Positions 1 to 64,000 of a stretch of DNA of 64,000 bases are shown in pieces. Source of the stretch: Ancylobacter tetraedralis (GTDB taxonomy: Bacteria > Pseudomonadota > Alphaproteobacteria > Rhizobiales > Xanthobacteraceae). The DNA lies in assembly GCF_014195655.1 (NCBI RefSeq), contig NZ_JACICD010000002.1, positions 1 through 64,000 on the forward strand. Reading direction: 5' to 3'. Within the stretch, counting starts at the first letter, position 1. Every line of letters begins with the position of its first letter. The notes beneath the pieces were generated by a model that ran no database searches, had not been told where the DNA came from, and saw only the letters and a list, made by a program, of their open reading frames with translations. The position numbers and the translations under genes are program-made.

Positions 1-132
1 ATGCCCGCCTTCGGCAAGGCCTATTCCGACGCCGAAGTGGCCGCCGTCGCAAACTACGTCACCGAACGCTTCGGAAGCCAGACCTCGACACTGACGGCGG
101 CGGACATCGCCCGGTTCCGGCACATGGAGTGA
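1..132 (+). CDS. c-type cytochrome, C-terminal end (partial)
   Basis: An open frame enters from the left edge and stops at a TGA at 130-132. The 43 visible residues begin MPAFGKAYSDAEVAAVANYV, which is the usual C-terminal end of a class I cytochrome c domain. The Met of MPAFG would be the axial haem ligand and the helix after it is the closing helix of the fold. The CXXCH haem site must lie upstream, outside the window. Such tails occur in the cytochrome subunits of membrane-bound alcohol or gluconate dehydrogenases, so an electron-transfer role in the periplasm is likely, but the partner enzyme cannot be told. The ATG at base 1 is an internal Met, not a start. Confidence 0.7.
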   Translation: MPAFGKAYSDAEVAAVANYVTERFGSQTSTLTAADIARFRHME

Positions 133-161
133 GCGCGCCCCCTGCTGCCGCGCACATCGGG

Positions 162-1973
162 TCACGGCGCCGGCTGACCCTCGAGCGCGGCAAGGCACGG
201 GGACGGCGCCCCCTCCTCCGGCGTCGCGCAGAGGCCGAGACGCCCCAGCCAGCGCCCGAGCGCCGGCTCGGAGGTGAGCACCGCGAAGGGCACGGCACTC
301 ACGAGGCCGATCAGCACCGGCAACGCCCAGATGAGGGCGGCCGGCACGGCGGCGGCGAGGATGCCGGCTATGGCCGCGCCGAACACCAGCTGCGGCCATA
401 GCCCGGCAAGGGCGGTGCGCCACGACAGCCGTACGGCATCGCGGGCCTGCGCGTCCCACGTCACCGTCCGGCCGAAGGCGAGGCCCACCATGAAGATCGC
501 CACCCGCAGCGCGACGACGGGGCCCAGCAGAACGGAGAATACCAACTCCAGAAACGCGCCGCCGAGCAGACGGCCGGTGCCGCCATAGCGCCGTCGCTCG
601 CCCGGCCGCAGCAGCACGTCGATCAGCCCGGCAATCTTCGGCGCAAGGCTCAGCAGGAAGGTTATCGCGAACAGGGTGAGCCCCAGCCCGGCCGGGAACG
701 GCTCATCAAGCCGCTCGGTGTCGAACGCCTTCAGCGCCGCGAGAACCATGAAGGCGATCCAGGCCAGCGCGCCGACATACATCAGCATCGCCCAGGCGAT
801 CTGGAAGCGGCTCATCGGCAACAGCCCGGGCATGGCGATGAGGCGCCAGTACTGCATGTTGCCCTGGCACCAGCGCAGGTCGCGGCGGGTGAACTCGGTC
901 AGGTGCGGCGGGTTTTCCTCATAGCTCTCGCTCTCCTCCGGCAGTACCCGCACCTCATAGCCGGCGCGGCGCATCAGCACCGCCTCGATCTGGTCATGCG
1001 AGAGCACGTCACCCGCGAGCGGGCCGCGCCCCGGCAGCACCGGCAAGGCGCAGTGCGCCTTGAACGGCGCGATGCGGATCACCGCATTGTGCCCCCAATA
1101 GGGTCCGCAATCCCCCGCCCACCACGACGCCCCCATCGTGTAGGAGCGCATGCCGTGGCGCATGCCGAACTGGAAGATGCGCGCGAAGGGCGAGGGCGAG
1201 GGCAGGCCCACGACGAGGCTCTGCAGGATGCCGAGCCGCGGGTTGACCTGCATGATCCGAACGAGCCGCAGGACGCTGGCGGCGCCCATCAGGCTGTCGG
1301 CATCCAGCACCAGCATCAGATCGTGATCATCGCCCCAGCGTTCGAGAAAATCGCGGATATTGCCCGCCTTGAAGCCTTGATTGTCGCTGCGGCGGCGGTA
1401 GTGCAGCGGCGCGCCCGCGCCGATCTCCGCACGCCAGGCCGCGACGATCGCTTCCTCCTGCGCGGCGATATCGGCGCGGGTCGTATCGGAGAGCACGAAC
1501 CAGGCGAAATGGCCGCCGGCACCCGCGCGCGCAAGGTCCTCCCACATCACCCGCAGACGAGCGATGGCGCGCGCGGGATCCTCGTTGCGCAGGGTCATCA
1601 CCACCGCGACGCGGGCGGTGATCGGCGCGTCCTTCGGCGCCTTGCCCGCATAGGGAAAGACCGAAAGGCGCGGATCGCCCGGTCCGTGCAGCAGCCAGAG
1701 GCCGATCGCCGCGTTCCAGAAGCCGAGGATGGTCCACGGGGTGGAGAGGCAGAAGGCCAGCAGCAGCAGCCCGTCCAGCAGGGTGAAGCCGCCATGGGCC
1801 AGCAAGCGGGTGAACAGCGCGAGGAGGGCGAAAAAGGTCGCCGCGTTGAGCACCGCGACCAGCCGGCGCCGACGGAAGAGCTGCCGGCGGGACTGCACGC
1901 CGGTCGGCGTCAGATCGCCGGCGGCGCCGGCACGGGCGAACAGGCGTTCTACGGGCTTTTCATTCACGCTCAT
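162..1973 (-). CDS. opgH: glucans biosynthesis glucosyltransferase OpgH/MdoH
   Basis: This 603-residue inner-membrane family 2 glycosyltransferase polymerises beta-glucan backbones from UDP-glucose for osmoregulated periplasmic glucans. Two membrane segments lie at about residues 35-80, followed by a cytoplasmic catalytic domain with a DADSLM metal-binding motif and the acceptor-site stretch RRDLRWCQGNMQY, then several further membrane segments to the C-terminus. At about 600 residues it is shorter than the enterobacterial protein (about 850) but normal for alphaproteobacteria. I chose the ATG at 1973 (MSVNEKP); a GTG three codons upstream is also possible. The usual partner opgG is not beside it in this window. 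It is divergent from the dehydrogenase gene at 2125. Confidence 0.9.
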   Translation of the reverse strand: MSVNEKPVERLFARAGAAGDLTPTGVQSRRQLFRRRRLVAVLNAATFFALLALFTRLLAHGGFTLLDGLLLLAFCLSTPWTILGFWNAAIGLWLLHGPGDPRLSVFPYAGKAPKDAPITARVAVVMTLRNEDPARAIARLRVMWEDLARAGAGGHFAWFVLSDTTRADIAAQEEAIVAAWRAEIGAGAPLHYRRRSDNQGFKAGNIRDFLERWGDDHDLMLVLDADSLMGAASVLRLVRIMQVNPRLGILQSLVVGLPSPSPFARIFQFGMRHGMRSYTMGASWWAGDCGPYWGHNAVIRIAPFKAHCALPVLPGRGPLAGDVLSHDQIEAVLMRRAGYEVRVLPEESESYEENPPHLTEFTRRDLRWCQGNMQYWRLIAMPGLLPMSRFQIAWAMLMYVGALAWIAFMVLAALKAFDTERLDEPFPAGLGLTLFAITFLLSLAPKIAGLIDVLLRPGERRRYGGTGRLLGGAFLELVFSVLLGPVVALRVAIFMVGLAFGRTVTWDAQARDAVRLSWRTALAGLWPQLVFGAAIAGILAAAVPAALIWALPVLIGLVSAVPFAVLTSEPALGRWLGRLGLCATPEEGAPSPCLAALEGQPAP

Positions 1974-2124
1974 GCCGGCCACTCTGATCCGTGCGGGCCG
2001 GTCCCTTGCGGGAGGCCTGTCGGTGCTTGTACGCAGCCGAACGCCGACGGTTCACGCCGTCTCGGATCAAACCGCCGTCCACCCCTGTCGGGAGGGACAG
2101 TGCGGCACGGGAGCAGGGTCCGCA

Positions 2125-3111
2125 ATGCCACATCCGTCTGGGCCATCGGCACGCCAGCTCTGGTGCACGGCGCCCGGGCGCTATGAGATGAGGAGCGCGC
2201 GCCTCGACGACGCGGAACCCGACAGGCTGGTGGTGCGCACCCTCGCCTCCGCCGTCAGCCGCGGCACCGAGCGGCTGGTGCTGCGCGGCGGAATTCCCGC
2301 GAGCGAGCACCAGCGCATGCGCGCGCCGTTCCAGCAGGGCGATTTCCCGTTTCCCGTCCAGTACGGCTACCAGAGCGTGGGGAGGGTCGAGGCCGGTCCC
2401 GGCGAGTGGCTCGGCCGCACCGTCTTCGCCCTCTACCCGCATCAGGATGTCTATCTCCTGCCGCTCGCGGCGGCCATGCCGGTGCCGGAGGGCATCCCCC
2501 CGCAGCGCGCCACGCTGGCGGCGAACATGGAGACTGCCCTCAACGCCCTGTGGGATGCCGGCGCCGGCCCGGGTGATCGCATAACCATTGTCGGCGGCGG
2601 CGTGGTCGGCCTGTTGCTCACCGCCCTCGCCGCAGGCCTGCCCGGCGCGGACGTGACGCTGGTGGACGTCGAGCCCGGCCGGGCCGCGCTGGCGCATCTC
2701 TTCGGCGCCAGCTTCGCCACACCCGGGGAGGTGAACGACGATGCCGACATCGTGTTCCACACCAGCGCCAGCGCGGCCGGCCTCGCCACCGCGCTTTCGG
2801 CCGGCGGCTTCGAGGCGCGGATCGTCGAGGTGAGCTGGTATGGCGACCGCGCGCCATCCATTCCGCTGGGCGAAAGTTTCCACAGCCGGCGCCTGCAACT
2901 GATCGGCTCGCAGGTCGGCGCCGTATCTCCTGTGCGGCGGCCACGCTGGCCGCATGAACGCCGGCTGGCCAAGGCGCTCGCGCTGCTGGACGATGCGCGC
3001 CTCGACCATCTGGTCACGCATGTCGTCCCGTTCGCGCAGGCGCCCGCGCAGCTGCCGCACCTGCTGGCCGACGGGGAGGACGCGCTGGCGATCCTGCTCG
3101 ATTACCGATGA
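2125..3111 (+). CDS. BchC-like medium-chain dehydrogenase lacking zinc ligands
   Basis: A 328-residue MDR-superfamily oxidoreductase. It resembles the 2-desacetyl-2-hydroxyethyl bacteriochlorophyllide dehydrogenase (BchC) branch: SRGTE at residues 45-49, MRAPFQQGDFPFPVQYGYQS at about 65-84, then a Rossmann motif GGGVVG near 157-162. Where zinc alcohol dehydrogenases carry the catalytic Cys and His, this protein has Ser (SRGTE) and Tyr (GYQ), so it is probably zinc-independent. The ATG at 2125 has GGAG 11 bases upstream and gives an N-terminus in register with the family; a longer open frame runs back into opgH on the other strand but is not coding. The stop overlaps the next start (ATGA), so it is translationally coupled to the PTPS-like gene. 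No photosynthesis genes are nearby, so a bacteriochlorophyll role is unlikely and the substrate is unknown. Confidence 0.8.
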   Translation: MPHPSGPSARQLWCTAPGRYEMRSARLDDAEPDRLVVRTLASAVSRGTERLVLRGGIPASEHQRMRAPFQQGDFPFPVQYGYQSVGRVEAGPGEWLGRTVFALYPHQDVYLLPLAAAMPVPEGIPPQRATLAANMETALNALWDAGAGPGDRITIVGGGVVGLLLTALAAGLPGADVTLVDVEPGRAALAHLFGASFATPGEVNDDADIVFHTSASAAGLATALSAGGFEARIVEVSWYGDRAPSIPLGESFHSRRLQLIGSQVGAVSPVRRPRWPHERRLAKALALLDDARLDHLVTHVVPFAQAPAQLPHLLADGEDALAILLDYR

Positions 3112-3521
3112 GGAAAGCCATGTATTGTGTCGAAGTCCGCGATCGCATCATGATCGCCCATTCGCTGCCCGATCCGTTCTTCGGCCCGGCCCAGGGCCTG
3201 CACGGCGCGACCTTCGTGGTCGATGTCGCCTTCCTGCGCGAGAGGCTGACGACCAAGAACGTGGTGGTGGATATCGGCGCCGCGCTCGACGTGCTCAAGA
3301 CCACGCTCAAGCCGCTCGCCTACCAGAATCTCGACACGCTGCCCGCCTTTGCCGGCCAGCTCACCACCACCGAGTTCCTCGCCAAGTACATTTTCGACGC
3401 CATGGCCGCCGCCGCCCGGGACGGCGCGCTGGGCGAGGACGGGCACGGCCTGTCGGCGATCCGCGTCACCCTGCACGAGACCGACCTCGCCAGCGCCAGC
3501 TTTGAGGCTGGCCTCGATTGA
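3108..3521 (+). CDS. 6-pyruvoyl-tetrahydropterin synthase/QueD-fold protein, divergent active site
   Basis: A 137-residue protein with the T-fold layout of the PTPS/QueD family: MIAHSLPDPFFG near residues 15-26, LHGATF at 31-36, VVVDIGAALDVLK at 52-64, TTTEFLAKYIFD at 86-97 and a C-terminal LHETDLA at 122-128. The pterin-anchoring Glu (E124) and two zinc-type His (H18, H32) are present. The second His of the HGH motif is Ala34, the catalytic Cys before it is absent, and the Asp-His catalytic pair (LDH in the family) is Ala71-Tyr72. It therefore probably binds a pterin-like ligand but cannot do the normal reaction in the normal way. It overlaps the dehydrogenase stop by ATGA and is followed 8 bases later by the glycosyltransferase gene. 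Confidence 0.8.
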   Translation: MRKAMYCVEVRDRIMIAHSLPDPFFGPAQGLHGATFVVDVAFLRERLTTKNVVVDIGAALDVLKTTLKPLAYQNLDTLPAFAGQLTTTEFLAKYIFDAMAAAARDGALGEDGHGLSAIRVTLHETDLASASFEAGLD

Positions 3522-3529
3522 GGCCCGCG

Positions 3530-4621
3530 ATGAGCGGCTTCGTCTTCGCCATTCCCGGCGCGCTCGATCTCCCCACCGGGGGCTATGCCTATGACCGCCG
3601 GGTGATCGACGAATGCCGGCGCGCCGGCGGCGCGGTGACGCATCTCGCTCTCCCCGGCGGGTTTCCCTTCCCCACGCCGGACGAGTTGCAGACGAGCGCG
3701 CGGATGCTGGCCGCCCTGCCGGCCGGGCAGCCCGTGCTGATCGACGGGCTCGCCCTGGGCGCACTGCCGGCCGACCTGCTGCGCGGCCTGCGCCACCCCA
3801 TCGCCGCGCTGGTCCATCATCCGCTGGCGCTGGAAGCCGGGTTGGGCGAGGGGCAACGCGCCGCGCTTCACACCAGCGAGCGGGCGGCGCTGGCGCAGGC
3901 GAGCGCCGTCATCGCCACCAGCCCCGCGACCGCTCGCCGGCTGCAGCAGGACTATGGCGTCGCCCCCGACCGAATGGCCATCGCGCGGCCCGGCACCGAC
4001 CCCGCGCCCCGCGCGCGCGGGACCTCTTCGCGGGGAACGGGCCAGCCGGTGCGGCTCCTCAGTGTCGGGGCGGTAATCCCGCGCAAGGCCCACGGCGTGC
4101 TGGTCGATGCGCTGGCCCGGCTGGCGGCGCGGGACTGGACCTGCCACATCGTCGGCGCCACCGACCGCGATGCCGAGGAGACGCGCGCCGTGCAGGCGCG
4201 CATTGCCGCGCAGGGGCTGGGCGGGCGCATCGAGTTGACTGGATCGATCCCGCCGGACGCGCTCGCCCGGCACTTCGACGCGGCCGACATCTTCATCTCG
4301 GCGTCGCTGTTCGAGGGCTATGGAATGGGCCTGAGCGAGGCGCTCGCCTGCGGCCTGCCGATCGTGGCGAGCCGCGCCGGGGCGATCCCGGACACCGTGC
4401 CGGCGGCGGCGGGACTACTGGTCACCCCCGGTGACAGCGAGGGCCTCGCCGGCGCGCTCGGGGCGCTGCTGGACGCGCCGGAGCGGCGGCGCCAGATGGC
4501 GGAGAGCGCGTGGCACCACGCGCAGACCCTCCCACGATGGCCACAGACGGCGGCAATCATCCTGGAAACCTTGCAGACATTATCGCGGCAGACTTTATCC
4601 CGACAGGAGAACTCCCGATGA
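3530..4621 (+). CDS. GT4-family glycosyltransferase
   Basis: A 363-residue GT-B fold glycosyltransferase. The C-terminal donor-binding half carries SVGAVIPRKAHG (about 178-189) and the EX7E motif FEGYGMGLSE (E262, E270), typical of family 4 retaining enzymes using nucleotide sugars. The N-terminal acceptor half is short and has no signal peptide or membrane helix, so it should be cytoplasmic. I start at ATG 3530 (MSGFVFAIPG), 8 bases after the previous stop; an upstream TTG gives four extra residues. The C-terminus has a small duplication, TLSRQTLSRQ. The stop overlaps the methyltransferase start by ATGA. The setting suggests a small metabolite acceptor, possibly the pterin-like product, but donor and acceptor are unknown. 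Confidence 0.85.
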   Translation: MSGFVFAIPGALDLPTGGYAYDRRVIDECRRAGGAVTHLALPGGFPFPTPDELQTSARMLAALPAGQPVLIDGLALGALPADLLRGLRHPIAALVHHPLALEAGLGEGQRAALHTSERAALAQASAVIATSPATARRLQQDYGVAPDRMAIARPGTDPAPRARGTSSRGTGQPVRLLSVGAVIPRKAHGVLVDALARLAARDWTCHIVGATDRDAEETRAVQARIAAQGLGGRIELTGSIPPDALARHFDAADIFISASLFEGYGMGLSEALACGLPIVASRAGAIPDTVPAAAGLLVTPGDSEGLAGALGALLDAPERRRQMAESAWHHAQTLPRWPQTAAIILETLQTLSRQTLSRQENSR

Positions 4622-5454
4622 GCGGCTTCTCGGCCGAATGGCTGGCGCTGCGCGAGCCGGTCGATGGTGCCTCGCGCAACCCGGAAATTGCCGCGCGGGT
4701 CCGCCAGTATTTCAACAGCCGTTCCTCGCTCACCGTGGTCGATCTGGGCTGCGGCACCGGCTCGAACCTGCGCGCGCTCTCACCCTCGCTGCCGCCCGGC
4801 CAGCGCTGGCACCTGATCGACGGCGATCGCGACCTGCTGCTTGCCGCGCGCCAATGCCTCACGGACTGGGCCGACCGCGCCCGCCCGAGCGGCAGCGGCC
4901 TCGCGCTGGAAAAGGATGGCCGCCGCATCGAGGTCCGTTTCGAATGCGCCAACCTGACCGTGCGCAGCCTGGATTTCGGCGCGGACGGGGCGGATCTGGT
5001 GACGGCGGCCGCGCTGTTCGACCTCGTCTCCCGCGCCTGGCTGAAGCGCCTCATGGCCGCCCTCGCCGGCCGGCGCGTGCCGCTCTATGGCGTGCTGAGC
5101 TATGACGGCGTGGCGGACTGGCAGCCGGCAAGTCCAATCGACACGGCGGTGACGGCCGCGTTCAACCGCCACCAGCGCGGCGACAAGGGGTTCGGCCCGG
5201 CGCTCGGCCCCGCGGCGGGCCCGACACTGATGCGGCTGGCGCCGCGGCACGGCTATGCCGCCTGGGCGGGCGACAGCCCCTGGCGGCTGACTCACGAGAA
5301 CGCCTCGCTCATCGCCGCCCTCGCCAACGGCATGGCCGCGGCGGCAGGCGAAATCGAGCCGGCGCGGCAGGCGGCCTTCACGGCATGGGCCGAAGCGCAG
5401 GCGACAGCTGAGGCGGTCACGATCGGCCATCAGGACGTGTTCGCCCACCCCTGA
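4618..5454 (+). CDS. class I SAM-dependent methyltransferase
   Basis: A 278-residue protein with SAM-binding motif I at VVDLGCGTGSN (residues 40-50), the acidic post-I stretch HLIDGDRDLL, and a Rossmann-type remainder. The ATG at 4618 is preceded by AGGAGA nine bases upstream and overlaps the glycosyltransferase stop, the third tight junction in this block, so these four + strand genes are one operon. The methyl acceptor is unknown; the position in the block suggests it modifies the same compound as the glycosyltransferase. It ends 34 bases before the convergent cytochrome b gene. Confidence 0.85.
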   Translation: MSGFSAEWLALREPVDGASRNPEIAARVRQYFNSRSSLTVVDLGCGTGSNLRALSPSLPPGQRWHLIDGDRDLLLAARQCLTDWADRARPSGSGLALEKDGRRIEVRFECANLTVRSLDFGADGADLVTAAALFDLVSRAWLKRLMAALAGRRVPLYGVLSYDGVADWQPASPIDTAVTAAFNRHQRGDKGFGPALGPAAGPTLMRLAPRHGYAAWAGDSPWRLTHENASLIAALANGMAAAAGEIEPARQAAFTAWAEAQATAEAVTIGHQDVFAHP

Positions 5455-5488
5455 GGCGGGCAATCCGAAAGCCGCTCGCCGACGCGCC

Positions 5489-6061
5489 TCAGCCCGGCGG
5501 CCACATGCGCGCCATCACGCCGTCCTGCTTGAGGAAGCGGTGGCGCAGGGCGGCGGCGATATGAACGAGGGCGATCGCCGCCAGAGCCAGCGCCAGCAGC
5601 TTGTGGACCCCGAGAATGCGGTTCGCCAGCGCCTCGTCGGGCGGCAGGATGGCCGGCAGGTTGAACAGGCCGAACACGTCGAGCGCGGGATAGGCGGAGA
5701 CCCCGGCCCAGCCCAGCAGCGGCACGATGAGGAGGAGCAGATACAGCGCCCCATGCACCGCGTGCGAGGCGGTACGCTCGAACGGCGTCAGCGTCGCGAC
5801 GGGCGGCGGCGCCCCCCGTCGCAGCCGCACCAGCACCCGCAGCACGATAAGCCAGAGCACGAGGAATCCGAGCAGCTTGTGCAGGCTGTAGAGCGAGCCG
5901 GTGACGGCATCGAAATTGGTCGCCTCGCCACGGGCGACCATGTAGAGCCCGAGAGGAACGAGGCACAGGATGAATGCGGCGATCAGCCAGTGCAGCCGCC
6001 GCGCGGCGGGGCTGTAGCGGGCCGGGCCGGGCCCGGCACTGGAGCCATCAGAGACCGACAT
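5489..6061 (-). CDS. cytochrome b561-type membrane protein
   Basis: A 190-residue four-helix di-haem cytochrome b. Candidate haem-ligating His residues sit in RRLHWLIA near the N-terminus, SLHKLLGFL, HAVHGALYLLLL, and in the last helix GVHKLLALALAAIALVHIAAA. The family moves electrons between the quinone pool and periplasmic or small-molecule partners. The start ATG at 6061 overlaps the end of the RibD-like gene by 14 bases, so the two are co-transcribed and probably translationally coupled. That coupling to a reductase-like gene is unusual and hints at a redox role for the product of this locus, though cytochrome b561 genes also occur alone in this group. Confidence 0.85.
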   Translation of the reverse strand: MSVSDGSSAGPGPARYSPAARRLHWLIAAFILCLVPLGLYMVARGEATNFDAVTGSLYSLHKLLGFLVLWLIVLRVLVRLRRGAPPPVATLTPFERTASHAVHGALYLLLLIVPLLGWAGVSAYPALDVFGLFNLPAILPPDEALANRILGVHKLLALALAAIALVHIAAALRHRFLKQDGVMARMWPPG

Positions 6062-6773
6062 GCGTCCCTCCTCGGGCAGCACTGCGCAGATCGCAATCGT
6101 AGAGGATGTTGCCGTCGTCGAGAAGATAGACATGGGCGCGCGGACGCAGCGCGTCGTCAAGTTCGTCGATGGGCCTGAGGTCGAGGCCCGGCCGGCCCGA
6201 GCCGAGGATGATCGGGGCGAGGCACACATGCAGGCGATCGACCAGCCCGGCATCGATGAACCGCGAGATGGTCGACGCCCCGCCCTCGACCAGAATGGTG
6301 TGATGACCGCGCGCCGTCAGCGCGGCGAGCAGCCGGGTCGGCTCGAACAGGTCGGGATCGTCCTGGGTGCCGATGCGCTCGACCTCTTCCGGCCATCCCA
6401 CCGCATTTTCCGAGAACACAATGCGGTGACAACCATCGGCCTGCAGCCATTTGGAATCGCGCGGCGAGCGGCCGGTGCGGTCGATGACGGCGCGCACCGG
6501 GCTGCGGCCCGGAACCCGCCGCGTGGTGAGCTGGGGATCGTCGGCCAGCACGGTGCCGACGCCGACGACCACCACATCGACCAGCGCCCGCAGCCGGTGC
6601 AGATGATCGAGCCCCGAGCACCCGTTGATATCGCGCGACTTTCCCGTGGGCGTGGCGATGCGCCCATCCAGCGATTGCCCCAGCTGGGCGATGACGAAGG
6701 GCGATCTTTCATGCCGGAGGATCGGCTCGTAGAGAGCGGAAAGCGGATCGATCGGTACTTCGCGTCGATTCAA
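6048..6773 (-). CDS. RibD C-terminal-domain (dihydrofolate-reductase-like) protein
   Basis: A 241-residue single-domain protein of the RibD_C/DHFR-like superfamily. Visible signatures are FVIAQLGQSLDGRIAT (about 26-41), VVVVGVGTVLADDPQLTTR (about 67-85) and the nucleotide-binding TILVEGGASTISRFI. The deaminase domain of bifunctional RibD is absent, so it would reduce a preformed pyrimidine or pterin rather than act as full RibD. No ATG is in frame: a TAG lies eight codons upstream, and the best start is TTG at 6773 with GGGAG six bases before it. It shares an overlap with the cytochrome b gene and faces the dehydrogenase / PTPS-like / glycosyltransferase / methyltransferase operon; together they look like one pathway. 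Confidence 0.8.
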   Translation of the reverse strand: MNRREVPIDPLSALYEPILRHERSPFVIAQLGQSLDGRIATPTGKSRDINGCSGLDHLHRLRALVDVVVVGVGTVLADDPQLTTRRVPGRSPVRAVIDRTGRSPRDSKWLQADGCHRIVFSENAVGWPEEVERIGTQDDPDLFEPTRLLAALTARGHHTILVEGGASTISRFIDAGLVDRLHVCLAPIILGSGRPGLDLRPIDELDDALRPRAHVYLLDDGNILYDCDLRSAARGGTHVGL

Positions 6774-7088
6774 GGGAAGCTCCCGCAGCTCGATCTACAG
6801 CACATAGGCCCCGTCCCCGCGCCGGCAAGATGGACCGGTACGGGCGCGCCACCCGCACGCACTACGTACGAACCCTCGACTTGGTGCAATGAAAGACAAC
6901 TTTAAGCGGCAAGGACGCGCCTCACGTCGCCGAAACCCGGCGCGGGCCCGGCAGATGCCCGGCGAAAACGCCTGGCGAAGACACCCGGCTCGCGGGAGCG
7001 GCACGGGCCTTGGCAGGCGGCGAGTTGGTGTGTGGGTCAGCCCGGCGATCGTCCCGGACGAATCCGGCCGCGCCCCGCGGGTGGCCGA
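6774..7088. other. non-coding gap upstream of the RibD-like gene
   Basis: About 315 bases without a convincing gene, between the TTG start of the RibD-like gene and the stop of the next - strand gene. It should hold the promoter for the RibD-like/cytochrome b pair. I see no clear -35/-10 pair, no intrinsic terminator with a T-tract and no RNA gene. Short open frames on both strands have arginine-rich translations typical of shadow frames in GC-rich DNA. Confidence 0.4.
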
Positions 7089-7601
7089 TTACGGAGCCAG
7101 AAGGGCGTGCTTGCGGCAGAAGCTTCCCACATGCCGCCAGGCGCGGTGCACATTGGCGAGGATATGATCGGCAGAATCGGCGATGTCGGGCGAGCGGCCA
7201 CGGTCGGCATGCCGCTTGACGGCTTCCGCATGGAGCACGACGGCCGTCAGCGCGTTGATGGCTTCGACGGCCGCGCGGGCCAGACTCTCGCTCTCACCGA
7301 GAGGCACGTCCCCGCGATCCAGCCGCCAGTCGAGGACGGGGTCGCCGTCGCGCTCGACGACGATGCGCAGCGCCGTGATCGCGCCATCGCGCGCGCGCTC
7401 CGGCCGCGCCTGGATGCGCCGGCGCACCGGCAGCATGCCGCGCAGCCGCATCATCTGCTCGATCTCGCAATCGTCCTCGCTGGCGAGGGCGGAGGTGGCC
7501 GCCTGCCGGATCAGCTCGAACTCGCTGGGGTCGAGCAGGTTCGCCTGCGCGTCGCTGAGCGTCAGTCCGCCAGATAGTTCAGGTGCGATCGACCGGGGCA
7601 T
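7089..7601 (-). CDS. hypothetical protein, 170 residues
   Basis: I do not recognise this family. The ATG at 7601 has a GGGGAGGG ribosome-binding site about six bases upstream, which supports a real gene. The protein is soluble-looking, with no signal peptide or membrane helix. It is acidic and helical in the first 60 residues, basic in the middle (RRRIQARPERARDG), and has a His-rich helical C-terminal half (HAEAVKRHADRG, ILANVHRAWRHV). It could be a small stress or regulatory protein, but nothing identifies a function. It stands alone between the RibD-like gene and the MFS transporter. Confidence 0.6.
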   Translation of the reverse strand: MPRSIAPELSGGLTLSDAQANLLDPSEFELIRQAATSALASEDDCEIEQMMRLRGMLPVRRRIQARPERARDGAITALRIVVERDGDPVLDWRLDRGDVPLGESESLARAAVEAINALTAVVLHAEAVKRHADRGRSPDIADSADHILANVHRAWRHVGSFCRKHALLAP

Positions 7602-7689
7602 GACGCCCTCCCCTCGCCGTCACATGACGGACGACAGGAAGTAACCGATGCTGGGACGCAACCGGTGTTAAAAACTGTAAAATCTCCAG

Positions 7690-8889
7690 TCACGCCCGCC
7701 GCTCGCCTCTTTGCAGAACCAGCGACCAGCCGAACAGCACCGCCGCGGCCAGCACCGTGACGATGGCGGCCGCGATCAGCGCCCAGGCGCCATGCGCATA
7801 GATCAGCCCGCCGATCGCCGGCCCGGTGGAAAGGCCGAGCTTGGAGGCGAAGCCCGCCAGCACCGCCGAGCGCCCGCTCGCATCGCCCTCGGCGCAGAGC
7901 GCGAAGGCATAGGGCAGCGCCATCGCCATGGTGAAGAACACCGCCGCGATGGCGCCGGCAAACAGCGCCGGATCCTGCCCCAGCCCGATCAGCGCCTTGC
8001 TCAGCCCCGCGGCCAGCACCACCGCCACGAGGGGCCGCCATCCGAAGAGCCGGCTGAGCAGCAGCATCGCGAGGGCACCCGGCACGCCGGCCCAGAGGCC
8101 GAACCCGACGGCGCCACCGGAAAAGCTCGCCGCATGGCCGAAATCGGCGCCGATGCCGATCAGGAAGGCGCCGAGACCGAGATTGGCCGCCTGAAACAGG
8201 AACAGGCCGCCGATGCACAGGAGATTGCGCCGGGGGATGCGTGCGGGAATTCCCCCGCCCGCGTTCGCCGGCCGGGCGCCCGGCTGCGGCACGTCGAATG
8301 CCGGCAGCAACGGCACCACGGCGAGCGCCAGCACGCCGAAGGCGGCGAGCACCAGGAACACCATGCCGTGCGTCATGTAGGGGGCGAGGAAGGTGGAGGC
8401 GAAGACGCCAATGCCGCCAAAGCCGAAATGGAACAGGAACAGCACGCCGAAACCCTGGCGCGAATCGGCGCTGCGGGCGATCAGCCCATAGCATAGGCCG
8501 ACCAGCAGGCCGCCGATCACCCCGTGCGCGGCCCGCACCATCACCAGCGCCTCGTAGCTGCGCACGCCGGTGGTGGCGACGTCGGCGGCGATCAGCCCGA
8601 TCAGCAGGCCGACCGCCAGCGGCCGCCAGGGCAGGCGCGGCACGATGAACAGCGCGAGCAGCGCACCGAATGTCGAGCCATAGCCGTTGCTGGCGGCGAC
8701 GAAGCCGGCCTGCATCGCATCGAGCCCGTATTCGGCCCGCAGCGCGGCCACGATCGAGGGCATGATGTCGATATACAAAGGCCCGGCCATGGCCAGCAGC
8801 GCCAGCAGCATCGCGATGCGCAGCCCGCCCGGCCGCTGCTCCGGCCGGGTCCCGGGTGCCGAGGAGGTAAAGTCCGTCAATGCCGCCAT
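7690..8889 (-). CDS. MFS transporter
   Basis: A 399-residue polytopic membrane protein with about 12 hydrophobic segments in two halves, typical of major facilitator drug or metabolite exporters. Examples are IAMLLALLAMAGPLY near the N-terminus and the glycine-rich helices VIGGLLVGLCYGL and GLWAGVPGALAMLLL. No substrate motif is recognisable. I use ATG 8889; a GTG at 8937 has a better-spaced GGAG and would add 16 residues, so the start is uncertain. It is divergent from the large wHTH/NB-ARC regulator at 9036 across a short shared promoter region, which suggests the regulator may control it. Confidence 0.82.
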   Translation of the reverse strand: MAALTDFTSSAPGTRPEQRPGGLRIAMLLALLAMAGPLYIDIMPSIVAALRAEYGLDAMQAGFVAASNGYGSTFGALLALFIVPRLPWRPLAVGLLIGLIAADVATTGVRSYEALVMVRAAHGVIGGLLVGLCYGLIARSADSRQGFGVLFLFHFGFGGIGVFASTFLAPYMTHGMVFLVLAAFGVLALAVVPLLPAFDVPQPGARPANAGGGIPARIPRRNLLCIGGLFLFQAANLGLGAFLIGIGADFGHAASFSGGAVGFGLWAGVPGALAMLLLSRLFGWRPLVAVVLAAGLSKALIGLGQDPALFAGAIAAVFFTMAMALPYAFALCAEGDASGRSAVLAGFASKLGLSTGPAIGGLIYAHGAWALIAAAIVTVLAAAVLFGWSLVLQRGERRA

Positions 8890-9035
8890 TCTCCGGATGT
8901 GCCCCAATCCATCGTCCCCGTCGATAAACCAGATCACCTCCGCTCCAAAGCCCGGTCGCGCGGTTTGTTTCCCGTTGATCCCGATACCAGTATGATAAGG
9001 ATGCGGCGGCCGAACAGGCCTCCCCCGGATTGTTC

Positions 9036-11930
9036 ATGAAACCTGTCTCCCGCGCCGCGCAGTTCGGTCCTTTCCGCCTCAACCTGTCCTCGAAGCAGCT
9101 GCACCGGGACGGCGTGCCCGTTCCCATGGGCGGGCGGGCGCTCGAACTGCTGGTGGCCTTGATCGAGCATGCCGGAGAGGTCGTCTCCAAGCAGGAACTT
9201 CTGGCCCGCGCCTGGCCGGACCTGTTCGTGGAAGAAGCCAATCTGCGGGTGCAGATGACCGCGCTCCGGCGCGTGCTCGGCGACGGCCAGGACGGGCGGC
9301 ACTTCATCACCAACATCGCGCGCCGCGGCTACAGCTTCGTGGCCGATGTCACCTTCACGGACATTGCCTCCACCGACACCACCTCCACCAATGCCGGCGC
9401 GCGCGAGGCCACGGGCGATCCGGTCATCCGCCAGAACCTGCCGTTCAACCTGACGACGGTGCTGGGACGCGAGGCCACCGTGGCGGCGATCGGCGAGGAG
9501 CTTGCCCGATCACGGTTCGTGAGCGTGGTCGGTCCGGGCGGTGTCGGCAAGACCACGGTCGCGCTCGACGTGGCGCGGGCCGCGCTGGGGCGGGAGGGCG
9601 CGGAGGCGCTGGAGGCGGTCGTGCTGGTGGAGCTGGCGCCGATCACCGACCCGGCGCTGGTGGAAAACGCGGTGGCGTCCGCCATCGGCATGACTCTGGG
9701 AACCGTGCCGCTGCGGCTCGACGAGCCGCTGCCCTTCGAGCGCGGGCTGCTGATCCTCGACAATTGCGAGCATGTTGTGGCTGCGGCCGCCTCCCTGGCT
9801 GAACTGGCGCTCGCCGCCAATCCCGCGCTGAAGCTTCTCGTCACCAGCCGCGAGCCGCTCCGGGCGCGGGGCGAGCACGTCTACCGGCTGCAGGGACTGG
9901 AAGTGCCCCCGCGCGAGGCCGACGGCACGCGCGCCGACCTGCTGCGCTACCCCGCCGCGCGCCTGTTCGTGGAACGCGCGGCCGCCACGCTGGGCAGCTA
10001 CATGCCGGCGCCGGACGAGATCGCCGATATTGTCGCGATCTGCCGTCGCCTGGACGGTCTGCCGCTCGCCATCGAACTGGCCGCGGGGCGGGTCGATGCC
10101 TTCGGCGTCAAGGGCCTGGCGCAGCGGCTGGACGATGTCTTCCGCCTGCTGGTGGCGGGTCGACGCACCGCGCTGCCCCGCCACCAGACGCTGCAGGCGA
10201 TGCTGGGCTGGAGCTATGACCATCTGAGCCCGGGCGAGCAGATCACGCTGGGGCGGCTCGCCATCTTTGCCGGCCATTTCTCGCTCGATGCCGCCGGCAA
10301 GGTCGCCTCGATCGAGGAGGCGAGCTGGGAGACCATCGAGAACCTTACCAGCCTGGTGGCGAAATCGCTCGTCGCCGCCGATTTCTCGCAGCCGGTGCCG
10401 CGCTATCGCCTGCTCGAAATCACCCGCGCCTACGCACTGGAGCGGCTGAAGGAAGCGGGCGGCCTCGACCGGCTGAGCGGGCGCCACGCCGCCTACATGA
10501 AGGAACTGATCGCCACCGCCGAGCAGGAATGGCCGCGCGCGCAGCCTGCCCAGTGGCTCGCCACCTATGCCGGCCAGCTCGACAATGTGCGCGCCGCGCT
10601 GGACTGGAGCTTCGGACCGAAGGGCGACCGCGAGATCGGCACCGCGCTCATCATCTCTTCGGCGACGCTGTGGTTCCAGCTGTCGCTGCTGACCGAATGC
10701 CGCGCCCGCTTCGAGCACGCGCTCGCCAGCCTCGGCGACGGCCCGCCGCTCGATGCCCCCCGCGAGGTGGCGCTGCTCACCACACTCGGCACCGCTCTGG
10801 TCTACACGATCGGCCCCGGTCCGAAGGCGGAAGAGCCGTTGCAAAGGGCCTGCAGAATCGCGCGCGCGAATGGTAGCGTCGAGCTTCAGCTCCGGGCGGC
10901 CTGGGCGCTGTGGGCGCTGACATTCTGTTCCGCCCGCTACGCCGCCGCGCTGGAGATCGCACGCGATTTCGCCGCGCTCGCCGCCACCATCGGGGACATG
11001 ACGCAAGCCGCCGACCTCATCATTGCCAACCGCCTCGCCGGCGTCTCGCTGCTGTTCCTCGGGCGTGTCGAGGAGGCGCGGGTGGCGCTGGAGGCGGCGC
11101 TGGGCGGCGGCACAGCGGCGAATGCGATCGTGCGCATGCAGTATGATCAGGAGATGAACGGGCGCGCCTTCTATTCGGCGAACCTTTATCTGCTCGGCCT
11201 GCAGGATCAGGCGTCGGCGCTCGCCAGCCGCAACACCACCGATGCCCGCGCGCGCGGGCACGCCACGACGCTGGCGCTCAACCTCGTGGATTCCGGCTGT
11301 CCCGTCGCCTTCTATTGCGGCGAGGCCGATGCCCTGGCGGAGCGGCTGGACCTCTTGGCCGACGTCTCCGGCCGGCATCCATTCGGCCCGTGGCGCGCCT
11401 GGTGGCGGTGCTATCGCGGCTCGCTTCATCTCCTGCATGGCGCATTTTCCCCGGCCGCCGAGGATCTGGCGGCGGGAATCGAGGCGCTGGAGCAGACCGG
11501 CTGGCCCATCCGCCGGGCGATGTTCCTCGGCCTTCATGCGCAGGCGCTGCACGGGCTCGGACGCGGTGCAGAGGCGCGGGTCCGCGCCGAGGAGGCGATC
11601 GGCTTCAGTCGGGCGACCGGCGAGGGCTGGATCCTGCCGGAACTGCTGCGCATCCGTGCCGGCATCGACGCCACCGAGCGGCCGCAGGCGGCGCTGGCGA
11701 GCCTCGACGAGGCCTGGGACCTCGCGCAGCGAACCGGCCTGCGCTCCTGGGCCTTGCGCGCCGCGACGGCGGCGGCACGGCTGGCACCCCATGAGCGCCG
11801 CCTCGGGCAGCGCCTGAGCGAGACCCTGGCCGAGTTCAGCGAGAGCCACGCCAAGCCCGACTATCGCATGGCCCAGCATGTCATGACCCGGCATGTGCTC
11901 GACGCGCTGGGCCAGCACCCGCCGGCGTGA
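9036..11930 (+). CDS. wHTH / NB-ARC ATPase / TPR-like transcriptional regulator
   Basis: A 964-residue multidomain regulator. Residues about 5-105 form an OmpR-type winged helix (FGPFRLNLSSKQLHRDG, ELLVALIEHAGEVVSKQELL, RRGYSFVADV) without a receiver domain. An AP/NB-ARC-type ATPase follows, with Walker A GPGGVGKTT near 170 and Walker B LLILDNCEH, then LLVTSREPLRARGEH and GLPLAIELAAGR. The last 450 residues are alpha-helical repeats of TPR style rich in Ala and Leu pairs. Such proteins are signal-integrating activators in proteobacteria. The start is ATG 9036; an in-frame TTG two codons earlier also exists. It faces a DUF1028 gene 22 bases from its end and is divergent from an MFS transporter, its most likely target. 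Confidence 0.88.
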   Translation: MKPVSRAAQFGPFRLNLSSKQLHRDGVPVPMGGRALELLVALIEHAGEVVSKQELLARAWPDLFVEEANLRVQMTALRRVLGDGQDGRHFITNIARRGYSFVADVTFTDIASTDTTSTNAGAREATGDPVIRQNLPFNLTTVLGREATVAAIGEELARSRFVSVVGPGGVGKTTVALDVARAALGREGAEALEAVVLVELAPITDPALVENAVASAIGMTLGTVPLRLDEPLPFERGLLILDNCEHVVAAAASLAELALAANPALKLLVTSREPLRARGEHVYRLQGLEVPPREADGTRADLLRYPAARLFVERAAATLGSYMPAPDEIADIVAICRRLDGLPLAIELAAGRVDAFGVKGLAQRLDDVFRLLVAGRRTALPRHQTLQAMLGWSYDHLSPGEQITLGRLAIFAGHFSLDAAGKVASIEEASWETIENLTSLVAKSLVAADFSQPVPRYRLLEITRAYALERLKEAGGLDRLSGRHAAYMKELIATAEQEWPRAQPAQWLATYAGQLDNVRAALDWSFGPKGDREIGTALIISSATLWFQLSLLTECRARFEHALASLGDGPPLDAPREVALLTTLGTALVYTIGPGPKAEEPLQRACRIARANGSVELQLRAAWALWALTFCSARYAAALEIARDFAALAATIGDMTQAADLIIANRLAGVSLLFLGRVEEARVALEAALGGGTAANAIVRMQYDQEMNGRAFYSANLYLLGLQDQASALASRNTTDARARGHATTLALNLVDSGCPVAFYCGEADALAERLDLLADVSGRHPFGPWRAWWRCYRGSLHLLHGAFSPAAEDLAAGIEALEQTGWPIRRAMFLGLHAQALHGLGRGAEARVRAEEAIGFSRATGEGWILPELLRIRAGIDATERPQAALASLDEAWDLAQRTGLRSWALRAATAAARLAPHERRLGQRLSETLAEFSESHAKPDYRMAQHVMTRHVLDALGQHPPA

Positions 11931-11951
11931 CCACGGCGATGCGCTCGCCCG

Positions 11952-12683
11952 CTATGCGGGACCGCTGCCGCCGCCACCGGGCCGGGCGGGTGGCGGCAGC
12001 GCGAGCATCGCGGTAACGGCTGCCGGAGCCGGGCCGGGCGAACCGCCGCGCCGCGGCATGCCGTCCACGAAGGGCACCAGCTGCAGCCGTGCGATCTCCA
12101 GCACCCGGCGCAGCTCGGCCACCGGCGCGGCATGCTCGTCGACCCTGACATCGAGGGCGGGATAGAACTCGGTGCTGTAAACGCACAGGCTGGCCGATTG
12201 CCGGCCGCGTCGGTCGCCGCCGGCGGCATCGCCCGCCTCCAGCGCGCGCATCAGCCGCTCGTCGAGCGGGGCGCCTTCCGAGGCGCGGTAGGCGGCGGCC
12301 ATGGCGGCGATCACCTCCGGGCCGGTGAGCATGTTGCCCTGCACCGTGAACCCGTCGCCGACCTCATGCCCGAACCAGGGCGTGCATTCCGTCCCCGACC
12401 AGGCGGCGACCCGCCCCATGGCGTCGACCATGCCGATCTGCCGCAACTCCCGCCCGTCATCCTGCGCCATCACGGCGGCGAGCGCTTCGGGCGCGGATTG
12501 GCCTCGGGCAAGGCGCTCCAGCCCATCGAGGGCGAGATAGGGATTGACCCAGGATTGCGTGGAGACTGCGCCGACCCCGGCCCGCACGAACGGGCACATG
12601 GAGCCCACGGCCGGCACCGCGGTGGCGACAGCGACACCAAGGCGGAAGCTGGTGGGGCAGCGGGCGACGATGGAAAAGGTCAT
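11952..12683 (-). CDS. DUF1028 family protein (Ntn-hydrolase-like)
   Basis: A 243-residue protein beginning MTFSIVARCPTSFRLGVAVA, with GVGAVSTQSWVNPYLA and VQGNMLTGPEVIAAM, the conserved landmarks of DUF1028. This family is predicted to have an N-terminal-nucleophile hydrolase fold and often lies beside amide or peptide catabolism genes; its reaction is not established. It is the last gene of the nitrilase/ABC transporter operon, 17 bases after the second ATPase gene. The C-terminal 30 residues are Pro/Gly rich and probably disordered. A role in hydrolysing an amide-type substrate brought in by the transporter is an inference from position. Confidence 0.82.
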   Translation of the reverse strand: MTFSIVARCPTSFRLGVAVATAVPAVGSMCPFVRAGVGAVSTQSWVNPYLALDGLERLARGQSAPEALAAVMAQDDGRELRQIGMVDAMGRVAAWSGTECTPWFGHEVGDGFTVQGNMLTGPEVIAAMAAAYRASEGAPLDERLMRALEAGDAAGGDRRGRQSASLCVYSTEFYPALDVRVDEHAAPVAELRRVLEIARLQLVPFVDGMPRRGGSPGPAPAAVTAMLALPPPARPGGGGSGPA

Positions 12684-12699
12684 GCTCTCGCTCCCGCGC

Positions 12700-13424
12700 T
12701 CACACGCTCAGATGTTTCAGCACGCGCGCGCGGGCATCCGGCTCGCTCGACGCGCCGGCCTCGGCAATCTCGCCGCGGTCGAGCACCGCCCAGCGGTCGG
12801 CCACCGCCAGCGCGAAGGGCAGATGCTGCTCGACCAGGAGCATGGTCGTGCCGTGGCGCTCGCGGGCGCTGCGGATGACGCCGGCCAGCCGGTCGATCAC
12901 CGAGGGCTGCAACCCCTCGGTGATCTCGTCCACCAGCAGCAGCCGGGCGCCCGTGGCCAGCGAGCGGGCCATGAGCAGCATTTTCTGCTCGCCGCCCGAG
13001 AGCGTGCCGGCGCGCTGCTTCAGCCGTTGCAGCAGGAAGGGGAAGGAGGCCTCCACCTCGGCCAGCGCGGCCGCGAAATCCGGCCCGCGCACGGCGAGCT
13101 TCAGGTTCTCCTCCACGGTGAGGTCCTGGAACAGCGCCTTTTCCTGCGCGACATAGCCGACCCCCAGCCGCGCCACCCGGTGCGGGGAGAGCCGCGTCGC
13201 CGCGGTGCCGGCGATGGTCACGCTGCCGGCCATCTTGGGCAGGAAACCCATCATCGCCTTGAGCAGGGTCGATTTGCCCATGCCGTTCTTGCCGAGCACC
13301 GCGAGGATCTCGCCCGCGCCGATGGCAAGGCTGACCTCCCGCACCACCACGGCGCCGGCATAGCCGCTGGAGAGGCCGGCGACCTCGAGCGCCGGAGCGT
13401 GATGCGTGTCCACGTGAGGCGTGA

Positions 13425-13428
<4 letters not shown>
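12700..13428 (-). CDS. ABC transporter ATP-binding protein, LivF/UrtE type
   Basis: A 242-residue ATPase with Walker A LGKNGMGKST, signature LSGGEQKMLLM and Walker B LLLVDEITEGLQP, followed by the switch His in LLVEQHLPFAL. The Q-loop region reads YVAQEKALF. It matches the second ATPase of branched-chain amino acid/urea/amide importers. The ATG overlaps the stop of the permease-ATPase fusion gene (ATGA), so the two are coupled. Together with the fusion, the LivH-like permease and the periplasmic binding protein it completes a HAAT-type importer. Confidence 0.9.
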
Positions 13429-15261
<1,833 letters not shown>

Positions 15262-15269
<8 letters not shown>

Positions 15270-16098
15270 GGGCGAACCCCTTCGGGCGGATGCGCAGGAT
15301 CACCGCGGCCAGCACGGCGATGGTGAGCCCGCCAAGCACCGGGCTGAAATGGGTGGCGACCAGAACCTGCGCCCCGCCCAGCACGAGGCAGGCGACCAGC
15401 AGGCTGAGCAGCGAGGCGCCGGACACCAGCACCAGCATGAAGGCGTTCACCAGCCAGGGCACGCCCATGTTCGGATCGACGCTGGACAGCGGTGTGATGA
15501 GCGCGCCCGCCACCCCGGCCAGCGCCGCGCCGAGCGTGAAGGTGAGAAAGCGCACCAGTGCGCTGTTGATGCCGAGGCCGCGCGCCAGATCCTCGTTCAT
15601 GATGACGGCCCGCGTCTCCAGCCCCAGCCGCGTGCCCTGCAACAATGCGGTGAGCGCGAGGCCAAGCGCGGCGGCGATGCCCACCAGCGCGAGGCGATAG
15701 GCGGAATAGCTCTCGCCGAACAGATCCAGCGTGCCCGAGAGCGGCGCCTGCGTGAACTGCACGCCGCGCCCGAAGGCGATGGTGATGACCTGCCCGATGA
15801 TGATCGACAGCCCCCAGGTGGCGAGGATGGCGTCGAGCGGGCGGGCATAGAGCGGGCGCACCACGAAGCGCTCGATGGCCATTCCCGCGACGCCGCCGAA
15901 CAGCGCCGCGACGGGAATCGCGAGCCAGGGATTCCACCCCGCCTGGGTGGTGACGAGCGCGGCATAGCCGCCGAGCGTCATCAGCCCCCCATGGGCGAAG
16001 TTGATGATCTTCATCACCCCGAACACGAGCAGCAGCCCGGTCGCCACCGCATAGAGGATGGCCGCGGTGGTCACGATGTCGAGCGTCTGGGCAATCAT
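15262..16098 (-). CDS. ABC transporter permease, LivH/UrtB type
   Basis: A 278-residue inner-membrane permease of the branched-chain amino acid family, with about eight hydrophobic segments. The family motif GVMKIINFAHGGLMTLGGYA lies near residues 26-46, and EDLARGLGIN marks the coupling-helix region after residue 140. It overlaps the start of the fused permease/ATPase by 8 bases. It pairs with the LivM-type half of that fusion to form the translocation channel. Confidence 0.92.
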
Positions 16099-16215
16099 CG
16101 GATGTCCTTGGGAGCCAAAGGCACGTCACCTCCGAGGCGGGCAGGCGCCGGGCCGGGGCGGATGAACCGCACCAGCCCGGCGGGCCGCGTCAGATCCGGC
16201 TAAACGTCAGCCGAC

Positions 16216-17400
16216 TCACTTCAGCTTCGGGCACTGCTCGCCGGGATCGACGTCCTTGAAGCTGGACATGATCGCCACCGAGCCGTCGGCCTTCACCTGG
16301 CCGAGATACATGGTGAGCGGCGCATGGCGCTGCTTGTTCATGACGATGGTGCCCCGCGGGCCCTCCACCGCGACCTCGGCGAGCGCGGGGATCACCTTGG
16401 CGGCGTCCGTCGTGCCGGCCTTCTCGACCGCTGCCTTATAGGCATAGATGGCCTCGTATTCCGGCACCGACAGGTCGTTCGGGGTCTTCAGGTCCTTGCC
16501 GAACTTCGTCTCCATCGCCGCGAGGAAGGCCTTGTTGGCCGGCGTGTCGATATTGGTGAAGTAGGATCCGGCGATGTAGATGCCCTCGGCGTCGCTGCCC
16601 ATGCTCTTGGCGGTGCCCTCATCGACGGCGAGGTTGCCGTAGAGCGCCTTGATGCCCGCCGCGCGCAGCTGCTTGGTCAGCGTCACGTTGGGAGCGCCGC
16701 CGGCGGTGGAGGTGATGATGGCATCGGGATTGGCCGCCTTCACCTTGGAGAGGATGGCGGTCCAGTCCGTGGCATCCATCGGCGCGTACTCGTCGCCGAC
16801 GATCTTGCCGCCGGTCTTCTCGATATAGTCCTTGGTGAAGGCCAGCATGCCGCGACCGAAGGCGTAGTCCGAGCCGATCAGGAAATAGGTCTTGGCGCCT
16901 TCCTTCTTGAAGAAGTCGACGATGGGGGCGACCTGCTGGTCCGGCACCCAGGCATTGACATACATGAACGGCGAGCAGGAGCGGCCTTCATAGAAGGACG
17001 TGTAGATGTAGGGCACCTTGCCGCGATTGACGATCGGCAGGCCGGCATTGCGCGCCGCCGAGGTCTCCATCGAGATCAGCACGTCGACCTTCTTCTGGAA
17101 GATCAGCGAATCGAAGGCCTTCTGCGCGCCAGCGGCACCGGACGCGTCGTCCGCCACTTCCAGCACGACCTTCTTGCCGAGGATGCCGCCCTTGGCGTTG
17201 ATTTCCTCGACCGCGAGTTCGGCCGACTGGACGACCGAGGGGGCCACCACCGAATTGGCGCCGGAAAGGCCGACCGGGATGCCGATGGTGACGGTGTCGG
17301 CGGCGAGCGCCGGGCCGCCGAGGAGGCCGGCCGCGAGAGCGCCGGCCATCAGCAGGCGACGATGCGGAATGCGCAGGGTGGAAATGGCTCTAGTGGACAT
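16216..17400 (-). CDS. periplasmic substrate-binding protein, LivK/amide type
   Basis: A 394-residue secreted binding protein. The signal peptide covers about residues 1-34: a twin Arg-like basic start, the hydrophobic LLMAGALAAGLLGG, and cleavage after PALA. The mature part has the two-lobe type I periplasmic binding fold: VTIGIPVGLSGANSV, AELAVEEINAKGGILGKKV, and FFKKEGAKTYFLIGSDYAFG. It lies between the nitrilase-family gene and the permeases, 117 bases upstream of the LivH-type permease, and so supplies the ligand for this importer. The AmiC-like sensor encoded at 19204-20361 has the same fold but no signal peptide. Confidence 0.92.
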   Translation of the reverse strand: MSTRAISTLRIPHRRLLMAGALAAGLLGGPALAADTVTIGIPVGLSGANSVVAPSVVQSAELAVEEINAKGGILGKKVVLEVADDASGAAGAQKAFDSLIFQKKVDVLISMETSAARNAGLPIVNRGKVPYIYTSFYEGRSCSPFMYVNAWVPDQQVAPIVDFFKKEGAKTYFLIGSDYAFGRGMLAFTKDYIEKTGGKIVGDEYAPMDATDWTAILSKVKAANPDAIITSTAGGAPNVTLTKQLRAAGIKALYGNLAVDEGTAKSMGSDAEGIYIAGSYFTNIDTPANKAFLAAMETKFGKDLKTPNDLSVPEYEAIYAYKAAVEKAGTTDAAKVIPALAEVAVEGPRGTIVMNKQRHAPLTMYLGQVKADGSVAIMSSFKDVDPGEQCPKLK

Positions 17401-17451
17401 GGCTCTGTTCTCCGGAAGGTTATCGTTATGGTGGAGGAAGCCGCGGCGGGG

Positions 17452-18321
17452 TCAGTACCAGCCGCGAGGGATGTCGGCGCCGAGCATCTCGGCGTAGACG
17501 TCGGTGCGGCGGTCGCGCAGCACCTGGTTGAAGGCGTTCCAGTTGCGGTCGCGCCGCGCGGCGCCGAGGTCGATCTCGGCGGAGACGATTTCCTCAGCGT
17601 CGCGGCTGGCGGGGCCGGCGGCGGGCCAGCCGGTATGTCCGACAATCAGGCTCTGGCCCTCGAAGGGCTGGCCGCGCTCGGTACCGATGCGGTCGGCGCA
17701 GGCGATGTAGAGCGAGTTGGAATGGGCGGCGGCCATGGCGAGAATGTTGGCCATCGCCTCGCGCCCCTCGGCCTGGCCGGGGATCGGCACCCAGTTGGTC
17801 GGCACGCAGACGATGTCGGCGCCCTGCAACGCCTGCAGGCGATAGGTCTCGGGGAACCAGCCGTCGTAGCAGATGGCGACGCCGATGCGCCCGAGCGCGG
17901 TCTGGAACACCGGGAAGCCGTTATTGCCCGGCTCGAAGAACAGGTGCTCGTTGCCCCACAGGTGCATCTTGCGATAGGTGCCGATATACCCCTCGGGACC
18001 GATCACCACGGCGCTGTTGTAGAGCGCGTTACCCTCACGCTCGGTGATGCCGGCCACGATGTGCAGGCCGCGCGCGGCGGCGATCTCGATCCACGCGGTG
18101 GAGGTCGGGCCGTCGGGAATGGTCTCGGCGAGGGCGAAGGCCTCCGCGCGGGTCTCGAACACGTAGCCGGTATTGGCGAGCTCGGGCAGCACGATGAGGG
18201 TAGCCCCGCCATCCGCCGCCTTCGCGATCAGGTCGAGGCTGTGCGCGACATTGGCGGCGGTGTCGCCGAGGCGCGGCTCCATCTGGATGCAGGCGACGCG
18301 GACAAGACTGGAACTCGGCAT
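17452..18321 (-). CDS. nitrilase-superfamily carbon-nitrogen hydrolase
   Basis: A 289-residue cytoplasmic hydrolase with the full Glu-Lys-Cys triad: E47 in VLPELANTG, K118 in YRKMHLWG and C151 in GVAICYDGWFPE. The family hydrolyses nitriles, amides or carbamoyl groups; which one applies here is not decided by the motifs, but the AmiC/AmiR-like regulators suggest an amidase or nitrilase for a small aliphatic compound. The ATG at 18321 has GGAGAGG nine bases upstream. It is the first gene after the putative antitermination leader and is followed 51 bases later by the binding protein gene, so hydrolase and importer are co-expressed. A second, different family member (aguB-like) lies at 39268-40158. 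Confidence 0.88.
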   Translation of the reverse strand: MPSSSLVRVACIQMEPRLGDTAANVAHSLDLIAKAADGGATLIVLPELANTGYVFETRAEAFALAETIPDGPTSTAWIEIAAARGLHIVAGITEREGNALYNSAVVIGPEGYIGTYRKMHLWGNEHLFFEPGNNGFPVFQTALGRIGVAICYDGWFPETYRLQALQGADIVCVPTNWVPIPGQAEGREAMANILAMAAAHSNSLYIACADRIGTERGQPFEGQSLIVGHTGWPAAGPASRDAEEIVSAEIDLGAARRDRNWNAFNQVLRDRRTDVYAEMLGADIPRGWY

Positions 18322-18362
18322 CTGGGCACACCTCTCCGGGCGCCGCGGTCGCCCGCGTCGCG

Positions 18363-18406
18363 AAACAAAAAGCCCCCGGCAGCGTCTTCCGACGCCATCG
18401 AGGGCT
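18363..18406 (-). terminator. intrinsic terminator in the leader of the nitrilase operon
   Basis: Read on -, a stem begins AGCCC, has an inner GCGTC/GACGC stem with a GGAA loop, and closes with GGGGCT followed by TTTTTGTTT. It sits about 40 bases upstream of the nitrilase-family start, between the AmiR-like gene and its likely targets. Readthrough would be needed to express the hydrolase and transporter, so it looks conditional, as in the Pseudomonas amidase operon. Confidence 0.8.
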
Positions 18407-18439
18407 GCACAGCCTGAATGTGAAACGGCAACGCTGCCG
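18403..18439 (-). promoter_or_regulatory. candidate ANTAR-binding tandem hairpins (P1 at 18426-18439, P2 at 18403-18414)
   Basis: Read on -, P1 is CGGC-AGCGTT-GCCG: a hexaloop with A at position 1 and G at position 4, the pattern known for ANTAR-protein RNA targets. P2, 11 bases downstream, is GGCT-GTGC-AGCC; opened to a hexaloop it keeps G4 but has T at position 1. The 3' arm of P2 uses bases 18403-18406, which are also the 5' arm of the terminator, so the two structures exclude each other. An additional perfect dyad CGCTTCCC-T-GGGAAGCG lies at 18443-18459 just upstream. Confidence 0.6.
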
Positions 18440-18552
18440 CGCCGCTTCCCAGGGAAGCGATCAGCCATCATGGAAGCGCAGGGCGCCGGCCAAGTCAAGC
18501 GCGATCTGCCGAAGAGAATGGCAGCGCGTGGAGTGCCCATATTATGGGCGGA

Positions 18553-19164
18553 TCAGCGGTCCTTCCCGTCGTCGCGGCCGAGCTCGGCCAGCATGGCGTG
18601 GGCGTTGATGATGGAACCGGCAATGGTGCCGATCGGCACGCGCTTGGCGGTCGCCTGCTTGCGGATGAACTGGTAGGCCTCGTCCTCGCTGAGATTGCGC
18701 AGGCTCATCAGGAGCCGCGTCGCCTTCTCCACGTCGCGACGGGTGCGCAGCGTGTCTTCCAGCTTGGTGATCTTGGCCAGAAGGCGGCTCTCATAGCCGC
18801 GCATGGACAGCGCGAGGACGAGATTGGCCAGCACGCCGGAGGCGCGGATCGGGCGCACCAGCACGCCGTGCGCGCTGGAATCCAGCAGCGCCTTCAGCAC
18901 GGTCGGGTTCTCGTAGTCGACGATGGCGATGTGAGCGATGTTCAGATCCGCCATGCGCCAGGGCATCGAGCTGCGGGTGTCGCGGTCGAGCAGGAAGAAC
19001 ACGGCGTCGAGCGGCTGGGGCAGCTGCGCGGGCGGGGGCCACACGACCTGCACCTGGCAGCCGATACGCTGCAGCTGGCGCACGAGGTCGTCGCCATCCT
19101 GGTCGCGCGGGTGGACTACCGCGATGCGCGTGTTGCGCAGGTTCTGGATGAGCGCCGCGTTCAC
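18553..19164 (-). CDS. amiR: AmiR-like ANTAR-domain antitermination regulator
   Basis: A 203-residue protein. The N-terminal 120 residues are a pseudo-receiver domain without a clear phospho-acceptor arrangement (RIAVVHPRDQDGDDLVRQL), as in AmiR. A coiled-coil stretch (LLAKITKLEDTLRTRRDVEK) leads into the ANTAR domain at about 140-200 (RLLMSLRNLSEDEAYQFIRK, GTIAGSIINAHAM). ANTAR proteins bind paired RNA hairpins and prevent intrinsic termination. It starts with GTG, 39 bases after the AmiC-like gene, and lies directly upstream of a leader that contains such hairpins and a terminator. Its likely job is to let transcription through into the nitrilase/ABC operon when the AmiC partner senses substrate. 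Confidence 0.88.
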   Translation of the reverse strand: MNAALIQNLRNTRIAVVHPRDQDGDDLVRQLQRIGCQVQVVWPPPAQLPQPLDAVFFLLDRDTRSSMPWRMADLNIAHIAIVDYENPTVLKALLDSSAHGVLVRPIRASGVLANLVLALSMRGYESRLLAKITKLEDTLRTRRDVEKATRLLMSLRNLSEDEAYQFIRKQATAKRVPIGTIAGSIINAHAMLAELGRDDGKDR

Positions 19165-19203
19165 GACGCCGCCCCGGCCATGCTCACCCCCGCCCCGCCC
19201 GTT

Positions 19204-20361
19204 CTAGACATGGTCGTGAACATGGTCGACGAGATAGGGATCGGGCTTCACCGGCGCCTTGGCCTCCCACACCACGTCGAACGTGCCGTGCGCGTTGACC
19301 ATGCCGATGCGCGCATGCAGCAGCGTGTGGTTATTGTCCGGGTCGATGCGGATGCGGCCCTGCGGCGCGTCATATTCCGTGCCCAGCGCGGCGTCGACCA
19401 GGCGCTGGGTGTCCAGCGAGCCGGCCCGTCGCAAGGCATCGGCAAAGACGTGGATCTGGAAATAGGCGGCCTCGGCATACATCGTCACCGGCGCCTCGCG
19501 GCCGAAGCGGGCGCGATAGGCCGCGACGAAGCGATGGTTCGCCAGCGTGTCGATGGTGGAGAAATAGGGCGCGGCGGTGATGTGGCCGGCGCACAATTCC
19601 GGGCCGATGGCCAGCACCTCGCCCTCCGCCATGGTGAGACTGGCGATCGGCATGGTGCGCGGGTCGAGCCCGGCCTCGCGGAAGATGCGGTAGAACGCCT
19701 GCCCGCCCGTCCCCACCACGGTGGAGAACACCACGTCCGGCGCCTTGCGGCGGATGTCTTCCACCACGCGCCGGATCTGGTCTTCGTGCGGGGCGACCGG
19801 CACATAGGCCTCGGCCACCACCTCCCCGCCCTCGCGGCCGACCACATCGCGCATGATGCGGTTGGATTCGCGCGGGTAGATATAATCCGAGCCGACAAGA
19901 TAGAAACGCCGCCCATAGCCGGCAAAGAGATAGCGCGCGAGCTGCAGGCTGTTCTGGTTCGGCGCCGCGCCGGTATAGATCACGTTCGGCGAATATTCGA
20001 AGCCCTCATAGAGCGAGGGGTACCAGAGCAGCGCGTTGCGGCGCTCCACCGCGGCGAGGATCGCCTTGCGGCTGGAGGAGGCGCAGCAGCCGAAAATGGT
20101 GCTGATGCCGTCCTCGGTCAGCAGGCGCTCGGCATAGCGGCGATAGAGTTCGGAGCTCGATTCCGGATCGTAGCACACCGGCTCGATCGGCCGTCCGCGC
20201 ACGCCACCCGCCAGGTTGATCTCCTCGACAGCCAGCGCCGTGCCACGGAAATGCTCGGTCTCGGGCATCTGCATGTGCCCCTTGCGGGAGAACAGCACGC
20301 CGATCCGCCAGGCCGATCCGCCCGCGCCCGCGCCGCTCTCCTCGTGATCGAGATCGCTCAC
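19204..20361 (-). CDS. amiC: AmiC-like cytoplasmic ligand sensor (type I binding-protein fold)
   Basis: A 385-residue protein with the periplasmic-binding fold but no signal peptide: it opens with the acidic MSDLDHEESGAG and reaches the first strand at WRIGVLFSRKGHMQMPETEH. Other landmarks are GTALAVEEINLAGGVRGR, FGCCASSSRKAI and LVGSDYIYPRESNRIMRD. This is the layout of AmiC, the amide-responsive negative regulator that holds AmiR until an inducer binds; related proteins are also annotated as urea/amide transporter binding proteins. The start is GTG at 20361. The AmiR-like gene follows 39 bases later. Its inducer cannot be predicted. Confidence 0.85.
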   Translation of the reverse strand: MSDLDHEESGAGAGGSAWRIGVLFSRKGHMQMPETEHFRGTALAVEEINLAGGVRGRPIEPVCYDPESSSELYRRYAERLLTEDGISTIFGCCASSSRKAILAAVERRNALLWYPSLYEGFEYSPNVIYTGAAPNQNSLQLARYLFAGYGRRFYLVGSDYIYPRESNRIMRDVVGREGGEVVAEAYVPVAPHEDQIRRVVEDIRRKAPDVVFSTVVGTGGQAFYRIFREAGLDPRTMPIASLTMAEGEVLAIGPELCAGHITAAPYFSTIDTLANHRFVAAYRARFGREAPVTMYAEAAYFQIHVFADALRRAGSLDTQRLVDAALGTEYDAPQGRIRIDPDNNHTLLHARIGMVNAHGTFDVVWEAKAPVKPDPYLVDHVHDHV

Positions 20362-20549
20362 CGCTCTTGCCTGCTGCTACCTGCCCTCGGTCCGCAGGGC
20401 GCGCGCCGGCGCCGCGGCCAAAGGCTTCCCCTTCTCGCCCGGCCTGCGCTCACGCCCGCCCGGCATCGCTTGTCTTTGGCGCGCCGCCCGGCAAAACGCA
20501 AGTTCGCCCGGCGAGGCCGTGTCGCGCTTCATCACGCGGCGCCGGCGCA

Positions 20550-21452
20550 TCACCCGGGCGCGTGTGCCGCCAGTTCGCTCGCCAGCCAGTTGCGAAAAGC
20601 GGCCAGCGGCGGGTGGTTCGCCCGCGCGCTCGGCCAGACCAGCCAGTAGGAGCCGGTCCCGGCGACCGGGTGCTCCAGAACCGGCAGCAGCCGCCCCTCC
20701 GCCAGTTCGGGATCGGCCAGATATTCCGGCAGCAGGGCGACGCCGAGCCCGGCGATCGCCGCCTGCGTCATCGGCGCGAACTGGTCGAACAGCATGCCGC
20801 GCCCCTGCGGCGCGGTGCCGCCCTGCACCTCGAACCAGAGCTTCCAGGCGGTTGGCCGGGTTTCCAGCTGCAGCAGCGGCAGGCCGCGCATGTCCTCGAT
20901 GGCCCGCACCGGATGCGTCGCCAGCAGGCCGGGCGCGATGCAGGCGGTGAGCCGCTCGTCGAACAGCTTCATATGGTCGGCCTCGCGCCAGTCGTCGGTG
21001 CCGAAATGAATGGCGGCGTCGAAGCCCTCCGCGTCGAAATTGAAGCGCTTCAGCCGTGTGGCGAGGTTGATGGCGATGCCCGGATGAGCGCCGGCGAAAC
21101 GGCCGAGCCGGGGCGCCAGCCAGCGCGTGCCGAAGGCGGGCAGGATGGCCAGCGACAGCGCGCCGCCTTCCGGATTGGCGATCAGCTCCATCCCGGCGCG
21201 CTGGATGAGGTCGAGCGCGCGGCTGATGTCGCGGCCATAACTGCGCGCCGCCTCGGTGGGGATCAGGCGCTGGCGCTGGCGCTCGAACAGCTCGCGGCCG
21301 AGCTGCTCTTCCAGCATCTTGACCAGCCGGCTCACCGCCCCCTGCGAGAGGCTGAGCTCACGCGCCGCGGCGGCGGTCGAGCCGGTGCGCAGCACCGCCT
21401 CGAAGGCGGAGAGCAGGCTGATCGAGGGGGTGAAGCGGCGCGGGCGGGTCAT
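20550..21452 (-). CDS. LysR-family transcriptional regulator (GcvA-like)
   Basis: A 300-residue regulator with an N-terminal HTH (LLSAFEAVLRTGSTAAAARELSLSQGAVSRLVKMLEEQLG, residues about 14-53) and a type II periplasmic-binding effector domain. The effector domain has the GcvA-branch style (ATRLKRFNFDAEGFDAAIHFG, PTAWKLWF). The ATG at 21452 is divergent from the glutaryl-CoA dehydrogenase gene, the standard position for a LysR regulator of that gene. The effector may be glutarate or glutaryl-CoA; that is inference. Confidence 0.88.
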   Translation of the reverse strand: MTRPRRFTPSISLLSAFEAVLRTGSTAAAARELSLSQGAVSRLVKMLEEQLGRELFERQRQRLIPTEAARSYGRDISRALDLIQRAGMELIANPEGGALSLAILPAFGTRWLAPRLGRFAGAHPGIAINLATRLKRFNFDAEGFDAAIHFGTDDWREADHMKLFDERLTACIAPGLLATHPVRAIEDMRGLPLLQLETRPTAWKLWFEVQGGTAPQGRGMLFDQFAPMTQAAIAGLGVALLPEYLADPELAEGRLLPVLEHPVAGTGSYWLVWPSARANHPPLAAFRNWLASELAAHAPG

Positions 21453-21490
21453 AACCTATGCATAACACGCATCAACCTACGCCAAAAACG

Positions 21491-21510
21491 GGTTATCCGG
21501 GGGTTAAACC
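21491..21510. promoter_or_regulatory. candidate LysR-type operator between lysR and gcdH
   Basis: In the 117-base divergent region, GGTTATCCGGGGGTTAAACC has outer arms GGTT and AACC and contains a T-N11-A core typical of LysR sites. The flanks are unusually AT-rich for this genome. It is placed where a regulator could act on both promoters. Confidence 0.35.
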
Positions 21511-21569
21511 ATTTGATATCGACATGAAGCCCTTTGGCAGCCATCCGGCTGCGAACCGTCGAGAGCCTC

Positions 21570-22769
21570 ATGTCCGCCACCGCCGCCGCCAGCCGCGCGC
21601 CCTTCGCCTGGGCCGATCCGTTCCACCTCGAGGACCAGCTCGGCGAGGAGGAACGGCTGATCCGCGACACCGCCCAGGCCTATGCGCAGGAAAAGCTGCT
21701 GCCGCGCGTCATCGAGGCCTATCGCGAGGAGAAGACCGACCCGTCCATTTTCGCGGAAATGGGCGAACTGGGCCTCCTGGGCATCACCGTGCCCGAGACC
21801 TATGGCGGGGCGGGCGCGAGCTACGTGTCCTATGGGCTGGTCGCGCGCGAGGTGGAGCGGGTGGATTCCGGCTACCGCTCGATGATGAGCGTACAGTCCT
21901 CGCTCGTCATGTACCCGATCCACGCCTATGGCGACGAGACGCAGCGCCTGCGCTATCTGCCGAAGCTGGCGCGCGGCGAATGGATCGGCTGCTTCGGCCT
22001 CACCGAGCCGGATGCCGGCTCCGACCCCGCCGGCATGCGCACGCGGGCCGCGAAAATCGACGGCGGCTACCGGCTCACCGGCTCCAAGATGTGGATCTCC
22101 AACGCGCCCTTCGCCGACGTGTTCATCGTCTGGGCGAAGTCGGCCGCCCATGGCGACGAGATCCGCGGCTTCGTGCTGGAGAAGGGCACGAAGGGGCTTT
22201 CCGCCCCGAAGATCGGCGGCAAGCTCTCCCTGCGCGCCTCGCTGACCGGCGAGATCGTGCTCGACAATGTCGAGGTGCCGGAAAGCGCGATGCTGCCCAA
22301 TGTCTCCGGGATCAAGGGCCCGTTCGGCTGCCTCAACCGCGCCCGCTACGGCATCGCCTGGGGGGTGATGGGCGCGGCCGAGGATTGCTGGCACCGCGCC
22401 CGCCAGTACACGCTCGACCGCAAGCAGTTCGGCCGCCCGCTGGCCGCCAACCAGCTGGTGCAGAAGAAGCTCGCCGACATGCAGAGCGAGATCGCGCTGG
22501 GGCTGCAGGCCGCGCTGCGCGTCGGGCGCCTGTTCGACGAGGGCCGCATGGCGCCGGAGATGATCTCCCTCATCAAGCGCAACAATTGCGGCAAGGCGCT
22601 GGACATCGCACGCCTCGCGCGCGACATGCACGGCGGCAACGGCATCAGCGAGGAATTCCACGTGATGCGCCACGCGCAGAACCTCGAGACGGTGAACACC
22701 TACGAGGGCACGCACGACATTCACACGCTGATCCTCGGCCGGGCGCAGACCGGGATCGCGGCATTCTGA
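21570..22769 (+). CDS. gcdH: glutaryl-CoA dehydrogenase (acyl-CoA dehydrogenase family)
   Basis: A 399-residue FAD enzyme that oxidises and decarboxylates glutaryl-CoA to crotonyl-CoA in lysine, tryptophan or glutarate breakdown. Family landmarks are [15 protein letters not shown] in the FAD domain, [38 protein letters not shown], and the catalytic base E379 in [18 protein letters not shown] start at ATG 21570 ([11 protein letters not shown]), 12 codons after the first possible Met. It is followed 29 bases later by a class III CoA-transferase and then ETF genes, which would activate glutarate and take up the electrons. It is divergent from a LysR regulator. Confidence 0.92.
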
Positions 22770-22798
22770 CCGCGCCCATCGCATAAGGATGCCGAGAC

Positions 22799-23977
22799 GT
22801 GACGACGAACGCGCTGCCGCCGCTCCACGGGCTGAAGGTTGTCGAACTCGCCCGCATCCTGGCCGGCCCGTGGATCGGCCAGACCCTGGCCGATCTAGGG
22901 GCGCAGGTGATCAAGGTGGAAAGCCCCGAGGGTGACGACACCCGCACCTGGGGCCCCCCCTTCATCGAGCGGCCGATCGGGCGCGGCGGCACGGAGAAGG
23001 TCGCCGCCTATTTCCACGCCGCCAATCGCGGCAAGACCTCGGTGGTGTGCGATTTCACCGCCCCCGACGACCTCGCCCGGGTGAAGGCGCTGATCGCTGA
23101 GGCCGACGTCGTCATCGAGAATTTCAAGGTCGGCGGCCTCACCCGCTTCGGCCTCGACTATGCGAGCCTGGCAAGCGCCAATCCGCGCCTCGTCTATGTC
23201 TCCGTCACCGGCTTCGGGCAGACTGGCCCGCGCGCGCGCCAGCCGGGCTACGATTTCCTGATCCAGGGCATGGGCGGCATCATGGACCTGACCGGGGAGC
23301 CCTCGGGCGAACCGCAGAAGGTGGGCGTCGCCTGGATCGACATCTTCACCGGTCTCTACGGCGTCATCGGCATCCAGGCGGCGCTGGCCGAGCGGGCGGT
23401 GTCGGGGTGTGGCCAGCAGGTCGACCTGTCGCTGCTCGACACCAGCGTCGCGGTGCTGGCCAATCAGGCGATGAACTATCTGGCGGGCGGCACGGTGCCC
23501 CACCGCATGGGCAATGCCCATCCCAATATCGTGCCCTATCAGGTGTTTCCCGCCGCCGACGGCCATCTCATCATCGCCTGCGGCAATGACCGGCAGTTCG
23601 CCGCGCTGTGCGGCGTGCTGGGGCTGGAGGGCGTGGCGGTCGATCCCGCCTATGCCACCAACCCCGAGCGGGTGCGCAACCGCGCCGCGCTCGCCGCCCG
23701 CATCACGGAGCGCACAAGCACCCGCACCCGCGCCGATCTCATCGCCGCACTGGAAGCCGCCGGCGTTCCCGGCGGGCCGATCAACACGGTGGCGGAGGCG
23801 CTCATCGAGCCCCAGCTCGCCGCGCGCGGGCTGGTGATCCGGCCCGAGGGCATTCCGGGCCTGCGCACCCCGCTGGTCTTCTCGCGCAGCCCGCTGGCGC
23901 TCGACCGCGCCGGGCCGGCGCTGGGCACCGGCGACTGGCATTTTCGCGACGACCGGCCGGCCGGCGGCCCGCCATGA
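22799..23977 (+). CDS. class III (CaiB/BaiF) CoA-transferase, probable glutarate CoA-transferase
   Basis: A 392-residue family III CoA-transferase with [24 protein letters not shown] at the N-terminus and the catalytic Asp (D181) in [14 protein letters not shown]. The start is GTG 22799 with AAGGA nine bases upstream. The gene follows gcdH by 29 bases, the same pairing as the human succinyl-CoA:glutarate CoA-transferase system, so making glutaryl-CoA is the likely role. Substrate choice within this family cannot be read from motifs alone. Confidence 0.85.
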
Positions 23978-24023
23978 CTCTCTCCCGCAAACCTCCGTTT
24001 TCACATCCTGGGATTGTCCGGCC

Positions 24024-24779
24024 ATGAAGATACTCGTGCCCGTCAAGCGCGTGGTCGACTACAACGTGAAGATCCGCGTCCGCCCCGACGGCAGCGGGGT
24101 CGAGCTCGCCAATGTGAAGATGTCGATGAACCCGTTCGACGAGATCGCGCTCGAGGAAGCGATCCGCCTGAAGGAGAAGGGCGCGGCCTCGGAAGTGATC
24201 GCGCTGTCGATCGGCGCCGCCGCGTCGCAGGAGACTCTGCGCACCGCGCTCGCCATGGGCGCGGATCGCGCCATCCTCATCGAGACCGCGCCGGGTGCGG
24301 ATATCGAGCCGCTGGCGGTCGCCAAGCTCATCGCCGCCGTCGCGCGGGAGGAAGAGGCCGGCCTCGTGCTGTGCGGCAAACAGGCGATCGACAACGACAT
24401 GAACGCCACCGGCCAGATGCTGGCGGCCATCCTCGACTGGCCGCAGGCGACCTTCGCCAGCGAGATCCGCCTCGAGGGAGGCGCGGCGCAGGTGACGCGA
24501 GAGGTCGATGGCGGCCTGCAGGTCATCGGCGTCGCCCTGCCGGCGGTGATATCGGTGGACCTCAGGCTCAACGAGCCGCGCTATGCCTCGCTGCCCAACA
24601 TCATGAAGGCGAAGAAGAAGCCGCTCGCCATCCGGCCGGCGGGCGAGTTCGGCCTCGACATCGCGCCCCGGCTCACCGTGGTGACGACCGTCGAGCCGCC
24701 GGCCCGCAAGGGCGGGGTCAAGGTCGGCTCGGTCGCCGAGCTGGTGGCGAAGCTCAAGGACGAAGCGGGAGTGCTCTGA
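24024..24779 (+). CDS. etfB: electron transfer flavoprotein beta subunit
   Basis: A 251-residue ETF beta subunit. It begins [19 protein letters not shown] and has [20 protein letters not shown], the AMP-binding-fold stretch [18 protein letters not shown], and the C-terminal [10 protein letters not shown] recognition-loop region used to dock onto acyl-CoA dehydrogenases. The start codon is ATG at 24024, 46 bases after the CoA-transferase stop. It is followed two bases later by etfA. It takes electrons from acyl-CoA dehydrogenases such as the adjacent GcdH to ETF-ubiquinone oxidoreductase. Confidence 0.95.
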
Positions 24780-24781
24780 CC

Positions 24782-25711
24782 ATGACGGTTCTTCTCATCG
24801 CCGAGATCAACGGCACCCGCCTTGAGGCCGACGCCACCGCCAAGGCGCTCGCCGCCGCCGCCAGGCTCGGCGCGGTCGATATCCTCGTCGCGGGCGAGGG
24901 CGTGAGCACCGCCGCGAACGAGGCCGCCGGGCTCGCCGGCGTCGCCCGCGTGCTCGTCGCCGACCACGCCGTGCTGGGCCGCCAGCTCGCCGAGCCGATG
25001 GCGGAGCTGATCGCCGGGCTCGCCGGGCGCTACACCCATGTGATCGGGCCGGCCACCGCCGGCCTGAAGAACATCCTGCCGCGTGTCGCCGGCCGGCTCG
25101 ACGTGATGATCCTGTCGGATGTCATCGGTATCCTCGATGCGGAGACGTTCGAACGGCCGATCTATGCCGGCAACGCGATCCAGACCGTGCGCTCGGCCGA
25201 TCCCATCAAGGTCGCCACCATCCGCACCGCCGCCTTCGCCCCCGCCCCGCGCGGCGGCAGCGCCCCCATCGAGGCGATCGAGGTGGCCCCCGCCGCCTCC
25301 GCCGCGTCGCACTGGGTGGAGGACCGGCTCAGCGTCGCCGACCGGCCGGAACTCTCCTCCGCGGGCGTGGTGGTCTCCGGCGGGCGCGGCGTCGGCTCGA
25401 AGGAGAACTTCGCGCTCATCGAGCAGCTAGCCGACAAGCTGGGCGCCGCGGTCGGCGCCTCGCGCGCGGCGGTGGATGCCGGCTACGCCCCGAATGACCG
25501 CCAGGTCGGCCAGACCGGCAAGGTGGTGGCGCCCGCGCTCTATGTCGCGGTGGGCATTTCCGGCGCCATCCAGCATCTGGCCGGCATGAAGGACTCCAAG
25601 CTCATCGTCGCCATCAACAAGGACGAGGACGCGCCGATCTTCGCGGTGGCCGATTACGGTCTGGTCGGCGACCTGTTCCAGGCGGTGCCGGAGCTGGTCG
25701 AGCGGCTGTGA
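24782..25711 (+). CDS. etfA: electron transfer flavoprotein alpha subunit
   Basis: A 309-residue ETF alpha subunit. The FAD-binding C-terminal domain carries [31 protein letters not shown] and [20 protein letters not shown]. The N-terminal domain includes [19 protein letters not shown]. The ATG at 24782 lies two bases after the etfB stop, a tight operon. It ends 45 bases before the convergent dctD gene. Confidence 0.95.
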
Positions 25712-25756
25712 CCTGAGAGGACAGCGCCGGAGGGGCCGGGATGCCCCCTCCGGCGG

Positions 25757-27139
25757 CTACTTCCCCCGCTCATAGGCGGCCCGCTCGATGCCGTAGCGCG
25801 CGAGCTTGTCGTAGAAGGTCTTGCGGGGAATGCCGAGCGCCTGCACCGTGGCGCGCACATCCCCGTCATGGGCTTCCAGCGCCTCGCGGATGAGATTGGC
25901 CTCGATCGTGCCGAGCCGCTCCGGCAGGCTGGCGGGCACACCGTTCGCCGCCATGGCGCCGGTCGGCGCCGGCTCGGACAGGCCCAGCGCCACCCGCTCG
26001 GCAAAGTGCAGCAGCTCGCGCACATTGCCGCTCCAGTCGTTCTCCACCAGATGGCGCTCCACCGCACGGTCGAGCCGGGGGGGCGAACGGCCATATTTCT
26101 GCGCCGCGCGGGCGAGGAAATGGGTGAACAGCAGCGGGATGTCGCGCCGGCGCTCGCGCAGCGGAGGGATGCGCAGCGTCACCACGTTCAGCCGGTAATA
26201 CAGGTCCTGGCGGAAATCGCCCCGCCCGGCCGGATCGCCGAGATCGATCTTGGTGGCGGCGACCACGCGCAGATCGACCCGCCGCAGGTCGTTCGAGCCG
26301 AGCGGGGCGATCTCCCGCGTCTCCAGCACCCGCAGCAGCTTGACCTGCGCGCTCAGCGGCATGCTCTCCAGTTCGTCGAGAAACAGCGTGCCGCCGCTGG
26401 AATACTCGATGCGCCCCACCCGCTTCTTCTGCGCCCCGGTGAAGGCGCCGGGCTCGTAGCCGAACAATTCGCTCTCGATGACGCTGTCGGGCAACGCGCC
26501 GCAATTGAGCGCCACGAAGGGCTTGGCCCGGCGCCGGCTGAGCGTGTGCAGAAGGCTCGCCACCACATCCTTGCCGCTGCCGGTCTCGCCGAGCACCAGC
26601 ACGTCGACATCGATATCGGCGAGGTCGCGGATGGTCTGGCGCAGCCGCACCATGGCCGGCGTCACGCCGATCAGCGCGCTCTCCTCCTCCGCGCCGCCGG
26701 CCATGGCGCGCAGCCGGCGGTTCTCCAGGATGAGGGCGCGCTTCTCGCTGGCCCGGCGCAGCGTCTCGATGAGGCGGGCACCGGCATAGGGCTTGGCGAG
26801 GAAGTCATAGGCGCCCTCGCTCATCGCCTCCACCGCCATGGCGACGTCGGCATGGCCGGAGATCAGCACGACCGGAATATCGGCGTCGATCGCCTTCAGG
26901 CGGCGGAACAGCTCGATCCCGTCCATGCCCGGCATGCGCACATCGGTGACGACGATGCCGGGAAAATCCGGGCCGATCCGCTCCAGCAGCGCCGCCCCTC
27001 CGCCATAGGGCGTCGCCCGGAAGCCGGCCAGTTGCAGCGCCTGCACATTGGCGTCCCGGAGGTCGGCGTCGTCGTCGACGAAGGCGACCTCCAGAGCCGC
27101 GAGGTCGGCGGTCGTGGCACCGGGCGTGCGCGCGGTCAT
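25757..27139 (-). CDS. dctD: C4-dicarboxylate response regulator DctD (sigma-54 activator)
   Basis: A 460-residue NtrC-class activator. The receiver domain has D66 in [12 protein letters not shown] and the [10 protein letters not shown] output face. The AAA+ domain has Walker A GETGSGKD, the sigma-54-contacting GAFTGA within [12 protein letters not shown], and [10 protein letters not shown]. The C-terminal Fis-type helix-turn-helix ends [16 protein letters not shown]. Its ATG overlaps the dctB stop (ATGA). dctA, facing away, has a sigma-54 promoter and two upstream dyads, the expected target of this protein. Confidence 0.93.
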
Positions 27140-28980
27140 GGAGCCCTCTTCAGGACGATGGTGAAGGCGCAGCCCTCGCCCGGGCGGCAGGCGGGGCTCA
27201 GGGTACCGCCGAAGCGGCCGACGATGTCGTGGCAGATGACGAGCCCAAGGCCGAGGCCCTTGGGCTTGGAGGAGCGGAACGGGGTAAACAGCGCCGCGAC
27301 CTCCGCCGCCGTCATGCCCGGCCCGCGATCGGCCACGGTGAGGGTGACGCTATCCGCGCCGGCGTCGATGCAAAGGCTCAGCGGCGGGCCCTCCGTGGCG
27401 GGCGGCGCGGTGCCCAGCGCCTCGATGGCGTTACGCATGAGGTTGACCAGCACCTGTTCCAGTTCAACCCGGCGCGCCATCACCTTCAGCCCCGGCGGCA
27501 CCGGTTCCACGGCAAGGGTCAGCCCGGCCTGGCGCAGCGGCGCGTCGAGGATCATCAGCGCGCCGGCCACCGCGTCGGCCACGCTCACCGGCTCCAGCGC
27601 CCCGTCGCCACGGCGGGCGAAGCCGCGCAGCGTCTCGGTGATGAGGCCGATCCGCTCGGTGAGCGAAACCACCTTGTCGAGCGCCAGGTCGGTGGCGCCC
27701 TCATCGCGGCGCTTCAGCAGGGCGCGGGCATTTTCGGCATAGGTGCGGATGGCGGCGAGCGGCTGGTTGATCTCATGGGCGACGCCGGCCGTGACCTGCC
27801 CGAGCGTCGCCAGCCGGTTGGCCTTGCCCAGTTCCTCGCGCGCATCGGACAGGCGCTCCTGCGCCCGCCCGCGCTCGGCGATCTCCTCGATCAGCCGGGC
27901 ATTGGCCCCGGCCAGCGCGGCGGTGCGCTCCTCGACGCGCCGTTCGAGCTCGGCCTTGATGCGTGCATCCGCCCGGCGCTGCGCGGCCGCCTGCCGGCGC
28001 CGGCGCAGCAGGAAACCGGCGAGCGCGATGGCAGGCATGAGCGCCAGCGCGGCGATGGCCTGCAGGTCGCCGCGCTCGCTGCGAATGGCGCGCTCGACCG
28101 GCAGCAGCAGATCCAGCTGCCAGTCCGTCGTCGGCACGCCGGTGCGCGTCACGAGATAGCGCCCCGCCGCGGCACCGCTGGACGTGACCATGTCGCCGTC
28201 ACGCGTGAAGGGCAGAGGCTGCAGCGGCGCGTCGCCGAATTGCAGCGTGCGGCGCATCTCGGCGGCCGCGGCGGGCGCCAGCGGCTCTTCCACATGGAAG
28301 CGCCAGGCGGGCACGGTGGAGAGCAGGACCACGCCGCGCCGGTCGGTGACAAGGGTCTGCCCGCCAAGCGCGCGCCAGTCATCCTCCACCCGGTCGAACT
28401 CGACCTTGACGACGATGACGCCCAGCGCCCCGCCCGGCTCTCCCTCCGGCCCGTCGACGCGCCGGGTGATGTAGAGCCCCGGCCGATTGCTGACCGTGCC
28501 CAGCGCGAACTGCTCGGCGCTGCCGCGGGCCATCGCCTCGCGGTAATAGTCGCGGAAGGCATAGTCAGTGCCGATGAAGCTGGTCGGCTCGCGCCAGTTG
28601 CTGGCGGCGATCGCCCGGCCGGACCGATCGAGCAGATAGATCACCGCCGTGCGGGTCTCGCGGGCGATATCCTCCAGCTTGGCATCGAGCTCATGCGTAT
28701 CGGCCCCGTCGAGCGCGGCCTCGACATCGGGATCGCGCACGAGGATCAGCGGCAGGGCGCGCTGCTTCTCCAGTTCCCCCCGCAGCACGGCAATGGCCAG
28801 GGTGGAGGCGCTATCCCCGGCCGCCCGCACCGAGGCGATGGCGTGGCTGCGGCCGAGATCGGCGGCCACCACGAAGGCCGCGACGGTCGCCAGCACCGAG
28901 ACCAGCGCGAAGGCCAGCCAGAGGCGCCGCCCGGCCCGGTCGGGGGCACGCGTCTCGGCTGGGGAACTCGCAAAAGCCAT
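27136..28980 (-). CDS. dctB: C4-dicarboxylate sensor histidine kinase DctB
   Basis: A 614-residue membrane kinase. A first membrane helix lies at about 20-42 ([19 protein letters not shown]), then a periplasmic double-PAS-type sensor domain of roughly 250 residues with [15 protein letters not shown] and [16 protein letters not shown] second helix lies near 295-315, followed by a coiled coil, the H-box [18 protein letters not shown] and the ATPase domain with N-box [15 protein letters not shown] and [14 protein letters not shown]. It senses external succinate, fumarate or malate and controls DctD. The gene starts 209 bases from the divergent dctA start, and the intervening DNA holds the dctA control region. 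Confidence 0.93.
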
Positions 28981-28989
28981 GGCTCATAT

Positions 28990-29005
28990 TGCGCGGAATT
29001 TCGCA
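28990..29005. promoter_or_regulatory. candidate DctD upstream activator site 1
   Basis: TGCG-N8-CGCA dyad (arms TGCG at 28990-28993 and CGCA at 29002-29005, centre CGGAATTT). It shares the GAAATTC/GAATTTC core with site 2, 33 bp away centre to centre, which is three helical turns and would put two activator dimers on one face. It lies about 110 bp upstream of the sigma-54 promoter. Confidence 0.65.
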
Positions 29006-29022
29006 TGAGGCAACGATTTTTT

Positions 29023-29038
29023 GTGCGAAATTCCGCAC
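29023..29038. promoter_or_regulatory. candidate DctD upstream activator site 2
   Basis: The perfect dyad GTGCG-AAATTC-CGCAC. It is the stronger of the two sites and lies about 75 bp upstream of the sigma-54 -24 element, the usual range for an NtrC-class activator. Confidence 0.7.
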
Positions 29039-29113
29039 GATCGAACGATGACATCGGATTGCCACTCCGCGTAACTCCTGTTTTTTCAATGACTTATTGC
29101 CCTTCACACGCCA

Positions 29114-29128
29114 TGGCACGAGGCTTGC
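29114..29128 (+). promoter_or_regulatory. sigma-54 (RpoN) promoter of dctA
   Basis: TGGCAC-GAGGC-TTGC matches the -24/-12 consensus exactly, with GG and GC at the invariant positions and correct five-base spacing. It is 61 bases upstream of the dctA ATG. Together with the two dyads upstream and DctD nearby, this is the classical dctA control region. Confidence 0.93.
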
Positions 29129-29188
29129 GAAAGCGCTGGCGCGATCTTGCCAAGACAAACAAGCCGACCAGTCCCTCGGAGGAAAGCC

Positions 29189-30526
29189 ATGGCCACGATT
29201 ACCGCGCCCGTGACGGGCGTGCCCGTTCGCCCCAAGAAATTCTACCAGCAGCTCTATGTCCAGGTGCTGGTGGCAATCGCCGCGGGCATCCTGATCGGCC
29301 ATTACTGGCCGGATTTCGGCGCCTCGCTGAAGCCGCTGGGCGATGCCTTCATCAAGCTGGTGAAGATGATCATCGCGCCGGTGATCTTCCTCACCGTCGC
29401 CACCGGCATTGCCGGCATGAGCGACATGAAGAAGGTCGGGCGCGTCGCCGGCAAGGCGATGATCTACTTCCTCACCTTCTCCACCCTGGCGCTCATCGTC
29501 GGCCTCGTCATCGGCAATGTCGTCCAGCCCGGCACCGGGCTGCATATCGATCCCGCCAGCCTCGACGCCAAGGCGGTGCAGACCTATGCCACCAAGGCGC
29601 ATGAGACGAGCATCATCGGCTTCCTGCAGAACATCATTCCCGACACCATTGTCGGCGCCTTCGCCTCGGGCGACATCCTGCAGGTGCTGTTCTTCTCGGT
29701 GCTGTTCGGCCTCTCGCTCTCCATTGTCGGCGAGCGCGCGCAGCCGGTTCTGGACTTCATGCAGGCGCTCTCCGCGCCCATCTTCAAGCTGGTCGCCATC
29801 CTGATGAAGGCGGCCCCGATCGGCGCCTTCGGCGCGATGGCCTTCACCATCGGCAAATACGGCATCGGCTCGGTAGCCAATCTCGCCATGCTGATCGCCA
29901 CCTTCTACCTCACGGCGGCGGTATTCATCCTCGGCGTGCTGGGCGCGGTCTGCCGCTATAACGGCTTCTCGATCTTCGCGCTGATCCGCTACATCAAGGA
30001 AGAGATCCTGCTGGTGATCGGCACGTCTTCCTCGGAAGCGGCGCTGCCGAGCCTGATGGAGAAGCTGGAAGCCGCCGGCTGCAAGCGCTCGGTGGTGGGC
30101 CTGGTGGTTCCCACCGGCTACTCGTTCAATCTCGACGGTACCAATATCTACATGACGCTGGCCTCGCTGTTCATCGCGCAGGCCATGGACATCCACCTGT
30201 CGCTGGCCGATCAAGTCCTGCTGCTGCTGGTGGCGATGCTCAGTTCCAAGGGCGCGGCCGGCATCACCGGCGCCGGCTTCATCACGCTGGCGGCGACGCT
30301 CTCGGTGGTTCCCGCCGTCCCGGTGGCCGGCATGGCGCTGATCCTCGGCATTGATCGCTTCATGTCCGAATGCCGCGCCGTCACCAACTTCATCGGCAAT
30401 GCCGTCGCCACGGTCGTCGTCGCCCGCTGGGAAGGCGAGCTCGACCCGGTTCAGCTGGAAGCCGCGCTTGGCGGCAAGCTGCCGGAAGACGTCTCCGACA
30501 TCGCCGCCAGCGCCCCGGCCGAGTGA
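29189..30526 (+). CDS. dctA: C4-dicarboxylate:cation symporter DctA
   Basis: A 445-residue inner-membrane DAACS-family importer for succinate, fumarate and malate. Diagnostic stretches are [20 protein letters not shown] near residue 55-75, the serine-rich reentrant loop [36 protein letters not shown], and [16 protein letters not shown]. Start ATG 29189 has GGAGGAA five bases upstream. It is driven by a consensus sigma-54 promoter and a DctD binding region, and ends before a strong inverted repeat. Confidence 0.96.
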
Positions 30527-30572
30527 CGGGCGCGCGCCGCCCGCGCGACACACGGCATTCGGCACACGACAC

Positions 30573-30615
30573 GAGAGCCCCGGCGATGAACCCTGCGTTC
30601 ACCGCCGGGGCTCTC
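30573..30615 (+). terminator. inverted repeat downstream of dctA
   Basis: A perfect 12-bp stem (GAGAGCCCCGGC / GCCGGGGCTCTC) with a 19-base loop starts 46 bases after the dctA stop. The following DNA has only a short T-stretch (GGTGTTTC), so efficiency is uncertain. It could serve both dctA and the convergent TehA-like gene. Confidence 0.6.
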
Positions 30616-30671
30616 GGTGTTTCAGGCCGCTTTCGTTCCGCGAAGCGGAACTCGCCCGGATAGCCCCGCCC

Positions 30672-31844
30672 TCACACCGCATCGGCCTCGAAACGGGCGG
30701 CCCTGTTCGGTCCCTTCAGGCACGGCGCGACGAATAGCGTCGTCATCCAGGCACCATGCAGCGTGCGGGCGGCGACGATGACCCAGAACGCGCTGAGGCA
30801 GACGGCGAGCCCGATGCCGCTCATGGCGAACAGGCCCAGCCCGGTCATCCGCCCCAGGGCGAGTGTCGCCAGCGTGTAGACCGCCAGCGGGAAGGTGAAG
30901 CCCCACCAGCCAAGATTGAACGGCAGCCCTTCGCGCAGATAGCGCTGCGTCTTCAGCACCGCGAGGGCCAGCCACCAGGCGCCATAGCCCCAGAACAGGA
31001 TGCCGCCGATGATGCCGAGCCCGCGCGCCACCTCGCCGACGCTGGCCAGCCCGTTCGCGGCGAAGATGGACGGCGCGTCGTCCCCCAGCAGCAGCAGCCC
31101 CAGCGCACCGGTGCCGATCGGCCCGAGCGCCAGCCAGGCGGAAGCGCCCATGTCGCGGGGCGGCAGCTTGTGCAGCACAAGACGCAGCACCAGCAGCACC
31201 AGTAGGCTCATGGCGAGGGGAACCGAACAGGCCCACAGCACGTAGCCGAGCACGAGGACGAGGAAGCCCTCCGTAGCCGGCAGATGCGGCGCCAGCAGCC
31301 CGGCGCTGGCGGCGGCGACCTCGCAGGCGACGACCGGCAGCAGCCAGACCGCCGTCATCGTCTCGATGCTGTGCTCCTGCCGGGTGAACATGAGGTAGGG
31401 GATCGCCAGCCCGCAGGCCACCGCGAGCGCGGCATCGCACCACCACAGGCCATGGGCGATCGCCACCGCCTGCGGCCCGATCAGCGACGGGCCGAAGGCG
31501 AGGAAGCCGTTGACGATGGTCGCCAGACCCATCGGGATGGCGCCGAAGAACATCGACATGACGGGATGGTCGAAGATCCGCGCCGCCTCGACGGGAAACA
31601 GCACCCAGCGCGCGAGGTAGAGCAGGCTGAAGCCGGCGAACAGGCCGATATTCAGCATCCACAGCCCGCACGCCACGGCATGCAGTCCGGGCACTTCGAT
31701 GGGAAGCTGGTTCAGCACCAGCGCCAGCGCGCCCGTTCCCATGGTCACGGTGAACCAGTTGGGCGTGAAGTTGCGCACGATGCCGGTGAGCGACTTCATC
31801 CCGGCAACGGCCGCCGGTTCAACGGGAGTGGGAGCATAGGCCAT
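30672..31844 (-). CDS. TehA/SLAC1-family (TDT) transporter
   Basis: A 390-residue membrane protein with about ten hydrophobic segments. Landmarks are FTPNWFTVTMGTGALALVL at about 23-42, FFGAIPMGLATIVNGF, FTRQEHSIETMTAVWLLPVV and NLGWWGFTFPLAVYTLATLA. The family includes tellurite-resistance TehA, the malate channel Mae1 and sulfite exporters; two facts fit an anion exporter or C4-acid carrier here, proximity to dctA and divergence from a LysR gene. The start ATG 31844 has GAGGAGGT five bases upstream and is preferred to one six codons earlier. The exact anion is undetermined. Confidence 0.85.
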   Translation of the reverse strand: MAYAPTPVEPAAVAGMKSLTGIVRNFTPNWFTVTMGTGALALVLNQLPIEVPGLHAVACGLWMLNIGLFAGFSLLYLARWVLFPVEAARIFDHPVMSMFFGAIPMGLATIVNGFLAFGPSLIGPQAVAIAHGLWWCDAALAVACGLAIPYLMFTRQEHSIETMTAVWLLPVVACEVAAASAGLLAPHLPATEGFLVLVLGYVLWACSVPLAMSLLVLLVLRLVLHKLPPRDMGASAWLALGPIGTGALGLLLLGDDAPSIFAANGLASVGEVARGLGIIGGILFWGYGAWWLALAVLKTQRYLREGLPFNLGWWGFTFPLAVYTLATLALGRMTGLGLFAMSGIGLAVCLSAFWVIVAARTLHGAWMTTLFVAPCLKGPNRAARFEADAV

Positions 31845-31959
31845 GACGATACCTCCTCGCACCGGGTCCGCGCCGGGTCACCACGGTCGATCCGTGGGAT
31901 CGACGGCGGAAGCTAGGCCCTCGCTGACGATCACTCCAATAGATGATATGTCTCAATAT

Positions 31960-31976
31960 GATCTAATATATAGATC
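31960..31976. promoter_or_regulatory. candidate LysR operator in the tehA-like/lysR divergent region
   Basis: A perfect dyad GATCTA-ATATA-TAGATC lies 16 bases upstream of the LysR start, inside an AT-rich patch that contrasts with the flanking GC-rich DNA. Its ATC-N9-GAT form matches LysR operators. Because the region is shared, the same site could control both genes. Confidence 0.55.
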
Positions 31977-31991
31977 GTTCATGAGATCCTG

Positions 31992-32870
31992 ATGACCCTG
32001 GAACAGTTGCGCATCTTCATTGCCGTCGCCGAACGCCAGCATGTCACGCAGGCGGCGCGGGCGCTCAATCTCGCCCAGTCGGCGGCCAGCCATGCCATCG
32101 CCGCGCTGGAGATGCGCCACGATACCCGCCTGTTCGAGCGCGTCGGCCGGCGGGTGGAGCTGACCGAGGCCGGGCGCGCGCTGCTGGTCGATGCCCGCGC
32201 CATCCTCGCCGAGGTGGCTCATGCCGAGCGGGCCCTGAGCGCGTTCGGCACGCTGGAGCGCGGCACGCTGGCCGTCCATGCCAGCCAGACCATCGCCTCC
32301 TATTGGCTGCCGCGCCACCTCGTGGCGTTCCACCGCGCCCATCCCGGCATCGAGATCCAGCTCAGCGTCGGCAACACCGCGCAGGTCGCGGAAGCCGTCG
32401 AGAGCGGCGCGGTGGAGCTCGGCTTCGTCGAAGGTATCGTCGAGAGCGAGCTTCTTGCCAGCCGCCCGGTGGCGCGCGACCAGCTGGTGCTGCTGGTCGG
32501 GCCGGATCATCCCTGGGCGGGCGCGCCGGCCCTCGCCCCGGAACGTCTCGTCGAGAGCGATTGGGTGCTGCGCGAACCGGGCTCGGGCACGCGCTCGGCC
32601 TTCGAGCAGGCGCTGTCCGGGCACGGACTCTCGATGGGCGATCTGCGGGTCGCCCTCGCGCTTCCCTCCAACGAGGCGGTGCGCGCCGCCGTCGAGGCCG
32701 GTCTCGGCGCCACCGCGCTCTCCGCCTCGGTCGCCGCCACCAGCCTCGAGGCGGGGCTGCTGCGGCATGTGCCGTTCCCGCTGCCCGAACGGCATTTCCA
32801 TGTGCTGCGCCACCGCCGGCGCGGTAGCAGCCGCATCGGCGATGCCTTGCTGGCGACGCTGAAGGGGTGA
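31992..32870 (+). CDS. LysR-family transcriptional regulator (CbbR/YeiE-like)
   Basis: A 292-residue regulator. The N-terminal HTH reads LRIFIAVAERQHVTQAARALNLAQSAASHAIAALE (residues about 5-40). The effector domain has LAVHASQTIASYWLPRHLVAFHRAHPG and SDWVLREPGSGTRSAFEQAL, a style seen in regulators of CO2 fixation, sulfur and sulfonate genes. It is divergent from the TehA-like transporter with a 148-base gap that contains a dyad. It presumably senses a metabolite linked to that transporter. Confidence 0.88.
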   Translation: MTLEQLRIFIAVAERQHVTQAARALNLAQSAASHAIAALEMRHDTRLFERVGRRVELTEAGRALLVDARAILAEVAHAERALSAFGTLERGTLAVHASQTIASYWLPRHLVAFHRAHPGIEIQLSVGNTAQVAEAVESGAVELGFVEGIVESELLASRPVARDQLVLLVGPDHPWAGAPALAPERLVESDWVLREPGSGTRSAFEQALSGHGLSMGDLRVALALPSNEAVRAAVEAGLGATALSASVAATSLEAGLLRHVPFPLPERHFHVLRHRRRGSSRIGDALLATLKG

Positions 32871-32900
32871 GCCGAATCGATCGCCGGCAGGTCCATTGGC

Positions 32901-34610
32901 CTAGTCCCGCCAGGGCAGCATGCCTTGCGGCAGCCAGCGCGCGAGCAGGGTGGCCAGCGCGCAGATCGCGAATACCATCGCCGCCGACAGCACCGCCACC
33001 GCCGCCGCCGCGGTCGAACTGCCCTCATATTGCAGGGCGAACACCATGACGCCGATGGTCTCGTGCCCCGACGACCAGAGCAGCGCCGAGAGGGTGAGTT
33101 CGTTGACCGCCGTCATCACCACGAGGATCGCGCCCGCCACCGCCGCCGGGAGCACGCCGGGCAGGAAGAGGACACCGAGCCGGCGCAGGAGCCCGGCGCC
33201 GACAATGCGGCCGGCCTCATCCAGCGCAGGATCGATCGCCGCCGCCGCCGCCGTCACCGGCCGCAGCACCAGCGGCAGGAAGCGCGCGAGATAGGCCACC
33301 ATCAGGATCGCCATCGTGCCGTAGAGCGAGATGCCCACCAGCGGTAGCGGCGGCAGGAAGGCGAGGATCATCCCCAGCGCCACCACCGTGCCCGGCACGA
33401 CCCAGGGCGCTTCCACCGCAACGTCGATCGCCCGCACCAGAAGGGTGCGGTGGTGGCGCGTGAGATAGGCGAAGGGCACCGCGACGATGACCGACACCAG
33501 CGCGCAGCCGACCGCGAGGAACAGCGAATTGGCGAAGGCACGGCGCACAGCGTCATTGGCGAGCACGCGCGAAAACGGATCGAGGCTCACCCTCTCCAGC
33601 CCGAAGGGAACGCCGATCGCCGGCAGCAGCGCGGTCATCACGAGGGCGACGAGCGGGGCGATGGAGATGGCGAGCACGACGAGCCAGAGGACGGTCTCCA
33701 CCAGCGGCGCCCGGCGGGTCGGCTCGAACGGCCGGCCGGCCGGCAGCGGCACGGCGAGCCGCGCCAGCACCAGACCGCGCAGGATGAGCGCGCCCGCCGC
33801 GATGGCGGTCATCAGCATGGCGAGCACCGCAACCTGTCCGGCCGCCGCCGGGCCGAAGCCGTTGAGCCGCTGGTAGATCAGCGTGGTGAGCACCGAAACC
33901 CGCCCCGGTATGCCGAGCAGCGCCGGCACGCCGAAATTGCCGATCGCCGCGGTGAAGGCGAGCAGCCCGCCCGCCACCGCCGAGGGCAGGATGACCGGCA
34001 GGATGATGCCGGCGCCGATGCGGTGCGGGGGGATACCGAGAATGCGCGCCGCCTCGATGAGATCGGCCGGCAGTGTCCGCAGGGCCGCCCGGGTGGCGAT
34101 GAACACCAGCGGCATGTGCTCGACACCCATGACCAGCGCGATGCCGCCGGCCGAGTAGAGCGGATTGGTCGTCCCGGCCGCCGGGGCGAGACCAAGCGGG
34201 GCGAGCAGCGGCGAGCCGGCGCCGAACAGTTCGATCCATGCCAGCGCCATCGTCTGCGACGGCACGATCAGCGGCATCAGGATGAGAAAGGTGAGGATCG
34301 CCCGGCTGCGCAGCCGGAACAGGCTCACCGCGAAGGCGAGCGCGATGCCGAGCCCGGCCGAAATAAGCACCGAGAGGCCGGACGTGGCGAGCGAGCCCCA
34401 CAAGGCCCGGCCGGTGGCGCGGCTCGCCAGCGTCTCGCGCATCACGCCGAGAACCGTGCCGTCCTCGCCCGGCGCCAGCGCGGCGGAAAACAGTTCCGCC
34501 AGCGGCCAGAAGGTGGTGAACAGCACATAGGCGGCGGTGAGGCCGGCGAGCACGCGCTCGCCGCCTCCCAGGCTGCCTCCCAGGCCGCCGCCGGTCGTCG
34601 CCAATGCCAC
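32901..34610 (-). CDS. two-domain ABC transporter permease (Fbp/aminoethylphosphonate type)
   Basis: A 569-residue permease with two tandem binding-protein-dependent permease domains, each ending in a coupling-helix motif (LIEAARILGIPPHRIGAGIILP near 185-206, and LDEAGRIVGAGLLRRLGVLFLP near 470-490). About 12 membrane segments are visible. This fused form is typical of FbpB-like iron and aminoethylphosphonate importers. It follows the binding protein gene by 22 bases, so ATPase, binding protein and permease form an operon in that order. Confidence 0.88.
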   Translation of the reverse strand: MALATTGGGLGGSLGGGERVLAGLTAAYVLFTTFWPLAELFSAALAPGEDGTVLGVMRETLASRATGRALWGSLATSGLSVLISAGLGIALAFAVSLFRLRSRAILTFLILMPLIVPSQTMALAWIELFGAGSPLLAPLGLAPAAGTTNPLYSAGGIALVMGVEHMPLVFIATRAALRTLPADLIEAARILGIPPHRIGAGIILPVILPSAVAGGLLAFTAAIGNFGVPALLGIPGRVSVLTTLIYQRLNGFGPAAAGQVAVLAMLMTAIAAGALILRGLVLARLAVPLPAGRPFEPTRRAPLVETVLWLVVLAISIAPLVALVMTALLPAIGVPFGLERVSLDPFSRVLANDAVRRAFANSLFLAVGCALVSVIVAVPFAYLTRHHRTLLVRAIDVAVEAPWVVPGTVVALGMILAFLPPLPLVGISLYGTMAILMVAYLARFLPLVLRPVTAAAAAIDPALDEAGRIVGAGLLRRLGVLFLPGVLPAAVAGAILVVMTAVNELTLSALLWSSGHETIGVMVFALQYEGSSTAAAAVAVLSAAMVFAICALATLLARWLPQGMLPWRD

Positions 34611-34632
34611 GCCGGTTTCCCCTGCAATGGCC

Positions 34633-35640
34633 TCAGCCGCCGAACAGGTCGGCGAAGGTCTCCTTGGTCGTCTTGTCGTCCTTCAGCATGGCGGCACTGT
34701 CGGCAGGCAGCACCTTGAGCGTCGCCGGGTCGGGATAGCCGGCAGGCGGGGCCACGCCCTCCAGAACCGGGAAATAGCCCTGCGCCGCGCCCTGCTGCTG
34801 CGCGGGGCGGGAAAGCTGCCAGCGCACGAAGGTCCTGGCGGCCTCCGGCGCGTCCGAATCCTTCAGCACCGCCACTGGCTGGGTGATGATGCTCACGCCT
34901 TCCTTCGGGAACACGAAATCGACCGGCGAACCCTTCGCCCGCGCGTTCAGCGCCATGTATTCGATGATGATGCCATAGGCCTTCTCGCCGCGCGCCACCG
35001 CCTCGATCACCGTGCCGTTGCCCTGGCCGGCAACGGCGCCGCGCTCGGCCAGGGTCTTGAAGTAGGACCAGCCAAAGGCGGGCTGCTGCACCATCGTGCC
35101 CACATGGATAACCGCCGCGCCGGAATAGAGCGGGCTCGGCAGGATGAGGCTTTTCGCCACCTCGGGCGCCAGCAGGTCCGCCCAGGAGGTCGGCGGGGTC
35201 GTCACCAGCTTGGTATTGTAGACGATGCCCGTGGTGATCAGCTTGGTGCCGACATAGGTCTTGTCCGGGTCGATCACGGCCGGGGCGATGCCGGTCGTGG
35301 GAATGTCGGTGAGCGGAAGCAGCCGGCCGTCATTCTTCAGCTGCGTCATGGCCACGGTGTCGGCGATCAGCACCACATCAGCCGGGCTCTTGCCGGCGGC
35401 CTGTTCGGCCTGCAGCTTGGCCATCACCTCGGTGGTGCCGGAGCGGAACAGCTCGACCTTGATGTCGGGATGGTCCTGGTTGAACGCCTTGATCACCGCC
35501 GCCATCTGATCCTGCGGCTGCGAGGTGTAGACGGTGATCGTCTCGGCGGTCGCCGGGGCGGCACCGCCGGAGATGGCGGCTCCGCCGAGAAGCGCGGCCG
35601 TGAACAGGGAGCGGACGAAGCAGGCGGGGAAGACGGACAT
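34633..35640 (-). CDS. extracellular solute-binding protein (family 1, Fbp/AEP-like)
   Basis: A 335-residue secreted binding protein. The signal peptide is about residues 1-32 (SLFTAALLGGAAISG, cleavage after ATA). The mature part starts ETITVYTSQPQDQMAAVIKA and continues SADVVLIADTVAMTQLKND-like features and PVDFVFPKEGVSIITQPVAV. The Tyr pair that binds ferric iron in FbpA is not evident, so an organic ligand such as aminoethylphosphonate or a polyamine is at least as likely as iron. I use ATG 35640; upstream Mets give no sensible signal peptide. A gap of about 170 bases separates it from the ATPase gene upstream. Confidence 0.82.
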   Translation of the reverse strand: MSVFPACFVRSLFTAALLGGAAISGGAAPATAETITVYTSQPQDQMAAVIKAFNQDHPDIKVELFRSGTTEVMAKLQAEQAAGKSPADVVLIADTVAMTQLKNDGRLLPLTDIPTTGIAPAVIDPDKTYVGTKLITTGIVYNTKLVTTPPTSWADLLAPEVAKSLILPSPLYSGAAVIHVGTMVQQPAFGWSYFKTLAERGAVAGQGNGTVIEAVARGEKAYGIIIEYMALNARAKGSPVDFVFPKEGVSIITQPVAVLKDSDAPEAARTFVRWQLSRPAQQQGAAQGYFPVLEGVAPPAGYPDPATLKVLPADSAAMLKDDKTTKETFADLFGG

Positions 35641-35812
35641 CGGATCGCTGGCCTCATAAGCGGGGCGTGCAGGAACGACAGGGCTGGGAATTCCCGACCC
35701 CAGGCGTTGCAGGAAACGCCGCCGGGGATCGACGACGCTGCGCATCGACTACCCCCGCGCATCGACTACCCTTGCGTGACGCGCTGATGACAGGCGCCGG
35801 GGCGGCGGCCCT

Positions 35813-36904
35813 TCAGGCGTGCAGGTAGCGCGCGGCAAGGCCGGCGGAGGGCGCGGCATCGCGCGCGATGACCCAGCCCCCGCGCAGAGCGATCTCGACC
35901 AGCGCGCCGGGCGCCACTCTTTCCGGCAAGGCGAGGCTGATTGTCTCCACATCAATGCCGATCGGCACCAGCTGGGTCATGAAGGCGCCGTGCTGGAAGA
36001 TCTGGTTGAGCACGCGCCCGCGCAGATGCCCGCCCTCGCCCCTCGCGGCAAGATCCGAGGCATGCAAGCAGAGCCAGCCGGGGCCCACCGGCGCGCTTCC
36101 CTCAAAGGCGAGCACCGTGCCGGCCAGGTTGATGCGGCAGCGCCCCTCGCCCGAGGCCAGCACCTCCACCGCCAGGGTCCGGCCGCGGCCGATGAATCGC
36201 GCGACCATCTCGCTTGCCGGGCGCCGGTAAAGCTCTTCCGGCGTGCCCACCTGCTCCAGCCGGCCCCGGCTCATCACCGCCACATGGGTGGCGACCGCCA
36301 TCGCCTCCTCCTGGTCATGGGTGACAAAGACGAAGGTTGCCCCGCTGGCGGAATGGATTCGGCGAAATTCCGCGAGCATCGTCTCGCGCAGATGCGCGTC
36401 GAGATTGGCCAGCGGCTCGTCCAGCAGGATGAGGCCGGGACGCATGGCGAGCGAGCGGGCCAGCGCCACCCGCTGGCGCTGGCCACCGGAAAGCTCATGC
36501 GGCCGGCGGGCCTCCAGCCCGGTCAGCCCCACCACCTCCAGCACCTCGGCGATGCGGCGGCGGCGCGCCTCGGCGGAGAGCTTCTGCACTTTCAGGCCGA
36601 ATTCGATATTGCCGCGCACGCTCATGTTCGGCCACAGCGCGTAGGACTGGAACACCATGCCCAGCCGGCGCGCCTCCGGCGGCAGCAGCACACCCGGCCC
36701 GGCAACAATCGTCCCATCGAAGGCGAGCGTGCCCGCGTCGGGCACCTCCAGACCGGCAATCATGCGCAGCAGCGTGGTCTTGCCGCAGCCGGAGGGGCCA
36801 AGCAGCGCGAGAAAGGCGCCGTCGGGAATGGAAAAGCTCACCGCATCGACCGCCGTCGCGCCGTCGAAGCTCTTGGTGAGACGGCTTGCCGTCAGTCGCG
36901 GCAC
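35813..36904 (-). CDS. ABC transporter ATP-binding protein (PotA/FbpC type)
   Basis: A 363-residue ATPase with Walker A LLGPSGCGKTT, Q-loop MVFQSYALWPNMSV, signature LSGGQRQRVALARSLA, Walker B LILLDEPLANLD and switch His VTHDQEEAM. The C-terminal 110 residues form a TOBE-type regulatory domain, as in CUT1/Fbp-type importers. The start is GTG 36904 (VPRLTASRLTKSF) with AAGGA eight bases upstream. It is the first gene of the operon with the binding protein and the two-domain permease, and is divergent from an SDR gene. Confidence 0.88.
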   Translation of the reverse strand: MPRLTASRLTKSFDGATAVDAVSFSIPDGAFLALLGPSGCGKTTLLRMIAGLEVPDAGTLAFDGTIVAGPGVLLPPEARRLGMVFQSYALWPNMSVRGNIEFGLKVQKLSAEARRRRIAEVLEVVGLTGLEARRPHELSGGQRQRVALARSLAMRPGLILLDEPLANLDAHLRETMLAEFRRIHSASGATFVFVTHDQEEAMAVATHVAVMSRGRLEQVGTPEELYRRPASEMVARFIGRGRTLAVEVLASGEGRCRINLAGTVLAFEGSAPVGPGWLCLHASDLAARGEGGHLRGRVLNQIFQHGAFMTQLVPIGIDVETISLALPERVAPGALVEIALRGGWVIARDAAPSAGLAARYLHA

Positions 36905-37119
36905 GGGCTCATCCTTGCGCGGCCCGGCCAGCCATCTTCCGCCGGGCACGGTCCGCGCCTACGACGGATCCATGACGAAGCGATGACGGCCGGCGCCGCA
37001 CGCCCTTCACCCCGAGCTCGCGCCATGACGTGTTCCACCGTGACTTGTCGCGCGCCATCGCGATGCCCACCTTCCCCCAAGGCGCCAGTGCACACGCGTC
37101 GCGGATCAGGGGAGGGCCG

Positions 37120-38148
37120 ATGGCACGGGTGCTGGTCACGGGCGGAACGGGCTTCATTGCCGCTCACGTCATCCGGGTGCTGCTCGCCGCCGGCCACACG
37201 GTGCGCGCCAGCCTGCGCGATCGTGCGCGTGCGGGGGCGCTGCACGCGCTCCTCGCGGCGGCCGGCACCGAGCCGGGCGACCGGCTGACGTTCGCCATTG
37301 CCGATCTGGAGCGCGATGCCGGGTGGGCGGAGGCGAGTGCGGGCATGGATCATGTGCTGCATGTCGCCTCGCCCTTCCCCGCCGGCGTGCCGACCAACCC
37401 GGACGAATTGATCCGTCCCGCCGTCGATGGCACGCTCCGCGTGCTGCGGGCGGCGCGCGACGCCGGGGTGCGCCGGGTGGTCGTCACCTCCTCCTTCGCC
37501 GCCATCGGCTACGGGCAGGACCGGCGGAAGACCTATTTCGACGAACGGGACTGGACCCGCCCGGAAGGCCGCGACGTCCAGCCCTACATGAAATCGAAGA
37601 CGCTGGCGGAGCGCGCCGCGTGGGACTTCATCGCCCATGCCGGCGGGACGATGGAACTGGTCACCGTGAACCCGGTCGGGGTGTTCGGCCCGGCGCTGGG
37701 ACCGGACCTTTCCACCTCGGTCTCGCTGATCAAGGCGATGCTCGACGGGGCGATCCCGGCCTGCCCGCGACTTTATTTCGGCGTCGTCGATGTGCGCGAT
37801 GTCGCCGAACTGCACCTGAAGGCGATGACCAATCCGGCCGCCGCGGGCGAGCGCTTCCTCGCCACGGCCGGCGATTGCCTGTCGATGCAGCAGGTGGCGC
37901 AGTGCCTGCGCGCCCATCTCGGCCACGAGGCCGCGCGGGTACCGCGATTCGAGCTGCCGGACCCGCTGGTGCGCCTCGCCGCGCTCGCCATGCCGATGGC
38001 GCGCGCCGCCGTGCCGCAGCTCGGCATCGTCCGCAATGCCAGCAGCGCCAAGGCACGGCGCCTCCTCGGCTGGACCCCGCGCCCCGCCGAGGAAGCCATC
38101 CTCGCCAGCGCCGAGAGCCTGATCCGCCTCGGGCTGGTGAAAGGCTGA
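37120..38148 (+). CDS. extended SDR, dihydroflavonol/aldehyde reductase-like
   Basis: A 342-residue NAD(P)-dependent oxidoreductase. The nucleotide motif is VLVTGGTGFIAAHVIRVLL at the N-terminus, and the catalytic YxxxK is YMKSK, with VVTSSFAAIGYG before it. NPVGVFGPALGPD follows. This is the dihydroflavonol-4-reductase/cinnamoyl-CoA-reductase-like branch, which in bacteria mostly reduces aldehydes or ketones. Start ATG 37120 follows GGGGAGGG. It converges on aguA with a 6-base gap and appears monocistronic. The substrate is unknown. Confidence 0.88.
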   Translation: MARVLVTGGTGFIAAHVIRVLLAAGHTVRASLRDRARAGALHALLAAAGTEPGDRLTFAIADLERDAGWAEASAGMDHVLHVASPFPAGVPTNPDELIRPAVDGTLRVLRAARDAGVRRVVVTSSFAAIGYGQDRRKTYFDERDWTRPEGRDVQPYMKSKTLAERAAWDFIAHAGGTMELVTVNPVGVFGPALGPDLSTSVSLIKAMLDGAIPACPRLYFGVVDVRDVAELHLKAMTNPAAAGERFLATAGDCLSMQQVAQCLRAHLGHEAARVPRFELPDPLVRLAALAMPMARAAVPQLGIVRNASSAKARRLLGWTPRPAEEAILASAESLIRLGLVKG

Positions 38149-38154
38149 CGCCCC

Positions 38155-39246
38155 TCAGCCCGGCACGCCCACCGGCTGCTGCTGGGTGATGCAGTGGATG
38201 TTTCCACCGCCCAGGATGATCTCGTGTGTGGGCACGCCGACAATTTCCCGCGGCGGGAACAGCCGGGCGAGGATGTCGCGCGCCGCCTCGTCGTGCCGGG
38301 GATCCAGCAGCGGCATCAGGATGAACCCGTTGCCGATGTAGAAATTGGCGTAGGAGGCGCCCAGCCGCTCGCCAAATCCACGCGACATGGAGCCGGGCAG
38401 CGAGCCGATGTCGATCGCCTCGGCGGCACTGCGGAACAGCGGGCCGGGCAGCGGCAGCTTGACGATCTCCAGCGCCCGCCCGCGCGCATCGCGCGCCACG
38501 GAGAGCCGCTCGAAGGCGTCGCGCGAGATCGGGTATTGCGGATCGAGCGGATCCTCGCACCAGGTGAGCGCCACCACGCCGGGCCGCACGAAGCAGGCGA
38601 GGTTGTCGATATGGCCGGAGGTCTCGTCGTCGACCAGGCCCGCGCCCAGCCAGATGACGGTCGAGACGTTGAGATAGTCCTTCAGATGCCGCTCGATATC
38701 CGCGCGCGACAGGCCCGGATTGCGATTGGGATTAAGCAGGCATTCCTCTGTCGTGAGCACCGTGCCCTCGCCATCGACATGGATCGAGCCGCCCTCCAGC
38801 ACGAGCGGGGCGGCGTAGCGCGGCGCGCGCTCCACCTCCAGCATCTTGGCGGCGATCAGTTCGTCCTGGTCGAAGGGCGTGTAGAGCCCGCCCCAGGCAT
38901 TGAACCCCCAGTCGACGCCGCGCAGCCGGCCCCCCGCATCGGTGAGGAAGCTGGCGCCGCTGTCGCGGCACCAGGAATCATCGGACGTGGCCTCGACGAG
39001 GCGCACGGCCGGCGGCAGCATCGCCCGCGCATTGCGCCATTGCCGGGCGGAGACCAGCATGGTCAACGGCTCGAACCGGGCGATCGCCGCCGCCACGCGG
39101 GCGAAAGCCTCCTGCGCCGGCACCGCGCCCTCGCGCCAGTTGTCCGGCCGCTCCGGCCAGATCATCCAGGTGCCGGCATGCGGCTCCCACTCGGCCGGCA
39201 TGCGGAAACCGTCAGCGGCGGGCAGGCTCGTCAGCGTCGGGGCCAT
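38155..39246 (-). CDS. aguA: agmatine deiminase
   Basis: A 363-residue guanidine-modifying enzyme that converts agmatine to N-carbamoylputrescine and ammonia. Landmarks are MPAEWEPHAGTWMIWPERPD, DSWCRDSGASFL, GLVDDETSGHIDNLACF and the catalytic Cys352 in GGGNIHCITQQQP. It follows aguB by 21 bases on the same strand. Together they complete the arginine-decarboxylase route to putrescine. Its C-terminus faces the SDR gene. Confidence 0.95.
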   Translation of the reverse strand: MAPTLTSLPAADGFRMPAEWEPHAGTWMIWPERPDNWREGAVPAQEAFARVAAAIARFEPLTMLVSARQWRNARAMLPPAVRLVEATSDDSWCRDSGASFLTDAGGRLRGVDWGFNAWGGLYTPFDQDELIAAKMLEVERAPRYAAPLVLEGGSIHVDGEGTVLTTEECLLNPNRNPGLSRADIERHLKDYLNVSTVIWLGAGLVDDETSGHIDNLACFVRPGVVALTWCEDPLDPQYPISRDAFERLSVARDARGRALEIVKLPLPGPLFRSAAEAIDIGSLPGSMSRGFGERLGASYANFYIGNGFILMPLLDPRHDEAARDILARLFPPREIVGVPTHEIILGGGNIHCITQQQPVGVPG

Positions 39247-39267
39247 GAGGGACTTTCAGCGCAGCTT

Positions 39268-40158
39268 TCAACGAAGGGGACGGGTCGGCGCGCGGCCGTC
39301 GAGGGAGAGCAGCGGGCCATAGAGCTCGGGCCGCCGGTCGCGGAACAGGCCCCAGCTGCGGCGCTGGTGGGCGATGGCGTCGAGATCGAAGGTGGCGGTG
39401 AGGATACCCTCCTCGTCGCGCCCCGCCTCGACCACCTTCTCGCCGGTCGGCCCGGCGATGAAGGAGGAGCCGTAGAAGGTGATGGCGGTGCCGGCGCGGC
39501 CCGGCTCGGTGCCGGTGCGGTTGGAGGCGATGAGCGGCATGAGGTTCGCCCCGGCATGGCCCTGCATCACGCGCTGCCAGTGGCCGGCGGAATCGAGCGC
39601 GGGATCCTGCGGCTCGGAGCCGATGGCGGTGGGATAGAGCAGCACTTCCGCGCCAAGCAGCGCCATGGTGCGCGCGCATTCGGGAAACCACTGGTCCCAG
39701 CAGATGCCGACGCCGATGCGCCCGACCGTGGTGTCCCACACGCGAAAGCCGGTATCTCCGGGGGAGAAGTAGAATTTCTCGGTATAGCCCGGCCCGTCGG
39801 GAATGTGGCTCTTGCGGTAGAGGCCGAGCACCTCGCCATCCGCGTCGATGATGGCGATGGAGTTGAACGCCGCCGGCCCCGCGCGCTCGAAGAAGCTGAC
39901 GGGCAGCACCACGCCCAGTTCACGGGCCAGCGCGGCGAAGCGGGCGATCAGCCGGTTGCCTTCGAACGGCATGGCCAGTTCGAGAAACTCATGCCGCTGG
40001 TCCTGGCAGAAATAGGGGGTCTCGAACAGTTCCTGCAGCAGGATCAGCCCGGCGCCGCGATCGGCCGCTGCCCGCACCAGCGCCTCGGCGCGGTCCAGAT
40101 TGCCGGGAATGTCCCAGTCGCACCGCATCTGGGTGGCGGCGACGGTCAGGCTGCGCAT
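39268..40158 (-). CDS. aguB: N-carbamoylputrescine amidase
   Basis: A 296-residue nitrilase-superfamily enzyme that hydrolyses N-carbamoylputrescine to putrescine. The triad is E43 (LILLQELFETPYF), K116 (LYRKSHIPDGPGY) and C153 (GVGICWDQWFPE); the phrases ETPYFCQ and SHIPDGPGYTEKFYF are specific for the AguB branch. I use ATG 40158, which gives the canonical N-terminus MRSLTVAATQMRC; a longer frame upstream is spurious. aguA follows directly and a DUF2794 gene precedes it by 32 bases. Confidence 0.94.
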   Translation of the reverse strand: MRSLTVAATQMRCDWDIPGNLDRAEALVRAAADRGAGLILLQELFETPYFCQDQRHEFLELAMPFEGNRLIARFAALARELGVVLPVSFFERAGPAAFNSIAIIDADGEVLGLYRKSHIPDGPGYTEKFYFSPGDTGFRVWDTTVGRIGVGICWDQWFPECARTMALLGAEVLLYPTAIGSEPQDPALDSAGHWQRVMQGHAGANLMPLIASNRTGTEPGRAGTAITFYGSSFIAGPTGEKVVEAGRDEEGILTATFDLDAIAHQRRSWGLFRDRRPELYGPLLSLDGRAPTRPLR

Positions 40159-40190
40159 GTCGGTCTCCAGCGGATCGAGGCGGGCGCCGG

Positions 40191-40532
40191 TCAATTGACC
40201 GCGCGCAGCGGTTTTTCCAACACCGCGAGCACGCGCGCAAGCTCGTGGCCGCGCTTCAGGATGAGGCCGGTCTGCGACACCACCGTGTAGGCGCCCTGCC
40301 GGCGCGCCAGCCGGGGATCCTTCTCGATCCGGTAGATCGGGACCTCGGCCGCGCGGCGGAAGATGGAGAAGACGGCGCGATCGCGCGTGAAGTCGATGGC
40401 ATAGTCGCGCCATTCGCCCAGCGCCACCATGCGCCCGTAAAGATCGAGGATCCGGTCGAGCTCGCGTCGGTCGAACGTGACGGGACCGACGCGCGAGCCG
40501 ACCGGCAGGACTATGGGATCGGTTTCCGCCAT
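40191..40532 (-). CDS. DUF2794 family protein
   Basis: A 113-residue cytoplasmic protein with the family core TFDRRELDRILDLYGRMVA, GEWRDYAIDFTRDRAVFSIF and RIEKDPRLARRQGAYTVV. The family is widespread in alphaproteobacteria and has no established function. It is upstream of aguB on the same strand with a 32-base gap, so it may share the aguBA transcript. A link to polyamine metabolism is only positional. Confidence 0.88.
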   Translation of the reverse strand: MAETDPIVLPVGSRVGPVTFDRRELDRILDLYGRMVALGEWRDYAIDFTRDRAVFSIFRRAAEVPIYRIEKDPRLARRQGAYTVVSQTGLILKRGHELARVLAVLEKPLRAVN

Positions 40533-41044
40533 GCGCGTCCTCCCGCTCGGATCCTGCTGGTTGGGGGTAGGAATTGGGTGAAATGGGGCTTCATGGAAGC
40601 GTCATGATCCTCCCGCGTGCGGCCGGCATCAAGCGCCTTTCTGGCGCCCGCTGCGGGATCGCCCGCCCGGCACGTGCCGCTGCGCGAGGCGCGCCGCGCC
40701 GTTCACGCCCTCGTCAACCGAAAACACATGCTCGCCCGATTTTGGCCGTTGCGTTGCCCAGCGGCCACAGCATCTTCACGTCATAGCGTCGGGCCGGTTC
40801 GCAGAGCGCATCGGTTTCCCAGCCCCCCAGCCCCCCGCGGCGTCATGTGGGCCGGCCTGGCGTTATGATCTAGGTTCAATCCCCAAATTACCCTTGAGGG
40901 TCGGCTGTTTCGCCGGCCCTTTTTCTTTGTCGGCAAATGGCAGCGATTTGGGCCGGGGATCCGGCAGCCGCCGCACCCGTCCGGGCGACGCTTCGCGTGA
41001 CGAGAAATCGGTGAGGGAAATGCCGGCCCGAGCTTCCGGCGCGG
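40533..41044. other. 512-base gap, candidate small RNA ending at an orphan + strand terminator
   Basis: No convincing protein gene lies between the DUF2794 start and the DUF1223 stop. The one clear signal is an intrinsic terminator on + at 40897-40928, yet no + strand gene precedes it after 38148. A transcript of up to about 370 bases could start after the DUF2794 promoter and end there. The stretch GGTTCAATCCCCAAATTACC just before the terminator is AT-richer than its surroundings and might be a functional RNA segment. I cannot identify a known RNA family. Confidence 0.35.
40897..40928 (+). terminator. orphan intrinsic terminator on +
   Basis: The stem AGGGTCGGC / GCCGGCCCT with loop TGTTTC is followed by TTTTCTTT: a strong Rho-independent terminator in the + sense only. 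A small competing hairpin ACCC-TTGA-GGGT at 40890-40901 overlaps the 5' arm. Confidence 0.85.
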
Positions 41045-41884
41045 TCAGCGCAGCGGCTGCAGCGCGGCGCCGACGATGCGGCCCGGCTCGCTGGCATTGC
41101 CCGACTGCACCAGCACCGCGACGGCATCGGCGTTGAAACCCGGCTGCGGGCGCAGCACGGTGTCGAAGCGTGCCTCGCCGCCGGTCCAGTCGCCGAGCTT
41201 GGTCCAGCCGCGCACCACATTGTGGTAGGTGATCTTGGTGCCCTCGTTCTCGCCGCGGCCGATATCGACCGTCATGGAACTGGCCACCGGGCAGAGCCAC
41301 ACTTCGCCCGACCCGGTGCCGGGCGGGCTGGCGCCCACGCGAACGGTGACGCGCCCGTCGCGCGTGTCGATCTCCACCGGCACGGGAAGCCGCTGGTCGC
41401 CGGCAATGGCCCGCTCCAGCGCGGCGCGGTCGGAACCCACCGTCATGAAGCTGCCATTCACCACCGCCTGCGGCGTGAACATCTGCCCGTCGCCGCGCAG
41501 CTTGGCATAGGCCTTCTGGCGCAGCGAATGGCCGTGCTTGGCGAGCGTGTCCTTCCAGCCGAGATAATCCCAGTAATCGACCGCCAGCGTCAGCGTCATC
41601 ACGTCCGGCTGCTGCCCCAGTTCTCCCACCAGCCGGTCCGCCGGCGGGCAGGACGAGCAGCCCTGGCTGGTGAACAACTCGATCACCGCCCGTGGCGAGG
41701 GCACCGGCTTCACCCCGGCCTCCTCCGCCGCGGCGGGGCCCTGCAGGGCGAGGAGGCCCGCGAGACTCGCCCCGGCAAGAGCGAAAAAGGCGCGCAACGC
41801 CCGGCCCGCCCCCGTCCCGTCAGGCCACGCGGCGCGCGAGGGCGCGGGCAGGGTGCGGGGCGTGGCGGGGTATGACGCGAGCAT
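41045..41884 (-). CDS. DUF1223 secreted protein (thioredoxin-like)
   Basis: A 279-residue protein. An N-terminal Arg-rich start and the hydrophobic ALRAFFALAGASLAGLLALQ (about 30-50) with cleavage after AAAEE indicate export. The mature part has a thioredoxin-like motif VIELFTSQGCSSCPPADRL with CSSC, then LAVDYWDYLGWKDTLA and FTPQAVVNGSF, the DUF1223 pattern. The function is unknown, though the CxxC suggests periplasmic redox activity. It follows acnA on the same strand, with two strong hairpins between them. Confidence 0.85.
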   Translation of the reverse strand: MLASYPATPRTLPAPSRAAWPDGTGAGRALRAFFALAGASLAGLLALQGPAAAEEAGVKPVPSPRAVIELFTSQGCSSCPPADRLVGELGQQPDVMTLTLAVDYWDYLGWKDTLAKHGHSLRQKAYAKLRGDGQMFTPQAVVNGSFMTVGSDRAALERAIAGDQRLPVPVEIDTRDGRVTVRVGASPPGTGSGEVWLCPVASSMTVDIGRGENEGTKITYHNVVRGWTKLGDWTGGEARFDTVLRPQPGFNADAVAVLVQSGNASEPGRIVGAALQPLR

Positions 41885-41969
41885 TCGTGCGGATCGTCCG
41901 TTAGCGCGGGCTCGGAGGCCGGCGGCTAGGCAATAGGACGGCGGGCGCGGGCGTACCAGTCACATTCGG

Positions 41970-42008
41970 GTGTCGCCGCCGCACGGAAGGGTGATGCGGC
42001 GCCGACAC
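41970..42008 (-). terminator. inverted repeat 1 downstream of acnA
   Basis: 14-base arms (starting GTGTCG and ending CGACAC, 13 of 14 pairing) around an 11-base loop. There is no T-tract, so it may be a Rho-dependent end or an RNA-stabilising hairpin rather than a true intrinsic terminator. Confidence 0.5.
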
Positions 42009-42011
42009 AAT

Positions 42012-42048
42012 CGGGCCGGCGGGCGGGGTCATCCCGCGCGCCGGCCCG
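42012..42048 (-). terminator. inverted repeat 2 downstream of acnA
   Basis: A 16-base-arm hairpin with outer arms CGGGCCGGCG / CGCCGGCCCG, an internal G-G mismatch, an inner GCGGG / CCCGC stem and a five-base loop, 12 bases after the acnA stop. It is very stable but lacks a T-tract. Confidence 0.55.
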
Positions 42049-42059
42049 GTCGGTTGGGG

Positions 42060-44744
<2,685 letters not shown>

Positions 44745-44859
44745 GGCAGACTGATCCCCGCTGGTAGGTGGCACGGATGCGTGGGCCTTGGAGGGAGCCG
44801 GCCTTGCGGGCTATAGCTCGCGCGACCTTGCGCCGAGGCGAGGACGCATCGTTCAGTTT

Positions 44860-44869
44860 TCTATATAGA
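44860..44869. promoter_or_regulatory. AT-rich palindrome between acnA and ccmA
   Basis: TCTATATAGA, a perfect palindrome in otherwise GC-rich DNA, lies in the acnA/ccmA divergent region. It could be a -10 element for either promoter or a regulator site; I see no well-spaced -35 partner. Confidence 0.3.
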
Positions 44870-44959
44870 GCCATTTCAAACACCGATCCTAGTGGGCTCA
44901 CGCGGCGCATCGAAAATTTGTGCGTCGCGATGGCGCCCGTAGCGGAAGGGGGACTGCAG

Positions 44960-45586
44960 ATGCGGCTCGTGGCGGAGCGGCTCGGCTGCCGGCGCGGCGC
45001 GCGCCAGCTGTTCGAACGCCTTGATTTCGCGCTGGAGGCCGGCCGCGCGCTCATCGTCACCGGACCGAACGGCACCGGCAAATCCTCGCTCTTAAGACTT
45101 TTGGCGGGCCTCTCCCGGCCGAGCGCCGGCCGGGTGCGGCTGGAAGGCGTCGCCGAGCCCGATGATTTCGCCGAGAACGCGCATTATCTCGGCCATCTCG
45201 ACGCCCACAAGGCGGCCCTGACGGCGCAGGAAAACCTCGCCTTCTGGCGCGCCGTGCTCGGCCGTCCCGCGCTCGCCGTGACGGACGCGCTGGAGGAAGT
45301 GGGCCTGGGAGGCCTCGGCGGGCTGCCGGTCGCCGTGCTCTCGGCCGGCCAGAAGCGACGGCTTGCGCTGGCGCGCCTGCTGGTCAGCGCCCGTCCGCTC
45401 TGGCTGCTCGACGAGCCGACCACGGCGCTCGACGTGTCGGCCCAGGCGCGATTCGGGGCGCTGGCCCGCGCGCATGTCGCAAAGGGCGGCATGATCGTCG
45501 CCGCCACCCATGCCCCGCTCGATTTCGGCCCCGGCGAGACGCTCGATCTCGACCGCTATCGGCCGGTGCGGCCGGTAGCCGCGTGA
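44960..45586 (+). CDS. ccmA: haem exporter ATP-binding protein CcmA
   Basis: A 208-residue ABC ATPase of the cytochrome c maturation system I, with Walker A TGPNGTGKSSLLRLLAGL, YLGHLDAHKAALTAQENL (a CcmA-specific region), signature LSAGQKRRLALARLL and Walker B LWLLDEPTTALD. ATG 44960 has GGAAGGGGG eight bases upstream; longer frames upstream are not supported. ccmB follows 10 bases later. CcmAB releases holo-CcmE from CcmCD. Confidence 0.93.
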   Translation: MRLVAERLGCRRGARQLFERLDFALEAGRALIVTGPNGTGKSSLLRLLAGLSRPSAGRVRLEGVAEPDDFAENAHYLGHLDAHKAALTAQENLAFWRAVLGRPALAVTDALEEVGLGGLGGLPVAVLSAGQKRRLALARLLVSARPLWLLDEPTTALDVSAQARFGALARAHVAKGGMIVAATHAPLDFGPGETLDLDRYRPVRPVAA

Positions 45587-45596
45587 GGATGGCGCG

Positions 45597-46268
45597 ATGA
45601 CGCGTGCCTTCCTCGCCCTGCTTTCGCGCGATCTCGCGCTCGCCATCCGCGCCGGCGGCGGGGCGGGACTGGGCGTGGTGTTCTTCCTCGCCGTGGTGGT
45701 GGTGACGCCCTTCGCCATCGGCCCGGACCTCGCCCTGCTCGCCCGCATCGGCCCGGCCATCCTGTGGATCGGCGCCTTGCTCGCCTCGCTCATCGGGCTC
45801 GACCGGCTCTTCGCCGCCGATGCCGAGGACGGCGCGCTCGACGTGCTGTCCATGGTCGCGCTGCCGCTGGAACTGATCGCCGCCGCCAAGGGGCTGGCGC
45901 ACTGGATCGCCACCGGACTGCCTTTGGTCGTGGCGGCACCCGTCCTCTCGCTGCTGCTCAATCTCCAGCCGGCCTCGATCGGCGCTCTCACCCTGACGCT
46001 GCTGGTGGGAACACCGGCCATCACCTTCCTCGGGCTGATCGGCGCCGCCTTCGCCAGCGCGTTCCGCCGCGGCGGGCTGCTGGTCGCCGTGCTGGTCATG
46101 CCGCTCACCATCCCGGTGCTGATCTTCGGCGTCGCGGCCACGGGCACGGCGCTCGGCGGCACGGTGCCGTTCGGCACGCCGTTCCGCATCCTCGCCGGCC
46201 TGTCGCTGGCGGCGCTGGTGCTGGGGCCGATCGCCGCCGCCGCCGCGCTGAGGGCGACGCGCGAATGA
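45597..46268 (+). CDS. ccmB: haem exporter permease CcmB
   Basis: A 223-residue membrane protein with six hydrophobic segments. Family marks include DLALAIRAGGGAGLGVVFFL near the N-terminus, LLASLIGLDRLFAADAEDG and VAAPVLSLLLNLQPA. It pairs with CcmA in the ATP-driven step of cytochrome c haem delivery. ccmC, ccmD and ccmG, which often follow directly in this order of bacteria, are not found after it; the next gene is atpH. Confidence 0.93.
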   Translation: MTRAFLALLSRDLALAIRAGGGAGLGVVFFLAVVVVTPFAIGPDLALLARIGPAILWIGALLASLIGLDRLFAADAEDGALDVLSMVALPLELIAAAKGLAHWIATGLPLVVAAPVLSLLLNLQPASIGALTLTLLVGTPAITFLGLIGAAFASAFRRGGLLVAVLVMPLTIPVLIFGVAATGTALGGTVPFGTPFRILAGLSLAALVLGPIAAAAALRATRE

Positions 46269-46639
46269 GCCGCGCTGGCATGCCAGCAGGACAACGCGGC
46301 GCGACATGCCCGCGCAGGGCGCGCGCCCACCCCGCGACATCCCGGCACGCCGCCGCGTCGCCGGCCCGGTGCAGCAATGCGCCGCAGCCCGCCCAAAGCC
46401 TTGCGGCAGCGGCGTCCTCGCCGATGTCCGCCGTTCCGGGGCCGCTACGTCATTTGCCCCGGTCGATCCCTCACGTCGTTGTGTTGCAGCATGCCAAGAG
46501 CCGTGTTAGGGAACCCGCCGACTTCATGGGCGGGTGAAGAAAACTCCATATCCCGCCTTGCGTTTGAACCCTTCCAGTCCGGAACCGAATCGGGCCCCTG
46601 CGGTCGGTGTCGTTCCGGACAAGCCCCGAGAGAGGCACA
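46269..46639. other. gap between ccmB and the atp operon
   Basis: About 370 bases with no gene that I can support. A + strand frame that overlaps the ccmB stop (ATG 46265) runs to 46537 but its translation is Arg/Ala/Pro rich and does not resemble CcmC. The region must hold the atpH promoter; TTGCAG near 46485 and downstream TGTTAG are weak candidates only. No terminator with a T-tract is seen after ccmB. Confidence 0.4.
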
Positions 46640-48725
<2,086 letters not shown>

Positions 48726-48750
48726 GCGCATTAGCGGAGCATCGGGGCAC

Positions 48751-51104
<2,354 letters not shown>

Positions 51105-51163
51105 TCGCCCTTACCTGACGAACGTCGCCCGGCGCCGATCTCCGGTCCGGGCGACGAACTGCC

Positions 51164-51212
51164 CAAGCCGACGCCAAAGCTGACGCCCGAGCCGACGCCT
51201 CCGTGCCGACGC
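51164..51212 (+). repeat. four imperfect 12-13-bp tandem units between atpD and atpC
   Basis: Units share GCCGACGCC (or GCTGACGCC): CAAGCCGACGCC, AAAGCTGACGCC, CGAGCCGACGCC, TCCGTGCCGACGC. They precede the atpC ribosome-binding site GGAGG by about ten bases, inside the operon's longest internal spacer. Confidence 0.75.
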
Positions 51213-51228
51213 ATCCTCTGGAGGATCC

Positions 51229-51645
51229 ATGGCCACCTTCCCGTTCGAACTCGTCTCCCCGGAACGCCTCGTCTATTCCGGCCAGGTGACGGAAGTCGTG
51301 GTGCCCGGCAGCGAGGGCGAGTTCGGCATCCTCGCCGGTCACGCGCCCTTCGTGTCGACGCTGAAGCCCGGCATCCTGACCATCAAGGGCGATGGCGCCC
51401 CGCGCAAGCTGTTCGTGCGCGGCGGCTTCGCGGAGGCCAATCCGCAGGGCCTCACCGTGCTCGCCGAAACCGCGGTGCCGCTCGCCGAGCTGCGCGCCGA
51501 CAATCTCCAGCAGATGATTCGCGACGCCCAGGAAGACGTCGAGGACGCCCGCGACGAGGCCACCAAGGCGCGCCGGCTTGTCGTGCTGGAGCAGCTAAAA
51601 TCCGCGGCTTCCGCCATCGAAAGCGACGCTCGCGCCTCGCATTGA
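51229..51645 (+). CDS. atpC: ATP synthase F1 epsilon subunit
   Basis: A 138-residue subunit: beta-sandwich FELVSPERLVYSGQVTEVVVPGSEGEFGIL, GHAPFVSTLKPGIL, then a C-terminal two-helix region EDVEDARDEATKARRLVVL. ATG 51229 has GGAGG. It is the last gene of the F1 operon and is followed by an inverted repeat. Confidence 0.95.
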   Translation: MATFPFELVSPERLVYSGQVTEVVVPGSEGEFGILAGHAPFVSTLKPGILTIKGDGAPRKLFVRGGFAEANPQGLTVLAETAVPLAELRADNLQQMIRDAQEDVEDARDEATKARRLVVLEQLKSAASAIESDARASH

Positions 51646-51677
51646 CGCCGCGCGTGCTCCGCATCGACGCAAGAAAA

Positions 51678-51700
51678 AGGGCCGCTTCCACAGCGGCCCT
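51678..51700 (-). terminator. hairpin after atpC with T-tract on the minus strand
   Basis: AGGGCCGCT / AGCGGCCCT with a five-base loop. On + the following bases are TGTCG, so the hairpin is a poor intrinsic terminator for atpC. On - it is followed by TTTTTCTT, a good terminator, although no - strand gene lies upstream of it. It probably acts in both directions to some degree. Confidence 0.6.
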
Positions 51701-51701
51701 T

Positions 51702-51753
51702 GTCGTATCCAGGTGTCGTGTCCAAGTGTCGTATTCAAGTGCAGTATCCAAGT
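51702..51753 (+). repeat. 13-bp tandem repeat, four copies
   Basis: Units GTCGTATCCAGGT, GTCGTGTCCAAGT, GTCGTATTCAAGT and GCAGTATCCAAGT run head to tail with one to three differences from a GTCGTATCCAAGT consensus. Two looser 16-bp units sharing TGGCAAG follow at 51754-51785. Confidence 0.9.
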
Positions 51754-51940
51754 CCTGGCGATGGCAAGTCCTGCCAATGGCAAGGCCCTGACCTTGGCCG
51801 GCGCTTGCCAGCCTCGCCGCCCTTGCCAATGGCGGCAGCCGCCGGACCGATGCCGCCGCCGCCACCCGCTGGAGACTGAACCGGCCGGGAACCGGCCGGT
51901 TGAACCCGCCAAGTTGGATCTCGCCCGAGTGGAGCCTGCC

Positions 51941-52630
51941 ATGAGCGATGCCGCCCGTTCCGCCGCCCCGACCTTCAGCACGGAGGCCTGGAGCCGCAAC
52001 GCGCCGCTCTACGAGGCCATCCGCACGCTGCCTTTCAACGATGCGCTGGCGGACGGCACCCTCTCGCAGGAGCGCTTCCAGCACTACATGGTGCAGGATG
52101 CGCATTACCTCATCGCCTTCGGCCGCGCTCTGGCCATTGCCGCCGGCAAGGCCGACGACCCCGACGGGCTGGTGCAGTTCGCCGAGGCCGCCAAGGTGGC
52201 GGTGGTCGTCGAGCGCTCGCTGCATACCGAGTTCTTCACCCGCTTCGGCATCGCGCCCGCGGATTTCGCGCGCACGCAGATGTCGCCCGTCTGCCATCAC
52301 TATTCGAGCTTCCTCATCGGAACGGCGCACGCGGAGCCCTATCCGGTCGTGCTGGCGGCGCTGCTGCCCTGCTTCTGGATCTATGCCGAGATCGGCCGCG
52401 ACATCCTCGGCCGCGCCGTGCGTCCGAATCCCTATGATGCCTGGATCGACACCTATGCCGGCGAGGATTTCCACGAGGCGGTGCGCGCGGTGATCGCCAC
52501 CACGAATCGCGCAGCGGCCGCCGCCTCGGCAGACGAGCGGGCGCGCATGCACCATGCCTATACGCGCGCCTGCCAGCTGGAATGGATGTTCTGGGATTCG
52601 GCCTGGCGGCTGGCCGACTGGCCGGTGTGA
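51941..52630 (+). CDS. tenA: TenA/thiaminase II family protein
   Basis: A 229-residue all-helical TenA-family protein that in its family hydrolyses thiamine degradation products such as aminopyrimidines, to salvage the pyrimidine moiety. Landmarks are HYMVQDAHYLIAFGRALAIA with D53, SPVCHHYSSFL, the catalytic Cys C144 in LLPCFWIYAEIGRDI, and the C-terminal ACQLEWMFWDSAWRL with its conserved acidic residue. Start ATG 51941 has TGGAG before it. A GntR regulator follows 87 bases later on the same strand; no thiamine biosynthesis genes are next to it. Confidence 0.9.
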   Translation: MSDAARSAAPTFSTEAWSRNAPLYEAIRTLPFNDALADGTLSQERFQHYMVQDAHYLIAFGRALAIAAGKADDPDGLVQFAEAAKVAVVVERSLHTEFFTRFGIAPADFARTQMSPVCHHYSSFLIGTAHAEPYPVVLAALLPCFWIYAEIGRDILGRAVRPNPYDAWIDTYAGEDFHEAVRAVIATTNRAAAAASADERARMHHAYTRACQLEWMFWDSAWRLADWPV

Positions 52631-52717
52631 CGTTCCGCAGGCGGATCGTGTCACCACCGCCCGTGGCGTGAAGCGGCGGGAAATGCTTAAGTCCCCGGAC
52701 CAGACGCCGGGACCCCC

Positions 52718-53464
52718 ATGAACGACGAGACGACCGAACGGGCCGCGCCCGATGTGCCGGCCACCCGCCGGGGGCGTTCCGAGGCGGTGATTCGCGCGCG
52801 GCTGCTGCAGGCCATTTTCGAGCGCCGGCTGCCGCCCGGCGAGAAGCTCACCGAGGAGCGCCTCGCCGAATTGTTCGGCGTCAGCCGCACCGTCGTGCGC
52901 CAGGCCCTCGCCCGTCTCGCCCAGGACGGCATTGTCGAGCAGCACCCCAATCGCGGCGCCTTCGTCGCGGCGCCCAGCCGTGCCGATGCGCGCCATGTGC
53001 TGGAGGCGCGCGCGGTGGTGGAGCCGGAGGTCGCGCATGCCCTCGCCTGCCGCTGCGGCGCCGAGGCGCTGGCGCGGCTGCGCCGCCACGTGGCGCGCGA
53101 GAATGCGGCGCGCGCCGCGGGGGATCGCGGGACGCTGGTGCGGCTCACCGGCGAATTTCATGTCGCGCTGGCGGAAGAGGCGGGCAACCCGGTTTTCGTG
53201 CGCCTGCTCACCGAGCTGCACGCGCTGAGCTCGCTCGCCATCCTGCTCTACGCACGCGGCGAGCACGCCGCCTGCCCACCAAGCGAGCACGGCGACATTC
53301 TCGGGGCAATCGAGCGCGGCGATGCCGACCAAGCGACGCGGCTGATGCGCGAGCACATCGCGCATGTGGCGGCGGAGATGGATCTCAGCGAACCTGAGGA
53401 CCGGCCCACGGATCTCGCGCAGGCGCTGGGCATCACGCCCCGCACGCGCCAGCGCTCACGCTGA
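52718..53464 (+). CDS. GntR-family regulator, FCD (FadR-like) subgroup
   Basis: A 248-residue regulator with a GntR winged helix (LPPGEKLTEERLAELFGVSRTVVRQALARL, residues about 36-66) and a C-terminal all-helical FCD effector domain (LEARAVVEPEVAHALA, TGEFHVALAEEAGNPVF, SEHGDILGAIERGDADQATRLMREH) with His residues placed to bind a metal. It may control tenA or a linked catabolic locus. A perfect 14-bp dyad lies 31 bases after its stop. Confidence 0.88.
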   Translation: MNDETTERAAPDVPATRRGRSEAVIRARLLQAIFERRLPPGEKLTEERLAELFGVSRTVVRQALARLAQDGIVEQHPNRGAFVAAPSRADARHVLEARAVVEPEVAHALACRCGAEALARLRRHVARENAARAAGDRGTLVRLTGEFHVALAEEAGNPVFVRLLTELHALSSLAILLYARGEHAACPPSEHGDILGAIERGDADQATRLMREHIAHVAAEMDLSEPEDRPTDLAQALGITPRTRQRSR

Positions 53465-53495
53465 CACGCCGGGCGCGGTAACAGGCCGCTCGAAC

Positions 53496-53525
53496 CGTTT
53501 CCGTGAACCAGGGTTCACGGAAACG
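53496..53525. repeat. perfect 14-bp inverted repeat between GntR and infA genes
   Basis: CGTTTCCGTGAACC and its complement separated by AG. It lies between convergent genes, so a shared terminator is plausible, but there is no T-tract in either direction; a protein binding site is the alternative. Confidence 0.7.
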
Positions 53526-53601
53526 CCCCGGGCCTGTCTCTCGACGGGTTTTCGTCGCGCAATCCGGTATCGAGCCCGCGCGCGGACGCCCTGCCAAGCG
53601 T

Positions 53602-53883
53602 TCAGCGACGCCGGCCCGGAGGCGGACGGCGCTGGCCGGAACCGATCGGCGGGGTCGGGCCACCGGTCTTGTGGCGGAAGTTGATGCGCCCACGCTCGAG
53701 GTCGTAGGGCGACATCTCCACCACCACCCGGTCGCCGACGATGGTGCGGATGCGGTTCTTCTTCATCTTGCCCGCCGCATAGGCGAGAATCTCGTGGTCA
53801 TTGTCGAGTTTGACGCGGAAATTTCCGTCAGGCAGCACCTCGGTCACGGTGCCGTCGAACTCGAGCAGTTCCTCTTTGGCCAT
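53602..53883 (-). CDS. infA: translation initiation factor IF-1
   Basis: A 93-residue OB-fold factor: [58 protein letters not shown]. The core of about 73 residues is canonical; the 20-residue C-terminal tail ([11 protein letters not shown] then RRPPPGRRR) is basic and longer than in most bacteria. It lies downstream of the DEAD-box helicase gene on the same strand. Only one copy is in the window; some alphaproteobacteria carry two. Confidence 0.94.
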
Positions 53884-53959
53884 TCCTGGCTCTCCTCGTA
53901 CAGGCTTATCGAGTGCTTGCCGTCAGGCACATATCCTGACGGCAGCGCTTTTGTCTCGT

Positions 53960-55516
53960 TCAACGCGCAGGACGGACCGAATTACGCGGTCCGCTGCGCT
54001 GCTGCTCGCGTGCCGGACCTTCGGCGCGCTGGCCGTCGCGGCGCGAACCCTCGTGACGGGCGCCCTCGTGACGGGCGCCTTCATGATGAGGACGCTCGTG
54101 ACGCGGACGTTCCGGGCGCGCACCGCGCTCGTCGGCCCGGGCGGGCTGCATGAAGCGCACGCCCGTCATCTCGCCAGCGGGACGGGGCTCGCCCCGGCCT
54201 TCGGGACGCGCGTCCGTGCCGCGATATTCCGGGCGCGGGCCGCGCTGGAAGGGTCGCGCGCTGCGCTCGCCGTCACGACGCGGACCACGGTCGCCCTCAC
54301 GGCGCGTCGCGCGGGGATCGCGCTCGCGCGGCGAATCGAAGCCTTCCGGCCGCACCGCGCCTTCGCGGCGCGATTCGCCGCGACGGTCCTCCGACGGGAT
54401 GGTCAGCTTGATCAGGCGCTCGATGTCGCGCAGGAAGGCGCGCTCCTCACCGTCGCACAGCGAGATGGCGATGCCTTCCTTGCCGGCGCGCGCGGTGCGG
54501 CCGATGCGGTGGACATAGCTCTCGGGCACGTTGGGCAGGTCGTAGTTCACGACATGGCTGACGCCCGGCACGTCGATGCCGCGGGCGGCGATATCCGTCG
54601 CCACCAGCACCTTGACCGTGCCCTGCCGGAAGGCGGCAAGGGCGCGCTCGCGCTGGGGCTGCGACTTGTTGCCGTGGATCGCCTCGGCGGCGATGCCCGC
54701 GACGTTCAGGCCCTTCACCACACGGTCGGCGCCGTGCTTGGTGCGGGAGAACACCAGCGCGCGGTCGAGCGCGGTGTCGGAGAGCAGTTCGACCAGCAGG
54801 CCCGGCTTGCCGGCGCGATCGGTGAAGATCACCTTCTGCTCGACGCGGTCGGCGGTCTTGGCGACCGGGGTCACGGCGACACGCACCGGATCCTTCAGCA
54901 GGGCCTCGGCCAGCTTCTCGATCTCGCGCGGCATGGTGGCCGAGAAGAACAGGTTGCGGCGCTTGGCCGGCAGCTTGGCGACGATGGCGCGGATGGCGTG
55001 GATGAAGCCCATGTCCAGCATCTGGTCGGCTTCGTCGAGCACGAACACCTCGACCATGTCGAGCCGCACGGCATCGTTCTGCATCAGGTCGACGAGGCGG
55101 CCGGGCGTGGCCACCAGCACATCGACGCCGCCGGCGAGCGAGCGGGCCTGCCGGCCGATCGGCACGCCGCCAATGGCGAGCGCGGTGGAGGGGCGCAGGT
55201 GCTTGCCATAGAGGCGGAAGCTCTCGAGGATCTGGCCGGAGAGTTCGCGGGTCGGGCTCAGCACCAGCGCGCGGGCCGAGCGGCGCTCGGGGCGAAAGCG
55301 GTTGGTGGCGAGATGGTGGAGAATGGGCAGCGCGAAGGCTGCGGTCTTGCCGGTGCCGGTCTGGGCGATGCCGACGAGGTCGCGGCCCGCCATCACCTGG
55401 GGCACGGCTTGCGCCTGGATCGGCGTGGGAATCGTGTGGTTGGCTTCCGCGAGGGCCTTGAGGATCGGTTCGGCAAGGCCAAGTTCGGAGAAAGTGGTCA
55501 AGTAGCGTTCTTTCAT
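53960..55516 (-). CDS. rhlE: DEAD-box RNA helicase (RhlE-like)
   Basis: A 518-residue ATP-dependent RNA helicase. Motifs in order: Q motif with PTPIQAQAVP, I AQTGTGKT, Ib TPGRLVD, II VLDEADQML, III SATMP, V ATDIAARGIDVPG, VI YVHRIGRTARAG. The core ends near residue 370. The remaining 140 residues are Arg/Gly/Pro/Glu rich and disordered, with a GARHE repeat, a typical RNA-binding tail. Start ATG 55516 (MKERYLTTFSELGL). The infA gene lies 76 bases downstream, so both may work in ribosome-related RNA handling. Confidence 0.92.
   Translation of the reverse strand: MKERYLTTFSELGLAEPILKALAEANHTIPTPIQAQAVPQVMAGRDLVGIAQTGTGKTAAFALPILHHLATNRFRPERRSARALVLSPTRELSGQILESFRLYGKHLRPSTALAIGGVPIGRQARSLAGGVDVLVATPGRLVDLMQNDAVRLDMVEVFVLDEADQMLDMGFIHAIRAIVAKLPAKRRNLFFSATMPREIEKLAEALLKDPVRVAVTPVAKTADRVEQKVIFTDRAGKPGLLVELLSDTALDRALVFSRTKHGADRVVKGLNVAGIAAEAIHGNKSQPQRERALAAFRQGTVKVLVATDIAARGIDVPGVSHVVNYDLPNVPESYVHRIGRTARAGKEGIAISLCDGEERAFLRDIERLIKLTIPSEDRRGESRREGAVRPEGFDSPRERDPRATRREGDRGPRRDGERSARPFQRGPRPEYRGTDARPEGRGEPRPAGEMTGVRFMQPARADERGARPERPRHERPHHEGARHEGARHEGSRRDGQRAEGPAREQQRSGPRNSVRPAR
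54050..54079 (-). repeat. exact 15-bp tandem duplication in the helicase tail
   Basis: CTCGTGACGGGCGCC occurs twice head to tail and encodes GARHE GARHE in the disordered C-terminus of the helicase; degenerate copies (PHHEG, GARHEGS) flank it, suggesting growth by slippage. Confidence 0.85.
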
Positions 55517-55757
55517 GGGCGATCGGCTTCGCAGGCATCGGGCCTTGCGAACGCGAACGCGGGGGTCTGAGACACCCCGCGTGGCCTGGGACGTCGGCGA
55601 TATGTGATGATGAGGGGCTGAAGACTGCTGCGGCTGAACCGAAGCGGACGTCGCGCAACGCGGCCCCGATACGGGCAAACCACCCGTACACCGTGCCTAT
55701 GTGGCGTAAATACGTGGTGATTTCAAGTCGTCACTGGCCGGGATATAAGCTCGGCCC

Positions 55758-56501
55758 ATGTTTCCCGACGTCGTCGACCTCCGCAGCTTCTATGCCCAGC
55801 CCCTCGGCGTGGTCACCCGCCGCCTGATCGGGCGGTCCATCCGCGCGCGCTTTTCCGATGTGCGCGGCCTCGCCGTGCTCGGCATCGGCTATGCCACGCC
55901 TTATCTCGGCGTGTTCCGCGAGGAATGCGAGCGCACGCTCGCCTTCATGCCCGGCGCGCAGGGCGTGACCCGCTGGCCCTCCGCCGCGCCGACGCTGGCG
56001 GCGCTGGTCGACGAGACCGAGCTGCCGCTGCGCGACGGCATGGTCGACCGCGTCATCGCCGTGCACCTGCTGGAAATGACCCCCGCCGCCGAGGACGTGC
56101 TGCGCGAAGTCTGGCGCGTGCTGGCCCCGGGCGGGCGGGTGCTGTGCGTCGTGCCCAACCGGCGCGGCGTCTGGGCGCGGGTCGACAATAACCCGTTCGG
56201 CCATGGCCGGCCCTACTCGCGCGGGCAGATCACCGACCTCCTGCGCGAGGCGCTGTTCACGCCGGTCGCCTGGGGCGAGGCGCTCTACATGCCGCCCGTC
56301 GCGCATAATTGGCTGCTGCGATCGGCCGTGGCGTGGGAGCGCGCGGGTGCCTCCCTCTCCCTCCCCTTCGCCGGCGTGCATGTGGTGGAAGCGACCAAGC
56401 AGGTCTACAAGCCGGTGGTCACCAAACGCCGCGCCGCGCAGCTGCGCGTGCTGCGGCCGGTGCTCGAACCCGTTCTGTCCCCCCGCCCGCTGGGCGGCTG
56501 A
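55758..56501 (+). CDS. SAM-dependent methyltransferase
   Basis: A 247-residue class I methyltransferase of an alphaproteobacterial type. Motif I is partly degenerate (VRGLAVLGIGYATPYL), with the post-I to motif II region DGMVDRVIAVHLLEM and motif III LREVWRVLAPGGRVLCVVPN. A C-terminal helical region ends KQVYKPVVTKRRAA. It starts 241 bases from the divergent helicase gene and converges on metW. The substrate is unknown. Confidence 0.82.
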   Translation: MFPDVVDLRSFYAQPLGVVTRRLIGRSIRARFSDVRGLAVLGIGYATPYLGVFREECERTLAFMPGAQGVTRWPSAAPTLAALVDETELPLRDGMVDRVIAVHLLEMTPAAEDVLREVWRVLAPGGRVLCVVPNRRGVWARVDNNPFGHGRPYSRGQITDLLREALFTPVAWGEALYMPPVAHNWLLRSAVAWERAGASLSLPFAGVHVVEATKQVYKPVVTKRRAAQLRVLRPVLEPVLSPRPLGG

Positions 56502-56526
56502 GGACGGCCCGGCGGGCGCGCGCGGC

Positions 56527-57195
56527 TCAGTCCTTGCGCGAGAGCAGGAACACCGCCTGCTCGCCGAGCAGGTTCCACACCGCCCAGGGCAGGTTGACGC
56601 GCACCGGATGGCCGGACGCGTTGAGCGCCGTGGCGCGCTCGATCTTTGCATCGACCTCCCCCACCAGATCGACAAAGTCGCGAATGGTGCAGAAATGGAT
56701 GTTCGGCGTGTCGTGCCAGCTATAGGGCAGGTTGTCGGAACTGGGCATCCGGCCATTGACCAGCAGGTCGAGCCGCAGGCGCCAGAAGCCGAAATTCGGG
56801 AAGGAGACGATGGCGCGCCGGCCCACGCGCAGCATCTGCTCCAGCACCCATTTCGGCCGCCGCGTCGCCTGGATGGTCTGCGACAGGATCACGTAGTCGA
56901 AGGCGCCGTCGGGATAATCGGCGAGGTCGAGATCGGCGTCGCCCTGGATGATGGCGAGACCGCGCGCCACCCCGGCATTGACCCCCTCGCGCGAGAGTTC
57001 GATGCCGCGCGCATCGCAGCCGCGCGTGGTGGCGAGCAGCTCCAGCAACTCGCCATCGCCCGAACCGACATCGAGCACGCGCGAGCCGGGCGCCACCATG
57101 TCGGCGATCAGCAAGAGGTCGACACGCTTGCCGGAGGCGGCGCGGGCGGCCTCCTTCATGGTGAGGTCGTGGATGGCAATATCGCGCGGCGACAT
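56527..57195 (-). CDS. metW: methionine biosynthesis protein MetW
   Basis: A 222-residue protein with a class I methyltransferase fold (SRVLDVGSGDGELLELLA, DYVILSQTIQATRRPKWVLEQML, SFPNFGFWRLRLDLLVNGRMP), the MetW pattern. It is needed with MetX for homoserine acetylation or succinylation in many alphaproteobacteria. Its ATG overlaps the metX stop (TGATG, start 57195). It ends 25 bases from the convergent methyltransferase gene. Confidence 0.93.
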   Translation of the reverse strand: MSPRDIAIHDLTMKEAARAASGKRVDLLLIADMVAPGSRVLDVGSGDGELLELLATTRGCDARGIELSREGVNAGVARGLAIIQGDADLDLADYPDGAFDYVILSQTIQATRRPKWVLEQMLRVGRRAIVSFPNFGFWRLRLDLLVNGRMPSSDNLPYSWHDTPNIHFCTIRDFVDLVGEVDAKIERATALNASGHPVRVNLPWAVWNLLGEQAVFLLSRKD

Positions 57196-58385
57196 CACGC
57201 GACCCCCACCGCGCGGGCCGCGGCATCGATGAAGCCGCGGGTGATGGCGGAGAATTCCGGCTCCTCCAGCAGGAACGCGTCGTGGCCCTTGTCGCTGTCG
57301 ATCTCGGCAAAGGAAACCTGCGCGCCGGCCGCGTTCAGCGCATGCACCACCGCGCGCGAATCGGCCGTGGTGAACAGCCAGTCGGAGGTGAAGGAGACGA
57401 GGCAGAAGCGCGTCCGGCTACCCTTGAACGCATGGGCCAGCACCCCGCCATAATCCGCCGCGAGGTCGAAATAATCCATGGCGCGGGTCACGTAGAGATA
57501 GGAATTGGCGTCGAACCGGTCGACGAAGGCCTCGCCCTGGTGGCGCAGATAGGATTCCACCTGGAAATCCGCGTCGAACGAGAAGGTGTGCCCGTCGCGG
57601 TCCTGCAGCCGGCGGCCGAACTTCCGGTGCAGCGAACTGTCGGACATATAGGTGATGTGCGCCGCCATGCGCGCGACCGCGAGGCCCCGCCGCGGGCTGG
57701 TGCCCTCGACCAGGTAGCGCCCGGCGCGCCAGTCGGGATCGGCCATGACCGCCTGGCGGCCGACCTCGTGAAAGGCGATGTTCTGCGCCGAGTGGCGCGC
57801 CGCCGTGGCGATCGGCATCGCCGCGAAGACCCGCTCGGGATAGCTCGCCGCCCATTGCAGCACCTGCATGCCGCCCATGGAGCCGCCCACAACGGCCAGC
57901 AGCCGCTGGATGCCGAGATGGTCGACCAGCATGGACTGCGCGCGCACCATGTCGCGGATGGTCACGACCGGCAGGTCGAGCCCATAGGGCCGGCCGGTCG
58001 CCGGATTGGTGGAGGACGGCCCCGTGGTGCCGAGGCACCCGCCGAGCACGTTGGAAGCGATGACGAAGAAGCGGTCGGTGTCGATCGGCTTGCCCGGCCC
58101 CACCAGCGTCTCCCACCAGCCGGGCTTGCCGGTGACGGGATGCACGTTGGCGGCGTGCTGGTCGCCCGACAGCGCGTGGCACAGCAGGATGGCGTTGCTG
58201 CGCGCGGCGTTGAGCGTGCCATAGGTCTGGTAGGCGATCTGGAACGGGCTCAGCATGCCGCCGGCGTCGAGCGGCAGCGGCGCATCGGCACCGAAGCGCG
58301 CCACCAGCGAATGCGGATGGTCCGCCTCGCCGCGCGCGGCCTCATAAAACGGCCTTTCCAGGGTGGTCGTGTCGCCTTCGGCCAT
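57195..58385 (-). CDS. metX: homoserine O-acetyltransferase MetX
   Basis: A 396-residue alpha/beta-hydrolase-fold acyltransferase of methionine biosynthesis. Catalytic Ser is in [14 protein letters not shown]; Asp and His are in SDWLFTT and [14 protein letters not shown]. It also has [22 protein letters not shown] and [19 protein letters not shown]. Whether the acyl donor is acetyl- or succinyl-CoA cannot be read safely from the sequence. The start is ATG 58385; a TTG two codons upstream is possible. metW follows, overlapping. The upstream DNA carries a TTGACA and a repeated CCGGAC element. Confidence 0.94.
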
Positions 58386-58397
58386 GATCAACCGTCC

Positions 58398-58426
58398 AAC
58401 CGGACAAACAGTTCGTTATACCGGAC
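58398..58426. promoter_or_regulatory. direct repeat of ACCGGAC in the metX leader
   Basis: AACCGGAC at 58398-58405 and TACCGGAC at 58419-58426 are 21 bp apart, two helical turns, just downstream of a TTGACA (minus strand, 58453-58458). They lie near the expected transcription start, a place for a repressor. No SAM-II riboswitch core (GCTAAA) is seen. Confidence 0.4.
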
Positions 58427-58519
58427 GCACGGATGATCCCACAGCACCGGCTTGTCAATATCGGGCACGGTGAGATTTTGTTTTGCGCCGCGCGCGCACG
58501 GCGCTAGGAACATCGGCCG

Positions 58520-59482
58520 ATGAACGAGAACCCTCGCCCCCTCGCCACGCCCGACGACGCCTCGGTTCTGAACGCCGGCAGCGCCCCCCCCGCTCCCGCG
58601 CCAGACCTCGCGGTGCTGCGTTCGGAAATCGACCGCATCGACGCGGCGATGCACGCGCTTTTGATCGAGCGCGGCCAGATCATCGACCGGCTGGTGGCGG
58701 TGAAGCGGGCGCGCGGCGCCGAGGGCGGCTCCGCCTTTCGCCCGGCGCGCGAGGCCTCGATGATGCGCCAGCTGGTGGACCGCCACCGGGGCATCCTGCC
58801 GCTCGATACGGTGGAAGGCATCTGGCGGGTGATCATCTCCACTTTCACCTATGTGCAGGCGCCCTATGCCGTGCATGCGGACCTGGCCGCCGGCGAGGCC
58901 GCGATGCGCGATACCTCGCGCTTCCATTTCGGCTTCACCGTGCCCTTCGTCGCGCATATGGGCCCCGCGGGCGTGGTGGCGGCGGTGGCTGCCTCGCGCG
59001 GCGACCTCGGCCTCGTCCCCGCCTTCGCCCCGCCCGGCGCCAGCGCCTGGTGGACCGCGCTCGAAGGCGCGCACGCGCCCAAGATCATCGCCCGGCTGCC
59101 CTTTGTGGAGCGCGCCGACCACCCCGCCGGCCTGCCCGTCTTCTGCATCGCCCACCCGGTGACGGATGGCGCGGTGACGGAGGTGGAGACCTGGAGCCTG
59201 CATGTCGGCGGCTGGTCCGCCCAGGCCGCCCGCGCGCTCGCCCCGCTGGCCGATGTCATCGCCGTGCCCGATCGCGGGCTCGATGGCGCGGCGCTGCTGG
59301 TGTCGATCCCGGTCGGCGGTGCGGTCGCGCTCGATGCCGTGCTCGCGACGCTGCGGGCGGCCGGCGCCTCGGTGCGTGCAGTGGCCCTCGTGGGTAGCCA
59401 TGCGCGCCGCCATACCCATTCGCCGCACCCCGCGCTGCCGCCGGGCGCCGCCCCCATCGACGCCCGCGCCGGAAACCCCTGA
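58520..59482 (+). CDS. chorismate mutase with C-terminal extension (PDT-like?)
   Basis: A 320-residue protein. After a Pro/Ala-rich N-terminus, residues about 28-115 are an AroQ-type chorismate mutase ([51 protein letters not shown]). The remaining 200 residues ([43 protein letters not shown]) have the outline of a prephenate dehydratase-like binding fold but without clear catalytic TRF-type motifs. It heads the hisC-tyrC block and probably makes prephenate for tyrosine and phenylalanine. ATG 58520 has AGGAA nine bases before it. Divergent from metX. Confidence 0.85.
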
Positions 59483-59520
59483 CGCGCGCCCTCCCTTTCC
59501 GCCCCTTCGGAGTGCCTGCC

Positions 59521-60660
59521 ATGTCGTCCGCCACCCTCCCGAGCCGTCCCGTCCCGCGCCCCGGCGTGCTGGCGATCGAGGCCTATGTGCCCGGCAAGGC
59601 GAGCGCGGGGCCGGGCACAAGGGTGTTCAAGCTCTCGGCCAACGAGAACCCGCTCGGCGCCAGCCCGAAGGCGCTGGAGGCCTACCGCTCCCTCGACGCG
59701 CTGGAACTCTACCCCGACGGCTCCTCGCTCAAGCTGCGCGAGGCGATCGGCGCCGCCTACGGGCTCGACCCCGCGCGCATCGTCTGCGGCACCGGCTCGG
59801 ACGAGCTGCTCATGCTCACGGCTCTGGCCTTCGCGGGCCCGGGCGACGAGGTGCTCTATTCGCAATATGGCTTCCTGGTCTACCGCATCGCCACGCTGGC
59901 GGCCGGAGCGACGCCGGTGGTGGCGCCGGAGACGGACCATCATTCCGACGTCGACGCGCTGCTGGCGGCGGTGACGGATCGCACGCGCGTGGTCTTCCTC
60001 GCCAATCCCAACAACCCGACCGGCACCTACCTGCCCTTCGACGAGATCAAGCGCCTGCAGCGCGGCCTGCCGCCGAACGTGCTGCTCGCGCTCGACGCGG
60101 CCTATGCGGAATATGTGCGCCGCAACGATTATGAATCCGGCATCGAGCTGGTCGCCACCACGCAGAACGTGCTGATGCTGCGCACCTTCTCCAAGATCCA
60201 CGGGCTTGCCGCCCTGCGCGTCGGCTGGGCCTATGGCTCGGCCGAGGTGATCGACGCGCTCAACCGCATCCGCGGCGCCTTCAACGTCTCCGCGCCCGGC
60301 ATCGCCGCCGCCATCGCGGCGATCCAGGACACGGGCCACACCGAGGCGGCGGTCGCGCATAACGAGCAATGGCTGCCCTGGCTGACGCACGAACTGACCG
60401 CGCTGGGGCTGACGGTCACGCCGAGCGTCACCAATTTCCTGCTGGTGCATTTCCCCGACGCGCCGGGCAAGACCGCGAAGGAGGCCGACGCCTTCCTGAT
60501 GCAGCGCGGGCTGATCCTGCGGCGGGTGGATTCCTATGGCCTGCCGGGCGCGCTGCGCCTGACCATCGGCACCGAGGAGGCGAACCGCCTGCTGGTCGCC
60601 GCGCTGGCGGAATTCCTCGGAAAGACGGGCGAACGGGCGGGCACGGGTCATGGTGCTTGA
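59521..60660 (+). CDS. hisC: histidinol-phosphate / aromatic aminotransferase
   Basis: A 379-residue class I/II PLP aminotransferase of the HisC family: [49 protein letters not shown], and the PLP lysine in [19 protein letters not shown]. Standing between chorismate mutase and prephenate dehydrogenase, it may transaminate prephenate or aromatic keto acids as well as histidinol phosphate. The tyrC-like gene begins 10 bases before its stop. Confidence 0.92.
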
Positions 60661-61585
60661 TCCCCCGCTGGCGCAGCCGCTGGTCGGCCGGCTCGCCGTC
60701 ATCGGCATCGGGCTGATCGGCTCCTCCATCCTGCGCGCGGCAGCGGCGCGCAAGCTGGCGGGCACGCTCATCGCCTATGACGGCGATGCGGCGGTGCGCG
60801 CCCGCGCGGCCACGCTCGGCCTCGCGGACCTCATTGCCGCCACACCCGCCGAAGCCGTGGCGGGCGCCGACATCGTCATCCTGTGCGTGCCGGTCGGCGC
60901 CATGGGCGCGGTGGCGCAAGCCATCGCCCCGCATGTGGCGCCGGGCGCCATCGTCTCCGATGTCGGCTCGGTGAAGGGCGCGGTGCTGAACGCGCTGCGG
61001 GCGCATCTGCCCGAGGGCGTGCACGTCATTCCCGGCCATCCGGTGGCGGGAACGGAGTATTCCGGCCCGGATGCCGGCTTTGCCACGCTGTTCCAGAACC
61101 GCTGGTCGATCCTCACCCCGCCAGAGGGCGCGGATGCGGATGCGGTGGCCAGGCTCTCGGGGCTGTGGAGCGCGATGGGCGCCAATGTCGAGATCATGAC
61201 GCCCGAGCACCACGATCTGGTGCTGGCCATCACCTCGCATGTGCCGCACCTCATCGCCTACAACATCGTCGGCACGGCGGCGGACCTCGAAAACGTCACC
61301 CAGTCGGAAGTGATCAAGTACTCGGCCGGCGGCTTCCGCGACTTCACCCGCATCGCGGCGTCCGACCCCACCATGTGGCGCGACGTGTTCCTCAACAATC
61401 GCGCGGCGGTGATCGAGGTGCTGGGCCGCTTCACCGAGGACCTGATCGCACTGCAGCGGGCGATCCGCTGGGCCGAGGGGGACAAGCTGTTCGACCTGTT
61501 CACCCGCACCCGCGCCATCCGCCGCTCGATCATCGAGATCGGCCAGGAGACGGCGGAGCCCGATTTCGGCCGCGAGCGGGGGTGA
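60650..61585 (+). CDS. tyrC: prephenate/arogenate dehydrogenase (cyclohexadienyl dehydrogenase)
   Basis: A 311-residue NAD(P)-dependent TyrA-family enzyme. The Rossmann motif is [58 protein letters not shown] and [15 protein letters not shown] mark the substrate domain. It makes 4-hydroxyphenylpyruvate or tyrosine. No ACT domain or chorismate mutase domain is fused. It overlaps hisC by 11 bases, so the two are coupled, and faces the VOC gene. Confidence 0.92.
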
Positions 61586-61631
61586 GACGGCGGGCGACCC
61601 CCGCCGCCTCCCGCCCCTCATCCCACGTCGC

Positions 61632-62006
61632 CTAAATCGCCGCGCCCAGCGCATAGACCCGCAGCCGATGACCATCGGGATCAAGGGCAACGAAGCTGCG
61701 GCCGAAATCGAGATCGGTCGGCTTCAGGGCGATGGCGACGCCCTGCGCGGCCCAGCTTTCATAGGCGGCATCGACGGCGGCGGCATCCGCGACCTTGAAG
61801 CCGATCTCGCCGCCGCCGGCGCGCAGCTGCGGCGCCGGCTGCACGTCGTCGCGCCGCCACAGGCCCAGCGCCACGCCCGCCGCCAGCGGGAACAGGGCGA
61901 AACCGGGGCTCTGCTCGATCGGGTCACGCTCCAGCAGGCGGGTGTAGAAGCGGGCGCTGGCAGCGGGATCGTTGACATAGAGAAGGATATTGCTGGCGTC
62001 GGTCAT
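61632..62006 (-). CDS. VOC-family (glyoxalase/dioxygenase-like) protein
   Basis: A 124-residue single VOC module of the small glyoxalase/fosfomycin-resistance type: NILLYVNDPAASARFYTRLL at the start and RSFVALDPDGHRLRVYAL at the end. I use ATG 62006 as the family-like start. An ATG at 62039 has AGGGGG seven bases upstream and would add 11 residues, so the start is unsettled. It follows the YafY/WYL regulator gene on the same strand, and a 23-bp dyad that is nearly identical to one upstream of the regulator lies in front of it. Confidence 0.85.
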   Translation of the reverse strand: MTDASNILLYVNDPAASARFYTRLLERDPIEQSPGFALFPLAAGVALGLWRRDDVQPAPQLRAGGGEIGFKVADAAAVDAAYESWAAQGVAIALKPTDLDFGRSFVALDPDGHRLRVYALGAAI

Positions 62007-62049
62007 GGTGGGCCCCATCGGTGGATCGAGGACACCCATCTATCGCCCC

Positions 62050-62072
62050 CTGCTGCCAGTTTCCGTCAGCAG
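62050..62072. promoter_or_regulatory. 23-bp dyad upstream of the VOC gene (copy 2)
   Basis: Outer arms CTGCTG / CAGCAG with core CCAGTTTCCGT, spanning the regulator stop codon. It matches 21 of 23 bases of the reverse complement of copy 1 at 62783-62805. The pair suggests a repressor site controlling both genes. Confidence 0.8.
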
Positions 62073-62764
62073 CCAGCGCCGCCCGCCAGCTTTTGCTGCT
62101 GGCGCCACGCGGTCATCAGCGCGGCGCGACGCTGCGGGTAGCGCTGCTCGGTGATGTCGGCGCGGATGATGCGATCGGTGCGGAAAGAGCGGAAATCGCC
62201 GCGCAGTTCGCACCAGCCCAGCAGCAGCCGCACCTGGTCGAAGAAGGCGAGCGCGAAGGGCCAGACCGTGCGCGAGCTCGCCGCGCCCTGCGCATCGCGA
62301 TAGGCGAGGACCAGCTTGCGCTCGGTGCGTATCGCCTTGCGCAGCAGCGCCGGGTCGACGATATCGACCGGGATCGGCGCGCCGGGCGCGACAATGAGCG
62401 AGGACGCGTCCATTTCCGCGCGCAGCGTCGCCGTCAGCACCGCTCCGATGCGCGCCAGCGCCGAGCGCGCCGCTTCGGCGAGGTGCCCGTCGAGCCGCTC
62501 GGCCACCCAGCGCGAGCCGAGCACCAGCGCCTCCAGCTCCTCGGGCGAAAACATCAGCGGCGGCAGCAGGAAGCCGGGCTTGAGCACATAGCCCACCCCC
62601 GCCTCGCCCTCGATGGTCGCCCCCTGCGCCTGCAGCGTGGCGATGTCGCGATAGAGCGTGCGCAGGCTCACGCCCAGCTCGTGCGCCAACACCTTGCCGC
62701 TCACCGGCCGTCGATGGCGGCGCAGCAGCTGCAGCAGATCGAGAAGCCGTTCGGAGCGCGACAT
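62066..62764 (-). CDS. YafY-type HTH/WYL-domain transcriptional regulator
   Basis: A 232-residue DeoR-like regulator. The N-terminal HTH_11 reads RLLDLLQLLRRHRRPVSGKVLAHELGVSLRTLYRDIATL, and the C-terminal WYL domain includes RKAIRTERKLVLAYRDAQG and VRLLLGWCELRGDFRSFRTDRI. The start is ATG 62764 (MSRSERL); an upstream start would add 10 residues. It precedes the VOC gene by a gap that contains a dyad, and a similar dyad is upstream of its own start, so it is probably autoregulated. Confidence 0.88.
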   Translation of the reverse strand: MSRSERLLDLLQLLRRHRRPVSGKVLAHELGVSLRTLYRDIATLQAQGATIEGEAGVGYVLKPGFLLPPLMFSPEELEALVLGSRWVAERLDGHLAEAARSALARIGAVLTATLRAEMDASSLIVAPGAPIPVDIVDPALLRKAIRTERKLVLAYRDAQGAASSRTVWPFALAFFDQVRLLLGWCELRGDFRSFRTDRIIRADITEQRYPQRRAALMTAWRQQQKLAGGAGC

Positions 62765-62782
62765 GCGGGGATGATAGCAGGC

Positions 62783-62805
62783 CTGCTGCCGCAAACTGGC
62801 AGCAG
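62783..62805. promoter_or_regulatory. 23-bp dyad upstream of the WYL regulator (copy 1)
   Basis: Perfect arms CTGCTGCC / GGCAGCAG with centre GCAAACT, 19 bases upstream of the regulator start. A smaller palindrome GCAGGCCTGC (62777-62786) overlaps it. Shares 21 of 23 bases with copy 2 in front of the VOC gene. Confidence 0.85.
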
Positions 62806-62821
62806 GGAATGTCCCTCAAAC

Positions 62822-62849
62822 GAAAATGCCCGGCTCCTCGCCGGGCATT
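62822..62849 (-). terminator. intrinsic terminator of mmsA
   Basis: On - the stem AATGCCCGGC / GCCGGGCATT with a five-base loop is followed by TTCGTTT, 38 bases after the mmsA stop. Confidence 0.8.
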
Positions 62850-62886
62850 CCATAGTGCTTGACCGCGTCCGAACCCTGGCCGGACC

Positions 62887-64000
62887 TCAGTTCCCGGTCG
62901 TCGGCATGACGAACTGGGCGCCCTCGCGGATGCCGGTGGGCCAGCGGGCGGTGGTGGTCTTCATCTTGGTGTAGAAGCCCACGCCTTCCATGCCGTAGAC
63001 GTTGCGGTCGCCGAATACCGAGCGCTTCCAGCCGCCGAAGGAGTGGAACGCCACCGGCACCGGGATCGGCACGTTGATGCCGATCATGCCCGCCTTGGCG
63101 TCGCGGTCGAAGGTGCGGGCGCTGTCGCCGTCGCGGGTGAAGATGGCGGCGCCATTGCCGTATTCGTGGTCGTTCACCAGCTGGAGCGCCTCGGCGAAAC
63201 TATCCACCCGCACGACGGAGAGCACCGGGCCGAAGATCTCGTCCTTGTAGATCTTCATGTCGGGGGTGACGTCGTCGAACAGGCAGCCGCCGATGAAATA
63301 GCCGTCCTCATAGCCCTGCAGCTTCAGGCCGCGCCCGTCGACCACGAGCTTCGCGCCTTCCGCGACGCCGGCATCGACATAGCCGGAGACCTTGGCGAGG
63401 TGCTCCTTCGTGACCAGCGGGCCCATCTCGCTGTCGCGATCGAGGCCGGGGCCCACTTTCAGCGCGCGCACCTTCGGCACCAGCTTGTCGAGCAGCGCAT
63501 CGCCCACGCCGCCCACCGCCACGGCGACCGACACCGCCATGCAGCGCTCGCCGGCCGAGCCATAGCCCGCGCCCATCAGCGCATCGACCGTCTTGTCGAG
63601 GTCGGCGTCGGGCATGACGACGAGGTGGTTCTTGGCGCCGCACAGCGCCTGCGCGCGCTTACCGTGTGCGGCGGCGGTCTTGTAGACATACTCACCGATG
63701 GCCGTGGAGCCGACGAAGCTGACCGCGGCGACGTCGGGATGGGTCAGCAGCGCGTCGACCGCTTCCTTGTCGCCCTGCACCACGTTGAACACGCCGGCCG
63801 GCAGGCCGGCTTCCGCCAGCAGTTCGGCCAGCATCAGCGAGGGGGTCGGGTCCTTCTCGGAGGGCTTCAGCACGAAGCTGTTGCCGCAGGCGATCGCCAC
63901 CGGGAACATCCACATCGGCACCATGACGGGGAAGTTGAACGGGGTGATGCCGGCCACCACGCCGAGCGGGTGGCGGGCCGAGAACACGTCGACGCCGCGC
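62887..64000 (-). CDS. mmsA: methylmalonate-semialdehyde dehydrogenase, partial (N-terminus beyond window)
   Basis: The frame is open to the right edge; 370 residues are present and the full family length is about 500, so roughly 130 are missing. It converts methylmalonate semialdehyde to propionyl-CoA in valine and myo-inositol catabolism. Visible: [36 protein letters not shown], the catalytic Cys in [14 protein letters not shown] and [13 protein letters not shown]. MmsA-specific NFPVMVPMW(M)F supports the name. A terminator follows the stop. Confidence 0.92.

Follow-up and report, generated by a model that had tools for sequence, protein, structure and literature searches.

A compact gene block around an atypical PTPS homolog

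The analyzed window is a 64,000-nucleotide stretch of the Ancylobacter tetraedralis genome, and positions 2125 to 6773 hold a series of closely packed genes. On the plus strand, a dehydrogenase gene (ADH, 2125-3111, ATG at 2125, 328 amino acids) shares a 4-bp ATGA overlap with a PTPS-fold gene (3108-3521), which is followed by a GT4-type glycosyltransferase gene (3530-4621) starting with an ATG at 3530, 8 bp after the PTPS stop codon, and by a methyltransferase gene (MT, 4618-5454) overlapping GT4 by 4 bp. A TTG at 3518 provides an alternative open start for GT4. This group (2125-5454) faces a minus-strand pair formed by a cytochrome b561 gene (5489-6061, ATG start, 190 amino acids) and a RibD_C-domain reductase gene (6048-6773, TTG start), which overlap by 14 bp. 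The overlapping or 8-bp-spaced genes on the plus strand, and the RibD/b561 overlap opposite them, had been described in an initial annotation and are borne out by the sequence and its open reading frames. A longer b561 frame, extending to 6253, runs back into the RibD gene, and the PF01292 domain begins at its residue 79. Divergent from ADH lies an MdoH/OpgH-type membrane glucosyltransferase gene (162-1982, minus strand), a member of the conserved block located beyond the interval 2125-6773.

Conservation of the core

The initial annotation treated these families as a single unit. Comparison of related loci upholds this for ADH-PTPS-GT4-MT, found in identical order in 95 of 109 loci, and only in part for the RibD_C-type reductase (57 of 102 wide-flank loci) and b561 (61 of 102, undetected in the other 41, with a further match at L108 outside this set). 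ADH, GT4 and MT all accompany PTPS at 93 of the 102 wide-flank loci, GT4 being detected at 99; such locus counts are inflated by close Ancylobacter and Bosea relatives. The core is carried by Alphaproteobacteria, Gammaproteobacteria and Actinomycetota, with instances in Methylosinus, Agrobacterium, Thiodictyon, Streptomyces and Microbacterium records. The next downstream genes, an MFS gene (7690-8937) and a regulator gene (9030-11930), are found in only one of 80 genome-contig loci, L032 (tblastn E <= 1e-5). Since 95 of 109 loci keep the core order while these neighbors recur only in L032, the order stands above chance, and we rejected a chance neighborhood for an arrangement that recurs across loci, classes and phyla. 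Pairwise distances among the four core proteins also correlate (r 0.58-0.77, 32 of 128 loci), a level reached by 0 of 999 permutations in a Mantel test that does not control for the species tree.

The PTPS gene belongs to an unusual subfamily

The PTPS product matches PF01242 with 70.3 bits, so that the PTPS-fold assignment made initially stands as to family; the ordinary PTPS/QueD motif, however, is not there. All 153 distinct relatives carry HGA instead of the HGH of PTPS and QueD, and HGH occurs in none. The window protein reads AQGLHGA at this site, so that the Cys of the motif is missing too. Judged by its FGPAQ signature (residues 25-29), retained as FG.AQ in 150 of the 153 relatives, the gene is a member of the FGPAQ subfamily, PTPS-IV, which occurs in 89 of the 297 genomes analyzed from the order. 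A glutamate, E124, is invariant in all 153 sequences and is presumably the pterin-anchoring Glu, by analogy with PTPS structures. The sections of a review that bear on these subfamilies give CxxxHGH as the motif of QueD/PTPS-I, CxxxxxHGH for PTPS-II and ExxHGH for PTPS-III (PMC5041015); with HGA throughout, PTPS-IV matches neither of the latter two.

That the PTPS-like gene might be inactive had been foreseen as a possible outcome. We see no sign of decay: PTPS-IV keeps an invariant signature of its own, which argues for a retained function. The closest solved relative is SCO6650 of Streptomyces coelicolor (PDB 3d7j, E 2.2e-37), which resembles the window protein over residues 5-135 and shares its HGA/AQ site. 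To our knowledge, SCO6650 has neither Zn nor PTPS activity.

Partner enzymes

ADH is probably a medium-chain dehydrogenase and a distant relative of BchC: its score against the BchC equivalog model TIGR01202 is 33.7 bits for a cut-off of 291.25, so the earlier 'BchC-like' label holds as kinship and fails as identity. It also falls below the cut-off for ADH_zinc_N (26.7 against 31.8 bits). In a 30-sequence alignment, S45/G47/E49 and G81-Y82 are invariant, at what we take to be the places of Cys and of His-Glu in zinc-dependent alcohol dehydrogenases; the window ADH thus appears to do without the usual zinc ligands. Its AlphaFold model (pLDDT 93.6) retrieves alcohol and polyol dehydrogenases as top Foldseek matches. 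TarJ, presumably a ribitol-phosphate enzyme, appears at rank 35, too weak a match for use.

The GT4 product matches PF13692 (100.9 bits) and PF00534 (97.8 bits). MT has a weaker family match (PF13649, 30.2 bits, cut-off 27) and is predicted to be a class I SAM-dependent methyltransferase; D42/G46/G48 are invariant among 30 aligned sequences, and its Foldseek matches are methyltransferases. For both ADH and MT, Foldseek points to broad families only. The b561 product is of prokaryotic type (PF01292, 99.2 bits), and MdoH/OpgH exceeds the cut-off of 884 for NF003963 with 947.4 bits.

The window RibD matches PF01872 (142.7 bits) and no second Pfam family; the deaminase domain is absent. Aligned copies (n = 25) measure about 212-284 amino acids versus 383 for the bifunctional RibD of the same genome (L189), which has both PF00383 and PF01872 and passes TIGR00326. 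The window RibD is therefore an extra copy, the canonical RibD and RibBA both lying outside the block. Its nearest solved sequence, 6p8c (E 1.7e-27), is a 2,5-diamino-6-ribosylamino-4(3H)-pyrimidinone 5'-phosphate reductase.

A possible link to GTP-derived pyrimidines

A link to GTP-derived pterins or pyrimidines had been suggested from the PTPS and RibD folds. It gains support from GTP cyclohydrolase II (RibA, PF00925), the first enzyme from GTP to pyrimidines, which we detected in 47 of the 102 wide-flank loci. Across the order, PTPS-IV is present in 45 of 52 genomes with a long-form RibA and in 44 of 245 without (Fisher p 3.9e-21 without phylogenetic correction, 'long-form' meaning at least 240 bits, a cut chosen after the list was seen). 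In four genomes (G065, G167, G106, G100), RibD lies away from PTPS-IV but beside RibA. Close homologs of the window RibD occur in 7 of 15 hand-picked PTPS-IV genomes, including the window's own, and in none of 15 genomes lacking PTPS-IV; in the other 8 PTPS-IV genomes, no close RibD is found anywhere.

The Streptomyces fungicidicus cluster has ADH-PTPS-GT4-MT in the same order as the window, with RibA adjoining a creatininase gene. By contrast, the window has neither RibA nor creatininase nearby, and MdoH, RibD and b561 instead. By eye, the S. fungicidicus RibA has Met (KLRAM) at the place of E. coli Tyr105. For Sinorhizobium and Brucella, one study has established that a creatininase-family formamidase acts on a RibA-route intermediate (PMC9478397). 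As a marker of a formyl-leaving RibA, however, creatininase gives only a partial fit: Tyr is kept despite a creatininase-like gene at L152, L158, L159 and L161, from other classes of the phylum, and at L184, and Leu occurs with no creatininase nearby at L175, L177 and L182.

A proposed pathway from GTP

We propose that the block is probably an operon devoted to the biosynthesis of a glycosylated and methylated heterocycle derived from GTP, either a pterin or its pyrimidine precursor. Most likely, RibA/RibD-type chemistry would provide a ribitylaminopyrimidine, ADH and PTPS-IV would convert it into a pterin-like core, and GT4 and MT would decorate this core. We infer these reactions and the product from the observed linkage, the family identities, the altered PTPS site and the separate housekeeping RibD and RibBA.

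In a first step, GTP cyclohydrolase II would open GTP to 2,5-diamino-6-ribosylamino-4(3H)-pyrimidinone 5'-phosphate, using a dedicated RibA in many relatives and the housekeeping RibBA in the window's genome; should RibA stop at a formylated product, a creatininase-type formamidase may complete the step. The deaminase-less RibD would then turn the ribosyl into a ribityl chain with the 2-amino group kept, like archaeal reductases, a role suggested by its domain content and nearest solved relatives. The zinc-free ADH may oxidize a hydroxyl of the side chain, and PTPS-IV, a T-fold protein whose invariant site is peculiar to the subfamily, may close or rearrange the ring or side chain. By family, GT4 would attach a sugar, and MT would methylate. 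A connection of the product with the envelope is conceivable, given the presence of MdoH or a CDP-alcohol phosphatidyltransferase and of b561.

If the proposal is true, the product would be a sugar- and methyl-decorated relative of riboflavin- and folate-type vitamins. A widespread operon for which our searches found no product in print would imply that common bacteria of soil, water and plant habitats make a so far unrecognized metabolite or cofactor from GTP, and the block supplies a concrete enzyme set for reconstitution starting from GTP.

Several results count against this reading. Neither RibD nor RibA is found at 28 of the 102 wide-flank loci, and ten flanking proteins at four such loci (L185, L187, L169, L150) include no replacement GTP cyclohydrolase. 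Their absence from many loci implies that the core dispenses with them or borrows housekeeping enzymes, and borrowed enzymes would probably deaminate first. A dedicated RibA is missing from the window's genome, where the best match scores 37.8 bits. The window RibD reaches 99.6 bits against the archaeal reductase model (cut-off 186.45), and RibD was not detected in the S. fungicidicus stretch that holds RibA and creatininase. Finally, two Streptomyces loci (L145, L147) and one copy in G167 (L172) have PTPS-IV without scored partners.

A more specific version of the proposal, which we regard as rather doubtful, makes the operon a dihydropterin route independent of GTP cyclohydrolase I. This enzyme builds the pterin ring by rearranging the ribose internally in an Amadori reaction. 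The operon could split an Amadori-type change into two redox steps: RibD would reduce the ribosylamine C1' to ribityl, ADH would oxidize the C2' hydroxyl to a ketone, and PTPS-IV would close the 5-amino group onto this ketone to give a phosphate of the 7,8-dihydroneopterin type, to be decorated by GT4 and MT. On paper the redox steps balance; their assignment to individual enzymes is conjectural. ADH, however, is retained where RibA and RibD are both missing.

Alternative interpretations

The substrate might instead be a pterin of the folate route, FolE-made dihydroneopterin, modified by PTPS-IV, ADH, GT4 and MT, with the RibD-like protein as pterin reductase and RibA merely assisting in certain lineages. 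Of 30 genomes scanned, 29 encode FolE (PF01227), so that dihydroneopterin would be on hand even without RibA and RibD, and DHFR-like folds do reduce pterins. We nevertheless consider this explanation unlikely. It does not account for the co-occurrence of RibA and RibD with the core or for their pairing in trans in four genomes; the solved sequence closest to RibD belongs to a diaminopyrimidine reductase; and a search with PF01227 revealed no extra FolE in any of 15 PTPS-IV genomes, G100 having none at all.

It is improbable that the block is an envelope-glucan neighborhood (MdoH, FkbM, GT4) with a structural or inactive PTPS-like protein. Of 128 loci, 80 do have MdoH as the nearest scored family upstream of ADH, and PTPS-IV does lack the usual Zn site. 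However, a CDP-alcohol phosphatidyltransferase takes the place of MdoH at 13 loci (12 divergent, one on the same strand) with the core intact, the invariant PTPS-IV signature points to retained function, and RibA and RibD would go unexplained.

Service to riboflavin or F420 synthesis, suggested by the RibA/RibD kinship, is very improbable. The review cited above mentions, as unpublished work, a connection of PTPS-IV with archaeal F420 (PMC5041015), and a CofH-type fusion exists in the window's genome. This is the only one of 15 PTPS-IV genomes where CofH exceeds its cut-off, against none of 15 others, and we rejected F420 as a general role. We likewise rejected riboflavin housekeeping, given the separate canonical RibD and RibBA and a window RibD reduced to RibD_C. 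We also know of no place for a glycosyl- or methyltransferase in either pathway.

A queuosine QueD locus is ruled out, as nearly as can be said, by the PTPS motif and by a TIGR03367 score of 27.8 bits (cut-off 89.25), although many of these genes are entered in RefSeq as '6-carboxytetrahydropterin synthase' and several of them carry the term 'queuosine biosynthetic process', and a QueC match in the window's genome nominally passes its Pfam cut-off (23.4 against 22 bits). That match spans only positions 2-61 of 210 in a 564-amino-acid frame, more likely another ATP-binding amidase-type enzyme. The tRNA-modification label is very probably wrong for this gene and doubtful for the subfamily as a whole.

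Relation to known systems

Our literature searches returned no assigned PTPS-IV function and no described operon product. In this sense the block is uncharacterized, as first annotated, but it had not gone unnoticed: besides the SCO6650 structure, PTPS-IV with its FGPAQ signature and PF00925 and PF01872 neighbors was reported in 2017 in the AGeNNT study (PMC5445326). The PTPS-IV section of that study does not name ADH, GT4, MT, b561 or MdoH, and it gives PF00925 as GTP cyclohydrolase I/FolE2, whereas in Pfam this is GTP cyclohydrolase II.

The start of archaeal riboflavin synthesis (GTP cyclohydrolase III, the formamidase ArfB and a reductase) likewise relies on a deaminase-less reductase, so that reduction without prior deamination is possible, and some of the present clusters hold a formamidase-family gene. 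Here, however, GTP cyclohydrolase II replaces GTP cyclohydrolase III, ADH, PTPS-IV, GT4 and MT are additional, and RibB, RibH and CofG/H are absent from the scored or annotated neighbors of the block. Cyanobacterial pterin glycosides also involve clustered PTPS and decorating enzymes, with a GTP cyclohydrolase I supply and an ordinary PTPS. The pepteridine cluster, as outlined in the relevant part of its description (PMC5384830), combines a PTPS-fold protein with decorating enzymes as the window does, but with GTP cyclohydrolase I supply and an ordinary PTPS, where the window has PTPS-IV, RibA/RibD-type enzymes, GT4 and MT.

Gene organization of the block

Open reading frames and sequence bear out the gene layout described in the initial annotation (order, strands, overlaps and the 8-bp gap). 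On the + strand lie a dehydrogenase (ADH, 2125-3111), a PTPS-fold protein (3108-3521), a GT4 glycosyltransferase (3530-4621) and a methyltransferase (MT, 4618-5454), joined by two ATGA overlaps of 4 bp each and a single gap of 8 bp; on the - strand, the genes for cytochrome b561 (5489-6061) and a RibD_C reductase (6048-6773) overlap by 14 bp. Pfam and NCBIfam back the family assignments of these proteins. The 'BchC' label given to the dehydrogenase holds as distant kinship and not beyond that (33.7 bits vs a cut-off of 291.25). MdoH/OpgH (162-1982, 947.4 bits) is also part of the conserved block.

Distribution and conserved neighborhood

Within the order Rhizobiales, 89 of 297 genomes have a match to the PTPS protein, as do 32 of 398 in the phylum Pseudomonadota. 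Of these 32, 27 are strong (E <= 1e-32), 11 lying beyond the Alphaproteobacteria, and 5 are weak (E 4.7e-6 or worse) and were left out of the subfamily. Plasmid records gave 20 matches among 72,556, including Agrobacterium, Palleronia, Thiodictyon, Streptomyces and Microbacterium; 12 of the 20 were examined as regions (L195 without annotation). Scanning genome_contigs gave 161 relatives; 80 loci from this set were retained, with Ancylobacter and Bosea contributing many. Together with 8 plasmid regions and 40 regions chosen for family diversity, these make up 128 loci, whose neighbors were scored by tblastn (E <= 1e-6).

The core ADH-PTPS-GT4-MT occurs in order and on one strand in 95 of the 109 loci with enough flank. 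The other 14 do not show this arrangement (L079, L083, L089, L090, L091, L096, L109, L142, L145, L147, L148, L162, L163 and L172); MT was not detected in L162 and L163, which belong to two genomes from the same family as the window, and GT4 is missing between PTPS and MT in two Rhodobacterales records. Among the 102 loci with 7 kb of flank at either side, we found GT4 in 99, MT in 97, ADH in 95, MdoH in 72, b561 in 61, RibD in 57, RibA in 47, an FkbM methyltransferase in 46, a CDP-alcohol phosphatidyltransferase in 16, a flippase-like protein in 13 and a creatininase in 8. Going upstream from ADH, the first scored family encountered is MdoH in 80 of 128 loci and the CDP-alcohol phosphatidyltransferase in 13 (17 have no ADH within reach and 3 have too short a contig). 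The MFS and regulator genes of the window served as an internal control and were detected in just one of the 80 genome_contigs loci, L032. Locus counts are inflated by close relatives; the presence of the same core in Streptomyces, Microbacterium, Thiodictyon and Agrobacterium does not rest on them.

Two Streptomyces plasmids (L145, L147) carry PTPS-IV genes without the operon, both near MEKHLA-domain, cupin, MBL-fold, sigma-70 and BTAD regulator genes, possibly a second PTPS-IV context. Locus L041 encodes a protein of about 350 aa (L041:4734-5789) with no Pfam or NCBIfam match there; it has relatives in 37 of the 102 loci, mostly upstream of MdoH.

The PTPS-IV protein

By sequence, the window's PTPS protein is assigned to the FGPAQ subfamily, named PTPS-IV in PMC5445326. 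All 153 distinct complete PTPS-IV sequences have HGA, His18 and Glu124, none has HGH, and 150 have FG.AQ (the AQ position differs in L070, L101 and L030), so the site is a distinct, conserved one and has not decayed. A single-sequence search retrieved one solved structure, SCO6650 (3d7j, E 2.2e-37); against the family profile, further PTPS and QueD structures reach 1.4e-6 to 0.0066. SCO6650 was reportedly found to be without zinc and without PTPS activity. A literature search found no product assigned to the PTPS-IV operon.

RibA and RibD partners

An additional neighbor, not visible from the window, is GTP cyclohydrolase II (RibA, PF00925; NF006456 over cut-off in L041). Of the 52 genomes in the order that have a long-form RibA, 45 carry PTPS-IV, vs 44 of the 245 that have none, phylogeny being uncorrected for and the 240-bit cut having been set after inspection of the list; the 7 with long-form RibA and without PTPS-IV are G030, G073, G111, G139, G190, G191 and G212. 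In G065, G167, G106 and G100, RibD lies away from the PTPS locus yet beside RibA. Among 30 hand-picked genomes, 7 of the 15 with PTPS-IV and 0 of the 15 without carry a close RibD, either the window's own or one of 46-57% identity; in the other 8 PTPS-IV genomes the best match lies in a 383-456-aa frame, as long as a bifunctional RibD.

The window's genome lacks a long-form RibA (best 37.8 bits); elsewhere it encodes a RibBA (L113), a GTP_CH_N/GCH II protein (L112) and a bifunctional RibD (L189). The solved sequences nearest to the window RibD are 6p8c (a diaminopyrimidine reductase) and 2azn (a putative aminouracil reductase), and it scores below the cut-off of the archaeal reductase model TIGR01508 (99.6 vs 186.45). 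The RibA/RibD neighborhood of PTPS-IV was reported in 2017 in PMC5445326, which names the PF00925 neighbor GTP cyclohydrolase I/FolE2; since PF00925 is GTP cyclohydrolase II in Pfam, the riboflavin-type link was in part concealed there.

Proposed pathway

The initial annotation had proposed a single pathway to a modified pterin-like metabolite. The best fit, and in our judgment a fairly probable one, is a dedicated pathway in which GCH II would act first, the deaminase-less RibD would carry out a reduction, side-chain oxidation would follow, PTPS-IV would perform ring or side-chain chemistry, and sugar and methyl groups would be added last. Where zinc ADHs carry Cys and His-Glu, thirty ADH sequences instead have, respectively, an SRGTE-like stretch, whose S, G and E do not vary, and a GY; the ADH model (pLDDT 93.6) has alcohol and polyol dehydrogenases as structure matches. 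MT is predicted to adopt a class I fold (model pLDDT 96.4).

On paper, C1' reduction plus C2' oxidation would amount to the Amadori step that GTP cyclohydrolase I performs and yield a dihydropterin without that enzyme; we think this improbable, weakened as it is by the 28 of 102 loci showing neither RibA nor RibD, most of which keep ADH. PTPS-IV is tied to archaeal F420, as unpublished work, in a 2016 review (PMC5041015); CofH exceeds its cut-off in 1 of 15 PTPS-IV genomes, the window's own, and in none of the other 29 genomes searched, so the tie is not general here. Motif and score (27.8 vs 89.25 bits) both speak against a QueD function.

A possible formamidase branch

In Sinorhizobium and Brucella, the formylated GCH product is an established substrate of a formamidase from the creatininase family (PMC9478397). 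Tyr105 of E. coli RibA, the Y of NKIRAY as counted by eye in the alignment, is kept by most RibAs compared. S. fungicidicus has Met at this place and an adjoining creatininase, and RibD was not detected in the stretch. In three loci (L175, L177, L182) the residue is Leu, with no creatininase close by. Five (L152, L158, L159, L161, L184) combine Tyr with a creatininase-like gene, which leaves the link between residue and creatininase suggestive only.

Other observations

Outside the window, the same genome encodes a fused, FbiC-like CofG/CofH in an 812-aa frame (G000:C1:892101-894368; CofH 497.1 bits), which suggests that this bacterium synthesizes F420. Its QueC match (23.4 bits, positions 2-61 of 210) lies in a 564-aa frame that does not look like QueC, although nominally over the Pfam cut-off of 22. 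Within the window, the 966-aa regulator encoded at 9030-11930 has a DNA-binding domain of the OmpR/CadC type, and a weak ATPase-like match in it stays under the cut-off. In the region 11952-18540, genes for branched-chain amino acid ABC transport (12700-16098) have a DUF1028 gene beside them, and a carbon-nitrogen hydrolase is located at 17452-18540.
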